Below, one piece after another: positions 1 to 64,000 of a stretch of DNA of 64,000 bases (position 1 is its first letter; the number at the start of each line of letters is the position of its first letter). Source of the stretch: Ensifer sp. LC163 (GTDB lineage Bacteria; Pseudomonadota; Alphaproteobacteria; Rhizobiales; Rhizobiaceae); the NCBI RefSeq assembly GCF_001695855.1, contig NZ_MBSS01000012.1:682001-746000 (forward strand), given 5' to 3'. The position numbers and the translations under genes are program-made. Below the pieces are notes generated by a model. That model was not told the origin of the DNA. It was given only the letters and a program-made list of their open reading frames with translations, and did no database searches.

Positions 1-671
1 TTGCGACCTTCGCCGAGCAGCAGGCGCACGCCTTCGGCGCCGAACTTGTCGAGCTTGTCGATGGCGCGCAGCACCGTCAGGCGCGCATTCGCCTTGTCGT
101 CGCCGCCAAGCCCGATCGCCTCCATGACACCGTCGAGAACCTTGCGGTTGTTGACCCGGATCACGTAATCGCCGCGCTTGATGCCGAGCGCTTCCATGGT
201 GTCGGCCATCATCATGCACATTTCGGCATCGGCCTGGACACCGGCAGCACCGACCGTATCGGCGTCGAACTGCATGAACTGGCGGAAGCGGCCCGGGCCC
301 GGCTTTTCGTTGCGGAAGACGTAGCCGGCGCGATAGGTGCGGAAGGGAAGCTGGATCTCGTTGAAGTTTTCGGCCACGTGACGGGCGAGCGGCGCGGTCA
401 GATCGTAGCGCAGCGACATCCACTGGTCGTCGTCATCCGTCAGCGAGAACACGCCCTCGTTCGGGCGATCGCTGTCGGGCAGGAACTTTCCGAGCGCATC
501 GGTGTATTCGAACAGCGGCGTTTCGACCGGATCGAAACCATAACGCTCGTAGACTTCGCGGATCTTGACGATCATCTCGTCAGTTGCGCGAATATCGGCA
601 GCCGTTCGATCGACAAAGCCGCGCGGCAGGCGCGCCTTGAGCTTCTGCGGTTTCTTTTGTTTCTCGGTCAT
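1..671 (-). CDS. hisS: Histidyl-tRNA synthetase, N-terminal part (cut by window start)
   Basis: Class II aminoacyl-tRNA synthetase that charges tRNA-His in the cytoplasm. About 223 residues are visible from the start codon; the C-terminal half lies outside the window. The start [19 protein letters not shown] is followed by the typical class II N-terminal helix and motif 1, and motif 2 is clear in [14 protein letters not shown] near residue 130. The family is about 420-505 aa long, so more than half is missing only because of the window edge. The next gene on this strand is 200 bp upstream, so it may have its own promoter. Confidence 0.95.
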
Positions 672-872
672 GGGAAGCATTCCGGACTATCAGCAGGTTT
701 GGAGCTTTCCCTATCGGATCAAGGCATGGGCGGCAAGGGTTTGCGCGGCGCAAAGCGCCTTCTTGCCGGCACCATTGGCTCTGGCAGCCTTTCTCCCCGA
801 GAGCCGCGCGATCGCATGACCCGGCAGCGGCCGTCGTCCGCGGCTTGGGCAGACAACCCCGATTTAAGAAGC

Positions 873-1517
873 TCAGGCCACTTGAGGCATGGGTCGCGAG
901 AGGCTCAGCCTCAACCCCTCGACCGCGCTCCGGCAATGGCAACCCTCGATATGATCGTTGACGAGGCCCATGGCCTGCATGAAGGCGTAGATCGTCGTCG
1001 GGCCGACGAAGGTCCAGCCGCGCTTCTTCAGGTCCTTGGAGATCCGCGTCGAGGTCGGCGTCGTCGGATTGGCGGCGATCACCTCGTAGCTGACCAATGC
1101 CGGCCGCTCGCCCGGGCCAGGTTCGTGCGACCAGAAATAGGCGGCAAGCGAACCGAACTCGGCCTGAAGCTCCTGGGCCCGCCTGGCGTTGTTGATGGTC
1201 GAGACGATCTTGCCGCGGTGACGCACAATGCCTGTATCGGCAAGGCAGCGTTCGATGTCGGCATCGCCGAACGTCGCGACCTTGTCGAAATCGAAGCCGG
1301 CGAAAGCGGCGCGAAAGGCCTCGCGCTTTCTCAAGATCGTCAGCCAGGAGAGGCCGGATTGAAACCCTTCCAGGCAGATCTTCTCGAAAAGGCGCCGGTC
1401 ATCGGTGACCGGCCGTCCCCATTCCTCGTCGTGATAGCGCTTGTAGTCATCGAGATTGCTCTGCCAGGCGCAGCGCCCAAGGCCGTCATCACCGATCATT
1501 ATGCCCTTGGTTGTCAT
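873..1517 (-). CDS. tag: DNA-3-methyladenine glycosylase I
   Basis: Base-excision repair enzyme that removes 3-methyladenine from alkylated DNA, leaving an abasic site. The 214-residue protein carries the Tag family hallmarks: RCAWQSNLDDYKRYHDEEWG near the N-terminus (zinc-binding Cys and the YHDEEWG signature), GLSWLTILRKREAFRAAF, and the C-terminal GFTFVGP-like segment (GWTFVGPTTIYAFMQA) followed by the HIEGCHC zinc ligands. Full length for the family. The annotated start may be 18 nt too long: an internal ATG (MIGDDGLGRCAW) is preceded by AAGGG. It lies alone between hisS and two L,D-transpeptidase genes. Confidence 0.93.
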   Translation of the reverse strand: MTTKGIMIGDDGLGRCAWQSNLDDYKRYHDEEWGRPVTDDRRLFEKICLEGFQSGLSWLTILRKREAFRAAFAGFDFDKVATFGDADIERCLADTGIVRHRGKIVSTINNARRAQELQAEFGSLAAYFWSHEPGPGERPALVSYEVIAANPTTPTSTRISKDLKKRGWTFVGPTTIYAFMQAMGLVNDHIEGCHCRSAVEGLRLSLSRPMPQVA

Positions 1518-1768
1518 CGTCCGCCCCGTTTCTTCCTGTTCTCAAGCATTTACCATTCACAAACCAGATTCCTAAAGCGACGGATAACCCTACCCAAAGC
1601 TTTATCGACGCTTCGGGCCTTTCACGGGCTGCCGTTTACCATTCCGTGGCGCCACGATGACACGATCGCGCCATTGCCAAGGCGCATGCCGTCCCTCCGA
1701 GCGTCCCGTTCTCCGGCTGGCCGCGCCCCTTTTTGATACGTTTCGGCGAAAGGTAGCGAGTCCGTCCG

Positions 1769-2539
1769 ATGTTGAAAAAATCATTTCTTGTAGCCGCATC
1801 CATCCTCACCCTCGTCGCAGGCCAGGTGGAGGCCCAGGACCGGTATCAGAACCGACCGCCGGTGATCGTCAGCCCCGACCTGACCGCCCCATGGGTGATG
1901 CAGCTCGGCGGCCAGCCGCAGCAGGCGCGCCGGGTCATCTACCGTCAGCAGATTCCGACCACCACCCGAAAACAGTATTATCAGGGCCAGACCGTACGCC
2001 CACAGGCCAAGCGCCGTACTGGCGCGCCGCTGGTGCAACCGGTCAACGCCACGCGCGCCCAGCGCCCCATCAAGTCGAAGTTCGACCCGCAGTACCTGCC
2101 GCAGACCGTCGCCTACGACGGCAAGGAAAAGCCGGGCACTGTCGTCATCGATACCAACAACCGTTTCCTCTATCTCGTCACCGGTAACGGCCAGGCACGG
2201 CGTTACGGCGTCGGCGTCGGCAAACCGGGGTTCGAGTGGGCCGGCGCGCACAAGGTCACACGCAAGGCGGAGTGGCCGAGCTGGACACCGCCGAAGGAAA
2301 TGATTTCGCGCGAAGCCGCCAAGGGGCACTACCTGCCGGCACGCATGGACGGCGGTCCTGAAAATCCGCTTGGCGCGCGCGCCATGTATCTCGGTTCGAC
2401 GCTTTATCGCATACACGGCACCAATGCGCCCTGGACGATCGGCTACGCGGTCTCCTCAGGCTGCATCCGCATGCGCAACGAGGACGTCGTCGATCTCTAC
2501 GAACGGGTGAATGTCGGCACCAAGGTTATCGTCATATAA
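1769..2539 (+). CDS. L,D-transpeptidase (YkuD family), exported
   Basis: Periplasmic enzyme expected to form 3-3 peptidoglycan crosslinks or attach proteins to peptidoglycan. The 256-residue product begins with a Sec-type signal peptide (MLKKSFLVAASILTLVAG, cleavage likely after VEA). A variable proline/glutamine-rich stretch follows to about residue 115, and the YkuD domain starts at GTVVIDTNNRFLYLV. The catalytic motif is complete: His216 (IHGTN) and Cys232 in SSGCIRM. The next gene encodes a close paralogue, suggesting a local duplication; which crosslink each makes cannot be told from sequence. Confidence 0.9.
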   Translation: MLKKSFLVAASILTLVAGQVEAQDRYQNRPPVIVSPDLTAPWVMQLGGQPQQARRVIYRQQIPTTTRKQYYQGQTVRPQAKRRTGAPLVQPVNATRAQRPIKSKFDPQYLPQTVAYDGKEKPGTVVIDTNNRFLYLVTGNGQARRYGVGVGKPGFEWAGAHKVTRKAEWPSWTPPKEMISREAAKGHYLPARMDGGPENPLGARAMYLGSTLYRIHGTNAPWTIGYAVSSGCIRMRNEDVVDLYERVNVGTKVIVI

Positions 2540-2730
2540 TTGGCGCATTGCATAGAATATTCCCCTCCGCCCATACGTCTTGCGGTTGCCTGCTCGTGAT
2601 CTTCAGGCAACAGGCGGGTCTCAAGATACAAAATCCGTCATCACGTTCGATCGATCGGATGTATCCCGGACTTGAACTTCGGGCCGTTTTGCATAGCCTG
2701 CCTGCAACGAGGGCTGAGAGGGAATCGTAT

Positions 2731-3426
2731 ATGAAACGTCATGCCAGCAATTTGGTCGCGATCGCCATCGCGACCAGCACTATTCTTGCCGCCGCCAGTG
2801 CCCAGGCTTTCGCGCCCGCGCCGACATCCGGAACCACTGCCAAGAACAGCGATGTCGTCCTCGTCGCGGCACAGAAAAAGCCGCCGAAACAATTCTGGCG
2901 CACCAAGGTTCGCTTCAGCACCGACGAAGCCCCCGGCACGATCATTGTCGATACCAATAACAAGTTTCTCTATTACATCGACGGCCCGAACCGCGCGACC
3001 CGATACGGCATCGGCGTCGGCCGCGAAGGCTTCGGCTGGTCCGGCGTGGTGAAGGTGGGACGCAAGGCGGAATGGCCGACCTGGACGCCGCCAGCAGAAA
3101 TGCGCGTGCGCGAAGCGGCCAAGGGCCGCATCCTGCCGGTCACGCAGGAAGGCGGCATCGACAACCCGCTCGGCGCGCGCGCCATGTATCTCTACAAGGG
3201 CGGCCGCGACACCATCTTCCGCATCCATGGCACCAACCAGCCGTGGACGATCGGCCAGAACATGTCATCCGGCTGCATCCGCATGATGAACGCCGATGTC
3301 GAGCATCTCTACGACCGGGCCGACGTCGGCACCAAGGTGATCGTCATCGGCCCCGGCAGCAAGACCGGCGACACCTACTTCAACGATCGCGGCGTCGATA
3401 TCTTCCGCCAGATCTTCGGCGGCTGA
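2731..3426 (+). CDS. L,D-transpeptidase (YkuD family), second copy
   Basis: Second periplasmic YkuD-type transpeptidase. I chose the ATG at 2731 rather than the upstream in-frame start because it begins a clean signal peptide (MKRHASNLVAIAIATSTILA, cleavage after AQA) and is preceded by a GAGAGGGAA ribosome site. The mature domain begins near GTIIVDTNNKFLYYI. The active site is intact: His166 (RIHGTNQPW) and Cys182 in SSGCIRM. It ends with a tail beyond the catalytic core that the upstream paralogue lacks. The 191 bp gap between the two genes leaves room for a separate promoter. Confidence 0.9.
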   Translation: MKRHASNLVAIAIATSTILAAASAQAFAPAPTSGTTAKNSDVVLVAAQKKPPKQFWRTKVRFSTDEAPGTIIVDTNNKFLYYIDGPNRATRYGIGVGREGFGWSGVVKVGRKAEWPTWTPPAEMRVREAAKGRILPVTQEGGIDNPLGARAMYLYKGGRDTIFRIHGTNQPWTIGQNMSSGCIRMMNADVEHLYDRADVGTKVIVIGPGSKTGDTYFNDRGVDIFRQIFGG

Positions 3427-3443
3427 TACTCTCGCCAGAGATG

Positions 3444-3576
3444 AAAATGCCGGCGCCTTACTGCATAATTCCTTAAATCGGGATCGATTTAAGGGCAAAA
3501 TTATGCAGCAACTCAAAGTGTTGCAGCGACCTTTGCGCGTCTAAACAGACGCGCGGCGCTGCAGCGCCGGCATTTT
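3444..3576. repeat. Composite palindromic intergenic repeat, copy 1 (likely bidirectional terminator)
   Basis: A 133 bp unit between convergent genes. The outer arms AAAATGCCGGCGC (3444-3456) and GCGCCGGCATTTT (3564-3576) are perfectly complementary. Nested inside are CTGCATAATT...AATTATGCAG (3461-3508, with an inner TTAAATCG/CGATTTAA arm) and GCGCGTCT/AGACGCGC near 3535-3554. The T-rich ends outside the outer stem on both strands fit termination of both the transpeptidase and glcF. Related copies lie at 16041, 21052 and 27188. Confidence 0.75.
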
Positions 3577-3581
3577 TCGTT

Positions 3582-4877
3582 TCACAATCCCGCCGGCTTC
3601 GCTCCGCCATAGGCCCAATCGAGCAGTTCGACGGTATGGACGATGGGGATCGCCGTGCCGGTGGCGATCTGGGTGATGCAACCGATATTGCCGGTGGCGA
3701 TCACGTCGGGCTTCGTCGCCGCAAGGTTCTTGACCTTGCGGGCTTTGAGCTTTTGCGAGATCTCCGGCTGCAGGATGTTGTAGGTGCCGGCCGAACCGCA
3801 GCAGAGGTGGCCCTCGGCCGGTTCGCGCACGACGAAACCCGCCCGCTTCAACAATTGCTTCGGCGCCATGGTGATCTTCTGGCCATGCTGCATCGAACAG
3901 GCGGAATGATAGGTGACGGTGATGCCGCGCGGGTCCTGCACCGGAAGATCGAGCGAGGACAGATACTCGGTAATGTCCTTCGCCATGGCCGAGACCCGTG
4001 CTGCCTTTTCCGCATAGGCGGGGTCGAGGCGCAGCATGTGGCCATAGTCCTTGATCGTCGTACCGCAACCGGATGCGGTGATGATGATCGCATCGAGAGA
4101 CCCCTCATCCGCCACGCTCAGCCAGGCATCGACATTGCGCCGGGCTGCCTCGAGCGCCTGCTCCTCCCGCCCCATGTGGTGTACGAGCGCGCCGCAGCAA
4201 CCCTCCCCGGCTGAGACGACCACCTCTATGCCGAGACGGGTGAGAAGGCGGATCGTCGCCTCGTTGATCTCCGGCTTCAGCACTGGCTGCGCGCAGCCGT
4301 TCAAAAGCGCGACGCGGCCGATGCGCTTGCCGCTGGCGGCATGGGTGCCCGGCGTCGCGGTCGGTGACGGTTCCGGCACCGTCTTCGGCGCCAGATCGAG
4401 CATCACGCCGAAGGTCTTGAGGGCCGCCACCCGTTTCAGGATGTTGGCAAAGGGCCGCCCGAGAGCGGCCGCCTTCAAGGCAAGGCGAAACCGCGCGGGA
4501 TAGGGCAAGACCTGCGCCAGCACCGCGCGGACCAGCCTGTCCTTCAACGGCCGTTTGTAGGTCTTCTCGATATGGACACGGGCATGATCGACCAGATGCA
4601 TGTAATCGACGCCCGACGGGCACGTGGTCGTGCAGGCGAGACAGGAGAGACAGCGATCGATATGCGTTACCGTTTCCTTGTCGGCCGCCCGTCCATTCTC
4701 CAGCATGTCCTTGATGAGGTAGATGCGGCCACGCGGGCTGTCGAGCTCGTCGCCGAGCGTCACATAGGTGGGACAGGTCGCGGTGCAAAAACCGCAATGC
4801 ACGCATTTGCGCAGGATGGCCTCGGATTCGGCCACATGCGGATCGGCAAGCTGCGCGGGCGTAAAATTGGTCTGCAA
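3582..4877 (-). CDS. glcF: Glycolate oxidase iron-sulfur subunit
   Basis: Electron-transfer subunit of the GlcDEF glycolate oxidase, which oxidises glycolate to glyoxylate and passes electrons to the respiratory chain. The 431-residue protein has two 4Fe-4S motifs, CVHCGFCTATCP (Cys25, 28, 31, 35) and CLSCLACTTTCP (Cys76, 79, 82, 86), followed by two CCG domains (GEGCCGAL and HLCCGSAGTY). The start is a TTG codon with GGAG six bases upstream. It is the last gene of the operon, 131 bp after a small membrane protein gene, and is followed by a palindromic repeat. Confidence 0.95.
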   Translation of the reverse strand: MQTNFTPAQLADPHVAESEAILRKCVHCGFCTATCPTYVTLGDELDSPRGRIYLIKDMLENGRAADKETVTHIDRCLSCLACTTTCPSGVDYMHLVDHARVHIEKTYKRPLKDRLVRAVLAQVLPYPARFRLALKAAALGRPFANILKRVAALKTFGVMLDLAPKTVPEPSPTATPGTHAASGKRIGRVALLNGCAQPVLKPEINEATIRLLTRLGIEVVVSAGEGCCGALVHHMGREEQALEAARRNVDAWLSVADEGSLDAIIITASGCGTTIKDYGHMLRLDPAYAEKAARVSAMAKDITEYLSSLDLPVQDPRGITVTYHSACSMQHGQKITMAPKQLLKRAGFVVREPAEGHLCCGSAGTYNILQPEISQKLKARKVKNLAATKPDVIATGNIGCITQIATGTAIPIVHTVELLDWAYGGAKPAGL

Positions 4878-5008
4878 ACGCTTACTCCAATATCGGGGCT
4901 CTGCCCCTGAAGCGCGCCGCGATCTCTAGGGACGGCCTGCGGCACTTCAAGTTCTTGTTTTCGCATGTCGTTATCGCAAACCCGCTGCGCAGTTTTGCGC
5001 GAGATGCT

Positions 5009-5389
5009 TCAGATCATCCAGCTTTCGGGGTTGCTGATCGGTTCCTCGCGCGCGGCGCGCTGCAGGCCGACGATACAGCGCACGACGATCCACACCGCGG
5101 TGGCGATAAACCCCAGGAACCCGATCAGCAGCACCATCAGCAGCGTCGAGATGACGCTGAACAACAGCGCGATCCAGAACGTGCGGATTGCCCAGGTATA
5201 ATGCGTCTGGACCCACACCGCACCCTTGCCGCGGTTGAGATAGGCGAGCACCACCCCGATGATAGCCGTTATCCCCACGGCGAACGCCACGAGATAGAGC
5301 ACATAGATGACCTGGACGTTGACCTTCCCAGGTTCCAGCCAGCGATCGATCTCCCTGGGAAGCGGAGCCTGCGGACCATTGTCACCCAT
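5009..5389 (-). CDS. Small DUF4870-like membrane protein inside the glc operon
   Basis: 126-residue protein with three or four hydrophobic segments (about residues 28-48, 68-110) and a hydrophilic N-terminus, resembling the DUF4870 family of unknown function. A clear GGGAGG ribosome site precedes the ATG. It sits between glcE and glcF on the same strand, 33 bp after glcE, so it is very probably co-transcribed. A role in membrane attachment of the oxidase, or simple co-residence, is equally possible from sequence. Confidence 0.75.
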   Translation of the reverse strand: MGDNGPQAPLPREIDRWLEPGKVNVQVIYVLYLVAFAVGITAIIGVVLAYLNRGKGAVWVQTHYTWAIRTFWIALLFSVISTLLMVLLIGFLGFIATAVWIVVRCIVGLQRAAREEPISNPESWMI

Positions 5390-5422
5390 CGATACCTCCC
5401 TCTCTCGTCATTTCCCCGTGTC

Positions 5423-6634
5423 TCAGGAAACGGCCTGCATCCGGCCGGGATTGAAGATCCGCTGCGGATCGAACTTTTCCCGGACGCGTTCGCTCAAGAG
5501 CGCCACGGGCGCGGGTTGCGGTTCAAACGATGGAATAGTCGCACGAAGGCCGTCGCTTGCGCGAACGAGCGTCGCATGGCCGCCGCCAAGCGCCTTGATA
5601 TAGCGGCGCACCAGCGCCGCCTCGGGATCGGATTCCATGCGCAGCCACACGAGCCCGCCCTGCCAGTCGTAGAAGGCATCGACGCCCGTCTGCAGTCGCA
5701 AGGCGGCAACCAGCTGATGGCCGGCCGAGGGCGCGACCGAGACACGCCAGAGCGGCAGATCCGTGCCATCGGCATAGGGTCTCACATCGCGGATCTCCGA
5801 CCAGAGTGTCGTCGTCTGCGCGGCATCGAGCCGCGATACCGCACCGAACCTGTCGAGCGCCGTCGACAGCTTTTCCGCACGGATCGAGACCGAGGCCAGC
5901 AGGCCTTCGAGCCGCAGCACCGTTGCCGCACCGTCCGGCAATCCACCGCCGACGAACCGGCCGCGCACGCTCTCGGCCAGATGGGCCGCGCCGGAAACCT
6001 CGACCGTTTGCGCCATGGCTTCCGCCATCACCGCCGCCGCTTCGGCATCGTCTAACCCGGATACCACAACCGTCTCGCTGGCTAGCGGCTTCGGCAGCAC
6101 GCGGAATGTCACCTCGGTCAGAATTCCGAGCGTTCCGTGAGAGCCCGCCAGCAGTTTTACCAGATCGAGGCCGGTGACATTCTTCATCACTCGGCCGCCG
6201 GCCTTGATCGCGTCGCCCCTGCCATTGACGAAACGGACGCCGAGCAGGCTGTCGCGCGCGGCACCGGCGACGATGCGCCTGGGTCCCGAGACGTTCGCTG
6301 CGAAGACGCCGCCGATCGTCGGCTCTCCGGTCGTTGCAAAGATCGGGCGGTGGTCCATCGGCTCGAAGGAAAGCATCTGCCGGTTTTCGGCAAGTGCCGC
6401 CTCGACCTCGGCAAGCGGCGTGCCGGCGAGCGCGCTGACGGTCATTTCCGCCGGATTGTAGCTGACGATACCGGAGAGGCGACGGGTGGACAGCACCCGG
6501 TCGGCGCGCACGGGATTGCCGAGGCCGGATCGCGTGCCGCCGCCGATGACGGCAAGCGACGCCCTTTCGCTGGCCATCGCCCGGACAACGGTCGCGATCC
6601 CCTCTTCGCTCGCGGGCTCGAAATGCACGATCAT
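5423..6634 (-). CDS. glcE: Glycolate oxidase FAD-binding subunit
   Basis: 403-residue flavoprotein subunit of glycolate oxidase. The start MIVHFEPASEEG is chosen because its ATG overlaps the glcD stop codon as ATGA (6631-6634), which implies translational coupling; a longer frame upstream lies wholly inside glcD and looks like shadow sequence. The FAD-binding segment appears as AVIGGGTRSGLGNPV, then GGVFAANVSGPRR and MKNVTGLDLVKLLAGSHGTL, matching GlcE. The C-terminus ends FDPQRIFNPGRM, typical of this fold. Confidence 0.93.
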   Translation of the reverse strand: MIVHFEPASEEGIATVVRAMASERASLAVIGGGTRSGLGNPVRADRVLSTRRLSGIVSYNPAEMTVSALAGTPLAEVEAALAENRQMLSFEPMDHRPIFATTGEPTIGGVFAANVSGPRRIVAGAARDSLLGVRFVNGRGDAIKAGGRVMKNVTGLDLVKLLAGSHGTLGILTEVTFRVLPKPLASETVVVSGLDDAEAAAVMAEAMAQTVEVSGAAHLAESVRGRFVGGGLPDGAATVLRLEGLLASVSIRAEKLSTALDRFGAVSRLDAAQTTTLWSEIRDVRPYADGTDLPLWRVSVAPSAGHQLVAALRLQTGVDAFYDWQGGLVWLRMESDPEAALVRRYIKALGGGHATLVRASDGLRATIPSFEPQPAPVALLSERVREKFDPQRIFNPGRMQAVS

Positions 6635-8070
6635 GCGGCGGGGCGTCCTTCGAGCGGAAAGACCTTGGACGGATTCAGGATCCATTGCGGATCGAAGGCG
6701 GCGCGCGCCGCCATCTGCTGGTCCAGATCGGTCTGGGTGAACTGATGCAGCATGAGATCGCGCTTCTCGATACCGACGCCATGTTCGCCGGTCAGGCACC
6801 CGCCGGCATCGACGCAAAGCTTCAGGATGTCGTTACCGGCGCTTTCGGCACGCGCCGCATCCTCGGGATCGTTGATGTTGTAGAGGATCAGCGGATGCAT
6901 ATTGCCGTCACCGGCATGAAACACATTGGCGACGCGAAGGCCGTAGGCAGCGACGATCTCGCCGGTTCGGCGCAGAACATGGGAAAGTTGGCTGAGCGGC
7001 ACGGTGCCGTCCATGCAGATATAGTCGGCGATGCGCCCGGTCGCGCCGAACGCCGATTTGCGCCCCTTCCAGATCAGCGCCGCCTCGAGCGCCGACTGGC
7101 TTTCCTTGATGGTGGTGACCCCATGGCGGCGGGCAACGTCGATAATGCTTGCCAGCATCGCGTCCATTTCGGCTTCCGAGCCTTCCACCTCGACGATCAG
7201 CAAGGCCTCCACATCCAAGGGATAGCCGGCATGGGCAAAGGCTTCGCAGATCTCGATTGCTGGCTTGTCCATGAATTCGATGGCGACCGGAATGATGCCC
7301 GAACCGATGACGTCGGCAACGCAGGCGCCAGCGGCCTCGGAGGAGGCAAAGCCGAACAGCACCGGGCGCGCGCCCTCGGGCTTGGCGATCAGCCGCACCG
7401 TCGCCTCGGTGACGATGCCGAGCTGTCCCTCGGAGCCGCAGACCAGACCGAGCAGGTCATAGCCGGCCGCATCCAGCGCCTTGCCGCCGAGATCGATGAT
7501 CGTGCCGTCGAACAGCACCATCTTCACCCCCAGCAGATTGTTGGTGGTGACGCCGTATTTCAAGCAATGGGCGCCGCCGGAGTTCATGCCGATGTTGCCA
7601 CCGATGGTGCAGGCCAGCTGCGAACTCGGGTCGGGGGCGTAGAAGAAGCCGTCGGCGGAGACGGCCTCGGAAATATTGAGATTGGTCACACCGGCCTGAA
7701 CCGTCGCGGTGCGGTTGAAGAAATCGACATCGAGGATGCGCGACATCTTCGAAAGGCCGATCACCACAGCGTCTTCCTGCGGGATAGCGCCGCCGGAAAG
7801 AGAGGTGCCCGCGCCGCGCGGCACGACGGGAATGCCGTAGCGGCTGCAATATTTGAGCACTGCGGCGACCTGTTCGGTCGTCTCGGGCAGGGCGACGGCG
7901 AGCGGCATGCGGCGATAGGCGATGAAGGCATCGGTCTCGAACGGCTTCAATCCGCGCTCGTCGCTGATGAGACACTCGGCCGGCAACAGATCTGCCAGAT
8001 CCGCGGCGATCTCGCGGCGGCAGGCCATGACGGCTGGCCTTGGTTGCAGAAAGCCGATCGTTTCCGCCAT
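6631..8070 (-). CDS. glcD: Glycolate oxidase, FAD-linked catalytic subunit
   Basis: Catalytic flavoprotein of glycolate oxidase and first gene of the operon. I chose the ATG at 8070 (MAETIGFLQPRPAV) because GGAGG lies about six bases upstream; the longer frame to 8133 lacks a comparable site. The 479-residue protein has the FAD-binding type 4 fold (VVPRGAGTSLSGGAIP) and the VAO-type C-terminus (CLTGEHGVGIEKRDLM). It runs into glcE with a 4-nt overlap and is divergent from a LysR regulator gene. Confidence 0.95.
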   Translation of the reverse strand: MAETIGFLQPRPAVMACRREIAADLADLLPAECLISDERGLKPFETDAFIAYRRMPLAVALPETTEQVAAVLKYCSRYGIPVVPRGAGTSLSGGAIPQEDAVVIGLSKMSRILDVDFFNRTATVQAGVTNLNISEAVSADGFFYAPDPSSQLACTIGGNIGMNSGGAHCLKYGVTTNNLLGVKMVLFDGTIIDLGGKALDAAGYDLLGLVCGSEGQLGIVTEATVRLIAKPEGARPVLFGFASSEAAGACVADVIGSGIIPVAIEFMDKPAIEICEAFAHAGYPLDVEALLIVEVEGSEAEMDAMLASIIDVARRHGVTTIKESQSALEAALIWKGRKSAFGATGRIADYICMDGTVPLSQLSHVLRRTGEIVAAYGLRVANVFHAGDGNMHPLILYNINDPEDAARAESAGNDILKLCVDAGGCLTGEHGVGIEKRDLMLHQFTQTDLDQQMAARAAFDPQWILNPSKVFPLEGRPAA

Positions 8071-8146
8071 CAAATCCTCCGTCCACATGTCAATTGGTTC
8101 ATTTTCTTTACCACTAGGATAGCCCCCTCGCAAATGCTATTGAGCT

Positions 8147-8161
8147 TTTCCATTTCGGAAA
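8147..8161. promoter_or_regulatory. Candidate LysR operator in the glcD/LysR intergenic region
   Basis: The 106 bp between the divergent glcD and LysR genes contains TTTCCATTTCGGAAA, a perfect 5-bp inverted repeat that includes a T-N11-A half-site spacing typical of LysR-type regulators. It lies 15 bp upstream of the LysR start, a usual autoregulatory position. Binding is inferred, not shown. Confidence 0.4.
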
Positions 8162-8176
8162 CAATGGCAACGATTG

Positions 8177-9073
8177 ATGACGAATTTAGGCGATCTTGAG
8201 ATTTTTGCACGCGTCGTTTCCTCCGGCAGCATGTCGGCCGCCGGGCGGGCGCTCGGATTTTCGCCGGCGGTCATCTCCAAGCGCATCAAGCGGCTGGAGG
8301 ATCGGCTCGGCACCCGCCTCTTGCAGCGCACCACCCGGCAGATCTCGCTGACCGAGGCGGGCCAGGGCTTTTACGACCGTGTCCTCGGCATTCTGACAGG
8401 CATCGAGGAGGCAGAGGCCTATGCTTCGGGACGGTCGTCGCAGGCGCAGGGCGTGCTTCGCATTTCGGCGCCGACCTCCTTTGGCCGCATGCACATCGCG
8501 CCGCATCTGACGGGCTTCATGAAGGACCACCTGGACCTCAAGCTGCACATCGTCCTGACCGACGACTTCACCGATATCGTCGCCGAGGGCTTCGACATGG
8601 CGGTGCGCATCGGCGAGCTGACCGATTCGAGCCTGGTTGCGCGCAAGCTCGCGCCGGTCCGCCGGCTGCTCTGCGCCTCGCCAGATTACGTTGCCCGCAA
8701 CGGCGCCCCGAACGAGATCGGCGACCTCGCCAGGCATTTCTGCCTGCCCGCCCACAACAACGACAATTGGAAGCTCGAAGGCCCGGAGGGCTCGCTCGTC
8801 TGGCACCCCGAGGGACCGCTTGTGACCAACTCCTCGGAAATCGTGCGGGCGGCGGTGATCGCCGGCGCCGGCATCGCGCTCCGCTCCACCTGGGACATCG
8901 GCCCGGAACTGCGCAGCGGCCAGCTGGTGCAGGTGCTGCCGCAATGGGAAGGCTCGAAGAACCTGACGCTTTCGGCCGTCTATCCGAGCCGCCAGTTTCT
9001 GCCGGCCAAAGTGCGCCTGTTCATCGATTATCTCGCCGCCCTTTACGGGCCCGTCCCCTATTGGGAGCAATAG
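8177..9073 (+). CDS. LysR-family transcriptional regulator, likely of the glc operon
   Basis: 298-residue LysR-type regulator. The N-terminal winged helix-turn-helix covers residues 1-62 (GDLEIFARVVSSGSMSAAGR, then AVISKRIKRLEDRLGTRLLQ), followed by a periplasmic-binding-like effector domain. A TTG codon directly before the ATG is an alternative start. It belongs to the CrgA/AaeR-like subgroup judged by the QRTTRQISLTEAG segment. Divergent orientation from glcD and the shared 106 bp promoter region suggest it controls glycolate oxidation; the inducer is unknown. Confidence 0.9.
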   Translation: MTNLGDLEIFARVVSSGSMSAAGRALGFSPAVISKRIKRLEDRLGTRLLQRTTRQISLTEAGQGFYDRVLGILTGIEEAEAYASGRSSQAQGVLRISAPTSFGRMHIAPHLTGFMKDHLDLKLHIVLTDDFTDIVAEGFDMAVRIGELTDSSLVARKLAPVRRLLCASPDYVARNGAPNEIGDLARHFCLPAHNNDNWKLEGPEGSLVWHPEGPLVTNSSEIVRAAVIAGAGIALRSTWDIGPELRSGQLVQVLPQWEGSKNLTLSAVYPSRQFLPAKVRLFIDYLAALYGPVPYWEQ

Positions 9074-9076
9074 GGG

Positions 9077-10351
9077 CTATTTGTGCTCGCCGTCGCCGTG
9101 ATGGTGGCGAATGCGGCGAACGATCAGCCAGACGCCGACGACCGCGAAAGGCACGGCAAGTCCGGTCAAAAGGCCGGGATCGATCGGCAGCTCGTGGCTG
9201 ACCGCCTTGGCGAGATAGCCGAACAGGCCGACGACATAATAGGAGATCGCGGCGACCGATAGGCCCTCGACGGTCTGCTGCAGCCGCAGCTGCAACTTTG
9301 CGCGCCGATCCATCGAGTTCAAGAGCGCGCTGTTCTGTCGTTCCAGTTCGACATCGACCCAGCTGCGCAGGAGCGCGGTGGCGCGCGCCAGCTTGCGCGA
9401 CAGGTTCGCCTGTCGTTCTTCCACCGATTGACAGGTGCGCATCGCCGGCGCCAGACGACGCTCGAGAAAGGTGCCGATCGTCTCATAGCCTGGGAGCGCC
9501 GTCTCGGCCAGGGTCCGGATGCGTTCCTGGACGATGCCGTAATAGGCGCGGCTGGCGCCGAAGCGATAGAGGCTGAGTGCCGCACCTGCCTCCAGATCGG
9601 CAGCAAGCCGGGTGATCTCCGCCAGCATGTCGTCCGCCTCTTCGCGCACGTTCTCCTTCATGCGCTGGGTGATCGCCGTCAACCCGTCTTCGGTGCGCCT
9701 GATCTCCGGCGACAGCGATTGTGCCAGCGGCAGGCCGATCATCGCCAGCGTACGATAGGTTTCGATATCGAGCAGACGCTGGATCAGGGCGCCGGTGCCG
9801 GCCTCGGTCATGCCGCGGTCGATCACCAGGATCTGCGTCAGGCCGTCGCCGTTCTGGCGAAAATCGGTGACGAGGATCGCCTGGCCGTTTTTCGTCTCGC
9901 TGTAACAGAGGCTGGTCGGATCGAAGGCCTTGATCGCTTCGCGGGTCTCCGGCGAATCGGCGCGGATCTCGAGGCGGATACCCGAGATGAGTGAACCGGG
10001 TGGCGAAAAGCCGTCGCCGAACGGGTGGATCGCAACTTCGCCGCCGAACTGCTCCGGCGCCGGCCCATCCCAGAAATAGGTGGAGAACTCGGTGTGCCGC
10101 TCCCAACGCAGCGTGCCCTGCCCCCAGGCCATGGCGTGGTGGTTGGCGTCGCGCCCGGGCGGGGCGATGCCGCGCGAACGGGACAATTCCGACAGCACCG
10201 CATGGTCGACGATCGAGCCGCCCTCGGTCATGAAGGCGAGCTGAAAGATCACGCGCGGCGTCGCCACCAGGGCATAAGGCCGCGAATGGACCTCCCCCAG
10301 TGCCTGCGCTCGCATCGGCGCGACCGGAAATGCAAAACTTCCCTTTGCCAT
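9077..10351 (-). CDS. DUF3422 family membrane-anchored protein
   Basis: About 424 residues, matching the DUF3422 family of unknown function that is widespread in proteobacteria. The conserved N-terminal segment ALGEVHSRPYALVATPR is present. Two hydrophobic segments close to the C-terminus (YYVVGLFGYLAKAV and GLAVPFAVVGVWLIV) suggest a C-terminal hairpin anchor, ending in a His-rich cytoplasmic tail. I prefer the ATG at 10351 over the upstream GTG because AGGGGG precedes it. It converges on the LysR gene with a 3 bp gap and is divergent from a GntR regulator. Confidence 0.85.
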   Translation of the reverse strand: MAKGSFAFPVAPMRAQALGEVHSRPYALVATPRVIFQLAFMTEGGSIVDHAVLSELSRSRGIAPPGRDANHHAMAWGQGTLRWERHTEFSTYFWDGPAPEQFGGEVAIHPFGDGFSPPGSLISGIRLEIRADSPETREAIKAFDPTSLCYSETKNGQAILVTDFRQNGDGLTQILVIDRGMTEAGTGALIQRLLDIETYRTLAMIGLPLAQSLSPEIRRTEDGLTAITQRMKENVREEADDMLAEITRLAADLEAGAALSLYRFGASRAYYGIVQERIRTLAETALPGYETIGTFLERRLAPAMRTCQSVEERQANLSRKLARATALLRSWVDVELERQNSALLNSMDRRAKLQLRLQQTVEGLSVAAISYYVVGLFGYLAKAVSHELPIDPGLLTGLAVPFAVVGVWLIVRRIRHHHGDGEHK

Positions 10352-10507
10352 GAAGCGCTTTGTCCCCCTCACGCGTTCATCATGACTTTCTTATCAACCG
10401 AACGAGCAAAAGCAAAAGGACGCATTGCCGCAGTTTGACTTTTGTCACGACGGCCGAAGTGGACAAGGAAATTGACCAGTTGGTCGCACATGCCTAGATT
10501 GCCCCGC

Positions 10508-11311
10508 ATGGGAGACCCAAGCGTGACCGAAGACCAGATCGACCTCTATGCCCGCATCAGCCACAGCCGCACCGCGGACGAGGTGGTCCAGCAGATCGAG
10601 CTTCTCATCCTCGAAGGCATCCTGCGCGACGGCGACCGGCTGCCGGGCGAAAGGGAGCTGTCGAAGCGCTTCGACGTGTCGCGACCGATCCTGCGCGAAG
10701 CGTTGAAGGAGCTGGAGACGCGCGGTCTCGTCGAGAGCCGCCACGGCGGCGGCACCTTCGTTGCCGATGTCGTCGGAGAAGTCTTCTCCAAGCCGCTGAT
10801 CGAGCTGATCGGCCGCCATCACAAGGCGACGCAGGATTATCTCGAATATCGCCGCGAACTCGAAGGGTTGACCGCGGAACTGGCTGCGACGCGCGCCACC
10901 GATTTCGACCGGGACATCCTCACGCGCATCATCGAGCGCATGCGAACCGCGCACAGTAGTGGCGATTTCAACGACGAGCTGACCTCCGACGTCGAATTGC
11001 ACCAGGCGATCGGCGAAAGCGCCCACAATATCATCCTGATGCACACGTTGCGCGCCTGCTACCGGCTGCTGACGCAAGGGATCTTCTTTCACCGCAATTC
11101 GGTGTTCGATGCCCCGGGCGCACGCGACCGGCTGCTGGCGCAGCACGAAGCGATCTACGACGCGATCATGGCCGGCGACCCGAAAGCGGCCAAGGCGGCA
11201 GCCCAAAGCCATATCGATTTTGTCGCCGCCTCCACCCGCGAGGCGGAGCGCACCGGCGAATGGGCGCGCATCGCCCGGCTGCGGCTGCAGCAACGCGACC
11301 AGGCGGGCTGA
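10508..11311 (+). CDS. GntR/FadR-family transcriptional regulator
   Basis: About 267 residues. The N-terminal GntR winged helix-turn-helix is clear (LPGERELSKRFDVSRPILRE, followed by RGLVESRHGGGTFV), and the all-helical C-terminal FCD effector domain includes the family's Asp/His metal-ligand pattern (DVELHQAIGESAHN). FCD regulators generally respond to small organic acids such as pyruvate, lactate or glycolate. The target is not evident; it is divergent from the DUF3422 gene. The start is uncertain: the frame is open upstream to 10442 and no strong ribosome site decides between candidate ATGs. Confidence 0.85.
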   Translation: MGDPSVTEDQIDLYARISHSRTADEVVQQIELLILEGILRDGDRLPGERELSKRFDVSRPILREALKELETRGLVESRHGGGTFVADVVGEVFSKPLIELIGRHHKATQDYLEYRRELEGLTAELAATRATDFDRDILTRIIERMRTAHSSGDFNDELTSDVELHQAIGESAHNIILMHTLRACYRLLTQGIFFHRNSVFDAPGARDRLLAQHEAIYDAIMAGDPKAAKAAAQSHIDFVAASTREAERTGEWARIARLRLQQRDQAG

Positions 11312-11515
11312 AGCCGGGCCAACGCCCGATTGCCGCCTCACTGGCAATGCCGGCGCGAAGACACCATATTCTGTCGCATAGGGACCACAGTTTGCAGCGA
11401 AGCTGACCGCATATCCGGCAGCCGACGAGACGCGACATTTACACGCAACGCGACGCTGGCATACTGGCGGGAACGTCAAACGAATACTGATTCGCTAAGA
11501 GGAGAGCAAACGACC

Positions 11516-12022
11516 TTGAACTTCCTGAACCGGCTCGCATCCGATGTGCAGCTCATGCTGCGGCGACCGGCGCGCATGCAATATGCGGCGCTGTGTTTCC
11601 GGGTTCGCAAGAAGTCCAGGGCGCTTGAGATTCTCCTGATCACCAGCCGCGATACCGGCCGCTGGGTCATTCCCAAGGGATGGCCGATGCAGGGCAAACG
11701 CGCCCATGAGGTGGCCGAACGCGAAGCCTATGAAGAGGCGGGGGTCAAGGGCCGGGTGCAGAAGGCTCCCGCCGGGTTCTATCTCTACAAGAAACGCATG
11801 GATCACGGCCTGGAGATTTCAGTCAAGGTCCAGGTCCACGCCCTGGAGGTCGACGATCTCTGCAAGCACTTCCCGGAAGAAGGCACGCGCAAGCTCGAAT
11901 GGGCTGGCTACCAGGAAGCGGCGAACCGCGTCGCCGAGCCGACACTGAAGGAGCTTATCCTCGCCTTCGGCAGCCGCATGTCGGCACCGCCTTCGCCAGT
12001 GCCCAAAACCGTGAACGGCTAG
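11516..12022 (+). CDS. Nudix hydrolase
   Basis: 168-residue Nudix enzyme, expected to hydrolyse a nucleoside diphosphate linked to another moiety; the diphosphoinositol/diadenosine polyphosphate hydrolase group is the nearest match by the motif WVIPKGWPMQGKRAHEVAER. The core metal-binding segment REAYEEAGV is intact. I chose the TTG at 11516 because GAGGAGAG lies eight bases upstream; the reading frame open back to 11330 has no such signal. It is followed 114 bp later by a phosphate transporter gene on the same strand. Confidence 0.85.
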   Translation: MNFLNRLASDVQLMLRRPARMQYAALCFRVRKKSRALEILLITSRDTGRWVIPKGWPMQGKRAHEVAEREAYEEAGVKGRVQKAPAGFYLYKKRMDHGLEISVKVQVHALEVDDLCKHFPEEGTRKLEWAGYQEAANRVAEPTLKELILAFGSRMSAPPSPVPKTVNG

Positions 12023-12136
12023 CCACCAGGGACGATATCTGCCGTTGTCGCTTGCACAGGTTTGCAGACATCATCAATTCCGCTTGAAAGCGTTTCGCGG
12101 TGGCAGTAGTGGCCATGGTGAAAAGGGAGATCGCCA

Positions 12137-13642
12137 TTGGCAAAGCCGCGCATGCGCCTTGAAAAGCAGACGCTCGACAAGGACCTCGACAAGTTCAGCC
12201 TTGCCGAGGCGGCATCGCAACAGGTGATGCGTAGTCTGGCAGCGCCTGGCCTGGCCCTGCTCTTCCTGCTGCTCAGCATGGCATTTGCCGCAAGCTTCGT
12301 CACGAACTCTGCAGCGGCACCTATCATCATCGCCGCTGCCGCGATCGCCGGCTACATGGCGATGAACATCGGCGCCAACGACGTGACCAACAACGTCGGC
12401 GCGGCCGTCGGCGCCAAGGCGATGTCGATGGTGACGGCGCTGACGATCGCCGCCGTCTTCGAGATCGCCGGCGCGATGCTGGCCGGCCGTGAGGTGACAC
12501 TGACCGTCGAGGCCGGCATCATCTATGGCGAGCATATTCTCGGCCCCGAGACGATCGTCTGGGTGATGATGGCGGCTCTCGCCTCATCGGCCGTCTGGAT
12601 CAACATCGCCACCTATTCCGGCGCACCGGTTTCGACCACGCATTCGATCATCGGCGGCATCGTCGGCGCAGGCATCGCCGCGGCCGGCGTTTCCAGCGTG
12701 CAATGGTGGTCGCTTGCCGGCATCACCGCCAGTTGGTCTATTTCTCCGGTTCTCGGCGGTACGATCGCTGCCGCCTTCCTGGCGTTCCTCAAGGAATTCA
12801 TCATCTACCGCGAGGACAAGATCGCATCGGCGAGACGCTGGATGCCGATCATCCTAGGCGTGACGGCGGGTAGCTTCACGGCCTATCTGGCCGTCATCGC
12901 GCTTGTCCAGGTTGCCGCGATCTCGCTGTCAACCGGGCTGGGCCTCGGTCTCGTTGCCGGAATTGCCACTTATTTTCTCACCAAGCCGTGGATCCAACGC
13001 CAGTCCATCGGGCTCGACAATCGCAACCAGTCGCTGCGCAAACTGTTTCGCGCACCGCTGATCCTTTCTGCCGCGCTGCTCTCCTTCGCCCACGGCGCCA
13101 ACGACGTTTCCAACGCCATCGGCCCGCTCGCGGCGATCGTGTCCGCCCTCGACAGTGTCACCACCACAGAGACATCGCCGACGCCACTTTGGGAGCTTGC
13201 GATCGGCGCGCTCGGCATTTCGATCGGCCTGCTGCTCTATGGCCCACGGCTGATCCGCGTCGTCGGTCAGGAAATCACCCGCCTCAATCCGATGCGCGCC
13301 TTCTGCGTTGCGCTGGCAACCGCGGTAACCGTGTTGCTCGCCTCCGCCTTCGGTCTGCCGATCAGCTCGACCCACACCGCCGTCGGCGCCGTCTTCGGCG
13401 TCGGCTTCTTCCGTGAATGGTATACCCGCCACTCGAAACGGCGCCTGGAATATGTCCGTCGGAAGACCGGGCAGGCAGACTTCATGGAGTCGACGGAAAC
13501 CAACTTTGCCGAAGTGCGCCGCCGGCGCTTGGTGCGCCGCTCGCATTTCCTGACGATCGTCGCCGCCTGGGTCATCACCGTTCCGGCTTCGGCTCTGCTT
13601 TCCGCCGTCGTCTATCTCGTTCTTTCCGCCATTTTCATGTGA
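12137..13642 (+). CDS. Inorganic phosphate transporter, PiT family
   Basis: 501-residue integral membrane symporter for inorganic phosphate. The two inverted-repeat PiT signatures are obvious: [18 protein letters not shown] near residue 80 and [17 protein letters not shown] near residue 320. About ten or more hydrophobic segments are spread over the length, with an extended hydrophilic N-terminus. The start is a TTG preceded by AAGGGAG. No DUF47 partner gene, which often accompanies pit, is present. rsmE starts 11 bp after the stop, so the two are likely co-transcribed. Confidence 0.93.
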
Positions 13643-13653
13643 AGGTATTCCCC

Positions 13654-14391
13654 ATGCGCGCCAATTTTCGCATGCAGCGACTGTTCGTTGAGCATCCTCT
13701 TCTGGCCGGCTCCGCGCAGGAGGCGACCAAGGAGCAGTTCAACTATCTGATCAATGTGCTTCGCTACGAGGACGGCGGCTCCATCCTCGTCTTCAACGGT
13801 CGCGACGGCGAATGGCGCGCCGAGCTTTCACTTGCGAGCAAGAAGCGCCTGATCCTGACCGCGGTCGAACAGACCCGCCCGCAACCGGCTCCTTGCGATC
13901 TCGTCTACCTCTTTGCGCCGCTGAAAGTCGGCCGCCTCGACTATCTCGTGCAGAAGGCGGTCGAGATGGGTGCCGGCGTGCTGCAACCGGTGATGACACA
14001 GCACGTGCAGGGCAAGATCGGCAATCTCGATCGCGTGCGCGCCAATGTCGTCGAGGCCGCGGAACAGTGCGGCGTGCTCGGCATTCCCGGCGTCGCGGAG
14101 CCCCGCCGGCTTGAAGATCTGCTTCAAGACTGGCCCGTGGATCGTCGCATCATCTTCTGCGACGAAGGCAGCGACAGCCAGAACCCGCTGCCGATTCTGA
14201 AGGGCATTGGGGAAAAGAAGCTGGCTCTGCTGATCGGGCCTGAAGGCGGCTTTTCCGACAGCGAACGGGCCCTGCTGCGCAGCCTCGATTTCGTCACTGC
14301 CATTCCGCTTGGCCCCCGCATTCTCAGGGCCGATACCGCAGCGGTTGCCGCGATGGCCGTGATACAGGCAACGGTCGGTGATTGGCACTGA
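13654..14391 (+). CDS. rsmE: 16S rRNA (uracil1498-N3)-methyltransferase
   Basis: 245-residue SPOUT-fold methyltransferase that modifies U1498 of 16S rRNA in the small subunit. The AdoMet-binding knot is visible as [13 protein letters not shown] and [11 protein letters not shown] at the C-terminus, and the N-terminal PUA-like domain begins [11 protein letters not shown]. The start is the ATG at 13654 shortly after the pit stop codon; the frame extends further upstream only inside pit. Full length for the family. Confidence 0.95.
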
Positions 14392-14537
14392 CCGGTCGCT
14401 TGCGCGCAAGCACGGCGCATACTTTTTTTGAACAGATCTTGAAAGAAATTGACTTGCACCGCACCTGATTACGGTTCAAGCAGCCACCATCCACTTCCGC
14501 TGACCGGCGGGAACCGCTCAAGCAAAAGAAGACGCTC

Positions 14538-15911
14538 ATGGCCCGAGATACCACCGACCAGACGCCGGTAACCTCTGTCGCTGACCTGACCGCTTATGTC
14601 GCGGCGGGCTCGAAACCGGAGGAGCGGTTCCGGATCGGAACGGAGCACGAAAAGTTTGCCTTCTTTAAGGCGGACAACAGCCCTGTCCCCTATTTCGGAG
14701 ACGCCAGCATCCAGGCGCTGCTCAACGGCATGGCCGCAAAGAGCGGCTGGGAGCCGATCGTCGACGAGGGCAACATCATCGGTCTTGCCGAGCATTCCGG
14801 CAACGGAGCGATCTCGCTGGAGCCGGGCGGCCAGTTCGAGCTTTCCGGCGCGCCGCTCGAAAACCTGCATCAGACCTGCAAGGAATCGAACCAGCACCTC
14901 GCCGTTCTGCGGGAAGTGGCCGAGCCGCTCGGCATTCGCTTCCTCGGCATCGGCGGCAGCCCGAAATGGACGTTCGACGAAACGCCGCGCATGCCGAAAT
15001 CGCGCTACGGCATCATGAGCCGCTACATGCCCAAGGTCGGCACCAAGGGCCTCGACATGATGTATCGCACCTGCACGATCCAGGTGAACCTCGATTTCTC
15101 CTCGGAAGTGGACATGCGCCGCAAGATGCAGGTGTCCTTAAAGCTCCAGCCGCTGGCGACCGCGCTGTTTGCAAGCTCGCCGTTTACCGACGGCAAGCCG
15201 AACGAACTCTTGTCCTGGCGCGGCGATATCTGGCGCGACACCGACAACCAGCGTTCCGGCCTGCTGCCCTCGGCTTTCAAGCCCGACTTCGGCTTCTCGG
15301 ACTATGTCGAATGGGCGCTCGACGTGCCGATGTATTTCGTCGTTCGCGACGGCCACTACCACGACTGTACCCACGTAACCTTCCGCCAGTTCATGAACGG
15401 AGCGCTCAAGGGCGAGATCGCCGAATGGCAGCCGAACATGGGCGACTGGACTAATCACCTTTCGACGCTGTTCCCCGACGTGCGCCTCAAGCGCTTCCTG
15501 GAAATGCGCGGCGCCGATGGCGGGCCGTGGCGCCGGATCTGCGCGCTGCCTGCCTTTTGGGTCGGCCTGCTTTACGACAGCGAGGCGCTCGACGCTGCCG
15601 AAGCGCTTACCCGCGACTGGACGTTCGAGGAGGTCGGGACCTTACGTGATGCGGTGCCCGCCCAGGCGCTCAACGCAAAATTCCGCGCCGGCAGCCTTTA
15701 CGACATCGCCCGCGAAGTCGTTTCGATCTCACGCGGCGGCCTGAAGCGACGCAACCGGCTGAACGGCGACGGCATCGACGAAAGCCAGTTCCTGGCGCCG
15801 CTCGACGAAGTGCTGGCCAAGAAGGCGACGCTCGCCGAGGATCTGCTGTCGCTCTACAACGGGCGCTGGAACGGTTCTGTCGATCCGGTCTTTGCAGAAT
15901 ACCAATACTGA
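14538..15911 (+). CDS. gshA: Glutamate-cysteine ligase
   Basis: First enzyme of glutathione synthesis: ATP-dependent ligation of glutamate and cysteine. The 457-residue protein is of the alphaproteobacterial/plant type (GCS2-like): GTEHEKFAF near residue 35 carries acidic metal ligands, EPGGQFELSG binds substrate, and MYRTCTIQVNLDFSSEVDM is the conserved core. An independent promoter is likely, since 146 bp separate it from rsmE. It is followed by a palindromic repeat. Confidence 0.95.
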   Translation: MARDTTDQTPVTSVADLTAYVAAGSKPEERFRIGTEHEKFAFFKADNSPVPYFGDASIQALLNGMAAKSGWEPIVDEGNIIGLAEHSGNGAISLEPGGQFELSGAPLENLHQTCKESNQHLAVLREVAEPLGIRFLGIGGSPKWTFDETPRMPKSRYGIMSRYMPKVGTKGLDMMYRTCTIQVNLDFSSEVDMRRKMQVSLKLQPLATALFASSPFTDGKPNELLSWRGDIWRDTDNQRSGLLPSAFKPDFGFSDYVEWALDVPMYFVVRDGHYHDCTHVTFRQFMNGALKGEIAEWQPNMGDWTNHLSTLFPDVRLKRFLEMRGADGGPWRRICALPAFWVGLLYDSEALDAAEALTRDWTFEEVGTLRDAVPAQALNAKFRAGSLYDIAREVVSISRGGLKRRNRLNGDGIDESQFLAPLDEVLAKKATLAEDLLSLYNGRWNGSVDPVFAEYQY

Positions 15912-16040
15912 GCCGGTAAGCCTTCGATTAAAAAGGCGGTTTCCAGCTCCAGATTTCCCGATATAGTGCAACGACATACGTTGCTTGCAGCGCCGCACGT
16001 CAGCCTGACGCGCAAACGGCGCTGCCGCGCTTTACACTTG

Positions 16041-16087
16041 CTGCATAATTTTCCCCTTAAATCGTTCCGATCTAAGGAATTAGGCAG
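16041..16087. repeat. Palindromic intergenic repeat, copy 2
   Basis: CTGCATAATTTTCCCCTTAA followed by a degenerate inverted copy ending GGAATTAGGCAG, 47 bp, matching the inner arm of the 3444-3576 repeat. It sits between gshA and the DUF937-like gene; the start of the latter lies only 20 bp beyond, so the repeat may form part of its leader. Confidence 0.6.
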
Positions 16088-16106
16088 TAGCCGAAGGGAA
16101 CCGGGG

Positions 16107-16934
16107 ATGGCACCGCTTTTTGACATGTTCATGCAGGCGCAGAACGGACAGGCCACCGAGTTGATGGCCAAACAATTCGGGCTTGCCCAGGAGCAGATGG
16201 CAAAGGCCACGGCAGCGCTGCTTCCGGCCTTCTCCGCCGCCTTCAAGCGCAACACGACAAACCCTTACGATTTCGGCGCGCTGCTGACGGCCATGTCCAG
16301 CGGCAACTACGCCAAATACTTCGAGGACGTGAGCCAGGCGTTCACGCCGCAAGGCATGGCCGACGGCAACGGTATCCTCGGCCAGCTCTTCGGCTCCAAG
16401 GAAATGTCGCGCGCTATCGCAGCCCAGGCAGCCCAGGTCACCGGCATCAGCCAGGAGATCTACAAGCAGTTGCTGCCGGCGATGGCCGATACGCTGATGG
16501 GTGGGCTGTTCAAGCAGGCGACGGGCCAGTTCGCGGGGCCGAACGGTGCCTTTGCCAACAATCCGATGGCGACGATGATGCAGCAGTGGATGGAGGCAAC
16601 CGGCCTTGCCAAGAAGCCGGAGCCACAGGCCAATCCCTTCGACAATCCCTTTACGCAGGCGATGCAGAGCTTCTTCGGCGCCGGCAAGAAGGAAGAAAAG
16701 GCCAAGACGCCCGACTTCTTTGCCGACAACCCCTTCATGAAGGCGTTCCAGGACATGATGCAGACAGGCGCCGGCACCACGGCCAAACCGGCTGCAGACA
16801 ACCCGGCCGTCGCCCAGTTCTCGCAATTGATGAACAGCATGTTCGACAGCGGGCTGGAGATGCAGAAGGAATATCAGAAGAACATCGAGGCGCTGTTCGA
16901 CAGCTACAAGACCGGTACCGGCGACAAGACCTGA
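16107..16934 (+). CDS. DUF937-like hypothetical protein
   Basis: 275 residues, rich in Ala, Gln, Met and Phe, starting MAPLFDMFMQAQNGQATELM with a GGGGATGG context. The first 150 residues resemble the DUF937 (YidB-like) family, with the paired segments ATELMAKQFGLAQEQMAKAT and AIAAQAAQVTGISQEIYKQL that look like a helical repeat. The C-terminal half has repeated NPF/NPFxxAMQ motifs (DNPFTQAMQ, DNPFMKAFQ, ADNPAVAQF). No signal peptide or membrane segment is seen. Function unknown. Confidence 0.75.
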   Translation: MAPLFDMFMQAQNGQATELMAKQFGLAQEQMAKATAALLPAFSAAFKRNTTNPYDFGALLTAMSSGNYAKYFEDVSQAFTPQGMADGNGILGQLFGSKEMSRAIAAQAAQVTGISQEIYKQLLPAMADTLMGGLFKQATGQFAGPNGAFANNPMATMMQQWMEATGLAKKPEPQANPFDNPFTQAMQSFFGAGKKEEKAKTPDFFADNPFMKAFQDMMQTGAGTTAKPAADNPAVAQFSQLMNSMFDSGLEMQKEYQKNIEALFDSYKTGTGDKT

Positions 16935-16984
16935 GCTGGTCCGCGGTCGCCCCTTCCCAAGCCGACACCTGCTGAAAAGAAAAA

Positions 16985-17048
16985 GGCCCGGTACATGTCT
17001 TGGTTCATGTACCGGGCCAAGCGGCAGGGTCTATTGGCTCTACCCTGC
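16985..17048 (-). ncRNA. Possible small RNA: two hairpins ending in a terminator (minus strand)
   Basis: Read on the minus strand: a 7-bp hairpin (GCAGGGT/ACCCTGC, 17024-17048) is followed by a 13-bp perfect hairpin GGCCCGGTACATG/CATGTACCGGGCC (16985-17018) and then CTTTTTCTTTTC. That layout is a strong Rho-independent terminator. It lies about 135 bp beyond the DUF1127 stop, so it may end that transcript or be the 3' part of a separate sRNA whose 5' end I cannot place. The stem also lies downstream of the plus-strand gene, but lacks a T tract on that strand. Confidence 0.4.
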
Positions 17049-17183
17049 GGGGAACGTTTGGGCGCGCGATAGAGGCGGCAGCACCGAAACTTCGAAATTC
17101 GTAGCATGACCCGCGTTGGCGGCAGCTTGCGCGGATCATGCTCGACCGGCGCATCTCAAGCGGCGGGATGCGCCATGGGGAAA

Positions 17184-17480
17184 TCAGTCGTGACGGATCC
17201 CCTTGTAGAAGAGGCTCGCACGGTTTCGCGACGCACGCGTCAGATAGCTGGCGGGATTGTCGAAGAAGGGCGAGGTGATTGCCTCGCGGACATCTTCGCG
17301 CCGTAGCCCCATATCGAGGAGATGCCGGTCGTCCAGCTCATTCAGACGCGCGATTTCGCGTCGGTTTCTAAACAGGCGCCATGCGGCCGTCATCACGCCG
17401 ACAACGCCAGCGGCGCGGGAGGCATAGGCCTGCTTTCCTGCAACGAGGTCGAGATCGAGGACGTGGTCGGTCGTGCGCAT
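17184..17480 (-). CDS. DUF1127 domain protein
   Basis: 98-residue protein with a DUF1127 segment, the short Arg-rich motif RNRREIARLNELDDRHLLDM. This is the standard small-protein domain of rhizobia, linked in Agrobacterium and other alphaproteobacteria to RNA-level regulation of phosphate and carbon metabolism. The start at 17480 (MRTTDHVLDLDL) has AGGAGT seven bases upstream; the longer frame is unlikely. Divergent from an LsrB-like regulator gene. Confidence 0.85.
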   Translation of the reverse strand: MRTTDHVLDLDLVAGKQAYASRAAGVVGVMTAAWRLFRNRREIARLNELDDRHLLDMGLRREDVREAITSPFFDNPASYLTRASRNRASLFYKGIRHD

Positions 17481-17689
17481 GACGGTACTCCTTTTTTCAG
17501 GCACGAAGAGACCCATCCCCTGCGCGAGGTCATACGCAGGGGCGGGCCAGGGACGTTGGGATTCGCCGGCAACGCTGCCGGCCGGGGGTCAATGAAATTT
17601 GCCCCCGATAGATCGCAAATCCTTATTGATCAGTCCAACGAATGTTTTTAATGATATTCATCAAACAATCTTATGGATGTATCACGGCC

Positions 17690-18640
17690 ATGTCCGCACC
17701 GCTTGATATCGATCAGCTGCAAACCTTTGTCGCGATCGCCGACACGGGCAGCTTCACCAAGGCCGCCGACCGGGTTTTCAAGACGCAGTCGGCCGTATCC
17801 ATGCAGATGCGGCGCCTGGAAGAGCGTATCGGCAAGCCGTTGTTCATGAAGGATGGCCGCGGCAACCGCCTGACCGTCGAGGGCGACCGGCTGCTCAATT
17901 TTGCCCGCCGGATGATCCGTCTCAACAACGAGGCGATGGCCTCCTTCGACGACAATCGGCTGGAAGGCACGCTGCGCATCGGTACGCCCGACGACTACGC
18001 CGATCGCTACATGCCGGAAATCATCGTGCGGTTTGCGAAGACCCATCCGAACGTCGAACTCTACATCATCTGCGAACCTTCGGTGGATCTGGCGGAGAAG
18101 ATGGCCAAGGGTGACCTCGACATCGCGCTCGTCACGCACAATCCGCGTGCCCGCGCCTCGGATGTGGTGCGCACCGAGCCGCTCTGTTGGGTAAGCTCGA
18201 TCAACCATCCGCTGCCGGAAAACGCCCCGATCCCGCTTGCGGTCGGCCGACGCGATTGCCAGTGGCGGCAGGCGGCCTGTGCGGCGCTCGATGCCACCGG
18301 CAAGGAATACCAGATCCTGTTCACCAGCTGGTCCTCCACCGTGGTCGCCGCGGCCGTGCTTGCCGGCATGGCGGTTTCGGTCCTGCCGGAATCGGCACTG
18401 CGCCCAGGCATGAAGGTGCTGACACTGGCCGACGGCTTCCCCGCGCTTGCTCCCGTGCAGATCGGCATCATGAAGCGCCCGGGGCTGTCGCCGTCTTTGT
18501 CGAACGCGATTACCAACCACATCACGGCCTGTCTGGACAACATCACCCCGATCACCGTCAACGACGACATCGATGGCGATATCAAGGGCTTCCCGCGCTA
18601 TCCGCGCCTGCGGCAAAGCCACATGCTTCCGGGCTGGTAA
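17690..18640 (+). CDS. LysR-family regulator, LsrB-like
   Basis: 316 residues. N-terminal winged helix-turn-helix: DIDQLQTFVAIADTGSFTKA, SAVSMQMRRLEERIGKPLF; the effector domain contains LEGTLRIGTPDDYADRYMPE, close to my memory of rhizobial LsrB/LrhA-like regulators that act in redox balance and symbiosis. It is probably a paralogue rather than LsrB itself, whose usual neighbours are different. The start MSAPLDID is chosen over upstream in-frame ATGs, which would add an atypical extension. Confidence 0.85.
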   Translation: MSAPLDIDQLQTFVAIADTGSFTKAADRVFKTQSAVSMQMRRLEERIGKPLFMKDGRGNRLTVEGDRLLNFARRMIRLNNEAMASFDDNRLEGTLRIGTPDDYADRYMPEIIVRFAKTHPNVELYIICEPSVDLAEKMAKGDLDIALVTHNPRARASDVVRTEPLCWVSSINHPLPENAPIPLAVGRRDCQWRQAACAALDATGKEYQILFTSWSSTVVAAAVLAGMAVSVLPESALRPGMKVLTLADGFPALAPVQIGIMKRPGLSPSLSNAITNHITACLDNITPITVNDDIDGDIKGFPRYPRLRQSHMLPGW

Positions 18641-18791
18641 ACACCGTCACATATACAACAAGGCCGCGCATCCAACCGGACGCGCGGCGAAGCAATCCGC
18701 GCCCGCATGACATGGAGGCGCTTGCCGGGGCGATCACCGGCTGCGCCCGGGCGATATGCGGGACCGCCGACGCCGCCTGATACGGCTCCGG

Positions 18792-19667
18792 TCAGGCGAG
18801 CTTGGCCTTCAGAAACTCCACGGTGCGGCTCCAGGCGAGGTCGGCTGCGGCCTTGTCGTAACGGGCGGCCGACGTATCGTTGTTGAAGGCGTGGTTGACG
18901 CCGTCATAAACATAGATCGTCGCGTCCTTGCCATTGTCCGTGAGCGCCTTGCGATAGGCTTCGATGCCCGCATTGATGCGTTCGTCGCGGCCGGCATAGT
19001 GCAGCAAGAGCGCCGCCTTGATCTTCGGCACGTCCTCGGCCTTGGCCTGCGCGCCATAATAGGCAACCCCCGCCTTGAGATCCGGTGAATTGACCGCAAG
19101 CCGGTTGACCAGCCCACCACCCCAGCAGAAGCCGATGGCGCCGACCTTGCCTGTCGACTGCGCATGCTGCTCGAGAAATGCGACGGTTGCCACAGCGTCC
19201 GCATTGGTTTCGCCGGCATCGAGCGCGCCGATCATCTCGCGCGCCTTGTCCTCGTCCGCAGGCGTGCCGCCCGATGGCGACAGGAAATCCGGTGCGAGCG
19301 CGATGAAACCCTCGAGTGCCATGCGACGTGCAACGTCGCGAATATGCGGATTGAGCCCGCGGTTCTCGTGGATGACGATGACGGCCGGCAGCTTTCCGGT
19401 CATCTCTGCCGGGCGGACCAGATAGCCCTTCATGTCACCATCGGCGCCGGGATAGGAGATGTCCTCGCCGACGATGCGATTGTCGGTGTCGGCGATCATT
19501 TCGGCCTTGGCGCTGCTGGCGGCAAGCAAGGGGGCAATGGTTGCGGCGGCGGCGGCCGAGCCGGCAAGGGTCGTCAGCGTTTCCATGAAACGGCGGCGAT
19601 CGAGGCTCAAATGAGTGTACTCGTCGTAAGCGTCGATCATTGCCTGCGTGATGACAGGTTTGTTCAC
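18792..19667 (-). CDS. Dienelactone hydrolase family protein with Tat signal
   Basis: 291-residue alpha/beta hydrolase. The GTG at 19667 is preceded by GAAGGAGGT and gives an N-terminal twin-arginine type leader (LDRRRFMETLTTLAGSAAA, then an AAA/AKA region), so export to the periplasm by Tat is likely. The catalytic triad can be seen: nucleophile Cys in GFCWGG, Asp in YAGRDERINAG, His in GVNHAF. Substrate unknown; the family hydrolyses lactones or esters. Followed after 137 bp by an alcohol dehydrogenase on the same strand upstream. Confidence 0.88.
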   Translation of the reverse strand: MNKPVITQAMIDAYDEYTHLSLDRRRFMETLTTLAGSAAAAATIAPLLAASSAKAEMIADTDNRIVGEDISYPGADGDMKGYLVRPAEMTGKLPAVIVIHENRGLNPHIRDVARRMALEGFIALAPDFLSPSGGTPADEDKAREMIGALDAGETNADAVATVAFLEQHAQSTGKVGAIGFCWGGGLVNRLAVNSPDLKAGVAYYGAQAKAEDVPKIKAALLLHYAGRDERINAGIEAYRKALTDNGKDATIYVYDGVNHAFNNDTSAARYDKAAADLAWSRTVEFLKAKLA

Positions 19668-19804
19668 GGCGACCTCCTTCGGCTTCCTCTCTGCGGGCAG
19701 CAGACGGGCACCGCCCGCGACAGAATAGGTCAGCGGGCGGTGTCCGACATACAAACTTGCGTTACCGCGCGTGCGCGGCGAAGGGCACGCTTCGCGGCAG
19801 TCGA

Positions 19805-20833
19805 TCAGCCGTTGAGATCAAGCACGATGCGACCATCGATCTTGCCCTCTTCCATGCGCTCAAAGATGGCGTTGATGTTCTCGATCTTGTCCCAGGTGAA
19901 GTGCGAGGCAACCTTGCCCTCGCCGGCAAACTCCAGCGACTCCTCGAGATCCTGCCGGGTCCCGACGATCGAGCCGCGGATGGTGATGCGCTTCAGGACC
20001 GTATCGAAGATCGGCACGCACATCTGTCCCGGCGGCAGGCCGACCAGCGCCATCGTTCCCTTGGAACGCAGCATGTTGAAGGCCTGTTCCATCGCCTTGG
20101 GTGCTACGGCCGTCACCAGAGCGCCATGCACACCGCCGGTCGCCTTCTGCACCTGCTCGACTGCATCCTTGTCGCGCGCATCGACGACGAGGTCGGCGCC
20201 AAGTTTTCTGGCCAGCGCCAGTTTGTCGGGGAAGATATCGACCGCGGCGACATGCATGCCCATGGCCTTGGCATACTGCACCGCCATATGGCCGAGACCA
20301 CCGATACCGGAGATCAGCGCCCACTCGCCGGGGCGGACTTCCGTTTCCTTGAGACCCTTGTAGACCGTGACACCGGCGCAAAGGATGGGCGCTGCGGGGC
20401 CGAACTCAAGCTTATCCGGCAGGCGGCCGACGTAATCCGGATCGGCGAGGCCGTACTCTGCGAACGTGCCGTTGACGGAGTAGCCGGTGTTCTGCTGGCT
20501 GCCGCAGAGCGTTTCCCAACCGGTCCGGCACGGCGTGCAACCGCCGCAGGCCGTGTGCAGCCACGGCACGCCGACGCGGTCGCCCTCCTTCAGCCGTTTG
20601 ACGCCGGAGCCGAGCTCGGCGACATAACCAACGCCCTCGTGGCCCGGGATGAACGGCGGGTTGGGCTTTACCGGCCAGTCGCCGTTCACCGCGTGCAGAT
20701 CGGTGTGGCAGACGCCGGTGGCTTGAAACTTGATCAGCACCTGGCCGGGGCCGGGCTCCGGTATCGGCATTTCCTCGATCACGAGCGGCTTGCGAAATTC
20801 GCGCACCACGGCGGCTTTCATCGTTGCGGTCAT
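19805..20833 (-). CDS. adhP: Zinc-dependent alcohol dehydrogenase (AdhP type)
   Basis: 342-residue medium-chain dehydrogenase that interconverts primary alcohols and aldehydes with NAD. Catalytic zinc ligands: Cys in GVCHTDLH and His in GHEGVGY; structural zinc: CGGCTPCRTGWETLC. The Rossmann nucleotide site is SGIGGLGHMAVQYAK. The start MTATMKAAVV at 20833 matches AdhP length; an upstream in-frame start adds 19 unlikely residues. Confidence 0.92.
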   Translation of the reverse strand: MTATMKAAVVREFRKPLVIEEMPIPEPGPGQVLIKFQATGVCHTDLHAVNGDWPVKPNPPFIPGHEGVGYVAELGSGVKRLKEGDRVGVPWLHTACGGCTPCRTGWETLCGSQQNTGYSVNGTFAEYGLADPDYVGRLPDKLEFGPAAPILCAGVTVYKGLKETEVRPGEWALISGIGGLGHMAVQYAKAMGMHVAAVDIFPDKLALARKLGADLVVDARDKDAVEQVQKATGGVHGALVTAVAPKAMEQAFNMLRSKGTMALVGLPPGQMCVPIFDTVLKRITIRGSIVGTRQDLEESLEFAGEGKVASHFTWDKIENINAIFERMEEGKIDGRIVLDLNG

Positions 20834-21008
20834 ATCGATCTCCGATGCTGTCTGTTCAACGTCGGCGCAAAGGCCTATCGCCGGGCGCAAGACGCCAGCG
20901 ACAAGGCTACGCTAACAACAGCCAGACTATCCGCAAAGTAGTATCGGGCAATTGATACGCATCAAAGCGCGAAGTTCATCGTCGAAAGTGTCGCAGATTT
21001 GCGCCAGT

Positions 21009-21094
21009 CGTGTCGAGGCGACACGAGGCCTACAGCGACCTTTGAATTGCCGCATGTTTTGTCCTGTGATCGGCTGCGATTTAAGGAAACATGC
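21009..21094. repeat. Palindromic intergenic repeat, degenerate copy 3
   Basis: Contains CGTGTCG-AGG-CGACACG (21009-21025), the phrase ACAGCGACCTTTG shared with copy 1, and GCATGTTT/AAACATGC arms (21052-21094) around TTAAGGA. It lies between the alcohol dehydrogenase start region and the MAPEG gene end. Confidence 0.5.
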
Positions 21095-21099
21095 AGTCG

Positions 21100-21516
21100 T
21101 CAGCTCATCGCCATCCAGACGGAGAGCCAGATCCACATCCCACCGAGCGTCGCCCCACCTACCATGAACAGCGGGCGGCGGTAGCGGATGCGGTTGCTGG
21201 TGACATGGACGAAGGCATGCAGGTAGCGGGAGGCGACGAACAGCCAGGCGAGCGCCAGCGAGACGATGTTATCCGCCTCGGTGATATAGAGAAGCACGCA
21301 GCAGACGTGGAAGAGCACCGGCAGTTCGAACTGGTTGGCGATGCTGTTGCGAACGACCAGGCTTTCGCCGGGTTCATCCCGGTTCTCGCGAAACTGCGAG
21401 GCCTGCACCTTGCCGACGCGCACCAGGCCGACGCGGCGGATCGAAAGCAGGACGTAGAGAGCAAAAACGAGCAGCACATGCGCCACCATCGGCCAGAAGA
21501 TCTCGAAGCCCGTCAT
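21100..21516 (-). CDS. MAPEG-family membrane protein
   Basis: 138 residues with four hydrophobic segments, matching the MAPEG superfamily (membrane-associated eicosanoid/glutathione metabolism proteins). The start MTGFEIFWPM has GGAG nine bases upstream. The loop FRENRDEPGESLVVRNSIAN and the segment SRYLHAFVHVTSNRIRYR are typical of bacterial members. Bacterial roles are poorly known. It lies 67 bp downstream of guaB on the same strand. Confidence 0.8.
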   Translation of the reverse strand: MTGFEIFWPMVAHVLLVFALYVLLSIRRVGLVRVGKVQASQFRENRDEPGESLVVRNSIANQFELPVLFHVCCVLLYITEADNIVSLALAWLFVASRYLHAFVHVTSNRIRYRRPLFMVGGATLGGMWIWLSVWMAMS

Positions 21517-21583
21517 CGCTCTTACTCCACTCAACATCACATTGGAAAATCGGGGGCACCGGACGGCGCCCCCGACAAGAGAC

Positions 21584-23086
21584 TTAGTGCGAGCCCGGAT
21601 AGTTCGGGCTTTCGCGGGTGATGGTGACATCATGCGCATGGCTTTCGCGAAGGCCGGCGCCGGAGATGCGCACGAAGGTCGCGCGCTCCTGATAGTCCTT
21701 GATCGTCGCGCCGCCGACATAGCCCATCGACGCCTTGAGGCCGCCGGCGAGCTGATGCAGGACGCCGGAGACGGGACCCTTGTAAGGCACCTGGCCTTCG
21801 ATACCTTCCGGAACGAGCTTCAGCGTGTCGCGGACTTCGGCCTGGAAGTAACGGTCGGCCGAGCCGCGCGCCATGGCGCCGACGGAACCCATGCCGCGAT
21901 AGGCCTTGAACGAGCGGCCCTGGTAGAGGAACACTTCGCCCGGGCTTTCGTCGGTACCGGCAAGCAGCGAACCGACCATGACGGCGGAAGCGCCGGCGGC
22001 GATCGCCTTGGCAAGGTCGCCGGAGAACTTGATGCCGCCGTCGGCAATCACCGGGATGCCCGACGCCTGAGCAGCTTCGACAGCGGCCATGATCGCGGCC
22101 AGCTGCGGAACGCCGACGCCGGCGACGATGCGCGTCGTGCAGATCGAGCCTGGGCCGATGCCGACCTTGACCGCATCGGCGCCGGCGTCGATCAACGCCC
22201 TGGTGCCGTCGGCCGTGGCGACGTTGCCGGCCATGATGCGGACCGAGTTCGACAGTGTCTTGACGCGGGTGACCGCGTCCAGAACGCGCTGCGAATGGCC
22301 GTGCGCGGTATCGACGACGATGAGGTCGACGCCGGCGTCGATCAGCCGTTCGGCGCGCTCGAAGCCGTCATCGCCAACGGAGATCGCAGCAGCGGCGCGA
22401 AGCCGGCCCTGCGCATCCTTGGAAGCGTTGGGGTTGAGCTGCGACTTCTCGATGTCCTTGACGGTGATCAGGCCGACGCAACGGCCGTCGCCGTCGACGA
22501 CCAACAGCTTTTCGATGCGGTGCATGTGCAGCAGGCGCTTGGCTTCCTGCTGGTCGACGCTTTCCTTGACCGTGATGAGGTTTTCACGCGTCATCAGCTC
22601 GTAGATCTTCTGGTTCGGATCCGAGGCGAAGCGCACGTCGCGGTTCGTCAGGATACCAACGAGACGGCCCTGCTTCTGGCCGCCACTGCCGCCGTTTTCG
22701 ACAACCGGAATGCCCGAGATGCCGTGGATCTTCATGAGGCCGAGGGCGTCCGCCAGCGTGGCGTCGGGGCCGATGGTCACCGGGTTGACCACCATGCCGC
22801 TTTCGAACTTCTTGACCTGACGGACCTCTTCGGCCTGCTCGACCGGCGTCAGGTTGCGGTGGATGACGCCGATGCCGCCGGCCTGCGCCATGGCGATCGC
22901 CAGGCGTCCTTCGGTCACGGTATCCATGGCCGAGGAAAGGATCGGGAGGTTGAGGTCGATATCCTGCGCGATGCGGGTCGAGATGTTCGTCTGTCCCGGC
23001 ATGACTTCGGAATGCCCGGGCTGGAGCAGAACGTCGTCGAAGGTCAGAGCCTCCAGACCGGTTGCCGTTTCGATGATACGCGCCAT
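21584..23086 (-). CDS. guaB: Inosine-5'-monophosphate dehydrogenase
   Basis: 500-residue enzyme that oxidises IMP to XMP with NAD, the committed step of GMP synthesis. The TIM barrel is interrupted by two CBS domains (about residues 95-220, GIPVVENGG and [14 protein letters not shown]). The catalytic loop [17 protein letters not shown] holds the active-site Cys, and the flap region is GMGSVGAM. The ATG at 23086 follows AAGGGA; a TTG two codons earlier is less likely. Confidence 0.96.
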
Positions 23087-23216
23087 GGCCAATTCCCTTC
23101 AATAAACGAAAATCCCCGGGAAACGGGCTGCGATTTGCCCACCGGGTGACTTCAAAGCTTGTCTTGGAAGTTGGCGAGGGCTCGTAACACGGATATGTCA
23201 GGATGAAAATAGCAAA

Positions 23217-23236
23217 GCCCGGGAAATGTCCCGGGC
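23217..23236 (-). terminator. Rho-independent terminator after the MBL-fold gene
   Basis: Perfect 8-bp stem GCCCGGGA/TCCCGGGC with a 4-nt loop, followed on the minus strand by TTTGCTATTTT. It lies between the MBL-fold gene stop and guaB, so it separates the two transcription units. Confidence 0.65.
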
Positions 23237-23281
23237 CCGGCCAATTGTTGTTGCAGAGCAACATTTTCCCTGCCGCAAAGC

Positions 23282-24277
23282 TCAGATATCGAGCTGATAG
23301 CTTGCCGGAACGAAGCGATAGCCCTGGTCCTGTGCTTCAACGAAACCGACGGCCGGGAACGGCATGTGATAACCGATGAAAGGCAACCTTTCGCTCGCAA
23401 TCATGTCGAAAACCTTGCGGCGCGACGCGGCGGCGGCAGCCTTGTCCATATCGAAACGAACCTCCCAGTCCGGCCGCTGCAGCGACAGGACATAGTGATT
23501 GGCAGTGTCGGCCGTCAGCATCATCGCCTTGCCGTCCGATTCGAGACGGAACACCATGTGGCCGGGGGAGTGGCCGAAGGCGGCCATTGCCGAAATCCCT
23601 GGTGCTACGTCGGCGCCGTCACCGATGAACGTGGCTTTCTCGGCAAGCGGCACCACCTTTTCCAGCACTCCCTTGTGGCCACCTTCCGCCGGCGTGCCGA
23701 CCCGGGACGGATCCTTCCAGAAGGCATATTCGGTCTCGCCAATGACGTAGCGGGCATTGGCAAAGGCCGGCTTGCCGCCTTCCATCAGCCCGCCGATATG
23801 GTCACCGTGCATATGGGTCAGCACCACCACGGAGACGTCATCCGGGGCGTAGCCGGCGGCGCGAAGACCGTCGGCGAGACGGCCAGAACCCGCTCCGCGT
23901 CCGGCCTCGCCCAAGCCGGTGTCGAACAGGATCACCTCGGCGCCGGTATCGACAAGGACCGGCGAATAGTTGTTGACCAGCGCGTCCGTCGGAAGAAAAT
24001 TCTGGACCAGCAGATCGGACACGGCCTGTTCCGACTGGTTCGTACCGTAGGTCTCGTGCGGCTTTGCCATGACGCGCGTGCCGTCGCTGATCACCACGAC
24101 CTTGAACGCGCCGAGTTTGAGAGCCCGGATGGGCGGCTGTGCTGATTGCATGTCCTGACTGTCCGTCTTTTCCTGCGCTGCGGCAAACCCGGTCATGATT
24201 GAGGGCGCCGCCAATACACCAATTGTCCCCGCCGTCATCAAGGTGCGGCGCTTCATCGATATCTCGCTCGTCATCAT
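23282..24277 (-). CDS. Exported metallo-beta-lactamase-fold hydrolase
   Basis: 331 residues. N-terminus MKRRTLMTAGTIGVLAAP suggests export (Tat-like KRR context or Sec). The metal site HMHGDHIGG is complete, with further ligands in GHSPGHMVF and LTADTANHY and a final IGYHMPFP. It groups with periplasmic MBL-fold hydrolases of unassigned substrate; lactonase activity is possible but not supported by specific residues. Divergent from an MFS exporter gene, 176 bp apart. Confidence 0.85.
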   Translation of the reverse strand: MMTSEISMKRRTLMTAGTIGVLAAPSIMTGFAAAQEKTDSQDMQSAQPPIRALKLGAFKVVVISDGTRVMAKPHETYGTNQSEQAVSDLLVQNFLPTDALVNNYSPVLVDTGAEVILFDTGLGEAGRGAGSGRLADGLRAAGYAPDDVSVVVLTHMHGDHIGGLMEGGKPAFANARYVIGETEYAFWKDPSRVGTPAEGGHKGVLEKVVPLAEKATFIGDGADVAPGISAMAAFGHSPGHMVFRLESDGKAMMLTADTANHYVLSLQRPDWEVRFDMDKAAAAASRRKVFDMIASERLPFIGYHMPFPAVGFVEAQDQGYRFVPASYQLDI

Positions 24278-24453
24278 TTTCTCCCGAAATCACTGCCTCT
24301 TGTTATCGCTGGGCCAGAACTAGCGTCTTGACAGCAATGGACAGGCGGGATCACAGGCTTTTGACCCACAATCGTCGGCTTGGTCCCGACAAAGCCATCG
24401 GAGGCGCTAGCTTGGAACCAGGCTGACGCCGACCGCGCCCAAGGCAAATTCGC

Positions 24454-25863
24454 ATGAACCGTATCGTCCCGATGATCCTTGCCGTCGCGCTCTTCATGGA
24501 GCAGATGGATTCAACCGTCATTTCCACATCGCTGCCAGCCATCGCCCGCGACATCGGCGTCGGGCCGATCACGCTCAAGCTGGCGCTCACCTCCTACATG
24601 GTGGCGCTGGCGATCTTCATTCCCCTGAGCGGCTGGATGGCCGATCGTTTCGGCGCCAAGAAGATTTTCCGCGCGGCGATCCTCGTCTTCATCGCCGGCT
24701 CGATCCTCTGCGCCATCTCCAACAGCCTCGTCGCCTTCGTGCTGTCGCGGTTCCTGCAGGGCATGGGCGGCGCGATGATGACACCTGTCGCCCGCCTCGT
24801 GCTGGTGCGCAGCGCGCCGCGCAGCGAGCTCGTCTCAGCCATGGCGCTCCTAACGATCCCGGCACTGGTCGGGCCGCTCGCCGGGCCGCCGCTCGGCGGC
24901 TTCATCACCACCTATTTCTCCTGGCACTGGATCTTCCTGATCAACGTGCCCGTCGGCATCGCCGGCCATATCCTGTCCGGCATCTACCTGCCGGAAATGG
25001 AACGGCGCAATCCGCCACCGCTCGACATTCTCGGCTTCCTGCTCGGCGGCATTGCTGCATCCGGCGTCGTCTTCGGCCTGTCGGTCATCAGCCTGCCGGC
25101 GCTGCCGCCGATCGTCGGCATCGGTTCGGTCATAACGGGTTTGATCGCCGCCCTGCTCTATATCGTCCATGCACGGCGCCATCCCCACCCGGTGCTCGAT
25201 CTCAAACTGTTTCAGGACAGCGCGTTTCGCGCCGCCTCGATCGGCGGCACGGTTTTCCGCATTTCGGTCGGTGCCGTGCCCTTCCTGATGCCGCTGATGC
25301 TGCAGGTCGGCTTCGGCCTCAACCCGTTTCAGTCCGGCATGATCACCTTCATCGGCGCGGTCGGCGCGATCACCACGAAGTTTTATGCGCGCCGCGTGCT
25401 CGCCTTTGCCGGCTTCCGCACGACACTGATCATCGCCGCCATCATTGCTGCGGTCACCACCTTCGCCAACGGCTTCTTCACGCCGGCAACGCCCTATCTC
25501 GTCATGATCACTGTTCTGCTGATCGCCGGTTTCGCCCGCTCGTTCTTCTTCACCAGCGTCAATGCACTGTCCTTCGCCGATATCGACGATGCCGATGCCA
25601 GCAAGGCGACGTCGATGAGCGCGGTTCTGCAGCAGATCAGCCTGGCGCTCGGCGTTGCCGTCGCCGGTGCGATCCTCGAAATCGAGACGTCGCTCAGCGG
25701 CGGACCGCTGCAGCTCGACAACTTCCACACCGCATTCATGATCATCGCGATCGCCAATCTGCTGGCGGCAATCCCGTTCCTGACGATGGCGAAGAATGCC
25801 GGCGCCTCGGTCTCCGGGCACAGGCTGCCCGTGCGCGAGATCGAAACGACGGCAGGAAAGTAA
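24454..25863 (+). CDS. MFS drug exporter, DHA2-like
   Basis: 469-residue major facilitator transporter with about 14 hydrophobic segments. N-terminal LFMEQMDSTVISTSLPAIA matches the EmrB/QacA motif of the DHA2 group, followed by SGWMADRFGAKKIFRAAI (motif A) and PALVGPLAGPPLGGFI (motif C of antiporters). Likely proton-driven efflux of an organic compound. Substrate unknown. Confidence 0.87.
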   Translation: MNRIVPMILAVALFMEQMDSTVISTSLPAIARDIGVGPITLKLALTSYMVALAIFIPLSGWMADRFGAKKIFRAAILVFIAGSILCAISNSLVAFVLSRFLQGMGGAMMTPVARLVLVRSAPRSELVSAMALLTIPALVGPLAGPPLGGFITTYFSWHWIFLINVPVGIAGHILSGIYLPEMERRNPPPLDILGFLLGGIAASGVVFGLSVISLPALPPIVGIGSVITGLIAALLYIVHARRHPHPVLDLKLFQDSAFRAASIGGTVFRISVGAVPFLMPLMLQVGFGLNPFQSGMITFIGAVGAITTKFYARRVLAFAGFRTTLIIAAIIAAVTTFANGFFTPATPYLVMITVLLIAGFARSFFFTSVNALSFADIDDADASKATSMSAVLQQISLALGVAVAGAILEIETSLSGGPLQLDNFHTAFMIIAIANLLAAIPFLTMAKNAGASVSGHRLPVREIETTAGK

Positions 25864-25981
25864 TACCAACCTGTGCTGAGCGTGGGATCGTCTGCGGGCA
25901 TCCGGCGAGGACTGTGACGCTGCCGGTAGCCGACAGACGGCCCACCTAAGAGGTCAGTATCAGCGCAGGTGGGTATAGGCG

Positions 25982-26365
25982 CTATTCCGGCCGCTCGCAG
26001 ACCGCCGACAGCTTGTTGCCATCCCGGTCACGCACGAAGGCCGCGTAGAAATGTGCATGAAATGGACGTAGGCCCGGCGCGCCCTCGTCGGTGCCGCCAT
26101 TGGCAAGCGCCGCCGTGTGGAAGGCATCGACCGCCGCGCGCGTCTCGGCTTCAAGCGCTATGGTCACACCATTGCCAAACGTTGCAGCCTTCTGGTTGAA
26201 CGGCGTCACCACCCAGAACCGGCACCGCACGTCGCCATCGGCGCTGTAGCCGATTTCGGTATTGTCCTGCCGCTGACGGCGATATCCCAGAGTGGCCAGA
26301 ACCGGGTCGTAGAATGCACCCGCGCCGTCGAGATCGTTGGTGCCGACCGTCACATAGAGCAGCAT
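25982..26365 (-). CDS. VOC-family (glyoxalase-like) protein
   Basis: 127 residues of vicinal oxygen chelate fold: MLLYVTVGTNDLDGAGAFYD at the start and YAAFVRDRDGNKLSAVCE at the end are the usual paired modules. Specific enzyme activity cannot be assigned. It starts 3 bp after the rlmE stop on the same strand, so it is co-transcribed. Confidence 0.85.
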   Translation of the reverse strand: MLLYVTVGTNDLDGAGAFYDPVLATLGYRRQRQDNTEIGYSADGDVRCRFWVVTPFNQKAATFGNGVTIALEAETRAAVDAFHTAALANGGTDEGAPGLRPFHAHFYAAFVRDRDGNKLSAVCERPE

Positions 26366-26368
26366 GGT

Positions 26369-27106
26369 TTAATCCGCCGCCTCGTCTTCTGCCGGTTCGT
26401 CCGTGTCGGCGACACGGCGTCCCTTGAAGCCTTTTGCGAGCAGGAACATTTCCACCGATTCGGCGCGCGAGGAGGCCGGCTTGATGTGAATGACCTGGCG
26501 GAAATTCTGCTTGAGCATGTTGAGCAGATCGCGCTCGGTGCCGCCCTGGAAGGTTTTTGCCAGGAAATGCCCACCCTCGGCGAGAACGTCGACGGCGAAA
26601 TGCGCTGCAACTTCGCAAAGGTGCATGGTGCGGAAATGGTCCGTCTGGCGGTGGCCCGTCGTCGGCGCCGCCATGTCGGAGATGACCAGATCCGGCGTGC
26701 CGCCGATCGCCTCCATCAGCTTTTCGGGTGCCTGCGGATCGAGGAAATCCATCTGCAGAATGCGCACGCCGGGCAGCGGATCCATTTCCAGGAAGTCGAT
26801 CGCCGCAACACGCGGATCGGTATCGGTCGAATTGGTCACCTTGGCGGCGATCTGCGACCAGCTGCCGGGGGCGGCACCCAGGTCGATGATGCGACGGGCG
26901 CCGTTGAGAATTTTGTGTTTCTCGTCGATCTCCAGCAGCTTGAAGGCGGCGCGCGCCCGATAACCCTCGAGCTGCGCTCGCTGGACATAGGGGTCGTTGA
27001 TATGGCGCTCGATCCAGCGGCGGGAGGAAGCCTTGAGCTTGCCCTTCTTGACCTTCTGGCCGAGCTTTCGGCCGCTGCGGTTGCCGCCAACAGGAGGTTT
27101 CGTCAT
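26369..27106 (-). CDS. rlmE: 23S rRNA (uridine2552-2'-O)-methyltransferase
   Basis: 245-residue RrmJ/FtsJ-type methyltransferase acting on the 50S subunit A-loop. The AdoMet site is [15 protein letters not shown], the catalytic K-D-K-E residues can be placed in [31 protein letters not shown] and [10 protein letters not shown] basic N-terminal extension ([16 protein letters not shown]) is typical of alphaproteobacteria. Upstream partner ppx/gppA follows the usual rhizobial order. Confidence 0.95.
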
Positions 27107-27187
27107 GCCTTGTTTCCTTCGTGGCTGCTACTGCAGCACATCCCTTCGGACGTACCAGAGCCATCGTACCTGCAGATGTTTATCGCA

Positions 27188-27339
27188 CAATTGCCTAAAT
27201 CGTCTTCCGATTGAAGGAATTATGTGGTCGGGCCGCCATTACAGCGCCGCGCGTCGAATAGGACGCGCGGCGCTGTAATGCGTTAAACTTGCTGCATAAT
27301 TTTATCCCTAGATCGAATCCGATTTAAGGATTTATGCAG
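27188..27339. repeat. Composite palindromic intergenic repeat, copy 4
   Basis: Contains a 15-bp perfect stem ACAGCGCCGCGCGTC/GACGCGCGGCGCTGT (27241-27276) and the CTGCATAATT...TTATGCAG arm (27292-27339), plus a mutated mirror at 27190-27225. The last bases overlap the 3' end of the Ppx/GppA gene, whose TAA stop codon is part of the repeat arm. Confidence 0.75.
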
Positions 27340-28888
27340 TGGAGCTGCGCTGATGCCGGCGCGGCCGTGAGCGCCGCCAAGCGCCGTCGTCCGCCATCAT
27401 GTCGGTCAGCAGGCCTTCACGCAGCCCGCGATCGGCAACACGCATGCGCGTCGAGGGCCAGCGGCGGCGGATCGCTTCGAGGATCGCGCAGCCGGCAAGC
27501 ACCAGATCGGCACGATCGGGGCCGATGCAGGGGTTTGCCGCCCGCGCATCAAAGTCCCACGAAAGAAGCCGCGCCTGCATGGCGGAAACCTCGTCATCGG
27601 AGAGCCAGAGCCCGTCGACGCGACGGCGGTCGTAGCGCGGCAGATCCAGGTGGACGCCGGCAAGCGTGGTCACCGTGCCAGAGGTGCCGATCAGGTGAAA
27701 GCCGCTGCCGGCAATGCCGGTTGCCAGCGCTTCGACGGGTGGGCTGTCGAAACGCGCCAGCATGCCCTCGACCTCCTGAACCATGGCCTCGAAGCTTGCC
27801 GGGGTGACATGCTGGCCGCCGTGGCGTTCGGAAAGGGTCACGACGCCGACCGGCAGCGAAGTCCAGTGGGTGATGTGGTTGGCGAGGCGGTTGGACCTGT
27901 TGTCGCCGATGCGGATGACGGCGATCTCCGAGGATCCCCCGCCGATATCGAACAGCACGACCGACCTCGTCTCGCGATCGACCAGCGACGAGCAGCCCGA
28001 CACGGCCAGCCGCGCCTCGGTCTCGCGGTTGATGATCTCAAGCTCAAGCCCGGTTTCCTTGGCCACGCGCTCGAGGAAGCTCTCGCCGTTCTCCGCCGCA
28101 CGGGCGGCTTCCGTGGCGATCAGCCGGCTGCGGCGAATCATACGCGCACCCAGCTTGGTGGCGCAGACCTTCAGCGCCTCGACGGCACGGTCCATCGCAT
28201 CGTCGGACAAGCGGCCGCTGGCACCTAGCCCCTCGCCAAGCCTGACGATGCGCGAAAAGGCGTCTACCACCCGGAACTGGCCGGGGCGGGTCGGCTGCGC
28301 GATCAGGAGACGGCAATTGTTGGTGCCGAGATCCAGGGCCGCATAAAGCGGTGCCGGCGGCTCGCTGGCGGCAACGAAGGGCGCACGAGGCTGGTCAGCA
28401 CGCGGGGCAGACGGCCCACCGGACTGAGGCGCTCCGGGCCGGAACGCGGTTGCGCCGTCGTTCGGGCGCGATTGGGTCTGCTGCCGCTCGCCCGAGGTGA
28501 GTGGCCGTCCCTGAATGCCACGGCGATGCCGCGCCTTCCTGTTGCGCTTGTGCCCCTTTCTGTCGCCCATTGCCGGGTCGACAAGCTGCACGTCGCGACC
28601 ACCCGCGGATGCGGGTGCGGCCTGAGGCTGCTGTTTTGCGGATTTCGAACGACGACGCCGTTTGCGCTTGCGCGCCGGTTCCGCATCGTCTGGTCCTGCG
28701 GGACGCCCTGCCGTGCCGGCACCGCCGGGTTGGCTGGCAATTGCAGACGACAAAGCAGACGACTTGCGCCGTTTCCGCTTGCCCTTGCCGTTGCGCGGAC
28801 CCATCTTGTGTCCATCACTACGGCCTGCTGCCGACGCCCCGGATTCGGACGGCTTTTCGCCGTGATCGGGGTCTTTCACTTGTCTCAA
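27332..28888 (-). CDS. Ppx/GppA family phosphatase with Arg/Lys-rich N-terminal extension
   Basis: 518 residues as drawn. The catalytic ASKHA domain starts near residue 185 (LYAALDLGTNNCRLLIA) and includes the second phosphate loop LFDIGGGSSEIAV; exopolyphosphatase or guanosine pentaphosphatase activity is expected. The first 180 residues are a basic, low-complexity extension (GKGKRKRRKSS, ARKRKRRRRSK) that could bind nucleic acid or polyphosphate. The exact start is unclear: a TTG at 28888, a GTG at 28876 and an ATG at 28804 are in frame and none has a strong ribosome site. The C-terminus ends inside a palindromic repeat. Confidence 0.87.
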   Translation of the reverse strand: MRQVKDPDHGEKPSESGASAAGRSDGHKMGPRNGKGKRKRRKSSALSSAIASQPGGAGTAGRPAGPDDAEPARKRKRRRRSKSAKQQPQAAPASAGGRDVQLVDPAMGDRKGHKRNRKARHRRGIQGRPLTSGERQQTQSRPNDGATAFRPGAPQSGGPSAPRADQPRAPFVAASEPPAPLYAALDLGTNNCRLLIAQPTRPGQFRVVDAFSRIVRLGEGLGASGRLSDDAMDRAVEALKVCATKLGARMIRRSRLIATEAARAAENGESFLERVAKETGLELEIINRETEARLAVSGCSSLVDRETRSVVLFDIGGGSSEIAVIRIGDNRSNRLANHITHWTSLPVGVVTLSERHGGQHVTPASFEAMVQEVEGMLARFDSPPVEALATGIAGSGFHLIGTSGTVTTLAGVHLDLPRYDRRRVDGLWLSDDEVSAMQARLLSWDFDARAANPCIGPDRADLVLAGCAILEAIRRRWPSTRMRVADRGLREGLLTDMMADDGAWRRSRPRRHQRSSTA

Positions 28889-29207
28889 CCATCGCGCCGC
28901 GCAAAGCCTTTCGGCCGCTCAAGGCGCTTTCTCGATTTTTCGTTGAGGCGACTGTACCAGCGCAGCCCCTATTCGCCAAACTTTTTTTGAGAACCGGATT
29001 GTGCACAGCAAAGTGGCAAGGCGACTTCCCCCTGCCCGGCGCCCGCAGACAGAACGGGTTTCGAGTTCCCCGGCCTGTTCACATCGCCGCCGAGAACACT
29101 ACCGTCACCGCATGTGCGATTTTTTTTGCAAAAGGTATTTGCATCGGCCGTCGTTTTGTTTATAAGCCCGCCAACCAACCCGACGGGCTTCGCCCCGACG
29201 GCGGCTT
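28889..29207. other. Intergenic region between Ppx/GppA and tRNA-Gln
   Basis: 319 bp with no convincing gene. It holds poly-T runs near 28980 and 29120, and a promoter candidate for the tRNA (see next entry). Confidence 0.6.
29139..29166 (+). promoter_or_regulatory. Candidate tRNA-Gln promoter
   Basis: TTGCAT (29139-29144), 16-bp spacer, TATAAG (29161-29166), about 40 bp before the mature tRNA start. Good match to a housekeeping promoter. Confidence 0.5.
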
Positions 29208-29281
29208 TGGGGAATAGGTTAACGGTAGACCCACGGACTCTGACTCCGTTAGTCCTGGTTCGAATCCAGGTTCCCCAGCCA
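29208..29281 (+). tRNA. tRNA-Gln (anticodon CTG)
   Basis: 74 nt including encoded CCA. Acceptor stem TGGGGAA/TTCCCCA; anticodon stem ACGGA/TCCGT with loop CTCTGAC, anticodon CTG at 29240-29242; T arm CCTGG-TTCGAAT-CCAGG. The 3' end is followed at once by an integrase gene region, marking it as a probable integration site. Confidence 0.95.
29253..29281. other. Candidate attachment site (attL) in the tRNA-Gln 3' end
   Basis: The T arm and 3' acceptor strand of the tRNA lie 158 bp upstream of a tyrosine recombinase gene, the usual layout when an island has integrated at a tRNA and restored its 3' end. No second copy of this sequence is visible in the window, so the attR partner is presumably beyond 64 kb. 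Confidence 0.4.
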
Positions 29282-29438
29282 ATTCTCGCTAAATCCCCTT
29301 AGTTCCTTGATTTTCCAGTCGTGCCGGATATCGTTTTGGCATCATTGGCGACCTGATGCCCAGAACTGTAGCCCACAGGTGATGCCCACGCCGATCGAGC
29401 GTGACGGACAAGCCTCGGGGGTAGACAGGGCACTGATC

Positions 29439-31529
29439 ATGGCCGTCCGCCACGAAGTCGAGAATCTGATCCGGCGCGGAAACATCTTCTATTGGCGAGC
29501 GCGCATCCCGGCCGTCTTCGTCCATTGCCGCCCAGGCAGCCGCCTTTCACTCAGCCTTCATTGTTCCGATCATAGAAAGGCTCAGATCATCGGCCGGAAG
29601 CTGAATACCCGGCTGGCCGAACTGAAGATGAATTCGAAGGAAGTGATGACCACCAAACAGCAGCTCCAGGTCCTGTTCGAGCACGTGCGGGATAGTGAAC
29701 TCGAGAGGCTCGACGACATCAGCACGATGGCCAAGCGCAATGGGCGCGGCGGCGACGTCGTTGAGATGGAGCTCGATCTTGAGGCTGGCTGGGCCTGTCA
29801 ACTCCTGGCGAAGTTCGGGACCCGCTCGGAGCTCAGTCTGGAGGGTGGATGCGCTGGTCTCACCTACCTCTTGAAGAACGGCGTCCCTGCCTCGCATGTC
29901 GACGTGATCCGGGCAAACTATCTCGCCGAGCTCACGATTGCACGCAGCGTCGGCTTCGAGGATGGAATCAGACGGCTGATCTACCACTTCGAAATTGAAG
30001 ACACGGCGCCCAATCGCGAGAGGGCGGTATCGAAAATGTTCGAGGGTCGCGCCGCGGCCCTTCTGAATATCGACGAACGCCACGACCTCGTCGACCGGAG
30101 CGAGAGCGAGTTTACGGGTCGGGGCAGGACAACCCCGCCCGTTGTCGACGTGAAGCCAACCGAAGTCGCGCCTTCTGCCCTTCCCTCATCGCTGCAGGCC
30201 GAAGAGAGCCGGCCGGCCATGGCGACGGCCGTCGCCCAGGGAGAAGCTGAGATCATCTCTCTGGACCTTTCGCCACGCGTGGCGCCGAGGGCCAAAACGG
30301 CAACGCCTGAAGCTCGAGGCGCCAATCAGAGAGTCGTTGCCGTCGCAGATTTCGAGCAAGCATGCGAGAAGCTCATCGCAAACATGGGCGATGAATGGGA
30401 GCCGGCAACGGCGCGAGACGCAATGGCGCTGGTGCGGATCTTCAAGTCGGTGCTCATGGAACACGGTGTGGAGCATTCCGGACAGATCGAGCAGTATCAC
30501 ATCGGCCTGCTGCGACAGCACTTCAACGACATTCCGACCGACTGGGGCAGAAGCAGCCGGATGAGAATCATGTCGGCGCCGGAACTTCGCGCGGAGGGTG
30601 ACAAGCTGCGCAGGGCGGCGGAGGTTTCGGGAACCAAGCCGAAGGTTGGCCTGGCTGCCGGGACTATCCGCAAGCACTTCGGAAACCTGCAACATTTCCT
30701 GAAGCATCTGAAGGGCCACGGGTTCGAAATCGAGGATTGGACATTCGAAGGTCTGCGTCCGAGAAAGCCCAAAGCCGGCGAGGTCCGCCGCCAGCAATAT
30801 AAGCCAACACCGGAGGATATCGCCCCGATTTTCTCAAGTCCCGTCTATGTAGGCTCGCACGGTCATCTGCGGGGGAAAAGACGCCAACCGGGCAAGCATG
30901 TCTTTCACGATTCGCTCTACTATCTGCCCATCCTGTTCACTTACCTTGGGGCCAGACGCCAAGAGTTTGCAGGGCTGACGGTCGACGACATTGCAAAGGA
31001 CGCTGAAGGTCACGTTATCATCCTTCGCACGAACAGCATTCGACGGTTGAAGAACGTGCAGTCACAGCGACTGCTACCCATGCCCGAAGAAATGGTTCGG
31101 TTGGGCTTCATCGACTATTATCACGCGATCAAGAAGCTGGGATACGTGGCTCTTTTCCCGGATCTGTTCTCGGACAAGACAGACAACGATCCGGGAGATC
31201 GTTTCTACGACGCCTTCAAGCCGGTCATGCGCGGCGCGCTCGGTGAAAAAATGTGGGATCGAGCACTTCATGCGCTTCGGCATGGCATGGCGGACACGTT
31301 GAAGCAGGCCGGCGTTCCGACTGAAGTCATCGACGACATCTCGGGACGGCTGAGCGAAGGCAGCGAAACCAACACGCGATACACCAATCCGGCCGGTCTT
31401 CCCCTGATGCGGAGCGCCTTGCAGCACTACCCCATCATTACTTCGATCGTCGAACGGAAGCCGTTGCAACTCCTCCCATGGATCGAAAACAAGCAACCGC
31501 CGCCATGGGCACGTGAAGGCAAGAAGTGA
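29439..31529 (+). CDS. Tyrosine recombinase (island integrase)
   Basis: About 696 residues from MAVRHEVENLIRRGNIFYWR. That N-terminus resembles the DUF6538-type arm-binding domain of large phage-type integrases. The catalytic domain occupies the C-terminal 250 residues: Arg in YLGARRQEFAGL, His-x-x-Arg in HALRHGMADTL, and the likely Tyr nucleophile in NTRYTNPAG. A longer frame back to 29307 is open but overlaps the attachment region. The position just downstream of tRNA-Gln makes it the likely integrase of the element. It converges on a second recombinase gene. Confidence 0.88.
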   Translation: MAVRHEVENLIRRGNIFYWRARIPAVFVHCRPGSRLSLSLHCSDHRKAQIIGRKLNTRLAELKMNSKEVMTTKQQLQVLFEHVRDSELERLDDISTMAKRNGRGGDVVEMELDLEAGWACQLLAKFGTRSELSLEGGCAGLTYLLKNGVPASHVDVIRANYLAELTIARSVGFEDGIRRLIYHFEIEDTAPNRERAVSKMFEGRAAALLNIDERHDLVDRSESEFTGRGRTTPPVVDVKPTEVAPSALPSSLQAEESRPAMATAVAQGEAEIISLDLSPRVAPRAKTATPEARGANQRVVAVADFEQACEKLIANMGDEWEPATARDAMALVRIFKSVLMEHGVEHSGQIEQYHIGLLRQHFNDIPTDWGRSSRMRIMSAPELRAEGDKLRRAAEVSGTKPKVGLAAGTIRKHFGNLQHFLKHLKGHGFEIEDWTFEGLRPRKPKAGEVRRQQYKPTPEDIAPIFSSPVYVGSHGHLRGKRRQPGKHVFHDSLYYLPILFTYLGARRQEFAGLTVDDIAKDAEGHVIILRTNSIRRLKNVQSQRLLPMPEEMVRLGFIDYYHAIKKLGYVALFPDLFSDKTDNDPGDRFYDAFKPVMRGALGEKMWDRALHALRHGMADTLKQAGVPTEVIDDISGRLSEGSETNTRYTNPAGLPLMRSALQHYPIITSIVERKPLQLLPWIENKQPPPWAREGKK

Positions 31530-31530
31530 G

Positions 31531-31565
31531 CAAGCCGGGGCGGAAATGATTTCCGCCCCGGCTTG
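31531..31565. terminator. Perfect 16-bp palindrome between convergent recombinase genes
   Basis: CAAGCCGGGGCGGAAA - TGA - TTTCCGCCCCGGCTTG. It lies 2 bp after the stop of the integrase and 9 bp before the stop of the opposing gene, so a bidirectional terminator is the simplest reading, although no T tract follows on either strand. Its central part recurs at 43111-43129. Confidence 0.6.
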
Positions 31566-31573
31566 CCGCAAAA

Positions 31574-33910
31574 CTAGGCGGCTTCCCAAACCTGATTGAG
31601 AATGCGTGCGGCCAACGCCGCCTTGTCCTGTGGAAGGAAGCGGCCGTAGTGCTTGGCGACCATGTCCGCGGTATCCTGGATGGCGTAGCTCGCCTGTTCG
31701 TATGAGCCGGTCTGCTTCAGGATATGGGTCGCCAGAACATCCCGGACGTTATGCGGGCCATGGGGCAGCAGGCCTTTGATCGCTCCTCGCCCGGTGTATG
31801 GATTGTAGATTCCATAGCGTTGGATGGTGAGCCGCCATGCCTCATAGAAGCTCGTGACGTCGTATGCTGCATCGGTGCTTGTCGTCTTGACGGTCTTCAC
31901 AAAGAATGTTCCAGGATCGGCAACTCCCTTGAGAAGAGTGGAGCGATGGCGATCGACGTAGTCATCGATGTAACGGTAGAGGTCGAGCAGGTCCGGCAGA
32001 AGCAGCCGAAACGGCTTGTCTCCGAAAAACGACGAGTGGGCATTTTTGAAAGCCACTGCTGGAATCAAAACCTCCCAGCCACCTTCACGATCACTCCAAC
32101 GGAGCTCACCACGCTTGAGTTTTTCGAGCACGCGTTCCGGGCGCGGCATCTGTCCGCGTGGGCATAGCATCAATTGCCGAAGGTTTTTCTGGCGAAGTCC
32201 GAGATGCAGTCCCAGGCGGAGCATCAGGAATGAACGAACTGCTTCCGCGGCCGGACGCGGATAGCGTTCCTCATCAGGCATCAGCCTGATGATCTCCTCG
32301 GTGATCTTCCGATATTCGCCGACCGGACTGTCAGCTTCGAGCACCGGCATGATCGGCTCGAAGGGATCGCGATGGACACGGGCGATACGCTGGATCTCTT
32401 TGACCCGGTGGGCTGCGTGTTTGTGGAAATCCTCGCAGGCTCCGTGCCAGTCCTCACGAGCGTAGTCGATCTCGTTTTGTGAAACGAGACCGGGAATGGA
32501 ATGAACGCGAGCGAGAAGTTCAGGATGCTGTCGAAGCCATCCGGTGCCTTCCTTCGTGATCGCTAAGGCGATCCGGAGCATGTCGACTTCCCAAGCCGTA
32601 TAGAAGCCCCGCCGGCTTTCACGCCATTGGAGATACCAATCCCAGACGCCCGGGAAAATGAGCAATGCAAAGGTCAGATAACGAACAGGGACGCCGTATC
32701 CTCTGATCTCACCCGCCTTGGCCGCAGCAAGCGCCCCGAACATCAAGCCGAGGTGCTCGATTTTCTGGGAAGCCGTTTCCTCGCCCCAGACACCGTTGCG
32801 CTGAAAGCCGATCGATGTCAGTGCCGATGTTTTGAAGCGGACGAGGTCGGCCATTTCCATGGCAAGCGCTGGTGGCGCATCGATGACGCCGGACAGCAGA
32901 TCGGGATCCTCGATCCAGGTTTCCTCGTAGTTCGCCGGTACAGTGATCTTTCCGTCGCGCGGCGCACGTCCGCCATATGATACGCCCGGGAAGCGGATGG
33001 CGTAGCGCTGCTTCGCTGCTGCTGCCTGGAATTTGCGGTAATCCGTGGAACCGCTGATGATGACGCGACGGACCCAATCCAGAATCTCCTCGCGCTTGGC
33101 GAACGGAAGCGAATTGAAGTCATCGGGTAGATGCCACGCGATCCTCCGTCGCTCCGCAGGCTCGATACCCGAGAGATTGAATCCGGACGCCGATCGCGAC
33201 TGATGCGGGAGCTTTCCTTTGAAGTATCCCTCCGGAAGCCGATAGCGGCGCTCGATACGACCAAGCACATCGAAGCTGTCTGTGCTTCGCGGCACGCGCC
33301 GGCCTTCGATCCAACTCAACAGCGTATTCTTGTCCATGGGCTCGTCAGCCCGCACGACCGATCGATAGAGAACCCAGTAGGTCTCACCGTGGCGACGCAT
33401 GTGGAGCTGGAGTGCTTCGGCGAAATCCGCGGGGTCATCCCACTCGCGAAACAGAGGTTCCGGAAACTCGACCTTCACGCCAGACTTATGCACCACGGGG
33501 GCAGCCTGGGAACGCGCAGTTTTCGGGGGCGCCGACTTGATTGTCGGTTTCGTTTTCTCGGTGCTGGCCTTTTTTGCTCTCGTTGCGCCTCCAGGCTTCC
33601 GGGAGCCCTCCTCCGCGTCTCCGGCTGTTTTCCCGTCGTCCCTGTTCCAACGAACGATGGCATCAAACCCGGGGTCGATCAAACGGTGATGCGATGCAAG
33701 CGATCGAGCATCGATCCCGGTCATGCGGGCAATGACATCCCATTCGGTGCGGCCTGCCGTTCGCGGTGGCGCACAACGTCTTTCGATGAGCCGCCGCATA
33801 TAGGCTTTGAGGGCTTCGGCCTCTTCGCCGGAGAAGGCGGTCGAGAGACGCAGTTCGCAATAGGCGTCGATCTTACGTTGGAAGGCTTTGATTACAGTTA
33901 GCTTGGTCAT
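31574..33910 (-). CDS. Large tyrosine recombinase-like protein
   Basis: 778 residues. The C-terminal 250 residues look like a tyrosine recombinase catalytic domain: Arg in HLGLRQKNLRQL, His-x-x-Arg in PHNVRDVLATH, and a Tyr in AKHYGRFLP at the expected spacing. The N-terminal 500 residues show no domain I recognise; there is a basic Lys/Thr/Pro-rich linker (about residues 110-150). Whether it excises, resolves or assists the first integrase is unknown. Transcribed toward the integrase. Confidence 0.75.
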   Translation of the reverse strand: MTKLTVIKAFQRKIDAYCELRLSTAFSGEEAEALKAYMRRLIERRCAPPRTAGRTEWDVIARMTGIDARSLASHHRLIDPGFDAIVRWNRDDGKTAGDAEEGSRKPGGATRAKKASTEKTKPTIKSAPPKTARSQAAPVVHKSGVKVEFPEPLFREWDDPADFAEALQLHMRRHGETYWVLYRSVVRADEPMDKNTLLSWIEGRRVPRSTDSFDVLGRIERRYRLPEGYFKGKLPHQSRSASGFNLSGIEPAERRRIAWHLPDDFNSLPFAKREEILDWVRRVIISGSTDYRKFQAAAAKQRYAIRFPGVSYGGRAPRDGKITVPANYEETWIEDPDLLSGVIDAPPALAMEMADLVRFKTSALTSIGFQRNGVWGEETASQKIEHLGLMFGALAAAKAGEIRGYGVPVRYLTFALLIFPGVWDWYLQWRESRRGFYTAWEVDMLRIALAITKEGTGWLRQHPELLARVHSIPGLVSQNEIDYAREDWHGACEDFHKHAAHRVKEIQRIARVHRDPFEPIMPVLEADSPVGEYRKITEEIIRLMPDEERYPRPAAEAVRSFLMLRLGLHLGLRQKNLRQLMLCPRGQMPRPERVLEKLKRGELRWSDREGGWEVLIPAVAFKNAHSSFFGDKPFRLLLPDLLDLYRYIDDYVDRHRSTLLKGVADPGTFFVKTVKTTSTDAAYDVTSFYEAWRLTIQRYGIYNPYTGRGAIKGLLPHGPHNVRDVLATHILKQTGSYEQASYAIQDTADMVAKHYGRFLPQDKAALAARILNQVWEAA

Positions 33911-34148
33911 TTCACTTCATCATGTTCGTTACTCGGACCCTCTATGCGAGGGGCCGGCCGAGCTAAGCGAAGCGGATTAACGAAGGATTGGAGCCGTCTG
34001 CTTCTCCAGAAATCCGATTCAGAATCAAACGGCGTTTTCGGGAGTAATGGGGGGAGAAGTCGTAAAGGAAGCAAACGCCGTTGGGCGTTGATCGGCCTCG
34101 TCGAGCAAGCAGATCCGGTAACAACAGACCAAATGGACACGGACGCGC
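33911..34148. other. Intergenic region upstream of recombinase 2
   Basis: 238 bp without a convincing ORF. AATCAAACGGCGTTTTCGG at about 34022 is reminiscent of the AATCAAATGA repeats at 34578 and 34704. Confidence 0.4.
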
Positions 34149-34463
34149 TCAGACCTCCTGGTCGGGGCCGTCGGGATAGATCAGGTGAATTTTCCTGCGA
34201 AACGGCGAACCTCCCGTTCGGTACTTGTCGACCAGATCGTCGAACACTGCGTCGGATTCGCGCTCATCGAAACCCTGATCGGTCAGCATCGTGACGATCT
34301 TGTTCTGGAACTTCTCAAGCTCCATCTGCTGACCCTTGTCGATCGCCCGCCGGATCAGCCAGAACAGCGCCACTCGGGCCACGTCATCCCTATCAGGCCG
34401 CTTCGCCCTTCTGTTGGCGTCGCGAAGCGCCTTCTGTCGCTGCCTTGCTACCTTCCGGTTCAT
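34149..34463 (-). CDS. Small basic hypothetical protein
   Basis: 103 residues from MNRKVARQRQKALRDANRRA, chosen because GGAGGAG lies just upstream of this ATG; the longer frame to 34514 is unlikely. The N-terminal 30 residues are strongly basic and helical, the rest is mixed (ALFWLIRRAIDKGQQMELEK, IVTMLTDQGFDERESDAVFD). It could be a DNA-binding accessory protein such as an excisionase, but it has no recognisable helix-turn-helix. Function unknown. Confidence 0.65.
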   Translation of the reverse strand: MNRKVARQRQKALRDANRRAKRPDRDDVARVALFWLIRRAIDKGQQMELEKFQNKIVTMLTDQGFDERESDAVFDDLVDKYRTGGSPFRRKIHLIYPDGPDQEV

Positions 34464-34577
34464 GCTGCTCCTCCAGATCCTCTGCCTCTTCAAATGGTCA
34501 GAGGACCGGCCCACCGGCGCAAGCCTTCTTCGGCAGAATCGGAATTTTCGACTTTTGAATCGGCGGCTCAGAACAAT

Positions 34578-34735
34578 GAATCAAATGACCGCAATTTGTT
34601 TCGAGTTGCGGGCACGCTATCTCAACTCGAAACAACGTAATCGGCCGCAAACGGCGTTGATGAATCATCGTATTCGAGTTCCGAATCAAAAATCCGGAAT
34701 TCGGAATCAAATGAGCGCAATTTGTTTCAGGTTGC
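34578..34735. repeat. Two 32-bp direct repeats, 126 bp apart
   Basis: GAATCAAATGAcCGCAATTT plus GTTTCgaGTTGC at 34578-34609, and the same with GAGCGC and CAGGTTGC at 34704-34735. Between them are partial copies (AACTCGAAAC at 34623, ATTCGAGTTCCGAATCAAA at 34670, AATCCGGAATTCGGAATCAA) in both orientations. They sit in the non-coding 320 bp between the small basic protein gene and the DUF429-like gene, and look like protein-binding iterons or arm sites. Confidence 0.65.
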
Positions 34736-34784
34736 CGGAGACTTGATGTGAGTTGACGCCAACGTGCCACAACCTCATTTCAAG

Positions 34785-35723
34785 TCACGCCACATCATCA
34801 CGATGATGTCCGAGTATCCAGCCTTCCCATTTTCGAACGGCATCGACTGCCGGAATGCCTTCACCCCGCCGGCCGTCGACGACATCGAGCATGCCCAGCA
34901 GTCCAACTGCGGCATCGAAACGATCCTCGCCTGCCTTGTCCGAGCCGAAACCATTGTCGATGATCGGCTGAAGCAGCCCGGCACCGAGGTTCGGCCGCGC
35001 TTCAAGCCATGGCAATATATTCTGTCCCATCCGTATCCGGTCAGCCTGGCGACGCTTGCTCCAGCCACCTCTGGGCATACCGATCTGAGGATACACGTCG
35101 CCAGGATAGGTTTCGGCAACGATGACTGACTTGCTGCGGGCGAGATCAGCCAGGCTTCCATCGAACGGCCACAGTCCAATCTCGTCCAGTCTCGGCACGA
35201 TGATTTCCCGCCATCCCGAGATCGCGCCTTTGCCAACCTGATTGCCGCCAAGCGTCCAGAACAACATGCAGGCGGCCTGCCGATCGGCGGTTGCCCGTTC
35301 GCAGACACGCAGGAGCGACGACGCGTCAGAAATCCCAAGGGCATCGAAGAGATGGGCACGCGCCGTACCACCAGGGCGGACGGGATAGAACGGGCGCTGC
35401 AGCGAGATATTGTCGCGGTGATCAGCGACATTATACCAATCCGACCAGACCCCGAAGCCGAATGATGTCAGTGCCTCCCGGAAAGATCCGAGGCCGGCTG
35501 CTCGCGCATAGACCTCGGGTAAACCGATCGGGAAGTCGAAGCCGATGAGAAGCGCGCCAGGATCGACGGCGCGATGCTGCAGCCGGTCGAACAAGCTCGA
35601 AGTGTCACCGACGAGCTCCGGAGGTTGAACATGCCATTGTCCGCCGCGTTTGATCGCCACTGCCATCCAGCGCTTTTTCTGCTCCATGCTCCAATCGCAA
35701 TGGGCGACGACCGCGACACTCAT
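34785..35723 (-). CDS. DUF429-like (RNase H-fold) protein
   Basis: 312 residues. The pattern of an N-terminal Asp (VAHCDWSMEQKKRWMAVA), IGFDFPIGLPEVYARAAG, AETYPGDVYPQIG and C-terminal GEDRFDAAVGLLGML resembles DUF429, a predicted RNase H-like nuclease family with Asp/Glu/Asp metal ligands. Assignment rests on motifs only. First of the minus-strand cargo genes on the recombinase side, 42 bp after the M41 peptidase gene on the same strand. Confidence 0.6.
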   Translation of the reverse strand: MSVAVVAHCDWSMEQKKRWMAVAIKRGGQWHVQPPELVGDTSSLFDRLQHRAVDPGALLIGFDFPIGLPEVYARAAGLGSFREALTSFGFGVWSDWYNVADHRDNISLQRPFYPVRPGGTARAHLFDALGISDASSLLRVCERATADRQAACMLFWTLGGNQVGKGAISGWREIIVPRLDEIGLWPFDGSLADLARSKSVIVAETYPGDVYPQIGMPRGGWSKRRQADRIRMGQNILPWLEARPNLGAGLLQPIIDNGFGSDKAGEDRFDAAVGLLGMLDVVDGRRGEGIPAVDAVRKWEGWILGHHRDDVA

Positions 35724-35765
35724 CCTGCACTCCGGTTCTCCTCATCGCCCGCATGACTATCAGCT

Positions 35766-36542
35766 TTAAAGCGTCGGATCACCGTCCGTCAGGATTTGCA
35801 GCACTGCCGCTTCATCCATCGCCTGCGCATTGAACAGCGCCTTTGCCAGGGCATGGAAGGTCGGCCGTCGCCTTCTGAGGATTGCCGCCGCCCGGTCGAG
35901 TGCCGCTTCCAGCCTGCCATGAACGCGAGCCGCCAGCTCGGGTTCGCGACCGAACACTTCGTCCGGATCGCGATGCGGACGATAGAGCAGCGGATGCTCA
36001 GCCCCGAACCCAAGGGTACGTTCCATGTCGAAGGCCATCCGTGTGGCGCGCGCTAGGTCGCTGTCGTCGGCGCCCCCGGAGCCAGCCGATACGCGCTTGA
36101 GCATCAGTTGCTCGGCAGCCCGCCCGGCCATGAGCATGGTCAGCATGTTTTCATACCAATCCCGGGTGTCGGTTGCCCAGATATGGAACCCCACAAGATT
36201 GTAACCACCCTGCCCGGTATCGATATTGAGTCCTCGGACGGGACCGAGATCGAGGGCATGATGAACGACCGCATGCCCTGCTTCGTGGAACGCGAAGCGC
36301 CAGCGCAGATTATAGGGTACCGGCGGGCGATCGCCGCGGATGCCGTCTTCGATATCCTCATACTGGATCGCCCGCTTGCCGCGACGCGCCTTCAACCGCG
36401 CTTCCCGGACGATGCGTTCGATATCCGCGCCCGTCAGTCCCATCGCCCGCGTTGCCAGACGCCGCAGGATCGCGTCGACAGGATTGCTCTGCTGCGTGGC
36501 GGCCGGCGTTTCCGTCGTGTTGCTGTTCTGCGTCGCGGTCAT
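35766..36542 (-). CDS. FtsH-like M41 peptidase subunit (split protease)
   Basis: 258 residues. Zinc metalloprotease motif HEAGH (residues 86-90, in FAFHEAGHAVVHH) and the downstream GSGGADDSDLARAT that supplies the third ligand as in FtsH. Residues 25-70 (ATRAMGLTGADIERIVREAR, KRAIQYEDIEDGI) match the AAA lid of FtsH, so the split with its ATPase partner falls between AAA core and lid. No membrane segment is present, unlike FtsH. Its start overlaps the AAA gene stop by 4 bp (ATGA), implying stoichiometric co-translation. Confidence 0.8.
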   Translation of the reverse strand: MTATQNSNTTETPAATQQSNPVDAILRRLATRAMGLTGADIERIVREARLKARRGKRAIQYEDIEDGIRGDRPPVPYNLRWRFAFHEAGHAVVHHALDLGPVRGLNIDTGQGGYNLVGFHIWATDTRDWYENMLTMLMAGRAAEQLMLKRVSAGSGGADDSDLARATRMAFDMERTLGFGAEHPLLYRPHRDPDEVFGREPELAARVHGRLEAALDRAAAILRRRRPTFHALAKALFNAQAMDEAAVLQILTDGDPTL

Positions 36543-38545
36543 CGGCCTGCTCCTTTCCGTTCACTCTCTGCTTCTTCCTTCAGATGATCGGCGACGATCT
36601 TCCTCAGCGAGAATCCGTCATCGACTTCCGACCGGGCATCTGGCACCGGTTCCCGGATCAGTGACGTCACATCGTCACCGAGATGATGGGCAAGAATTTC
36701 CGCGAGGGTGGGCACGTCGGGCTTGGGGATTTCGATATGCGTCTCCAGTCGCCCGGATCGTTTGATCGCCTCGTCGATATCGCCTAGGCGGTTGGTGGCG
36801 CCGACGATGATCAGCCCTTCGCTCTTCACGGCGCCGTCGAGCAGTTCCAGCGCCTTGTTGACGACAGCATTCCAATAGTCCGAGTACTCCCGCTCCGCCG
36901 GCTGCCGTTTGCCGATGCCGTCGATCTCGTCGATGAACAGGATAGACGGCGCCATGGCCCGCGCCTCGATGAAGGTCTTCGCCATCTTGTCGATCACGTC
37001 GTTCAGATGTCCGCCCTGCAGCCAGGTGGAAACGGACGTGACGACCAGCGGGATCTGCAAACTGTTGCACAGTGCCCGGGCAAAGGTCGTCTTGCCGGTT
37101 CCGGGCGGACCCGACAGCAGCAGCTTGGTGCTCATCTCCGACCAGGCAAGGACGCTCGCCCGGTAATCGTCGAGGTCCGCCTTCAGATCGAGCGCCCAGT
37201 CCTTCGCCCTGCCGTATCCGGATAGTGTTTCGACGGTCACCGGTGACCTGCTGCTGAGTTCGCCGGGTGTCGGCAGAGGTTCCGGCTGGATGACTTCTGC
37301 TCCGGACGGCTTGTCCTTCTTCCAGCGGCCGTTGCCTTCATTCTCGGACGTCTTCGGCTTCTCGTCCGATCCTGATGCCTTCTCCGTGGATGTGGTGGAA
37401 GGCTTCGATCCGGATCCGTTTGCTCCGGAGCCCGATGCCTTGTCGCCACCCCCGCCGCCCTCGCCATCGCCGTCCTCTCCCTCGAAGTCGCCGCGATTGC
37501 GTTCGACAAGCGTGGCAACGACAGTCAGCACGTCTCGAACATGCCGTCCCGGACGGAAGGCAAGAACGAGATCCTCGAGCGACAGCCAGCGCGCATCGGA
37601 ATCCGACGGCAGGCCCAGCGTCTCGATTGCCGTGTCCGGATAAAGCGCCTCGACCAGATCAGCGACGAACCTCCGATCGAGCTTTCCCGTCTCCAGCGAC
37701 AGGTCGGCGGAGATGCGCAGCAGGGAGGGAATGTCCGATCGCTTTTCCACAATGGCAAGGATCGGAAAGTCACGAGACAGCGCGCTGATCATCCGCCGGC
37801 GCAGGGCGTTGCCCGTGACACGATGCACGCCGGCGCCCGAGAACGTCATAACACGCTTGCGTGCCTCTCCTTCCACGACGTCGAAATGATCGTCGTTGAA
37901 CATGAGGTCCGACTCGACGATCGCGAACGGGCCGCCGGGCACGAGTCGGGATTTTTCCAGGAGCCGCAGAACCTCCCGCTCGAAGCCTGCAAGTGGCGCA
38001 TGGAGGGTGACGACCGGCGTCACACCGGTCAGCGCATAAACAATCTCCCGAAGGGATCGCCTTCCACTCTCGGCCGCGCGTGCCAGTGCCAGGGCGGACA
38101 CAACATGACTGACCAGCGGCGCGGCGGCTGCCCGATCCACAAGGCCGACGGCGTAGGTACGCCGATCGACTCCGTTGCCCAGCACTGCGTCTTGCGCGAT
38201 GGCGCCACCCCGCTTCCCGGCAAAGGCAGGCAGTGGCGAGGCCAGCGGCGCGTCGATGGTCTCCATCGTCACGGCACCGTCGCCGCCAATGCCGGTGCCT
38301 GGCTTGCCCGTCTCCTTCGGTGCGACAAGCCAGGCACCAAAATTCCGCCGGAACCAGGCACCGTCACGGATCGGATCGCCGCTCAGCCTTGAGGTGTCGA
38401 AGGCCGGTGTGTAGCGGCAGAGCAGATGGCCATCGATATCGACGATCCTGGCCTCAAGCAGACCGTTGCGCAGCGCGATCCGGCGCGCCTCGCGACGGGC
38501 AAGATGCTGGAGCCGGTGAACGAACAGTCGGGCGAGTTTATCCAT
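36539..38545 (-). CDS. AAA ATPase, partner of the M41 peptidase
   Basis: 668 residues from MDKLARLFVHRLQHLARREA (GGAGGT eight bases upstream). The C-terminal AAA core has Walker A GPPGTGKTTFARAL (about residue 480), Walker B ILFIDEIDGIG (about 537), sensor and arginine-finger region GATNRLGDIDEAIKRSGRLE. The first 350 residues have no family I can name; a Gly/Ser/Glu-rich linker of about 60 residues joins them to the AAA core. It likely unfolds substrates for the separate M41 subunit. Confidence 0.8.
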   Translation of the reverse strand: MDKLARLFVHRLQHLARREARRIALRNGLLEARIVDIDGHLLCRYTPAFDTSRLSGDPIRDGAWFRRNFGAWLVAPKETGKPGTGIGGDGAVTMETIDAPLASPLPAFAGKRGGAIAQDAVLGNGVDRRTYAVGLVDRAAAAPLVSHVVSALALARAAESGRRSLREIVYALTGVTPVVTLHAPLAGFEREVLRLLEKSRLVPGGPFAIVESDLMFNDDHFDVVEGEARKRVMTFSGAGVHRVTGNALRRRMISALSRDFPILAIVEKRSDIPSLLRISADLSLETGKLDRRFVADLVEALYPDTAIETLGLPSDSDARWLSLEDLVLAFRPGRHVRDVLTVVATLVERNRGDFEGEDGDGEGGGGGDKASGSGANGSGSKPSTTSTEKASGSDEKPKTSENEGNGRWKKDKPSGAEVIQPEPLPTPGELSSRSPVTVETLSGYGRAKDWALDLKADLDDYRASVLAWSEMSTKLLLSGPPGTGKTTFARALCNSLQIPLVVTSVSTWLQGGHLNDVIDKMAKTFIEARAMAPSILFIDEIDGIGKRQPAEREYSDYWNAVVNKALELLDGAVKSEGLIIVGATNRLGDIDEAIKRSGRLETHIEIPKPDVPTLAEILAHHLGDDVTSLIREPVPDARSEVDDGFSLRKIVADHLKEEAESERKGAGR

Positions 38546-39080
38546 CGATCCGACCTCCGGTGTCCGCGGCAATAATTGCCGTCCTGGCGTTCTGCACCGG
38601 ATCGCGCGGCCGCATTCGGCCACGCCGCCGCCCGTCAATGGCACCGGGCCTCGGGATCATCGCCAACACACGCTCGCGCGGCGAACGACGCGGCGGATGC
38701 GCGTCAGCCGACGAACCAGTCGAGGCAAACAGACTCAGATGCTCGTTCCGGGACCGACCGAGATCCCGGTTGCGGTTCCTCAGCCAGTCGAGCAGCAGGC
38801 GACATGCGGCGTTGCCGCCGTCGGCACCTGTACGCAACCGAAGCATCAGAGACTCTGGCACAAGGCCATCCAGCAGAGGACCTTGCCGGACGAAGGCGAG
38901 CGCCAGACCGATCAGAACGGCGGGATCGTCAGCAGAACTCGGATTCTGATGGACTCCAGAGAATACGAGGCAAGGCATATTGGCCAGCCTACTTTGGACG
39001 CAGGGCGACGCGGTGATCTCGGTCGTGATCGCTTCGCAATGGAAGCCGGCCACAGACGGGCTGCGGGTATCGATGGACAT
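38538..39080 (-). CDS. Hypothetical protein coupled to the AAA gene
   Basis: 180 residues from MSIDTRSPSVAGFHCEAITT, with GAGGAGAC upstream of the ATG. It overlaps the start of the AAA gene by 8 bp. The first 120 residues look globular (CLVFSGVHQNPSS, AVLIGLALAFVRQGPLL), the last 60 are Arg/Pro-rich and probably disordered. No known family. Confidence 0.6.
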   Translation of the reverse strand: MSIDTRSPSVAGFHCEAITTEITASPCVQSRLANMPCLVFSGVHQNPSSADDPAVLIGLALAFVRQGPLLDGLVPESLMLRLRTGADGGNAACRLLLDWLRNRNRDLGRSRNEHLSLFASTGSSADAHPPRRSPRERVLAMIPRPGAIDGRRRGRMRPRDPVQNARTAIIAADTGGRIDG

Positions 39081-39189
39081 GACTGTCTCCTCGCCAGAGC
39101 GCATCGCATCCGGCGTTCGTGGAATGGATAGGACTGGGGAAAGCCGGCCACGCACTCGGCGCGGCCGCGATCAGTGCCGTTAAGGCTCG

Positions 39190-40260
39190 TCAGTGCCGGC
39201 GCGCACGACGGGCGAAGCCAACCCGGATACGGACCGGTTCCGGCTCGTCGTCCTGATCCTCATCGAAGCAGCCGAGATCGTAGTGACCATCGACCTCGTC
39301 CTGCGCGACCATCGCCTGCTCTTCCTCGTAGCTGCGCGCCGGACCGTTCAAGGCGATCAGCGGCTTTCCGGTCCCGGTCGAGGGGCACATCGCATCCGAC
39401 GCGACCACCGCCATGACACCAAGGGCCTTGCGGGCTTCCGCCTCAAGGAGCTGCTGCACGCGGCGGCCGAAGCGGAGGCGCAGTTCGGCCATGCAGGCCG
39501 CAACTCCATCGATCTCCAGCAGATCGTCGATCTCGGACAAAGCCCAAATGCCGGTGGCATGATCGCTCGGGCGGCTGGCGCCATCGACGATGGCAACCTC
39601 GACCGTGTCGACCATCAGGCGCTTATGATGCTTGTAGAGCCAGTCCGGCAGCACCATCGCCGACGCCATCATCTTCAGCTTCAACTCCTCGAGACGGCTG
39701 GTGTCGCCATAGGAGGCGAGCGAACGCTTGAGGTCGAGGATGTAGGCTGTATGTCGGGCGCGGTTCACAAGGATGAGGTCGGGCGTATAACTGCCCTTGG
39801 CCGGCGCCTCGCAGTCGAGCTTCACACCATCGAGGTTCGACCAGTCGTTACCGGACACGGCATCGAGCGCGGCCCTGACCAGCGGCAGCTTCAGCGACTG
39901 CGTCAAGACGGTGATATTGGGATTAGCCTTCGCCAGACGCTCGACCGCCTGCTCCAGCAGCTTGCCTTCGCGGAACGAGACGGCGCGAACGAGCGAGGCG
40001 ATGTGAACGTAATGCCCGAGGATCTCGTCCTCGATCGGTTCACCGTCGGCGATGGCCGCGATGGCGCGATCGATCAGCAGATCGAGATCGGCCTCGACTT
40101 CGGCGAAGCGAACGATATACGGATGGCGGCGCAGCGCGGGCGGTTCGCCGATGCCGATCCGAGCGCCGGGGCCGAACGAACGCTGGGAGAACATGGATGC
40201 CGCTGCTGCGGTCGAACGGAGAACTTCCCCGGCGGGGACAGAGAGAGTATGCGTGGTCAT
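39190..40260 (-). CDS. Hypothetical protein with PD-(D/E)xK-like motif
   Basis: 356 residues. Central segment YTPDLILVNRARHTAYILDL followed by KRS has the spacing of a PD-(D/E)xK nuclease core (Pro-Asp, then Asp-x-Lys). Upstream helices and a downstream LEELKLKMMASAMVLPDWLY are compatible with that fold. The C-terminus is Arg-rich. It lies between the 180-residue gene and the DUF3102-like gene on the same strand. The nuclease reading is inference from one motif. Confidence 0.55.
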   Translation of the reverse strand: MTTHTLSVPAGEVLRSTAAAASMFSQRSFGPGARIGIGEPPALRRHPYIVRFAEVEADLDLLIDRAIAAIADGEPIEDEILGHYVHIASLVRAVSFREGKLLEQAVERLAKANPNITVLTQSLKLPLVRAALDAVSGNDWSNLDGVKLDCEAPAKGSYTPDLILVNRARHTAYILDLKRSLASYGDTSRLEELKLKMMASAMVLPDWLYKHHKRLMVDTVEVAIVDGASRPSDHATGIWALSEIDDLLEIDGVAACMAELRLRFGRRVQQLLEAEARKALGVMAVVASDAMCPSTGTGKPLIALNGPARSYEEEQAMVAQDEVDGHYDLGCFDEDQDDEPEPVRIRVGFARRARRH

Positions 40261-40597
40261 AGCCCGATTCCTTTTACGCGAAGGCTGAGGGTCAGGCCCT
40301 TGTCGATGTTGGTAGCATCGGCTTGGGCCGTTTTGTGTCCGGTCTTCCGAACAGCCACAACCTGACAGGACCGGCGGCTGGGCTCAAGGACCCGGAACGG
40401 AAAAAAGGAACAAAGCCGGTACAAGGTTAACAGTGGGCTCACGAGCGTTAGGCCCGGCGAACGCGTCAGTCGATCGGCATTGCCCGTAAGCGCGTCGCCG
40501 CTCGCGATCGCTTGCAAAAAGAAAAGGGCCGACGTGCGGCCCCTTCGAGTTTGGAGGGAAGGCCGGGATTCCGGCCGCCCAGTCTTGGGCCAACGCA
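40261..40597. other. 337-bp intergenic region in the cargo cluster
   Basis: No convincing gene. It holds the terminator of the DUF3102-like gene (40524-40545) and, presumably, the promoter of the gene cluster that starts at 40260 and runs on the minus strand. Confidence 0.5.
40524..40545 (-). terminator. Rho-independent terminator of the DUF3102-like gene
   Basis: On the minus strand AAGGGGCCG-CACGT-CGGCCCTT (one bulged G) followed by TTCTTTTT, 50 bp after the gene's stop codon. Confidence 0.65.
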
Positions 40598-41824
40598 TCA
40601 AACGGCGGCGTTCGGTGGCGTTGCGGATTTCGCAACGATGCCCAACTCGGACTTGATCCGGCCGACGATCTCCGCGCGCGTCGGGCGCTTTTCAGGCTTG
40701 GCAAGTGCTTCAGCGACGGAAGGGACGTCAACGTCCGATGTGCGCTTGGAATTGGGCGCCTCGATCGTGGCAGTGGCTCCAAAAGCCGCAGCGATAGACT
40801 CCATCCTTTTTTCCACCGAGGGGATGCCGGTGACTACCGAATCAGGGCTGCCGCTGACATCCGCAGAAATCGGTCCGTCCGCGCCAACCTCGGCGGCAAC
40901 GTTCGCGCTCGGCGCCTCACTGGTTTCCACGCCTGGCCAGGCTGAGGCACTTGATTTAGAGGTGGCCCATTCCAGGATCGGCACGACTTCCGCTTCCAAC
41001 CAGCTCCGAAGCTCGCCTTTGTCCGGCCATGTCGTTTCGCTGCCCATCTTATAGAGCAGCGCGCTGACCGCGGCCCAGCCAGTCTTGCCCGGGAGGGCGG
41101 CAGTCGAGATCACGTACACCGCAGTCGGAAAGGGCCCTACAAACTGCGCCAGGCTTTCCAGTTCCCTATGAGCAAGGCGTGCCGTCAGATGTGTCTTTTC
41201 AGCGAGGGTCTTCTTGACGATGTTCTTCTTCGGCAACGCCTCACTGACGTGCGTGCGGATCTCCTCCAGGTGTCCGACGAAGGATTTGATGCCATCCCGG
41301 ACCTTGATCGCAATGATCGCTTTGAGCCCGTCAAGGCCGCCGACATCGTACGGATCGATCTGCGGCCGTGCCTCTGCCTCGTTTTTCGAGCCGGCCACAA
41401 TCACCGCAACATCCTGCACCCTGAGCTTACCGTTCTGGGCGGCGAAGCCAATAGCCTGCTCGATCTGCTCGGGCTCCGCAGCACTCAGCTTTCCAAGAAC
41501 CGTCGGGCCGACGGCCAGTTCCACCAGGATGTCCTTGTAGCGAGCCAGGTTGCGAAACACCGCGCGCTGGGTCCGGACGTGGCGCGCGGTATAGCCGCAG
41601 CGCTCGACCGCCCACTTTTCCAAGGTTCCTTCCGGGAGCAGCTCCGCTGCGTGTTCAAGGTGCTCGCCGAGCTTGAAGGCCTCTTCAGTGGAACGACGCG
41701 AAACGTTGATCAAGAACATGGCCGTCTCTTCGAGCTGGCTCTTGATGTCTTCTGTGACAGCGTTGACTTCGTAGAACGTGTGGGCGGCGGATGGGAAGGC
41801 GAGTGCGTTGGCAGTCTTGGTCAT
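40598..41824 (-). CDS. DUF3102-like / ParB-related hypothetical protein
   Basis: 408 residues from MTKTANALAFPSAAHTFYEV (GGAG six bases upstream). Residues 45-100 (GEHLEHAAELLPEGTLEKWA, CGYTARHVRTQRAVF) resemble the DUF3102 family found on phages and conjugative elements, which pairs a helical DNA-binding-like region with ParB-type genes. The C-terminal 150 residues are Ala/Ser/Pro-rich and low complexity, ending RPTRAEIVGRIKSELGI. Function unknown; a role in element maintenance is plausible. Confidence 0.55.
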   Translation of the reverse strand: MTKTANALAFPSAAHTFYEVNAVTEDIKSQLEETAMFLINVSRRSTEEAFKLGEHLEHAAELLPEGTLEKWAVERCGYTARHVRTQRAVFRNLARYKDILVELAVGPTVLGKLSAAEPEQIEQAIGFAAQNGKLRVQDVAVIVAGSKNEAEARPQIDPYDVGGLDGLKAIIAIKVRDGIKSFVGHLEEIRTHVSEALPKKNIVKKTLAEKTHLTARLAHRELESLAQFVGPFPTAVYVISTAALPGKTGWAAVSALLYKMGSETTWPDKGELRSWLEAEVVPILEWATSKSSASAWPGVETSEAPSANVAAEVGADGPISADVSGSPDSVVTGIPSVEKRMESIAAAFGATATIEAPNSKRTSDVDVPSVAEALAKPEKRPTRAEIVGRIKSELGIVAKSATPPNAAV

Positions 41825-42171
41825 GGGTAACTCCATGTAAGAGGAATGATCGTAAAAGCATATCTGCTCTCACCCCTCCATTATCTCAGGTATCTACCTG
41901 TGGCGCCACCAATCTAAGGTTTTTGTAAATAAATGTAGCAAAGTAAAACATCGTAATAGTTACTTTTATTACTTAAAAATTGCCCGATTTCGATTCGAAA
42001 ACAGGGAATCTTGCTTGTTGAAGGCCCAAGTAATGCGCACAATTAATACGTGCGTTCACGTCATGCATCGAGGCCGGAAGGGGTACTCGCTCGGGCTCTT
42101 TCACGTCAGCCTGCCACCTGGTAGCAAGTTCAACAGAGTCCTATTTTCCAGTCAGAGAGCACGTCCATCCG
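41825..42171. other. AT-rich intergenic region with divergent promoters
   Basis: About 350 bp, visibly more AT-rich than the surroundings between 41890 and 42010 (runs such as TTTTTGTAAATAAATG, TTACTTTTATTACTTAAAAA). It separates the minus-strand cargo cluster from the plus-strand HNH gene. A 67-codon ORF at 42015 is probably not real because it overlaps the HNH gene in another frame. Confidence 0.5.
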
Positions 42172-43107
42172 ATGGCGAAGGCCATACTCACCACCAAGAT
42201 CGACCCGACGTACGATGACCTACCGGAGCAGCGGTATCACTTCCCGCGCACTTATCTACGTCAGGTCGAAGCCGCTCACCGGGACTGGATCGTCTATTAT
42301 GAGCCTAGGCGTCCGAGTGGCGATCTGATGAAATCCGGTGGCAAGCAGGCGTATTTCGCGACGGCGCGAATTGCCAACATCATCCCAGACCCATCGAAAC
42401 CCGATCACTACTACGCGCTAATCGAGGAGTTTCTGCCATTCGATCATGCCGTCCCGTTCAAGGAGACGGACCACTACTACGAAAGCGGCTTGCGCAAGGA
42501 AGACGGCTCGACGAACAAAGGCGCGTTCGGCCGCGCTGTCCGAAACATTCCCGACGCCGAATATGACCTTATCCTCGGCGCCGGCTTCGCGCATGTCCTC
42601 GGGAAGCGTGACCGCGAACGGCCTGCGCCGGATCCAGCCGAGGAAGCGCGCATCGGATTTGGCGACAACCCGCAGATGCCCTACGAGGCCGACAACATCG
42701 ATCGCCGCATCGTCACCCAGGTGCTTCAGCGTCCCTTCCGGGACCGCGCTTTCTCCGCAGCCATCAAGACGGCCTACCACGACACCTGCGCCGTCACCGG
42801 CCTCAAGCTCATCAACGGCGGCGGACGATCGGAAGTTCAGGCAGCGCACATTCGCCCCGTGGCGGACGGCGGCCCGGACAGCGTGCGAAATGGCATCGCA
42901 CTCTCCGGCACAGCGCATTGGATGTTCGACCGTGGGCTGATCTCGGTTGATGATGACTACAGCTTGATGATCGCAGGTGGCGGCGTACCCGATACCATCA
43001 CGCGGCTCATTAATCCGGAACGACGTTTGCTTGTGCCGACACGGGCTGACGAGCGGCCGCACTCGCAGTTCCTGCAATACCACCGGGAGCAAGTGTTCAA
43101 AGGGTGA
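42172..43107 (+). CDS. HNH endonuclease with PUA/EVE- or SRA-like N-terminal domain
   Basis: 311 residues. C-terminal HNH_2-type nuclease: Cys in TCAVTGLKLINGGGR, His in QAAHIRPVADGG, Asn in SVRNGIALSG, His in AHWMFDRGLI (residues about 205-265). The N-terminal 110 residues (RYHFPRTYLRQVEA, DWIVYYEPRR, QAYFATARIANII) have the aromatic-rich beta pattern of PUA-superfamily base readers such as EVE or SRA. Proteins with that combination cut DNA containing modified cytosines, so a type IV restriction role is likely. The gene is solitary and convergent with the defence operon. Confidence 0.72.
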   Translation: MAKAILTTKIDPTYDDLPEQRYHFPRTYLRQVEAAHRDWIVYYEPRRPSGDLMKSGGKQAYFATARIANIIPDPSKPDHYYALIEEFLPFDHAVPFKETDHYYESGLRKEDGSTNKGAFGRAVRNIPDAEYDLILGAGFAHVLGKRDRERPAPDPAEEARIGFGDNPQMPYEADNIDRRIVTQVLQRPFRDRAFSAAIKTAYHDTCAVTGLKLINGGGRSEVQAAHIRPVADGGPDSVRNGIALSGTAHWMFDRGLISVDDDYSLMIAGGGVPDTITRLINPERRLLVPTRADERPHSQFLQYHREQVFKG

Positions 43108-43110
43108 AGG

Positions 43111-43129
43111 AGCGGAAATGATTTCCGCT
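43111..43129. terminator. Palindrome after the EVE-like/HNH gene
   Basis: AGCGGAAATGATTTCCGCT, a perfect 9-bp inverted repeat 4 bp after the stop codon. Its central GCGGAAATGATTTCCGC is identical to the core of the 31531-31565 palindrome. Confidence 0.5.
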
Positions 43130-43306
43130 ATATGGGATCGATAACAAACTGCCAGCTCCGGAGCGACCAAGACACCGTACGTTCTCAGCCATTAAGTGCG
43201 TGAGCGCGATGATACGACGGTAGCAAAGCGTTACTTGAAGCCGCAGGCCTGACGAAAGCACGTTCGTGACACGTCATTGCCCGGCAATCAAACAGCAGTG
43301 TTTATA
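43130..43306. other. Gap between convergent HNH genes
   Basis: 177 bp between the end of the solitary HNH gene and the end of the operon HNH gene. No ORF or further structure that I can support. Confidence 0.5.
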
Positions 43307-44056
43307 TTAATCCTTGTAGGAAAATGCGGCACGATGCCATGCCAATTTTTCTCGATGTTTTACGCTCAACGGAAGCGGCCTCTGCCAACGTAACAATGCC
43401 CTTGCATCGGGGCCAAGCGAAGGAGAAAAGAGCGGCTTCCCTGCATCATCGAAACTCGCGAGACCACTATCGAATGCAGCATCCCAGAGAGCCGAGAGAA
43501 GTAGGCCGTTGTGAACGTCAAGCCGCTCGGCATCGCTGTCGCAATCCTTCCAAGGCTTGATGTGGGAGGCTCGGAGAAGCGCTTCGTCGGCAATACCCGT
43601 CAAAGGGCAACGCCCCTGCCAGTATGCCATCAGCCGCTCGCGAAAGATGTTTTGCCCGACCCGTTGAACCACAAGTCGCTCCGCTTCGGTCGTTTTCCGA
43701 AGACCCTTCGTCTGGTGAAGGAACTCCTGAAGCGGCGCATCCGGAAGGCTGACAGCGAGCTCGTAAACTCGCGGCATCGCTGCATAAAGCATAACCAAGT
43801 CGGCGAACCGAAAGCGCGCGAGGCCCGGTCCCCCACCATTCGGTTCCAGACCGATCTCGGCGATGACGCCGGGGTGATCAATCGCGAGGACCCAGCCGCC
43901 GGTATTTTCGCGTGCGAGCCAGAGCGAGCCCTGCGCGGTTGTCGAGGTGTAGTGCCGCCAGCCGTTGAGTTCTCCATGTGACCGCCGGAAACCGTTCTGA
44001 AATGCTACCTTGTCGCATTCCTGACGGGAAACAAAGGACTGCGGCGACTCGATCAT
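43307..44056 (-). CDS. HNH endonuclease, last gene of the defence operon
   Basis: 249 residues. The HNH_2-type nuclease lies at residues 155-215: Cys in RCPLTGIADE, His in RASHIKPWKDC, Asn in DVHNGLLLSALWDAAFD. The N-terminal 130 residues contain a beta-rich part (LNGWRHYTSTTAQGSLWLAR, GWVLAIDHPGVIAEIG) of no family I recognise that may sense DNA or partner proteins. The ATG shares one base with the stop codon of the SMC-like gene (TGATG), so translation is coupled. Likely the effector nuclease of the operon. Confidence 0.78.
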   Translation of the reverse strand: MIESPQSFVSRQECDKVAFQNGFRRSHGELNGWRHYTSTTAQGSLWLARENTGGWVLAIDHPGVIAEIGLEPNGGGPGLARFRFADLVMLYAAMPRVYELAVSLPDAPLQEFLHQTKGLRKTTEAERLVVQRVGQNIFRERLMAYWQGRCPLTGIADEALLRASHIKPWKDCDSDAERLDVHNGLLLSALWDAAFDSGLASFDDAGKPLFSPSLGPDARALLRWQRPLPLSVKHREKLAWHRAAFSYKD

Positions 44057-46017
44057 CAGAAGTCCATCGCGAATAGCCGGGCTTCAGGAGGCGTGGATGA
44101 GAGTTGGAGCCGCAATGCTTGATGCTCAAGCGTGTGTTGCGAGGGCGCCGTTGTTGTCGTGACGATGTACTGGAATGGTGGCGGACTTCCCTCTTTCTCC
44201 AAACTGAGTGCGAAATCAAAAAGGTTGGCGTAGATGCCAGCGTCGAGGTCTGCTTCGCGTGGACTGTCGTGGATAAGAAGTGACGGCATGTCGGCCTTGC
44301 CATTCACAGAAAGGATCATGGCAGCGAGATCGAAGGCTACGATCTTGAACGACTCCACAGCCGCAGTTGAGAGTCCCGCGCCGCGTTCTAGTGAAATCTC
44401 CGGATGAAGACCGTTGCCATCGAGCTTCATTTTGCCAGAACAGCCCTTAGGCATCAGTGTAGCGACGAGTTGCCGAAAAAGTGTTGCTAGATCACCTATT
44501 GCTGCCGCTGCACGCTCGCGCTCCAACGCCGTCTTTTGCCGTGCCCCTTCTAGTCTTTTGTCGATGAGGGCTAGGCGTTGAGCTATCCCAACACGCTCCT
44601 TCAACTGAAGGTCAAACCAAGTTGCCTCTCTCACCAATTCGCTCGCTCGATTGACTGCCTTATTCGTGGCCGACATTTGATGTTCGAGCTGGGCAAATGA
44701 ATTATCGATATGGGCGATCTCTCGGTCTAGTCGAGCAATCTCTTGGTCGAGTTCGTTGATTTCTCCCGGCAAAGCGCGCTGCTGGCGCTCCAGCTCAGTT
44801 ACCTGTTGCTCGGTCCGCGCAATTCGCGACCGCACCTGGTCGAGGTCGCAACGCTCCAAAGAGATGCCACATCCGTTGGCCGTCACTTCATCTATGCTGA
44901 CATGGCAAATTGCACAGCGGACAATGACGCCGGTTTCCAGCCTCGCTTGCTCGGTTCCCTGTTCAGCGCGGGCGGCAGCAATCTGACTAGGAAGGCTATG
45001 TAACAGGGCCTTTCTCTCAGCCCTCTCGTCACTGCTTTTGTTCCGTTCGGACTGTAGGATTTGGCGTTTCCCGCGCAGCCCATCGCTTGGTCTCTGACCC
45101 TTGGCATGCTCGGTACCTATGGCCTTCGCAAGCTCTTCATTCGCCTTGTCGATGAGCTCCTTGCGGACCATTTCCTCGGTCGGATCACGGCCCTTGGGGA
45201 AGGAAAGACTTTCGCAGAGCTCAGAAAACCGTTGGCTTTGAAACCAGTCGAGATGACCGAGCTTCTCACGCAGATTATCCCGCTCACGCGTGAGTACTCT
45301 GGCCTCGACAGTGGCTTGAATTTCGTCAACGGAGAGCGCTCCGATCGCAAGGCGTACCACCGTCAGCTTTGCTTCAAGAGACAGCTCCTGTGCAGGTGAT
45401 CCCGAGCCGGATCGCTTGGAGCGCCAATCAAACACATCATCCAGCCGGCACTCTTGATCGCGGGTGAGCCATGCGAGCAGCACGTCCCAAACTTGTTCTG
45501 CCTTCAAGTTGTCGGGAACCTGATCTCGGTAACGGGCGCAAAACCGATCCGAAATCATCGGGGCGATGGTCGGAGGTACGGTGCCGACCAGAAGCTCGTC
45601 AAAAGTCTCCTCAATCCGCTCCGCGCGGGAGGCACGTGACGGCAGGTTCATGCCGATAGGACGGGTCACCACCCAGCATTCACCATCTATGATTATCTCC
45701 GCCCCGACAAAACCATTGGGCAACTTTTGCTGCATGAGCGGACGCTGCTCTTCATTGGAGAGGTGCCGCTCACCCAGGCAGTATCGGATCAGGCGGCAAA
45801 ACGTCGTCTTCCCACTGCCGTGAGGTGTTGCGCCGGTCCCGTTCGTCGATAGATCTGGCGACCAGACAATATTGACGCCGCGCCGAAGCGGAATGTCGCG
45901 CAGCAAGGTTCCGGGATCCTGCCAGAGCGCTAGGCGTCGAACCCACAAGCGTGGTCCTTGCTGACCTTCCGGCAAGGTGAACTCAATTTCGGCCGGCTGA
46001 AACAGATCAGGCTGCAA
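44056..46017 (-). CDS. SMC/Rad50-like ATPase with CxxC hook
   Basis: 653 residues. N-terminal P-loop TPHGSGKTTFCRLIRYC (about residues 64-80), long heptad-rich coiled coils on either side of a central RCAICH motif (about residue 367) placed like a Rad50 zinc hook, and C-terminal SLLIHDSPREADLD (about 575) as Walker B/D-loop, where Ser replaces the usual Glu. The C-terminus resembles DUF2326-type ABC ATPases. It overlaps the methylase stop by 11 bp and the HNH start by 1 bp. It probably bridges or scans DNA for the other components. Confidence 0.75.
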   Translation of the reverse strand: MQPDLFQPAEIEFTLPEGQQGPRLWVRRLALWQDPGTLLRDIPLRRGVNIVWSPDLSTNGTGATPHGSGKTTFCRLIRYCLGERHLSNEEQRPLMQQKLPNGFVGAEIIIDGECWVVTRPIGMNLPSRASRAERIEETFDELLVGTVPPTIAPMISDRFCARYRDQVPDNLKAEQVWDVLLAWLTRDQECRLDDVFDWRSKRSGSGSPAQELSLEAKLTVVRLAIGALSVDEIQATVEARVLTRERDNLREKLGHLDWFQSQRFSELCESLSFPKGRDPTEEMVRKELIDKANEELAKAIGTEHAKGQRPSDGLRGKRQILQSERNKSSDERAERKALLHSLPSQIAAARAEQGTEQARLETGVIVRCAICHVSIDEVTANGCGISLERCDLDQVRSRIARTEQQVTELERQQRALPGEINELDQEIARLDREIAHIDNSFAQLEHQMSATNKAVNRASELVREATWFDLQLKERVGIAQRLALIDKRLEGARQKTALERERAAAAIGDLATLFRQLVATLMPKGCSGKMKLDGNGLHPEISLERGAGLSTAAVESFKIVAFDLAAMILSVNGKADMPSLLIHDSPREADLDAGIYANLFDFALSLEKEGSPPPFQYIVTTTTAPSQHTLEHQALRLQLSSTPPEARLFAMDF

Positions 46018-49000
46018 GACGGCCCTCCCGGATGAATGGCAGGATGACGGCAGGAACCTGCGCTAACTCTTGATCGAGATTAATGCCTTCGAGCCGTGAC
46101 CAGGCGAAAAGTGCGCGACCGATAGCGGGATCATTCGGATTCAGGGTTGAGCGGTCGAGCCTCTTGCCTGCGCCCCAGCGGGTGCCGTCGGTCGAAACAT
46201 CCAGCACGGCTGATGAAACGAGGTCGCCGAATGCCGCGCCCCATGCAGCATTTGTTGGCGGAACGAGCTGGGTCACTCTAGTCGGGTGTGCCATGAGACG
46301 TTGCCACTCACGACCATCTGCTTCCGAAAGGAACCCATCAAGCAGCCCAGGCTGCAGACAGGCTAGAGCCGCTAGCCGTACGCGGCGAGCGTCAGAAGGC
46401 TCAGGCAGGATACCCACCAGGGCGCGAAGCTGGGCGCGCGCCCTGTCACGTTCATTGATACCCTGCGGCCAAGCCCAAACTGCATTCGAGAACTGTTTTA
46501 GCTGTGGAAGCTGAATCGGCTGCACAGCGGCAGATGTAGCATCGGCCATACCGAGAACGTCAAACGTCCCCTCATGCTCCATCCGGTCCCAAGCTTCGAG
46601 GACGAGGCGGCGGGTGCGGTATTCGCCGTGTTGGCGGATTTCCTTTTCCTTCAGAACGCGAAAAGTTTCCGAGGGGTAGTCGGGGCCCTTTACGTCGGCG
46701 GGATCCAGGATGTAGCGCAGTTCGTCGCGAGTCAGGCCGTAAGCGCGGGCGAAGAAGGCGTCGAGCTCGGCGCGGAGGAGCGCGCGGCGATCCTCGTTCC
46801 AAGCGAAGGGCGGACCGTCATAGCCCAGATCGCGGGCGAAGGGGGTGAGGCCGTGCGAGGTGTAGGTGAGTTCCAGCGCTCTAGGTGCAACAAACGCCAG
46901 ACGATGCGCCGTGTAGAAGCTCGGTGGCAGAACTGGAAGTTGGAATAGGAACTGGAACGTAAGATTCGTGCCGCCCAATTTTTGTCTTGCAATAAAATCA
47001 AGAACTATAGCTGAGAGATTTGCTACGAAGCCAGCAACTAATTCGGGCTCTTGCTGTGGCAACATAAGTGGAAGCGAGTCCCCCGCTGCGCCGCGTGGTA
47101 TTAAGCTTGAAATCAGTGTTCGCTCATCTGTGGCACGCGCAATCTTCCGCCAGCCGATTAACCAATTCTTCTCCCATCCCTTGTTGGCAAGCCTACGCAC
47201 TACTTCGGCCTCTGGGACCCAATATCGGGGAAGGGGTTCGTAGGATGGAGTCGATTTCTGCTCTTTCGACAGGTCTACCGTACTGGCGCCGTCCAATTCG
47301 TACGTTGACCATCGATGGTCATACTGGTGGATCATCTTTGCTTCGTAAAGAGGAACGTAGACCGGGTATTTACTTGATTTAACAGTGGATGCGCCACTGT
47401 CGTCTCCAGTGATGCTAGAGAACGACAATGTGGATTCACCTTCATGCTTGTCCGCGATCCACTTCGCCATATCAAGCTCAAAGCCGTCGTCATTTAATTC
47501 TTTTGCTGTTCGGAACCACTCTGAATCTTCCGCCATGTGCCAAATTCGCGTATAGAATTTGGCATTCCAAGTGTTTCCATCTACGCCTTCACCTTCGTTT
47601 AGTAAAACAGGTGCTTGCTGGTATAGTTTTGCCGTAAGTTCAGCGTCCCTTTGCGACCGAAAAACCGGGGCATTTCGGGTGTTTGGATTAATGGTCTCAA
47701 TCTGCCTCGTCGACAATGTAAAGCTGCGTTCAGAGTCATAGAGCCCTGCAGGAGACCGAAGAAAGAAGGCAAAACGTGCCTGTTTAACGTCACGGCCAAG
47801 TGTCAAAAGGCTGAATTTGAAGCTCCTGTGTACCGCTGGAAAGATTGGGACGGAGTTTTCAAAGTCAATAATATCGGAAAGACGTCGTTCAGCTACTATA
47901 TTAGCGAAAAATGGAGCTGTAGTAACATCGGTAGCGATGCCAGTGGGAACGATCACTCCTGCACGGCCCTTGGGACCGGGAAGGTTTGCGAAGAGTTCTG
48001 CGAACAACTGATAAGTGTTTACATCCCCAGTACCGGTAAGTGCAAAGCGCCCACCTTCTTCGCCTGGCACCCGAACAAACTCGCTCGTCGCTTCGGCCTC
48101 GCGCTTCGCCGCCGCGAAGGCTTCGAATAGATTGCGATCCGCGCTGCCCGGCGCGGCCTTCTCTAGCGCCTTGATGAGCCGGTCGCGTGCAGCTTTGTTG
48201 GGGGCATTGGCGATCTCAGGCGAACGGGCACCAAAGAACTCCTGCTCTTGCAGCTTGATCCGCTCCCAAGGCGGGTTGCCCAGCACCACATCAAAACCAC
48301 CCCGCTGCATCACATCGGGGAATTCCAGCGGCCAGTGGAAGGCATGGGCGGCGCGGGCCGCCTTCGGCGCATCGGTCATCGCCTGCCGCATCTTGCCCTG
48401 ATTGAGGGTCATCCACAGTTCCTCGGTCGTCGGCACAGTGCGCGCCGAGGCGCCCGCCGGTGCGCCGCCGACCTTTGGCAGGAGGAAGGCCGAGACGTAG
48501 AGGTTCGCCGCCGCCTTGGCGCGGACAAAGGTCTGCTCTTTGCGCAGTTCCTTAAACCGTTCAGCCTTGGCACCGATCTGCTCCACGGTATCCTCGGGCA
48601 AATCGCGGAAGCCCGAGAAATCCAGCGCCAGCGGCTTCATCGCCGGCAGCGATGCCAGTCCCGTTCCGAAATCAAACCCACCCTGACCGGATGTCGCGGC
48701 GCGGTTGGCCTGCAGGTAGTAGCGCGCAGTATCTTTGTCGTCGCCAGTCAGCGGCTTGTACGCAGCGTCAGGGATGCCGTCCTGGAGCACCTTCAGGTCG
48801 AAGACGCCTAGCAAAGCGTCGCCACAGCGGATCTGCGCGTCGAAGAAGCCCAGCGGAAGGCCGGGGTCCACCGTTTCGATCCAGAGCGCGACCTTGGTCA
48901 GTTCCACCGCCATCGGGTTGCGATCGACCCCGTGGATGCAGCAGCGCGCCACATCACGCAGGGCATGGCGGAAATCGGCGAGCGAGGGCGTGCCCTCGGC

Positions 49001-50536
49001 CCGGATGCGGGCTAGCCGCGTAGCTATGCGGCGGGCGGCTGCCAGGAGGAAGTGGCCCGAGCCACAGGCGGGGTCGATGACCGAGAGCTTCATGAGCGCC
49101 TTGGCGGGATCCTCCGCCTCCGCCTCAGTCATGTCGAGAACCGGATCAAGCGCGGTATCGAGCAGCGCCTGAACGAGGCTGTCCGGCGTGTAGTATGAGC
49201 CGGTGGTTTTGCGTTGGTTGCCCTTCTGCTCGGCCGCCTCGGAGGCGAATACGAGCGTCTTGCCGTCATCGCCCAGTTGCGGCTGGAGCTCGAGGAGGGA
49301 TTCGTAGACCGAGCCCAATTCCTCAGTCTCCATCGCGCGCCAGTTTACGGGGACCATACCATTTTTGTCCGCCAGCCAAGAGAGACGGTAGAGCGCCTCC
49401 ATAAAGGCGCGGTTGCGCAGCCGAGCGGTTTCGAGATGAGGTAGCCGGTCTTCGGCAAACAGGCCGCCGAGAGCTGGAAGAGCGAGGGCCGGCTGGCCAC
49501 TCGTCAGGGCGCGGAAGACGACCTTTACGCCCTCGTAGCGGTCATGGTGTTTGTCCCAGGTAGCAGCGCGATAGCATTGCTTGCGCAGCGACTGCAGCGA
49601 ATAGCCATCGGCGTAAAGACTGCGGGCCTCGGGCTTTGCCTTGTCCGGGTGGAGCAGGTTGCGATCTTCGGCCACCATGAGGAAGATCAGGCGGTAGACG
49701 AGGCGCAGGAGTTCGTTGAACCATTCGGTGAGGTTCACTTCTCCGGAGTGCAGTTTGGCCGCAAGATCGGGATTGGCCTCGAGGAAGCCGGAGCCCAGAA
49801 GCTTCAGGGCGAGTTGGACTTGATCTGCCAAGCGATCACGCGCGGCCTCCCCTTCCTTCGAACCCGCGTCGCGCCAGCGTTCCAGAGCGCAATCCGTTGC
49901 GGGGGCGTCTGCCGCGCCAAAGCGTGAGCGGTGGATCAGAAGCCAAAGTGCGGCGAACGAAGCTATGTCTTCGTTCGTAAACATCTGGGCGAGATCTGCT
50001 TCGATGTAAGCCGGCCTTGTCAGCGAGGCATTGTCGCGCATCAGGCGCAACTGCGTGCCGTTGGTCACGATGCCCCAGAGGGCATCGTCCCTGTCGTTCA
50101 GATAATCCTGAAGGGCAAAGGCCGGCGAGCGAGACCGATCCGTCGAGAGCGTCGGGCTGCGGCGATCAAGTTGCTCATGAGGCGGGACAACCACGATGGG
50201 CACTCGGCCAGATGCCATCAGAGCGATAGGTGCCGGCACGGCAGTAAGGTCGGTGTAGTCAAAGGTCTCCTTGAAGAAACCGGAGATGAAGCGAACAGTC
50301 GCGGCTGGCGACGGATGCTCGATTTTGATGAAGGCGTCGAAATGCGATTGCCCGACACGAAAGGCCGTCGCGATTTCCTCGCGGATCTGGAGCCCCTTGC
50401 GAACCGAATAGTCCTCGGGAGACTGCTCCGGAGCCTGGCGCTGATCGATTTTGGCAATCATCGCCGGAGCGATCAAATTGCCTTCCAGGCTCAGCGATGG
50501 CCATGCCGACATATCGATGATGGTTTTGCGCGACAT
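46007..50536 (-). CDS. Eco57I-type adenine-specific DNA methylase (DrmMI/PglX-like)
   Basis: 1509 residues. The AdoMet motif I VIDPACGSGHFLLAAARRI is near residue 488 and the N6-adenine catalytic motif IV LGNPPWERIKL near residue 752. A large N-terminal region (residues 1-450) and a C-terminal target-recognition-like half follow the plan of Eco57I-class type IIG enzymes and of DISARM DrmMI or BREX PglX. I could not identify a nuclease motif in the N-terminus. It starts 2 bp after the SNF2 helicase stop. Likely marks self DNA or licenses the system. Confidence 0.85.
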   Translation of the reverse strand: MSRKTIIDMSAWPSLSLEGNLIAPAMIAKIDQRQAPEQSPEDYSVRKGLQIREEIATAFRVGQSHFDAFIKIEHPSPAATVRFISGFFKETFDYTDLTAVPAPIALMASGRVPIVVVPPHEQLDRRSPTLSTDRSRSPAFALQDYLNDRDDALWGIVTNGTQLRLMRDNASLTRPAYIEADLAQMFTNEDIASFAALWLLIHRSRFGAADAPATDCALERWRDAGSKEGEAARDRLADQVQLALKLLGSGFLEANPDLAAKLHSGEVNLTEWFNELLRLVYRLIFLMVAEDRNLLHPDKAKPEARSLYADGYSLQSLRKQCYRAATWDKHHDRYEGVKVVFRALTSGQPALALPALGGLFAEDRLPHLETARLRNRAFMEALYRLSWLADKNGMVPVNWRAMETEELGSVYESLLELQPQLGDDGKTLVFASEAAEQKGNQRKTTGSYYTPDSLVQALLDTALDPVLDMTEAEAEDPAKALMKLSVIDPACGSGHFLLAAARRIATRLARIRAEGTPSLADFRHALRDVARCCIHGVDRNPMAVELTKVALWIETVDPGLPLGFFDAQIRCGDALLGVFDLKVLQDGIPDAAYKPLTGDDKDTARYYLQANRAATSGQGGFDFGTGLASLPAMKPLALDFSGFRDLPEDTVEQIGAKAERFKELRKEQTFVRAKAAANLYVSAFLLPKVGGAPAGASARTVPTTEELWMTLNQGKMRQAMTDAPKAARAAHAFHWPLEFPDVMQRGGFDVVLGNPPWERIKLQEQEFFGARSPEIANAPNKAARDRLIKALEKAAPGSADRNLFEAFAAAKREAEATSEFVRVPGEEGGRFALTGTGDVNTYQLFAELFANLPGPKGRAGVIVPTGIATDVTTAPFFANIVAERRLSDIIDFENSVPIFPAVHRSFKFSLLTLGRDVKQARFAFFLRSPAGLYDSERSFTLSTRQIETINPNTRNAPVFRSQRDAELTAKLYQQAPVLLNEGEGVDGNTWNAKFYTRIWHMAEDSEWFRTAKELNDDGFELDMAKWIADKHEGESTLSFSSITGDDSGASTVKSSKYPVYVPLYEAKMIHQYDHRWSTYELDGASTVDLSKEQKSTPSYEPLPRYWVPEAEVVRRLANKGWEKNWLIGWRKIARATDERTLISSLIPRGAAGDSLPLMLPQQEPELVAGFVANLSAIVLDFIARQKLGGTNLTFQFLFQLPVLPPSFYTAHRLAFVAPRALELTYTSHGLTPFARDLGYDGPPFAWNEDRRALLRAELDAFFARAYGLTRDELRYILDPADVKGPDYPSETFRVLKEKEIRQHGEYRTRRLVLEAWDRMEHEGTFDVLGMADATSAAVQPIQLPQLKQFSNAVWAWPQGINERDRARAQLRALVGILPEPSDARRVRLAALACLQPGLLDGFLSEADGREWQRLMAHPTRVTQLVPPTNAAWGAAFGDLVSSAVLDVSTDGTRWGAGKRLDRSTLNPNDPAIGRALFAWSRLEGINLDQELAQVPAVILPFIREGRLAA

Positions 50537-50538
50537 GA

Positions 50539-53310
50539 TTACACCTCCCCCGGAACAAGCACGAAGAGGCCAATGACATCAGGGGAAATGATCGGCTCAA
50601 CACTGACTCGAGACGCCGAACCAGCGGCGGCACGAAGACGCGCGTGATCTTCAACCAGCTCTGCGGCGCGCTTTCGCACAAATTCGGCAATTGGACCGGT
50701 CAACAGCTCTGGGAGGGCGGTGCGTGCCGCGTTGATCATGCGATCACGGGCTACAGGCGCGAGGTCGGCGGTCGCGGGTGAGGCAAGAAGCTCACGCGCC
50801 TTGCTGCCAGAAGCGATCACAGAGTAGCTATCGAATGCAACAAGCGCGGCCTCCTCCGCTAGCAGCAGGCGCTCGCGCCTTGCATGAACCGTGAGCTTGT
50901 AGCGAATGCGCAGGAGCGCGATGCGCGTCATCTGCGAGACGGCGGCACTTGGCCAAGCGCCGACACGACCGATGCCCAAGTCAGGAAGCGCTTCAATGTC
51001 AAGCGAGGCCTCCAGGAGACTCTCCGCCAGTGACGACGTCAGCGGGTGTGTTCTTGTCAGAAAGGAAGTCCCCGAAGGCGCCGGCTCCTGCGTTGCCAGT
51101 TTGAGAGATCCCTTGAGACCGTGCTGCTCCAGCTTCTCTTTGAGACTTGGTTGAAGAGCATGCACGTGTGCGAGATGCAGAGATTTTTTCTGTTCAAGCG
51201 GAACCCCGAACCGTGACATGGCCCGTTCAATGAATTCCAGCGTTTCCGCAGGTGATCCAAGCAGAGATTTCACCTTCTCCCATTCTGGGGCCACCTCATT
51301 CGGCTTCATCGCGTTCTGTGCAAATCGAGCACGCGACCGCTTTTCGTTGTCGCTGGCATCGCGCCAACGGGATTCCATCACCTGCATGCCATTACTTAGT
51401 TGCAGGTCGAGGGTTAGCTGCTGCTGGCTTCCACCGCCACGGCGAAGCATCATCGCAGCCATCAGTGCATCGGTAACCGGCCCACGCTCATCCGGAAGAG
51501 GAACGGTTACGCCAGTCGCCTCGCGGATTTCCGCGGCCTTGCGAAGAATTACTTCGAGCACGGCGCCATCGATCGCGCTATCAGGGGAGAACATCATGAT
51601 GGAGCGCACAAGCTCGGCGGGTTGTCCGAAGCGATCCACTCGGCCTTCGCGCTGTTGATGGCGTGTAGGATTCCAGGACAAATCGTAGTGGATCACGCTG
51701 TCAAACAACTGTTGAAGGTTGATACCCTCCGAAAGGCAGTCTGTCGCGACGAGAATGCGCTGGTCATTGGCGTCACCATCTCCGGCCGCCATTTCGGCAA
51801 CGCGATCGCGGCGTTCGTCCGGTGTCAGTTCCCCCGTGACCGCTTGCACGTTCAGTTTAGGGAATGCCTTTCGAAGCCCTTCCTTCACATGTTCCGCCGT
51901 CGCGAGGTAACGGCAAAACACGACAGGGTTCGCTCCTTCCTTGATCAAAGGTTTGAGGGCCTTGACAAGGGCGTTCAGCTTGGGGTCATCCGCTGACAGA
52001 AGCACGCTGGCCCTATCGAGCAGACCTTGGAGGGTGGGGTCGGTGGAGAACACCGTGTTCGGCTCAATATCGACGGCGTCTTCATCGTCCCCATCCTCGT
52101 CATAAATCTGCGGCTCCAGACGGTCGTCTTCGTTTGACGCTCTATTCCGCAACGCGCTCAGTGCCGCGGCGGGAGACGATCCGACACAACGCATGAGTGC
52201 CAGAGTCCCCCAGAAGGCAAGACGGCGATCCTTCTGCGCGTCGCCCGCGCGAGATACCACTGAGAAGCAATAATCGAGCACTTCTTCTTGGAACCCCCGA
52301 TGTGCGTCGTTCATGCGATATGAGTATTCGGTGGTCTCGTGCTTGGGGAAGGACCGGTTTTCGTCCCATGCCCCCTCCACGAGGTCGACGCGCCGTCGCT
52401 GAACGAAATGTCTGGCAAGGCGCTCTCGGTATTTTGCGTCATCAAAGTTCACGGTACCGAACTCCCTGTCGATCAACGACAGGAGCCTCGCGAAAGCTTC
52501 TTCGTCCCCGGAATGCGGAGTTGCTGTCAGCAGGATCAGCCGGCGTTCAGGATCGCGTGAAAGCCCTTGCAGCAAGTCGAAGCGCTGCTGCCTCCCTTTA
52601 TGCGTCCCAACGCAGGCATGGGCTTCGTCCACGATGACGAAGTCCGGGCACGCCCTAGCGAAACCATCGCGACGCTTTTCAGCTTTGATATAATCGAGAC
52701 TGACAACCGTGAAAGGGTAAGCATCGAACAGGGTTTGCGCCAAAGGCAGATTTCGCTCCAGACGAGCGGCCGTCCCGGAGGTGACTGCAACGGCGTCGAT
52801 CCCGAACCTATCCTTTAGTTCGACGAGCCATTGATCCACGAGATGAGGGGGGCAAAGCACCGAAAAAGCATCGACCTCACCACGGTCCATGAGTTCACGA
52901 AGGATTAGACCAGCTTCAATTGTTTTGCCGATGCCAACGTCGTCGGCGATCAGGAGGCGTGGCACCTGAAGGCGTAGGGCCATCAGAAGCGGGACAAGTT
53001 GGTATGTGCGCGGCTCGAATGCGAGCTGAGCTGCGGACCGAAACGGTCCCGCGCCTCGGCGGAGAGTCAGCCGCAGTGCATCCGCAAGGAGGGCCGCTTT
53101 CGACTGTACTGTTTTGCGAGCATCGTCAGGCAGGTCAAAGCGGGCGGCTTCAATAGGTGCAAGCTCGAGGTCCGGTGCAAGGACGACAATGTCGTTTTCA
53201 TTGCCCGAGAGAGGACGCAGGGCGAGCAGGCCATCTCCGGGTGTCGGCAAGGTCACCCATTCGCGGCCGCGTGCTCTGACGAGATCCCCAGGTGTGAAAT
53301 TCACAGTCAT
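50539..53310 (-). CDS. SNF2-family helicase, DrmD-like
   Basis: 923 residues from MTVNFTPGDLVRARGREWVT; this ATG lies 1 bp after the upstream helicase stop, and the longer frame lies inside that gene. SF2 motifs are complete: IADDVGIGKTIEAGL (about 121-135), VIVDEAHAC (226), LLTATPHSGD, VFCRYLATAEHVKEGL, GINLQQLFDSVIHYDLSWNP and RHQQREGRVDRFGQ. The length and C-terminal extension of about 300 residues fit DrmD of class 1 DISARM. A GDDEDAVDIEPN acidic insert lies between the two RecA lobes. Confidence 0.85.
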   Translation of the reverse strand: MTVNFTPGDLVRARGREWVTLPTPGDGLLALRPLSGNENDIVVLAPDLELAPIEAARFDLPDDARKTVQSKAALLADALRLTLRRGAGPFRSAAQLAFEPRTYQLVPLLMALRLQVPRLLIADDVGIGKTIEAGLILRELMDRGEVDAFSVLCPPHLVDQWLVELKDRFGIDAVAVTSGTAARLERNLPLAQTLFDAYPFTVVSLDYIKAEKRRDGFARACPDFVIVDEAHACVGTHKGRQQRFDLLQGLSRDPERRLILLTATPHSGDEEAFARLLSLIDREFGTVNFDDAKYRERLARHFVQRRRVDLVEGAWDENRSFPKHETTEYSYRMNDAHRGFQEEVLDYCFSVVSRAGDAQKDRRLAFWGTLALMRCVGSSPAAALSALRNRASNEDDRLEPQIYDEDGDDEDAVDIEPNTVFSTDPTLQGLLDRASVLLSADDPKLNALVKALKPLIKEGANPVVFCRYLATAEHVKEGLRKAFPKLNVQAVTGELTPDERRDRVAEMAAGDGDANDQRILVATDCLSEGINLQQLFDSVIHYDLSWNPTRHQQREGRVDRFGQPAELVRSIMMFSPDSAIDGAVLEVILRKAAEIREATGVTVPLPDERGPVTDALMAAMMLRRGGGSQQQLTLDLQLSNGMQVMESRWRDASDNEKRSRARFAQNAMKPNEVAPEWEKVKSLLGSPAETLEFIERAMSRFGVPLEQKKSLHLAHVHALQPSLKEKLEQHGLKGSLKLATQEPAPSGTSFLTRTHPLTSSLAESLLEASLDIEALPDLGIGRVGAWPSAAVSQMTRIALLRIRYKLTVHARRERLLLAEEAALVAFDSYSVIASGSKARELLASPATADLAPVARDRMINAARTALPELLTGPIAEFVRKRAAELVEDHARLRAAAGSASRVSVEPIISPDVIGLFVLVPGEV

Positions 53311-53311
53311 A

Positions 53312-56300
53312 TCAACCTTCGAAATTCTTGATGAAACTATCCGGCAATCCTTCGGACGGCGCCGCGGGCAAGCCGAACACAACCCAGCCCTTCTTCATCG
53401 CATCCGCTTCGGCTTCGGCTGTCACTTTTTCGGTCGTCGCCGCAACCGCAAATGCACGCCACGCGAACTCAAAATCAATGCCGCCGAAACGCGCAGGCAT
53501 CGTGTCGATTTGCGGAATACCAGCAGCTCCAAATGCCTCAAGCCAAGGTGAAACGACAGCGCCGGGTGCTAACGTTGCCGCAAGTGAAATCTTTCCTCGG
53601 CTGAGATTAATCAGAAACTGCGTCACTTCTGGGCTTGAGCGATTGATCAGCTCGTGGTCTGGCTGGTTGAAGTAGGAGAGAAGGCAGCGATAACAGCCAC
53701 GCACGCAGCTCCCATCCTCTTTCTCTCTAAGCAAATCTGCATCCCCCGCTGCTATCGCCGCATCCACATTTTCGAAGTGCATTAAGTTCAGCGCGGTTTT
53801 GGCAACCTCATTAATTGCTTTTCCGTCGTCTATCAGGCGCGTGAGCACGCCGGCTCCGCCTTCCGTTGCCTCATAGGTGAGAATCGCTCTTCGGTTGTCT
53901 CTTGCGGGCAGCGGCTCACCCAGGATTTCGCCTTCCTCCAGTTGGAAGACCACTTCGATCCCGCGAAGCAATGCATGCTGGACCGTGGCGATCGTTTCCG
54001 GCTCATATTGTTCCGGCTTTTCAAAGCGAAACAGAAGCGCATTCTTTCTGTCGCGAACGATCGGCACAATGCGGACCGGCTTGATGACGTCGGGCGGGAC
54101 ATCCGTGTCGCTATCCTCGTCGTCGGACTTTGCCCAGTAGCCCGATCTAGGGTCGATGTGGAAGCCAAAGACGGTCTGCTCCTTGCGGCGTTTCAAACCC
54201 TTGTTCAGACGACTTATTTCGGCGCTATTGGCGTATTGAAGGGCTAGCAGCGAAGTCTCTTCGCAGACGAACTTGGCGTTGGTCACCTGGACCTGGCCGT
54301 CCTTTTTCGGCCACGAGAACACCGTTTGGATGTCAAAGCCCTGCCTGACTCGTTCCTCATCGTTTGCCGTGATGCGCTCAGTCGGTGCCGCTTCGACATT
54401 GTCGATGCGCAGCGTCTTCTTGATGGGAACTTCTCCTGCCATGTGATTGTTGCACCCATGGCAGCGCTCGACTTCACCTTCATGGGATGCGCCACAGTTG
54501 GAGCAAATGTAGATGTCCTTGGTCGCCAATTCCGAGCCGTCGACTTGGCGTACCTCCGGGGGTAGTTTGGCCTTCATGACGCGGTAGGCACGGCCTTCAT
54601 GGTAAATCAGACTGCGCGGTCCGAATTCGGAAATTGCCAGGAAACGTGCTCTGGAGAGAAATGAGCCATTTTTCCCTTCTCCGGGAACAAATGCATACAG
54701 CGGCAGGCGCGGGAAGTTATAGCCGGGCAAGAAGCCTTCAGTTGCCAGATACCGATACGAATAGAAATCGGATCCATAGGACGCCTTGCCCTGTTCAAGG
54801 ATTGCGATCTGATCCTGAGCTTGCATTTGCGCGGCCTTGATCTTGCGTCGGTCCGCTCCCGATAGGCCAGTAATCTCGGAGCGCTTATTCGCCTCAGCCA
54901 ACTGCGTTCTGGCGGAACTGTACAGCTCACGCCAACGATCAAATGCCCGATCAAACTCTTTCGGCGCGTTCATAGCGGTGTGGAGAACGAATTCGTCCGG
55001 GTCTTCCATCCAGATCGGGGCCTTGCCACCATCAGAAGCCAAGATCTGTTTCAGGACACGTGCCATCGGACCGCGCGCCTGCGAGACAAGAGCCGGCTTG
55101 GAAATGACCGCCAGAACCTCCTCCTTCAGCGGGAATTTCTCGCCGTCAAGGTCAAGGATTTCAGGAATATCCGGGGAGAGCGCCAGTTTTGCTTCCGCCA
55201 GCCACACTGCATGAAGGTGCGACCGGACCAGCTCTTCATTCGTGATGTCAAGTGCAGGCGGCCGAACGACACCAGCGACCATATCGTTGCGCCGCTCGAA
55301 GAAATACTGGTCATGCGGTGATCCCGAAGCGCAGTATGTCACAACGACGGCGGCCTGCCCAGAACGACCGGCTCGACCAGCACGCTGCGCGTAATTCGCA
55401 GGCGTGGGCGGGACGTTTCGCAGATACACGGCGTTCAATGCGGAAATGTCGACGCCGAGTTCCATTGTCGGAGAGCAGAATAGCGCTGGTAGGAACCGAT
55501 CGGTCTCGCCGGTTGCTCGAATTTCGGTGCGGTACTCTGATGTTGCAAGGTGTTCCACGTCGTCCTGTTCGAACCGGAACCGCCATTCACGCCATTCGCG
55601 CTGTTTCTGCGAAACTTGGGCCGTGTGTTCGCGACCCTCCAGACCCCAGTAGGAACTACTCCCATCGCTGAGGTCGTAAGCAATCGCGGTGTAAAGGTGA
55701 TGGAAGTATCGGTTACCGCGTTGACTTTCATCAGAAAGCGCAGGCCCCGGGATGAGCCGGACCGCCGATGGCGATAGGCGCCAGCCTAGCACGTCACTGT
55801 CGAGTTCGACGGGCACAAGCAGCCCTTCATCGCTGAGAAAGGAAAGCATCCCCTCCATAAATTCGTAGTACTCATCCTTATTGAGTTTCGTGCCCAGGAC
55901 GGACTTCCGATTCACTATCCTAGCGATTCTGGAATTGGGGCCGGCCCTAAGAAGCGTTTGTTCTTCACGCAACGTGACTACGTTCTTGCTTCCCGCACGC
56001 AGGACCAGCGAAGAACGTGCTCTTGGGTTCTCTTTTTGGTCGATTGCCCAAGGAGCTTGAAGAAGGTTCCGGGATTTCTGTGCCACGCCATCAAGGACAG
56101 CAAGGTCCAAGGCCTCTGTCTGCACAGCCAGGCCTTCGAGCATAGCGGACAAAATCGTCTTGAGTATTGCTTGCCGCTGATCGTTGCCAAGATCGCCCAG
56201 CGCAGGGTGGATGGTCATAACGCGCTCGCGATCTTGCGCGAGTTCCTCGAGGCCGAGGAAATTCACATCGATCAGGTTAAGGACAGACAGGCTGGGGTTG

Positions 56301-58489
56301 GTAAAGCGCCATCCGCGACGCAGGTCGGTCCAGACACGATGGGCGAGCACTTTGGCGAGCGAACGCTGTGCGTCTTCACGAATAATGGCGCCAGCATTCG
56401 CGTCCAGCAGCCAGTGCTGGCGTGCCTCCTTGTTGGCAGCGGTGAAACCAAGCGCTTTCACCACCTGGAGGCCAAACTCGTCTTCTGCAAGGCCTCCTGA
56501 GTCAGCAGACATCACCGCGCGAAGGATAGCACCGCGCAACAAGCTTACGAATAGGAAGTCGTTGAAATGGCCAGACTGCAATGCTGCGTCCTGACGATTG
56601 TCTGTGAAACCCAGCAGTTTGCGCTTCGTCTCGGGCACGCCGCTGCCCGGCTTGTTCATCCATTCCAAGGCACTGGCTACGAGCAGTGTTGTCGCAGAGC
56701 TCCGCCCTTCACCGGAGAGCCCGGCAAGCTTGCTGCGTTCACGCATCCCTTGTGTGGGTTCATCGTGACAACAGAGGCAGAACGCGAACTTCCCGGGGAT
56801 GAACCAGAAGTCATTCCCGCCCGCTCCGTGACGGCCATCTGCACCTACCATGTAGGATACCGGCATACGCTTCTTGCGATAGCCTCTCAACCGTTCGATG
56901 CCATTCTTCTCTTCCCGCCAGCTCTCGGGGTAACCCTCAAGCTCGCCGGTGAACTGAAAGTCAATATCACCTGGGTCTACCGGGCAGAGATAGCCGGCAA
57001 TCTCGTCTTCCTCACTATCGAGTGGTGTGTCGTCGATGCTTCGGGGCAAAAAACGCAAATCCCCTTCATCATCGACCTTCGTCACGACATGGTATTCTTG
57101 GCCACAGCTTCTGCAGAATCGTGTCGGATAGAGGCGGTTGCCTGGTGCCGCTGGATCCTCGAGCTGTCCATCGAGAAGGATTCGTCGTGGTCTGGCCGCG
57201 AGTGTCGTGAAGACCTCGCCTGCGCCGGAGATAAATCGATGGAGCTTAAAGGCGAGAAACGCGCTATCCTTTGTGCCGCCACGCTCATGCTCAGGCAGGC
57301 TCACCCGGGTCAGGAACCGCTCGAGATAGTCGCGGCAAGTTTCAGCATCGACCCCACCGGCCAGCGACAGCTTCGCAACGGCCTCTTCAAACGGGATCGG
57401 CTTTTTCCTACGAAGTTCAAGTCCGTCGTCCAATCCAAGTTCCAACTCCACCCAAACAGAGAGTGGATGGCGTTTCAAGGTCTCGTCATCGAGTGTCTCT
57501 GGGAGAGACTGCGTAAGCACCTTGCTCAAGGACCCAACGACGTGGTCCGTCGTCAACGAGTCATCTGTTGCTCGCTGTAAGGATTCGTCGATGACCGCGT
57601 CCGGGCCAATTTCCGAGCCGAATAGCCGTGACGCAACCTTTGCGACAGCAATAGCGCGGCTCTCGTCGGTACCCTCAGATGCCATCGTTGCCGAGGTTCC
57701 GATGCAGATCGGTTCTTTGTCAGGAGAGCACCTGTCACGCAAGCGCCGAACGAGGACGGCGACATCGGCCCCTTGGCGTCCGCGGTAGGTGTGCAATTCG
57801 TCAAGAATGATGAACTCGAGGCCGGAGGCATTGGCAATTACCTGCGAATCCAATTCGTCCTGCCGCGTCAGCAACAGTTCAGCCATCATATAGTTCGTCA
57901 GCAGAATGTCTGGCGGGTTGGCGGCAATGCGCTCACGTTCTTCACGGCTTTCCTGTCCGGTGTAGCGCTTTACCACCGGCTTGAGATCGTCGGGCAAACC
58001 AGAACCAGCGATGAACTTGTCGATTTCCTTCATCTGGCTGTTTGCCAAAGCGTTCATGGGATAAACGATGATCGCCGTTGTTCGCCGGGGTTTGCCCCCG
58101 CGACGAGCGCGGATAATGGCGTCGACAACCGGCACAAAGAAACACAAAGATTTTCCCGAACCAGTGCCAGTTGTGACGACATAGCTCTTGCCCTGCTTCG
58201 CCTTCGCAATTGCTTCGGCCTGGTGTCGATGGAAGCGAAGTGGTGTCTTTCCGAAACGGAAGACCTTTCCCGTGCCCTCATCAAGGTCGCCCGTGGCTAC
58301 GAGTTCATCGGCCGTCGGTCCGGCCATGAAGCGCGGGTTAAGTGACAGGAGGGCGTCAGGCCAAAATCTTCCGGCGTCGTACTGGGCGTCGATCTCGGAC
58401 TTCAGGTCGGGAGCCCGAATTGCGCTGAATGAACGCGAGAAATGCTCATATGCGCCAATCAATTGGTGATCAAATTCAAACGCTTTCAT
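53312..58489 (-). CDS. Giant DEAD/DEAH helicase with DUF1998-like C-terminus (DrmA-like)
   Basis: 1725 residues from MKAFEFDHQLIGAYEHFSRS. N-terminal RecA lobe: TTGTGSGKSLCFFVP (about 106-120), DELH box (230-233), IGTSATMASEG. Second lobe: SPTMELGVDISALNAVYLRN and QRAGRAGRSGQ. Zinc-binding CSNCG and CHGC follow at about residue 1330, and the DUF1998-like end carries EATEGGAGVL and CVRGCYRCLLSYFNQPDH (about 1595-1615). DISARM DrmA is shorter and is paired with a separate DUF1998 protein, DrmB, so this may combine both. First gene of the five-gene operon. Confidence 0.85.
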   Translation of the reverse strand: MKAFEFDHQLIGAYEHFSRSFSAIRAPDLKSEIDAQYDAGRFWPDALLSLNPRFMAGPTADELVATGDLDEGTGKVFRFGKTPLRFHRHQAEAIAKAKQGKSYVVTTGTGSGKSLCFFVPVVDAIIRARRGGKPRRTTAIIVYPMNALANSQMKEIDKFIAGSGLPDDLKPVVKRYTGQESREERERIAANPPDILLTNYMMAELLLTRQDELDSQVIANASGLEFIILDELHTYRGRQGADVAVLVRRLRDRCSPDKEPICIGTSATMASEGTDESRAIAVAKVASRLFGSEIGPDAVIDESLQRATDDSLTTDHVVGSLSKVLTQSLPETLDDETLKRHPLSVWVELELGLDDGLELRRKKPIPFEEAVAKLSLAGGVDAETCRDYLERFLTRVSLPEHERGGTKDSAFLAFKLHRFISGAGEVFTTLAARPRRILLDGQLEDPAAPGNRLYPTRFCRSCGQEYHVVTKVDDEGDLRFLPRSIDDTPLDSEEDEIAGYLCPVDPGDIDFQFTGELEGYPESWREEKNGIERLRGYRKKRMPVSYMVGADGRHGAGGNDFWFIPGKFAFCLCCHDEPTQGMRERSKLAGLSGEGRSSATTLLVASALEWMNKPGSGVPETKRKLLGFTDNRQDAALQSGHFNDFLFVSLLRGAILRAVMSADSGGLAEDEFGLQVVKALGFTAANKEARQHWLLDANAGAIIREDAQRSLAKVLAHRVWTDLRRGWRFTNPSLSVLNLIDVNFLGLEELAQDRERVMTIHPALGDLGNDQRQAILKTILSAMLEGLAVQTEALDLAVLDGVAQKSRNLLQAPWAIDQKENPRARSSLVLRAGSKNVVTLREEQTLLRAGPNSRIARIVNRKSVLGTKLNKDEYYEFMEGMLSFLSDEGLLVPVELDSDVLGWRLSPSAVRLIPGPALSDESQRGNRYFHHLYTAIAYDLSDGSSSYWGLEGREHTAQVSQKQREWREWRFRFEQDDVEHLATSEYRTEIRATGETDRFLPALFCSPTMELGVDISALNAVYLRNVPPTPANYAQRAGRAGRSGQAAVVVTYCASGSPHDQYFFERRNDMVAGVVRPPALDITNEELVRSHLHAVWLAEAKLALSPDIPEILDLDGEKFPLKEEVLAVISKPALVSQARGPMARVLKQILASDGGKAPIWMEDPDEFVLHTAMNAPKEFDRAFDRWRELYSSARTQLAEANKRSEITGLSGADRRKIKAAQMQAQDQIAILEQGKASYGSDFYSYRYLATEGFLPGYNFPRLPLYAFVPGEGKNGSFLSRARFLAISEFGPRSLIYHEGRAYRVMKAKLPPEVRQVDGSELATKDIYICSNCGASHEGEVERCHGCNNHMAGEVPIKKTLRIDNVEAAPTERITANDEERVRQGFDIQTVFSWPKKDGQVQVTNAKFVCEETSLLALQYANSAEISRLNKGLKRRKEQTVFGFHIDPRSGYWAKSDDEDSDTDVPPDVIKPVRIVPIVRDRKNALLFRFEKPEQYEPETIATVQHALLRGIEVVFQLEEGEILGEPLPARDNRRAILTYEATEGGAGVLTRLIDDGKAINEVAKTALNLMHFENVDAAIAAGDADLLREKEDGSCVRGCYRCLLSYFNQPDHELINRSSPEVTQFLINLSRGKISLAATLAPGAVVSPWLEAFGAAGIPQIDTMPARFGGIDFEFAWRAFAVAATTEKVTAEAEADAMKKGWVVFGLPAAPSEGLPDSFIKNFEG

Positions 58490-58567
58490 CGAGATGCCCA
58501 ACTACCTGACCGACAAGAAGTATTTCACGATAAACAGCAGGTTGTGAAAACACAATCAGCGATCAGA

Positions 58568-58864
58568 TCATCGTTGAGCCCCGGCAGCAGGCGGCCAGCG
58601 CAGCTTGCCGCGCCCAATGCGTCGCGCCTCGATCAGCTTGTCCTCGCCGGTCGACCGCCCTGAAAAAAGGCTCGGCTTGGGATCGGTGGCGAACTTCCGG
58701 AAGGGAGCGACGCGCCGGTAGTCTGGCGTCGCCAGCCAAGTGCGTCCGTCTCCTTCATCGGTAAGGATTCGATAGAGGCCGGCCGGCGGCGCTGTCTCGG
58801 TCTCGAGTAGCCGGACATAGCGCTCTACCGACCACCTCTGGATGCCGCCGCTGACCGAGCCCAA
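58568..58864 (-). CDS. Small hypothetical protein or remnant
   Basis: 98 residues if started at a TTG (MGSVSGGIQRWSVERYVRLL). The frame is open upstream to just after the NADAR gene stop with no ATG. The sequence looks protein-like (GLYRILTDEGDGRTWLATPD) but matches no family I know, and the Arg/Gly-rich end may be read-through. Either a small gene between the two defence modules or a fragment of a lost gene. Confidence 0.35.
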   Translation of the reverse strand: MGSVSGGIQRWSVERYVRLLETETAPPAGLYRILTDEGDGRTWLATPDYRRVAPFRKFATDPKPSLFSGRSTGEDKLIEARRIGRGKLRWPPAAGAQR

Positions 58865-58904
58865 ATCGAGAATAGATGAATTCGTCGGAGCAGACGGCTA
58901 TCGA

Positions 58905-59585
58905 TTATAGAAGCTGTCGTTGGGAGACCGCTCTGGAGCTCCTCCTTGAAGCCAACTCGTCTTTCTTTAGTCGCTCTGCGGAGGTTTTCTCGCTGTTATC
59001 GAGCCGAACCTGTCTTACCAAAGTAGCAATCGGTTCCCCAACCAGTACGAAATCGGGAATGTCGAGTGGAGGAAGCTCCATCAAACGATCCGGTTCGGCT
59101 CGGACAATCTCGCGAAGCTCCATCAATAACCGACCCAGTACGTTCCGGCCGGAAAAATGACTGCCATCAGCGACCTTCGCGCCCCAATAGTCATCTTTAC
59201 TCGAACTCTCGACAATCGGCCGGTCTCCTGTGGCCAGCAAAAGCGCAGAAAATTTGCTCCAGTTATGCAGCAGCTTGGCGCGTAAACACCAGCGCATAAT
59301 TTTAACGCGCACCTCATCCCAATCGGGTCGGGAGTCGTCGCGATATGGTTTGGAACGCATTTTCGCGGTCATCGGACTCGTCTCCTCGATAATCATCCGC
59401 TGTACGTGCGGCAGATGTGGGAAGCGGCACGCCTGATACAGGGCCTCGGACGTGCGAAGATGATATCGCAGAACTCTAATGGGATAGCCCGGCGCCATGT
59501 TCGAAAGGCCGCCGAAATCCTCCGACGTCTTGCGGAAGCTGACGACGTGATCGCGGGTATATTCTCGAAAATCGGCTTTGCTCAT
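58905..59585 (-). CDS. NADAR-domain protein (YbiA/DUF1768-like)
   Basis: 226 residues. The NADAR fold covers residues 15-165: FGGLSNMAPGYPI, TSEALYQACRF, ETSPMTAKMRSKPY, DWDEVRVKIMRWCLRAKL, LLATGDRPIVESSSKDDYWG and NVLGRLLMELREI all match the family. NADAR enzymes remove ADP-ribose from guanine and act as antitoxins of DarT1-type toxins; related YbiA enzymes hydrolyse riboflavin-pathway intermediates. No DarT gene is next to it. A C-terminal tail of about 50 residues is charged. It starts 4 bp after the PRTase-like gene stop, so the two form one unit. Confidence 0.85.
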   Translation of the reverse strand: MSKADFREYTRDHVVSFRKTSEDFGGLSNMAPGYPIRVLRYHLRTSEALYQACRFPHLPHVQRMIIEETSPMTAKMRSKPYRDDSRPDWDEVRVKIMRWCLRAKLLHNWSKFSALLLATGDRPIVESSSKDDYWGAKVADGSHFSGRNVLGRLLMELREIVRAEPDRLMELPPLDIPDFVLVGEPIATLVRQVRLDNSEKTSAERLKKDELASRRSSRAVSQRQLL

Positions 59586-59589
59586 GGCT

Positions 59590-60576
59590 TCAGTTGGTCT
59601 TCCTCGGAAATAAAGGGTACCATGGATTGCCGGCCCACAACACCAGCGGCGCGTTGTTCGGACAGTTTCTGTATGTGACTATCATGGAGCCGAACCCCGT
59701 CGTTCCCATCATGCTGTTTCCCAGCGGCCGCATATAAGCATTCAGATAAGGGCATTGCGCCCGAACCTGAACACCCGAGACGAGAAACTGTTGCTCAAGA
59801 AGCGCACGCCCGTTTTCGGATGAGAATAGTTCCAACGCACCTAACTGCCCCGGGGTCCGAAATACCGGTGCGAGATTGAGGCCGGCGACATAGGCGGCTG
59901 TAGCGGGATCAGCCGGCACGGCCGTAGGACGCAAGACGTCGGAGTTCGCCATATAGGTCTTGCGATCTTCTAGCTCGAAAACACGCCACCAACTAACCTC
60001 GATCTCCTTTCCGGCTTCTTTCGCGGCTTCGGCTATGTCCTTGCCTGTGCGCCATTGGCCGAGGCGATGAAATGCAATTGTGATGATGGCAAGCTTGGCC
60101 TTGTTGGGCGCTGCTTCCTTGATCCAGCGCGTAACGTCATGCTTGATTCGACCGCCGGAAAACAGAACATCATCAATATAAACAAAGGTGTTAATCGGCG
60201 CTTGGCCACAATTGGCGAGGCTGATACCGCAAGCCTTCTGAAGAGCCGCATCGAAAACCGCGAGCATGTCGCGTTGGCTATTACCGGCGGTTTGGAGGTG
60301 TAGGACGCCCGCATTCTTCCAAAAAGCGGTCGGATCACCGCCAGTCAGCTTCTCATTCACCGTAATGGCGGCAAGAAACTGTTCCACGTTTTTCCGCGTG
60401 AAGTATGTCTTGCCGAACACGTGCCCAAGTTCCGCCAGTATCGGCTCCTGAATCTCAGGGGAAAACTGCCGAACCCATCGATCCACATGTTCGGCAGTTA
60501 TAGGAGCGATTTCGCCTTGTCGGTAATCGGCAACATGCTCGACGAGCTTGTCAAGCAACTCTTTCCTGCTCGCCAT
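59590..60576 (-). CDS. Phosphoribosyltransferase-fold protein (conflict-associated PRTase-like)
   Basis: 328 residues. The PRPP-binding loop is clear in INTFVYIDDVLFSGGRIKHD (about residues 128-147), preceded by a helical N-terminus (EHVADYRQGEIAPITAEHVD) of about 100 residues. It resembles the PRTase-like proteins that comparative genomics places in bacterial conflict systems rather than the nucleotide-salvage enzymes. A GGAAGGGAAG ribosome site precedes the ATG. Substrate unknown. Coupled to the NADAR gene. Confidence 0.7.
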   Translation of the reverse strand: MASRKELLDKLVEHVADYRQGEIAPITAEHVDRWVRQFSPEIQEPILAELGHVFGKTYFTRKNVEQFLAAITVNEKLTGGDPTAFWKNAGVLHLQTAGNSQRDMLAVFDAALQKACGISLANCGQAPINTFVYIDDVLFSGGRIKHDVTRWIKEAAPNKAKLAIITIAFHRLGQWRTGKDIAEAAKEAGKEIEVSWWRVFELEDRKTYMANSDVLRPTAVPADPATAAYVAGLNLAPVFRTPGQLGALELFSSENGRALLEQQFLVSGVQVRAQCPYLNAYMRPLGNSMMGTTGFGSMIVTYRNCPNNAPLVLWAGNPWYPLFPRKTN

Positions 60577-61035
60577 TCATCTTCCCTTCCCGCGGACATG
60601 TATCTTGCTTTCGCCTTGGCGAATCACATCTTTACGACTGTCCATAGTCTGGCATCGCTTTTGCCGGACAACAACTTTTCCGGGTTTGTCGCGTTCTTGA
60701 TCCTCGCCTTTTCGTCGAGAATGTCTGCTGCGACCTCTCAGCGATTCCCAGAAAGTCGTAAGCGACTTCCCTTTGGGGGACCTCCTCGATTGCACATTCT
60801 TTAGCCCAGCGGCGGAAATTATTGCCGCTCACCGAACAAGTTGACTAAGGCTCAGGGCAGAGCACAAAGGCGGCATCCGACGCCACTCCCTGACCATGCG
60901 ATCTTCTTGTCGGCAACAGCTCATGGCAGCGTTCTGGATGAAGCTTTGTCTTTCCTCCCAACTCGCCCCAACTCCTCGTGAGGCGACACCGTTTGTCGCG
61001 CTCGCAAATTGGCACATTATGCAGGCCGCTGGGTC
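60577..61035. other. Intergenic region upstream of the PRTase/NADAR pair
   Basis: 459 bp. It contains a very basic 72-codon ORF whose stop touches the PRTase start (60577-60795), which I do not trust, and a copy of an imperfect direct repeat at 60841-60884 shared with 63150-63193. Promoter of the PRTase/NADAR unit presumably lies here. Confidence 0.45.
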
Positions 61036-62991
61036 CTAACGTTTTGACTTTGTCGCCCCGACGCCAGCCATGCTGGTCGAAATCTTAGCCTTTCCTATGC
61101 AGGCGGGAAAACGTACACAGCTCAGGAAAGCACCATACCGTCCAGATCGTTCAATCAGCCATCCATCCTTGCATTCCGGACATGCCGAATAGCTGGTAGC
61201 GCAGGTACACCGAGCCTCGCCCGATCCGTCCAGGCGACGCGGAAGACCCGCACCACAGGACGGACAGGCAGGCAGCAGATTTCCACAGTGCTGGACATGT
61301 TCGCAACGATACCAGGTTCGCCCATCCTGGCCCTGTACATCCAGCAACCGTCCGCCGCATTCTCCACATTCGTACGCAGTCTGTTCGCTGCCAGCATCCG
61401 CAGCGATGCCGTACTTTGGGTCTTTCTTGAGTTCCGTAACAAATGATGATGGTCTCGAGTTCGAGGCCATGATCGTCAGCGTGCGACGAGCTCGTGTCAT
61501 CGCGACGTACATGACCCGCCGCTCCTCTGCGTTTTCGAACAGTTCTTCGTCTGGCGACACCAAGGCTAGCAAGGGGTCGTCGACTATCTCAGACGGGAAG
61601 CCCATTCGACCGCTGTCCGCGTTCAGGACGATCACATGATCGGCCTCGAGGCCCTTGGACGCATGGATCGTCTTGAAGTTGATGCGCAGACGGGGGAACC
61701 GGCGCTGCAGGTCTCTCATGTCTGGCTCAAGAAAGCGATACCGTCCAAGCAATAGCACGCTTGCGGTGCTCGCGGGTTCAATCTTGGCGGATATCTCGGC
61801 AAGAGCTTCGCCTAGCTTATTCGCCCCCTCGTTCTTCGACGGCATCACGATCCTGATGGCCGGCTCGGTTGCTTTCCCTGCGGGAACGATCTGCTTGGGG
61901 ATCTGGGCCGGATTTTTCAGCACAAACGCCCTCGCCGCATATGCGATCTGGTCGATCGATCGGAATGTGCGACCAAGATCGACTGTCCTGTAGAGTCCGG
62001 TCTTTCCGTTGAAGCTCCCACCAAATTCTTCGCCGAAGTGGCGCATCAGATGGATGTCCGATCCTGCAAATCGGAAGATCGATTGCCAGTCGTCGCCAAC
62101 CGCAAAGACACGGACATCCGGGTGCTGAGCTTTCAACGCCTTCACCAGCCGGGCACGGCTCTGTGATATGTCCTGAAACTCGTCCACAAGGATGTGCCGG
62201 AACGGACTAACATATCGGCCGGTTTCAGCATACTGGGCGGCTCGCAGGATCATATCTTCGAAATCGATCCGACCGCCCAGTCGTTTCTGATATTCCTCGA
62301 AAACTGGCGCAAAGACGGCGAGGAACGCCTTGGCGCGATTGCCCAGCCTCAGTCGCTCGGACTTCTCGTCACAATCGGCTACGCTGTAGCCACCGCTTTT
62401 GAACTTGCGCAGGAACGTCCCTAGCAGTTGTGAGAAGGCGTCTACCTGATTCAGCTCAACCACGCGGTCAAAGATCGTGTCGGCAGGGCGAGGTTTGAGT
62501 GTCACATGCGGTGAGAGCTTTTCAGCTAGGGCGGTGAGCAGACGCCCCTCTTGCCGCTCGTAGCTATATGTCTCTATGAGCATTGTTTCATGAGCCGCGT
62601 GAACCTCGCGCTTCCATTCCATGCCCGCCAGATACTCGTCACGATTGACGAAGGGCGCTGTGATCAGCCGCTCGCTGCCATGGGCCGCTTTTTGCCGCCG
62701 CACACCGAAATGTTCGATATACACACCGCTTTCAGTCAGACGGAAGTCCGGGCAATAGTCCCGACGTCCAGTCTCCTGGATCTTGTGCTCGTAGTCCGGC
62801 TCATATTCATATTCGACACCGTTCTCGTAGAGCCAGTTGGCAATCTGCAGCTCTTCGTAGCTCTTGACCTTTTCACCCTGCAGGGTGCGGAGATCCTGCT
62901 TTTCCATATGGGTGTAGAAATCGTGCTTGGTTTTGAAGTCCCATTCGGTCTTCGGTTCGACCAGGAAGTGCGCGAGGCGAATGCATGCGCG
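61036..62991 (-). pseudogene. UvrD/HelD-like helicase lacking its N-terminal Walker A region
   Basis: The 623-codon ORF (first ATG at 62907; frame open to 62991) encodes SF1 motifs II-VI: LVDEFQDIS, VFAVGDDWQSIFRFAGSD, LGRTFRS, FKTIHASKGLEADHVIV, RRVMYVAMTRARRTL, plus a C-terminal topoisomerase-type zinc finger (CGECGG, CPSCG, GRYGAFLSCVRFPAC). The segment KVKSYEELQIANWLYENGVE normally lies in the middle of about 930-residue helicases, and there is no P-loop anywhere in this frame, so roughly 300 N-terminal residues are missing. No ribosome site precedes the ATG. A product would be unlikely to hydrolyse ATP. Confidence 0.75.
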
Positions 62992-63626
62992 CTAGGACCT
63001 CATCGCCTGGCACAACAGACTGCATTTATAACCTTGCTCCATGGGGTGTTCTTTCCGCCGTCACAGGGTCCGCTCCACACGTGGCGATTGAAGCCACACC
63101 GAAATCGCACTTAGCTCGGAAGCGGAAACTAGCTCCGCGTACCCTGCTGTTGACTGATGCCCAAAGCTAGGGCACAAAGGTGGCATCCACGATCGCTCGC
63201 GGCAGGAAAATATAAAGAAATCAAAGGCAATTTTGTTAAGCCTTTGAAATCATGTGAGAATCCAAGGTCCCCAGGCAGGCCGTTTTTCGGAGCTGTTTCC
63301 TCTTTCAGTGATCCTATTCCCCACCAGAAAACGTGGCGTCTTTTCAGCTACTTGGCGCGATTTCCCGTCAATTGGAATGTGACGCTTGACCTGCCACTGC
63401 GAATTTCCTCCAGATCTCAAAGAAGCTTAGAGCTCTCAAAATGACGGCTGGGGACCCTGTTCGAGTGCTTCAAATAGTCCGACGGCTTTGGGGCCGTTGA
63501 ACGAACCCGCTGCGCGGGAGGGCGTCTGCGGTTGAAATAGAGGGCACAGGCTGGAGGTCGCGCCTGGGTTGAACGTCGTCCGGCAAGGGCGGAGCATGAC
63601 GAGCTTCTTCAACAAGGAGCCTGACC
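62992..63626. other. Junction region between truncated helicase and IS91-type recombinase
   Basis: 635 bp with no convincing gene; a 95-codon ORF at 63157 has no ribosome site and unnatural composition. Holds the second copy of the direct repeat (63150-63193). This is where the helicase sequence breaks off, and a mobile-element end is likely here, but I cannot name its exact terminus. Confidence 0.5.
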
Positions 63627-64000
63627 ATGCAGTACCCCCATCTCGACACGCCCGTCAGCCCGCTGCGCCAGCGGTTGATCGACGACATGAACATGCGACG
63701 TTTCTCACGCGAAACGCAGCGCAACTATCTCCGCGACATCGGTCGTCTGGCGACCTTCCTCGGGCGGTCACCAGACACGGCGACCGCCGACGACCTGCGT
63801 CGGTTCCAGATCGAGCAGCAGGAGGATGGCGTTCCCGTTCCGACGATGAACAGCATCGTGTCGGCGCTACGGTTCTTCTTCACCCAGACCCTCGACCGCC
63901 CGGACCTGGCGCGCAGGCTCGTCCGGCTGGCGCATCCGCGGAACCTGCCTGTGGTGCTGAGCCGCGATGAGGTTGCCCGGTTACTCAATGCCACCACCTG
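63627..64000 (+). CDS. Tyrosine recombinase of the IS91-associated type, 5' part
   Basis: 124 residues visible from MQYPHLDTPVSPLRQRLIDD, with AAGGAG seven bases upstream; it runs off the window end. The visible part is a SAM-like core-binding domain (MRRFSRETQRNYLRDIGRLA, VPTMNSIVSALRFFFTQTLD) and the start of the catalytic domain (LPVVLSRDEVARLLNAT). In rhizobia this kind of XerC-like protein is commonly next to an IS91-family transposase, which would be just downstream. Confidence 0.75.
   Translation, partial: MQYPHLDTPVSPLRQRLIDDMNMRRFSRETQRNYLRDIGRLATFLGRSPDTATADDLRRFQIEQQEDGVPVPTMNSIVSALRFFFTQTLDRPDLARRLVRLAHPRNLPVVLSRDEVARLLNATT

Follow-up and report, generated by a model that had tools for sequence, protein, structure and literature searches.

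Five tightly packed genes in Ensifer sp. LC163 raise two questions: to which family of defence systems they belong, and which of their products would cut DNA. The genes lie in a 64,000-nucleotide stretch of contig NZ_MBSS01000012.1, hereafter the window, where the ORF listing places five ORFs on the minus strand at 43307..58489. The intergenic junctions, read off the sequence, are +1 bp between genes 1 and 2 (TGA-T-ATG), +2 bp between genes 2 and 3 (TAA-TC-ATG), -11 bp between genes 3 and 4, where the TTG start of the ATPase gene lies within the 3' end of the methylase gene, and -1 bp between genes 4 and 5 (TGATG). An earlier note on this DNA had described five coupled minus-strand genes with these junctions, and the sequence itself bears this out; its domain calls (DUF1998 helicase, SNF2, Eco57I methylase, SMC-like ATPase and HNH) hold in Pfam, that of the ATPase at a score under the cut-off. 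The start that it gave for gene 1, 58489, is an ATG, and the mechanical ORF start is a TTG at 58501. The features of the operon are the following.

53312..58489, minus strand: gene 1, helicase of the YprA family, similar to DruE and DrmAB, which also carries DUF1998/MZB; translation could begin at TTG 58501 as well
53312..53584, minus strand: C-terminal nuclease domain of YprA, of Vsr/DUF559 type but degenerate, without the catalytic DG..H loop
50539..53310, minus strand: gene 2, SNF2/RapA/BrxHII-type helicase (Pfam SNF2-rel_dom, Helicase_C)
46007..50536, minus strand: gene 3, PglX-like adenine DNA methyltransferase of the Eco57I family with an NPPW motif (Pfam Eco57I/N6_Mtase)
46757..48196, minus strand: hypervariable methylase region, residues ~781-1260, presumed to recognize the target (from identity to relatives)
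46007..46519, minus strand: methylase C-terminal extension of ~170 residues, seen only with the ATPase gene
44056..46017, minus strand: gene 4, Rad50/LmuB-like coiled-coil ATPase (DUF2326; PADLOC LmuB 1.2e-18)
44869..44916, minus strand: zinc-hook-like CxxC...C at the coiled-coil tip (C368, C371, C383; from sequence and model)
43307..44056, minus strand: gene 5, HNH_2 endonuclease with an intact motif (Pfam HNH_2 5.3e-11)

All five genes occur in the same order in each of eight close relatives, in which YprA is visible only from about residue 780 (the end of the fetched stretch). Eight plasmid records carry a full-length relative of the ATPase (32-35.5% identity); five of them have all five genes in order, two lack the HNH gene and one lacks the core. 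Given this shared order in both sets, the five-gene set is not a chance assembly, and the co-conservation that the earlier note had proposed to survey is found. PADLOC 2.0 scatters the five proteins among Druantia, Dpd, DISARM, Lamassu and type II restriction labels, and among open PubMed Central papers, literature searches listed none that names this five-gene set. Judging from the sequences, the operon probably has an anti-phage role.

The three core genes were then compared with known systems. In gene 1, Pfam finds DEAD, Helicase_C and MZB/DUF1998 in a single ORF; the best PADLOC match is DruE (2.6e-78), with DrmA at 7.3e-16, and the nearest PDB chains are 9tu7, 9wae and 6znp YprA. Gene 2 matches DpdE (6.5e-192) and DrmD (1.7e-76) in PADLOC, and scores 283.9 bits against the NCBIfam DrmD model, whose curated cut-off is 610. 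For gene 3, DrmMI (4.6e-76) ranks ahead of type IIG enzymes (1e-38) among the matches listed (25 of 44), and a PDB sequence search gave no match at 0.001. Across seven close relatives, mean identity per 60 residues is 71-98% in methylase residues 1-780 and 20-61% in residues ~781-1260.

ARMADA Type I has been described as YprA, then BrxHII, then PglX, with a predicted active C-terminal Vsr nuclease on YprA (PMC12458937, Bell et al. 2025, preprint). The content and order of the three core genes agree with this description, DUF1998 is fused to the helicase, and YprA is nearer to Druantia DruE than to DISARM DrmA. However, the Vsr domain is degenerate in the window. Because 35 of 55 surveyed ARMADA-I-like entries lack an intact Vsr domain, we treat the window as a variant; an ARMADA Type I variant, assigned by the published gene content and order, is the best reading of the sequences. 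ARMADA Type II, to which the systems phage-tested in that study belong (they block phages in E. coli), has homologous helicases and an NPPW methylase, but its gene order differs and its ArmD (RelE-GajB) is missing from the window operon. The main text of PMC12458937 contains neither SMC nor Rad50, and HNH only once, within a reference; that text thus does not name DUF2326 ATPase or HNH_2 genes as part of ARMADA.

The earlier note had instead placed the operon as a DISARM relative with fused DrmA and DrmB. Class 1 DISARM does have related helicases and a DrmMI-like methylase; however, its DrmA and DrmB are separate genes and its DrmC is a PLD nuclease (PMC12458937), whereas the DrmA/DrmB-like parts occupy one ORF in the window, and Pfam finds no PLD domain in the operon or in ten ORFs around it. 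The fusion and the relatedness therefore stand, but the class does not: ARMADA Type I fits, gene 2 falls under the DrmD cut-off, and DISARM proper was rejected. Hma, which the note had also considered, draws weak support from the SNF2 helicase, of which HmaA is the seventh PADLOC match, and none from the ATPase, whose 23 matched PADLOC families, all inspected, include no Hma; for the methylase, the matches listed were 25 of 44. Druantia was rejected: YprA is most like DruE in PADLOC, but no other Druantia gene was found among ten neighbours at E 1e-5, and the sole DruC match in the operon is a weak one to the ATPase coiled coil (E 0.0027).

In standard ARMADA, the cut would be made by the Vsr-type nuclease fused to YprA. 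When 16 of the 20 Vsr domains that are intact in our survey are aligned, E, D-F, D-G, H and D are invariant, and the D-G..H stretch is absent from the YprA C-terminus in the window. This C-terminal domain has no Pfam match; profile comparison relates it to an intact domain at E 3.3e-5 (prob 72%), or at E 1.6e-15 (prob 98.5%) with bridging sequences. A PDB fold search with its predicted model found no significant match, the best being PvuRTs1I at E 0.92. On its sequence, the nuclease domain built into YprA looks dead here.

If so, then it introduces the question of whether another gene supplies the nuclease. The survey comprised 55 YprA entries (locus labels with L), 48 of them assessable for the HNH gene; the others showed less than 1.5 kb past the last core gene (L041, L089, L067, L038, L070, L071 and L105). 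Dropped before counting were L006, which shares its contig with L068, L073, whose YprA is truncated, and L014, L018, L043, L045, L048 and L072, which have no usable YprA C-terminus. The sample was not random: L002-L018 and L040-L048 came via the ATPase, L031-L039 via the methylase, and L065-L081 and L089-L105 via YprA. The Vsr-type nuclease was intact in 20 of the 55 entries and not intact in 35. Among the 48 assessable loci, 30 had lost Vsr and carried HNH, 15 had intact Vsr without HNH (including L091, whose stretch shows no other core gene), three had lost Vsr without HNH, and none combined intact Vsr with HNH. The pattern held at 17 of the 19 assessable loci that were added once the idea had been set (duplicate L068 excluded); L076 and L078 disagreed. 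In Hydrogenimonas L074, the lost Vsr motif was noticed before the HNH gene (family model 1e-47); its states (HNH present, methylase end 1296) were taken by hand from a second piece, L087.

The HNH family model was built from the HNH proteins of the window and of the loci collected first, minus L014 and L048, and for this reason we also checked for Pfam HNH_2, which adjoined none of the 15 intact-Vsr loci. Of the 30 HNH proteins, 24 conform to a strict pattern for the HNH motif; the remaining six rest on the family model only, save one that Pfam also matches. As for the three loci with neither nuclease, L034 has an IS21 insertion past the methylase, L076 has EVE-AAA and DUF2357 genes instead, and in L078 the degeneration of the Vsr domain is incomplete. 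In Planktothrix L080, Vsr has been retained, and a small HNH belonging to a different Pfam family lies immediately upstream. Since L036 has McrBC genes together with intact Vsr, an added nuclease is not always tied to Vsr loss.

It is also conceivable, though rather improbable in our view, that the YprA C-terminal domain has been repurposed, for example as an HNH docking site, with HNH adding to a cut made elsewhere. The domain still folds as a unit in the predicted model (block pLDDT 83-94, model residues 51-130), and over the last 90 residues of YprA, L004 (Paracoccus denitrificans DSM 413) and L008 share 78% and 74% identity with the window, a conservation that a useless remnant would not require. 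However, the lack of any locus with both nucleases suits replacement at least equally well.

On our trees, which are IQ-TREE quick trees with a long-branch warning from the program and contain only relatives found in this analysis, the exchange of Vsr for HNH amounts to three to four changes, with two independent pairs, HNH and Vsr being concordant in about one. Forcing 33 of the 35 lost entries together (without L076 and L078) was not rejected (AU p 0.198), and the exchange may be one historical event. Because the changes are too few for significance, we do not claim repeated swaps.

The HNH motif of gene 5 reads ASHIKPW...NGLLLSALWDAAFD, and none of its three PADLOC matches is LmuA. Its domain matches the PDB HNH endonuclease 6yex (3.3e-17), which we take to be a modification-dependent enzyme. 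This match, and that of the methylase to type IIG enzymes, behind DrmMI, would suit restriction-modification of a Type IIG/BREX-like kind, with cutting by the methylase or the helicases and with HNH acting against phages with modified bases. We regard this as very improbable, given that Pfam finds no nuclease domain in the methylase and that HNH presence accompanies loss of the Vsr motif.

The ATPase follows a different partner. Its Pfam DUF2326 score is 25 bits, under the cut-off of 28.7, and its profile matched 11 PDB sequences, almost always through the coiled coil and in unrelated proteins. The AlphaFold2 model (pLDDT 82) was closest in Foldseek to 9a6c (YYDD-YYDB, 6.7e-14), followed by a Lamassu LmuACB chain (4e-13) and a Mre11-Rad50-Nbs1 chain (3.3e-10), with modest TM-scores (0.21-0.57); the predicted fold thus resembles Lamassu and Rad50 chains. 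The divergent ATPases L041-L047 showed no CxxC pattern, and no match to the ATPase occurs among 50,697 phage records (E 1e-5). ATPase presence was concordant with the ~170-residue methylase tail, which has no Pfam match, at 49 of 49 loci, using a cut at residue 1400 set post hoc (ends cluster at 1288-1303 or 1426-1466). On the YprA tree, this holds in nine of nine independent pairs (p 0.0039), and the methylase tree (45 entries) gives the same result.

With its cysteine hook and an adjoining nuclease gene, the small Rad50-like ATPase recalls Lamassu/ABC-3C (LmuACB), for which HNH effectors are reported (PMC10586767). Lamassu combines an LmuB-type ATPase with an LmuA effector and usually LmuC; the window operon has no LmuC-like gene, and its ATPase accompanies the methylase extension instead. 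The operon might be a plain ARMADA Type I whose ATPase and HNH are passengers, forming a separate Lamassu-like abortive-infection unit on a shared transcript, and L014 has both genes without the core. We consider this unlikely. The presence of the ATPase tracks a domain of the methylase, and in L014 what is left of a methylase tail lies directly upstream, so that this locus looks like a decayed operon. Furthermore, 11 entries have HNH but no DUF2326 ATPase, and the ATPase occurs without HNH in five of the six Vsr-intact ATPase entries (the sixth, L041, is not assessable for HNH). Because each occurs alone, a fixed two-gene cassette is ruled out. The earlier idea that ATPase and HNH replace DrmC thus survives in spirit, but not as a joint unit, and what HNH apparently replaced is YprA's own Vsr-type nuclease domain.

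We therefore lean, with somewhat better than even confidence, towards an ARMADA Type I variant in which HNH replaced the built-in nuclease and a Lamassu-like ATPase docks on the methylase as an optional sensor or gate. In such a system, the PglX-like methylase would mark host DNA via its variable recognition region, and both helicases would load onto unmarked or replicating phage DNA and translocate. The cut would be supplied by the separate HNH_2 nuclease, encoded last. The Rad50/LmuB-like ATPase would bind the methylase via its C-terminal extension, might sense the state of the DNA (ends, hairpins or stalled forks), and could restrain or free the nuclease, as proposed for Lamassu. More tentatively, the class may have undergone an executioner exchange, in which the helicase-fused nuclease died and a trans-acting HNH took over, with the ATPase as a plug-in and the methylase domain as its socket. 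Equally tentative is the suggestion of many gains or losses of the ATPase, giving a hybrid ARMADA/Lamassu logic of methylation as self-mark and DNA structure as second check.

These results suggest that annotation rules for ARMADA should count HNH and DUF2326 genes among its components, and they name a directly testable interface between the methylase extension and the Rad50-like ATPase. If our reading is true, a large multi-gene immune system can swap its effector while keeping its sensing core, and bacteria would rewire such a system by exchanging its weapon.

We conclude that the operon is a genuine and conserved ARMADA Type I variant, belonging to the system class of preprint PMC12458937. 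The sequence contains five minus-strand ORFs (window 43307-58489) with the tight junctions that the earlier note had described. Gaps separate the five genes from their neighbours: about 0.4 kb to the nearest upstream ORF (58905-59585), and 0.2 kb to a convergent gene (42172-43107) on the downstream side. Judged by this arrangement, the five genes probably form a single unit. This convergent plus-strand neighbour encodes a second HNH_2 protein, and a similar one occupies the same position in L002 and L008, two loci of relatives. The five proteins were assigned as follows.

Gene 1: helicase of the YprA family, comprising DEAD, Helicase_C and MZB/DUF1998 parts
Gene 2: RapA/BrxHII-type SNF2 helicase (PADLOC: DpdE 6.5e-192, DrmD 1.7e-76)
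Gene 3: PglX-like adenine methylase (motif NPPW)
Gene 4: coiled-coil ATPase (DUF2326)
Gene 5: HNH_2 nuclease, motif intact

The closest PADLOC family of gene 1 is Druantia DruE (2.6e-78), not DISARM DrmA (7.3e-16). In the predicted model of gene 4 a long coiled coil divides the head in two, and the cysteines lie in its turn at residues 363-391; in a fold search the model matched entry 9a6c (YYDD-YYDB), Lamassu LmuACB and Rad50 complexes. The residue following the Walker B aspartate is usually glutamate. In gene 4 this position is a serine, within a conserved HDSP. Because of this serine, and because a passage of a review (PMC10586767) describes a Glu-to-Gln substitution in the LmuB protein of Lamassu, we infer that ATP hydrolysis by gene 4 may be slow or absent.

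All eight close relatives, from named genomes, carry the five genes in order, with ATPase identities of 80-95%. Stop codons were found within the ATPase of L006 and within the YprA of L009. Leaving the window aside, 26 loci were collected via the ATPase (L002-L018 and L040-L048), and in 22 of them the methylase gene immediately precedes it; L014 retains only a remnant of the methylase tail (a C-terminal extension of about 170 residues), L048 has only fragments, and L018 and L043 have no methylase upstream. Counting the window's own genome, few genomes encode the ATPase (alphaproteobacteria, 2 of 385 at E 1e-20; Pseudomonadota, 8 of 299 at E 1e-10), and YprA profile matches occurred in 7/385 genomes of the class, 14/398 of the phylum and 7/297 of the order.

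We also analyzed the Vsr nuclease domain at the YprA C-terminus. The catalytic motif is intact in 20 domains; 16 of these were aligned, and E13, D43-F44, D56-G57, H60 and D69 are invariant among them; two intact domains submitted to Pfam were labelled DUF559. The DG..H loop is absent from the C-terminal domain in the window's branch. Sequences from L035, L047 and L074 bridge the lost and intact domains (E 1.6e-15), and the main lost group gave a weaker profile match to the intact domain (E 3.3e-5, probability 72%); this suggests that the branch carries the same Vsr-type domain in degenerate form. A fold search of the degenerate domain gave no help in identifying it. The 55 YprA rows surveyed comprise 19 with HNH and ATPase and Vsr lost (a count that takes in the window and some loci whose genes are broken), 11 with HNH and no DUF2326 ATPase, 6 with ATPase and Vsr intact, and 14 with Vsr intact and 5 with Vsr lost in which neither ATPase nor HNH was seen; seven rows, all within the last three groups, were not assessable. 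Among the 48 assessable rows, Vsr is lost with HNH present in 30, intact without HNH in 15 and lost without HNH in three, and no row combines an intact Vsr with HNH. Of 19 assessable loci fetched after the idea of an exchange was formulated, 17 fit it (exceptions, L076 and L078). For each of the 15 intact loci the record or genome was scanned with Pfam HNH_2, which gave no match near the operon; it matched elsewhere in two of the 15, in one case on different contigs of an assembly that is fragmented. A general HNH profile matched 10 of the 15, with an operon-adjacent gene only in Planktothrix. Given that the Vsr/HNH states need just 3-4 changes on the tree, a single ancestral exchange would explain most of their distribution.

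Gain or loss of the ATPase requires at least nine changes on the YprA tree and nine on the methylase tree, and the methylase tail changes together with it in 9/9 independent pairs (p 0.0039 on both trees, of 49 and 45 rows). The pattern was first noticed before eight further assessable loci (L074, L090, L092 and L100-L104) were added, and all eight are concordant. We consider that the tail may serve as the docking site of the ATPase, or else as an equivalent partner; the same co-occurrence would result if the two had been transferred together as a block. At some loci a different ATPase stands between the methylase and HNH genes: L039 and L087 (the second piece of the L074 locus) have an AAA_15/AAA_21 protein there, and L033 a UvrD-like protein. 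Within the methylase itself, mean identity to seven close relatives falls to 20-61% per 60 residues at about residues 781-1260; the SNF2 helicase (four relatives) and the ATPase and HNH (seven each) are conserved at 65-99%. This variable region is as expected if recognition regions are swapped, which would change the protected motif.

The operon probably lies within an integrated element of about 54 kb, marked by a tRNA-Gln, an adjoining phage-type integrase and, about 54 kb downstream, a 21-bp stretch identical to the tRNA 3' end.

Window 29208-31529: tRNA-Gln and integrase gene
G000:C12:765293-765315 (contig of the window's own genome): copy of the tRNA end

The putative element extends past the window's end, and a third, less similar tRNA-end site occurs at C12:499179 (2 mismatches in 23). 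Several neighbours were observed.

Window 58905-60576, minus strand: NADAR protein adjoining a PRTase-CE (phosphoribosyltransferase-like anti-phage) protein, the latter passing the curated cut-off of NCBI DS32_1 anti-phage (395 vs 250 bits)
Window 35766-38644, minus strand: overlapping AAA ATPase (PADLOC match, IetA) and M41-like peptidase, resembling a split FtsH
Window 61036-62907, minus strand: UvrD/GajB-like helicase that carries a zinc ribbon of topoisomerase type
L107:13614-18716 (same putative element, beyond the window), minus strand: 1700-residue protein, DEAD helicase joined to UvrD helicase
L107:9613-12765: three consecutive phage-type integrases, near the DEAD-UvrD gene

The ARMADA preprint (PMC12458937) gives the Type I core as YprA, then BrxHII, then PglX, and predicts an active Vsr nuclease at the C-terminus of YprA; the systems it assayed, which blocked phages in E. 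coli, belong to Type II. In its main text HNH appears once only, in a reference, and 'SMC' and 'Rad50' are absent. A passage of an earlier paper from the same group (PMC11090510) describes a DISARM-like association with McrBC, which is seen likewise in L036 and L076. An ARMADA-like operon of Acidithiobacillus caldus carries a Phd/VapC toxin-antitoxin pair between its helicase and methylase genes (L035:11343-11977). In our interpretation the operon would act in defence, by a putative mechanism. Two features of this ARMADA Type I variant, the exchange of nucleases and the coupling of the methylase tail with the ATPase, appear to be new.
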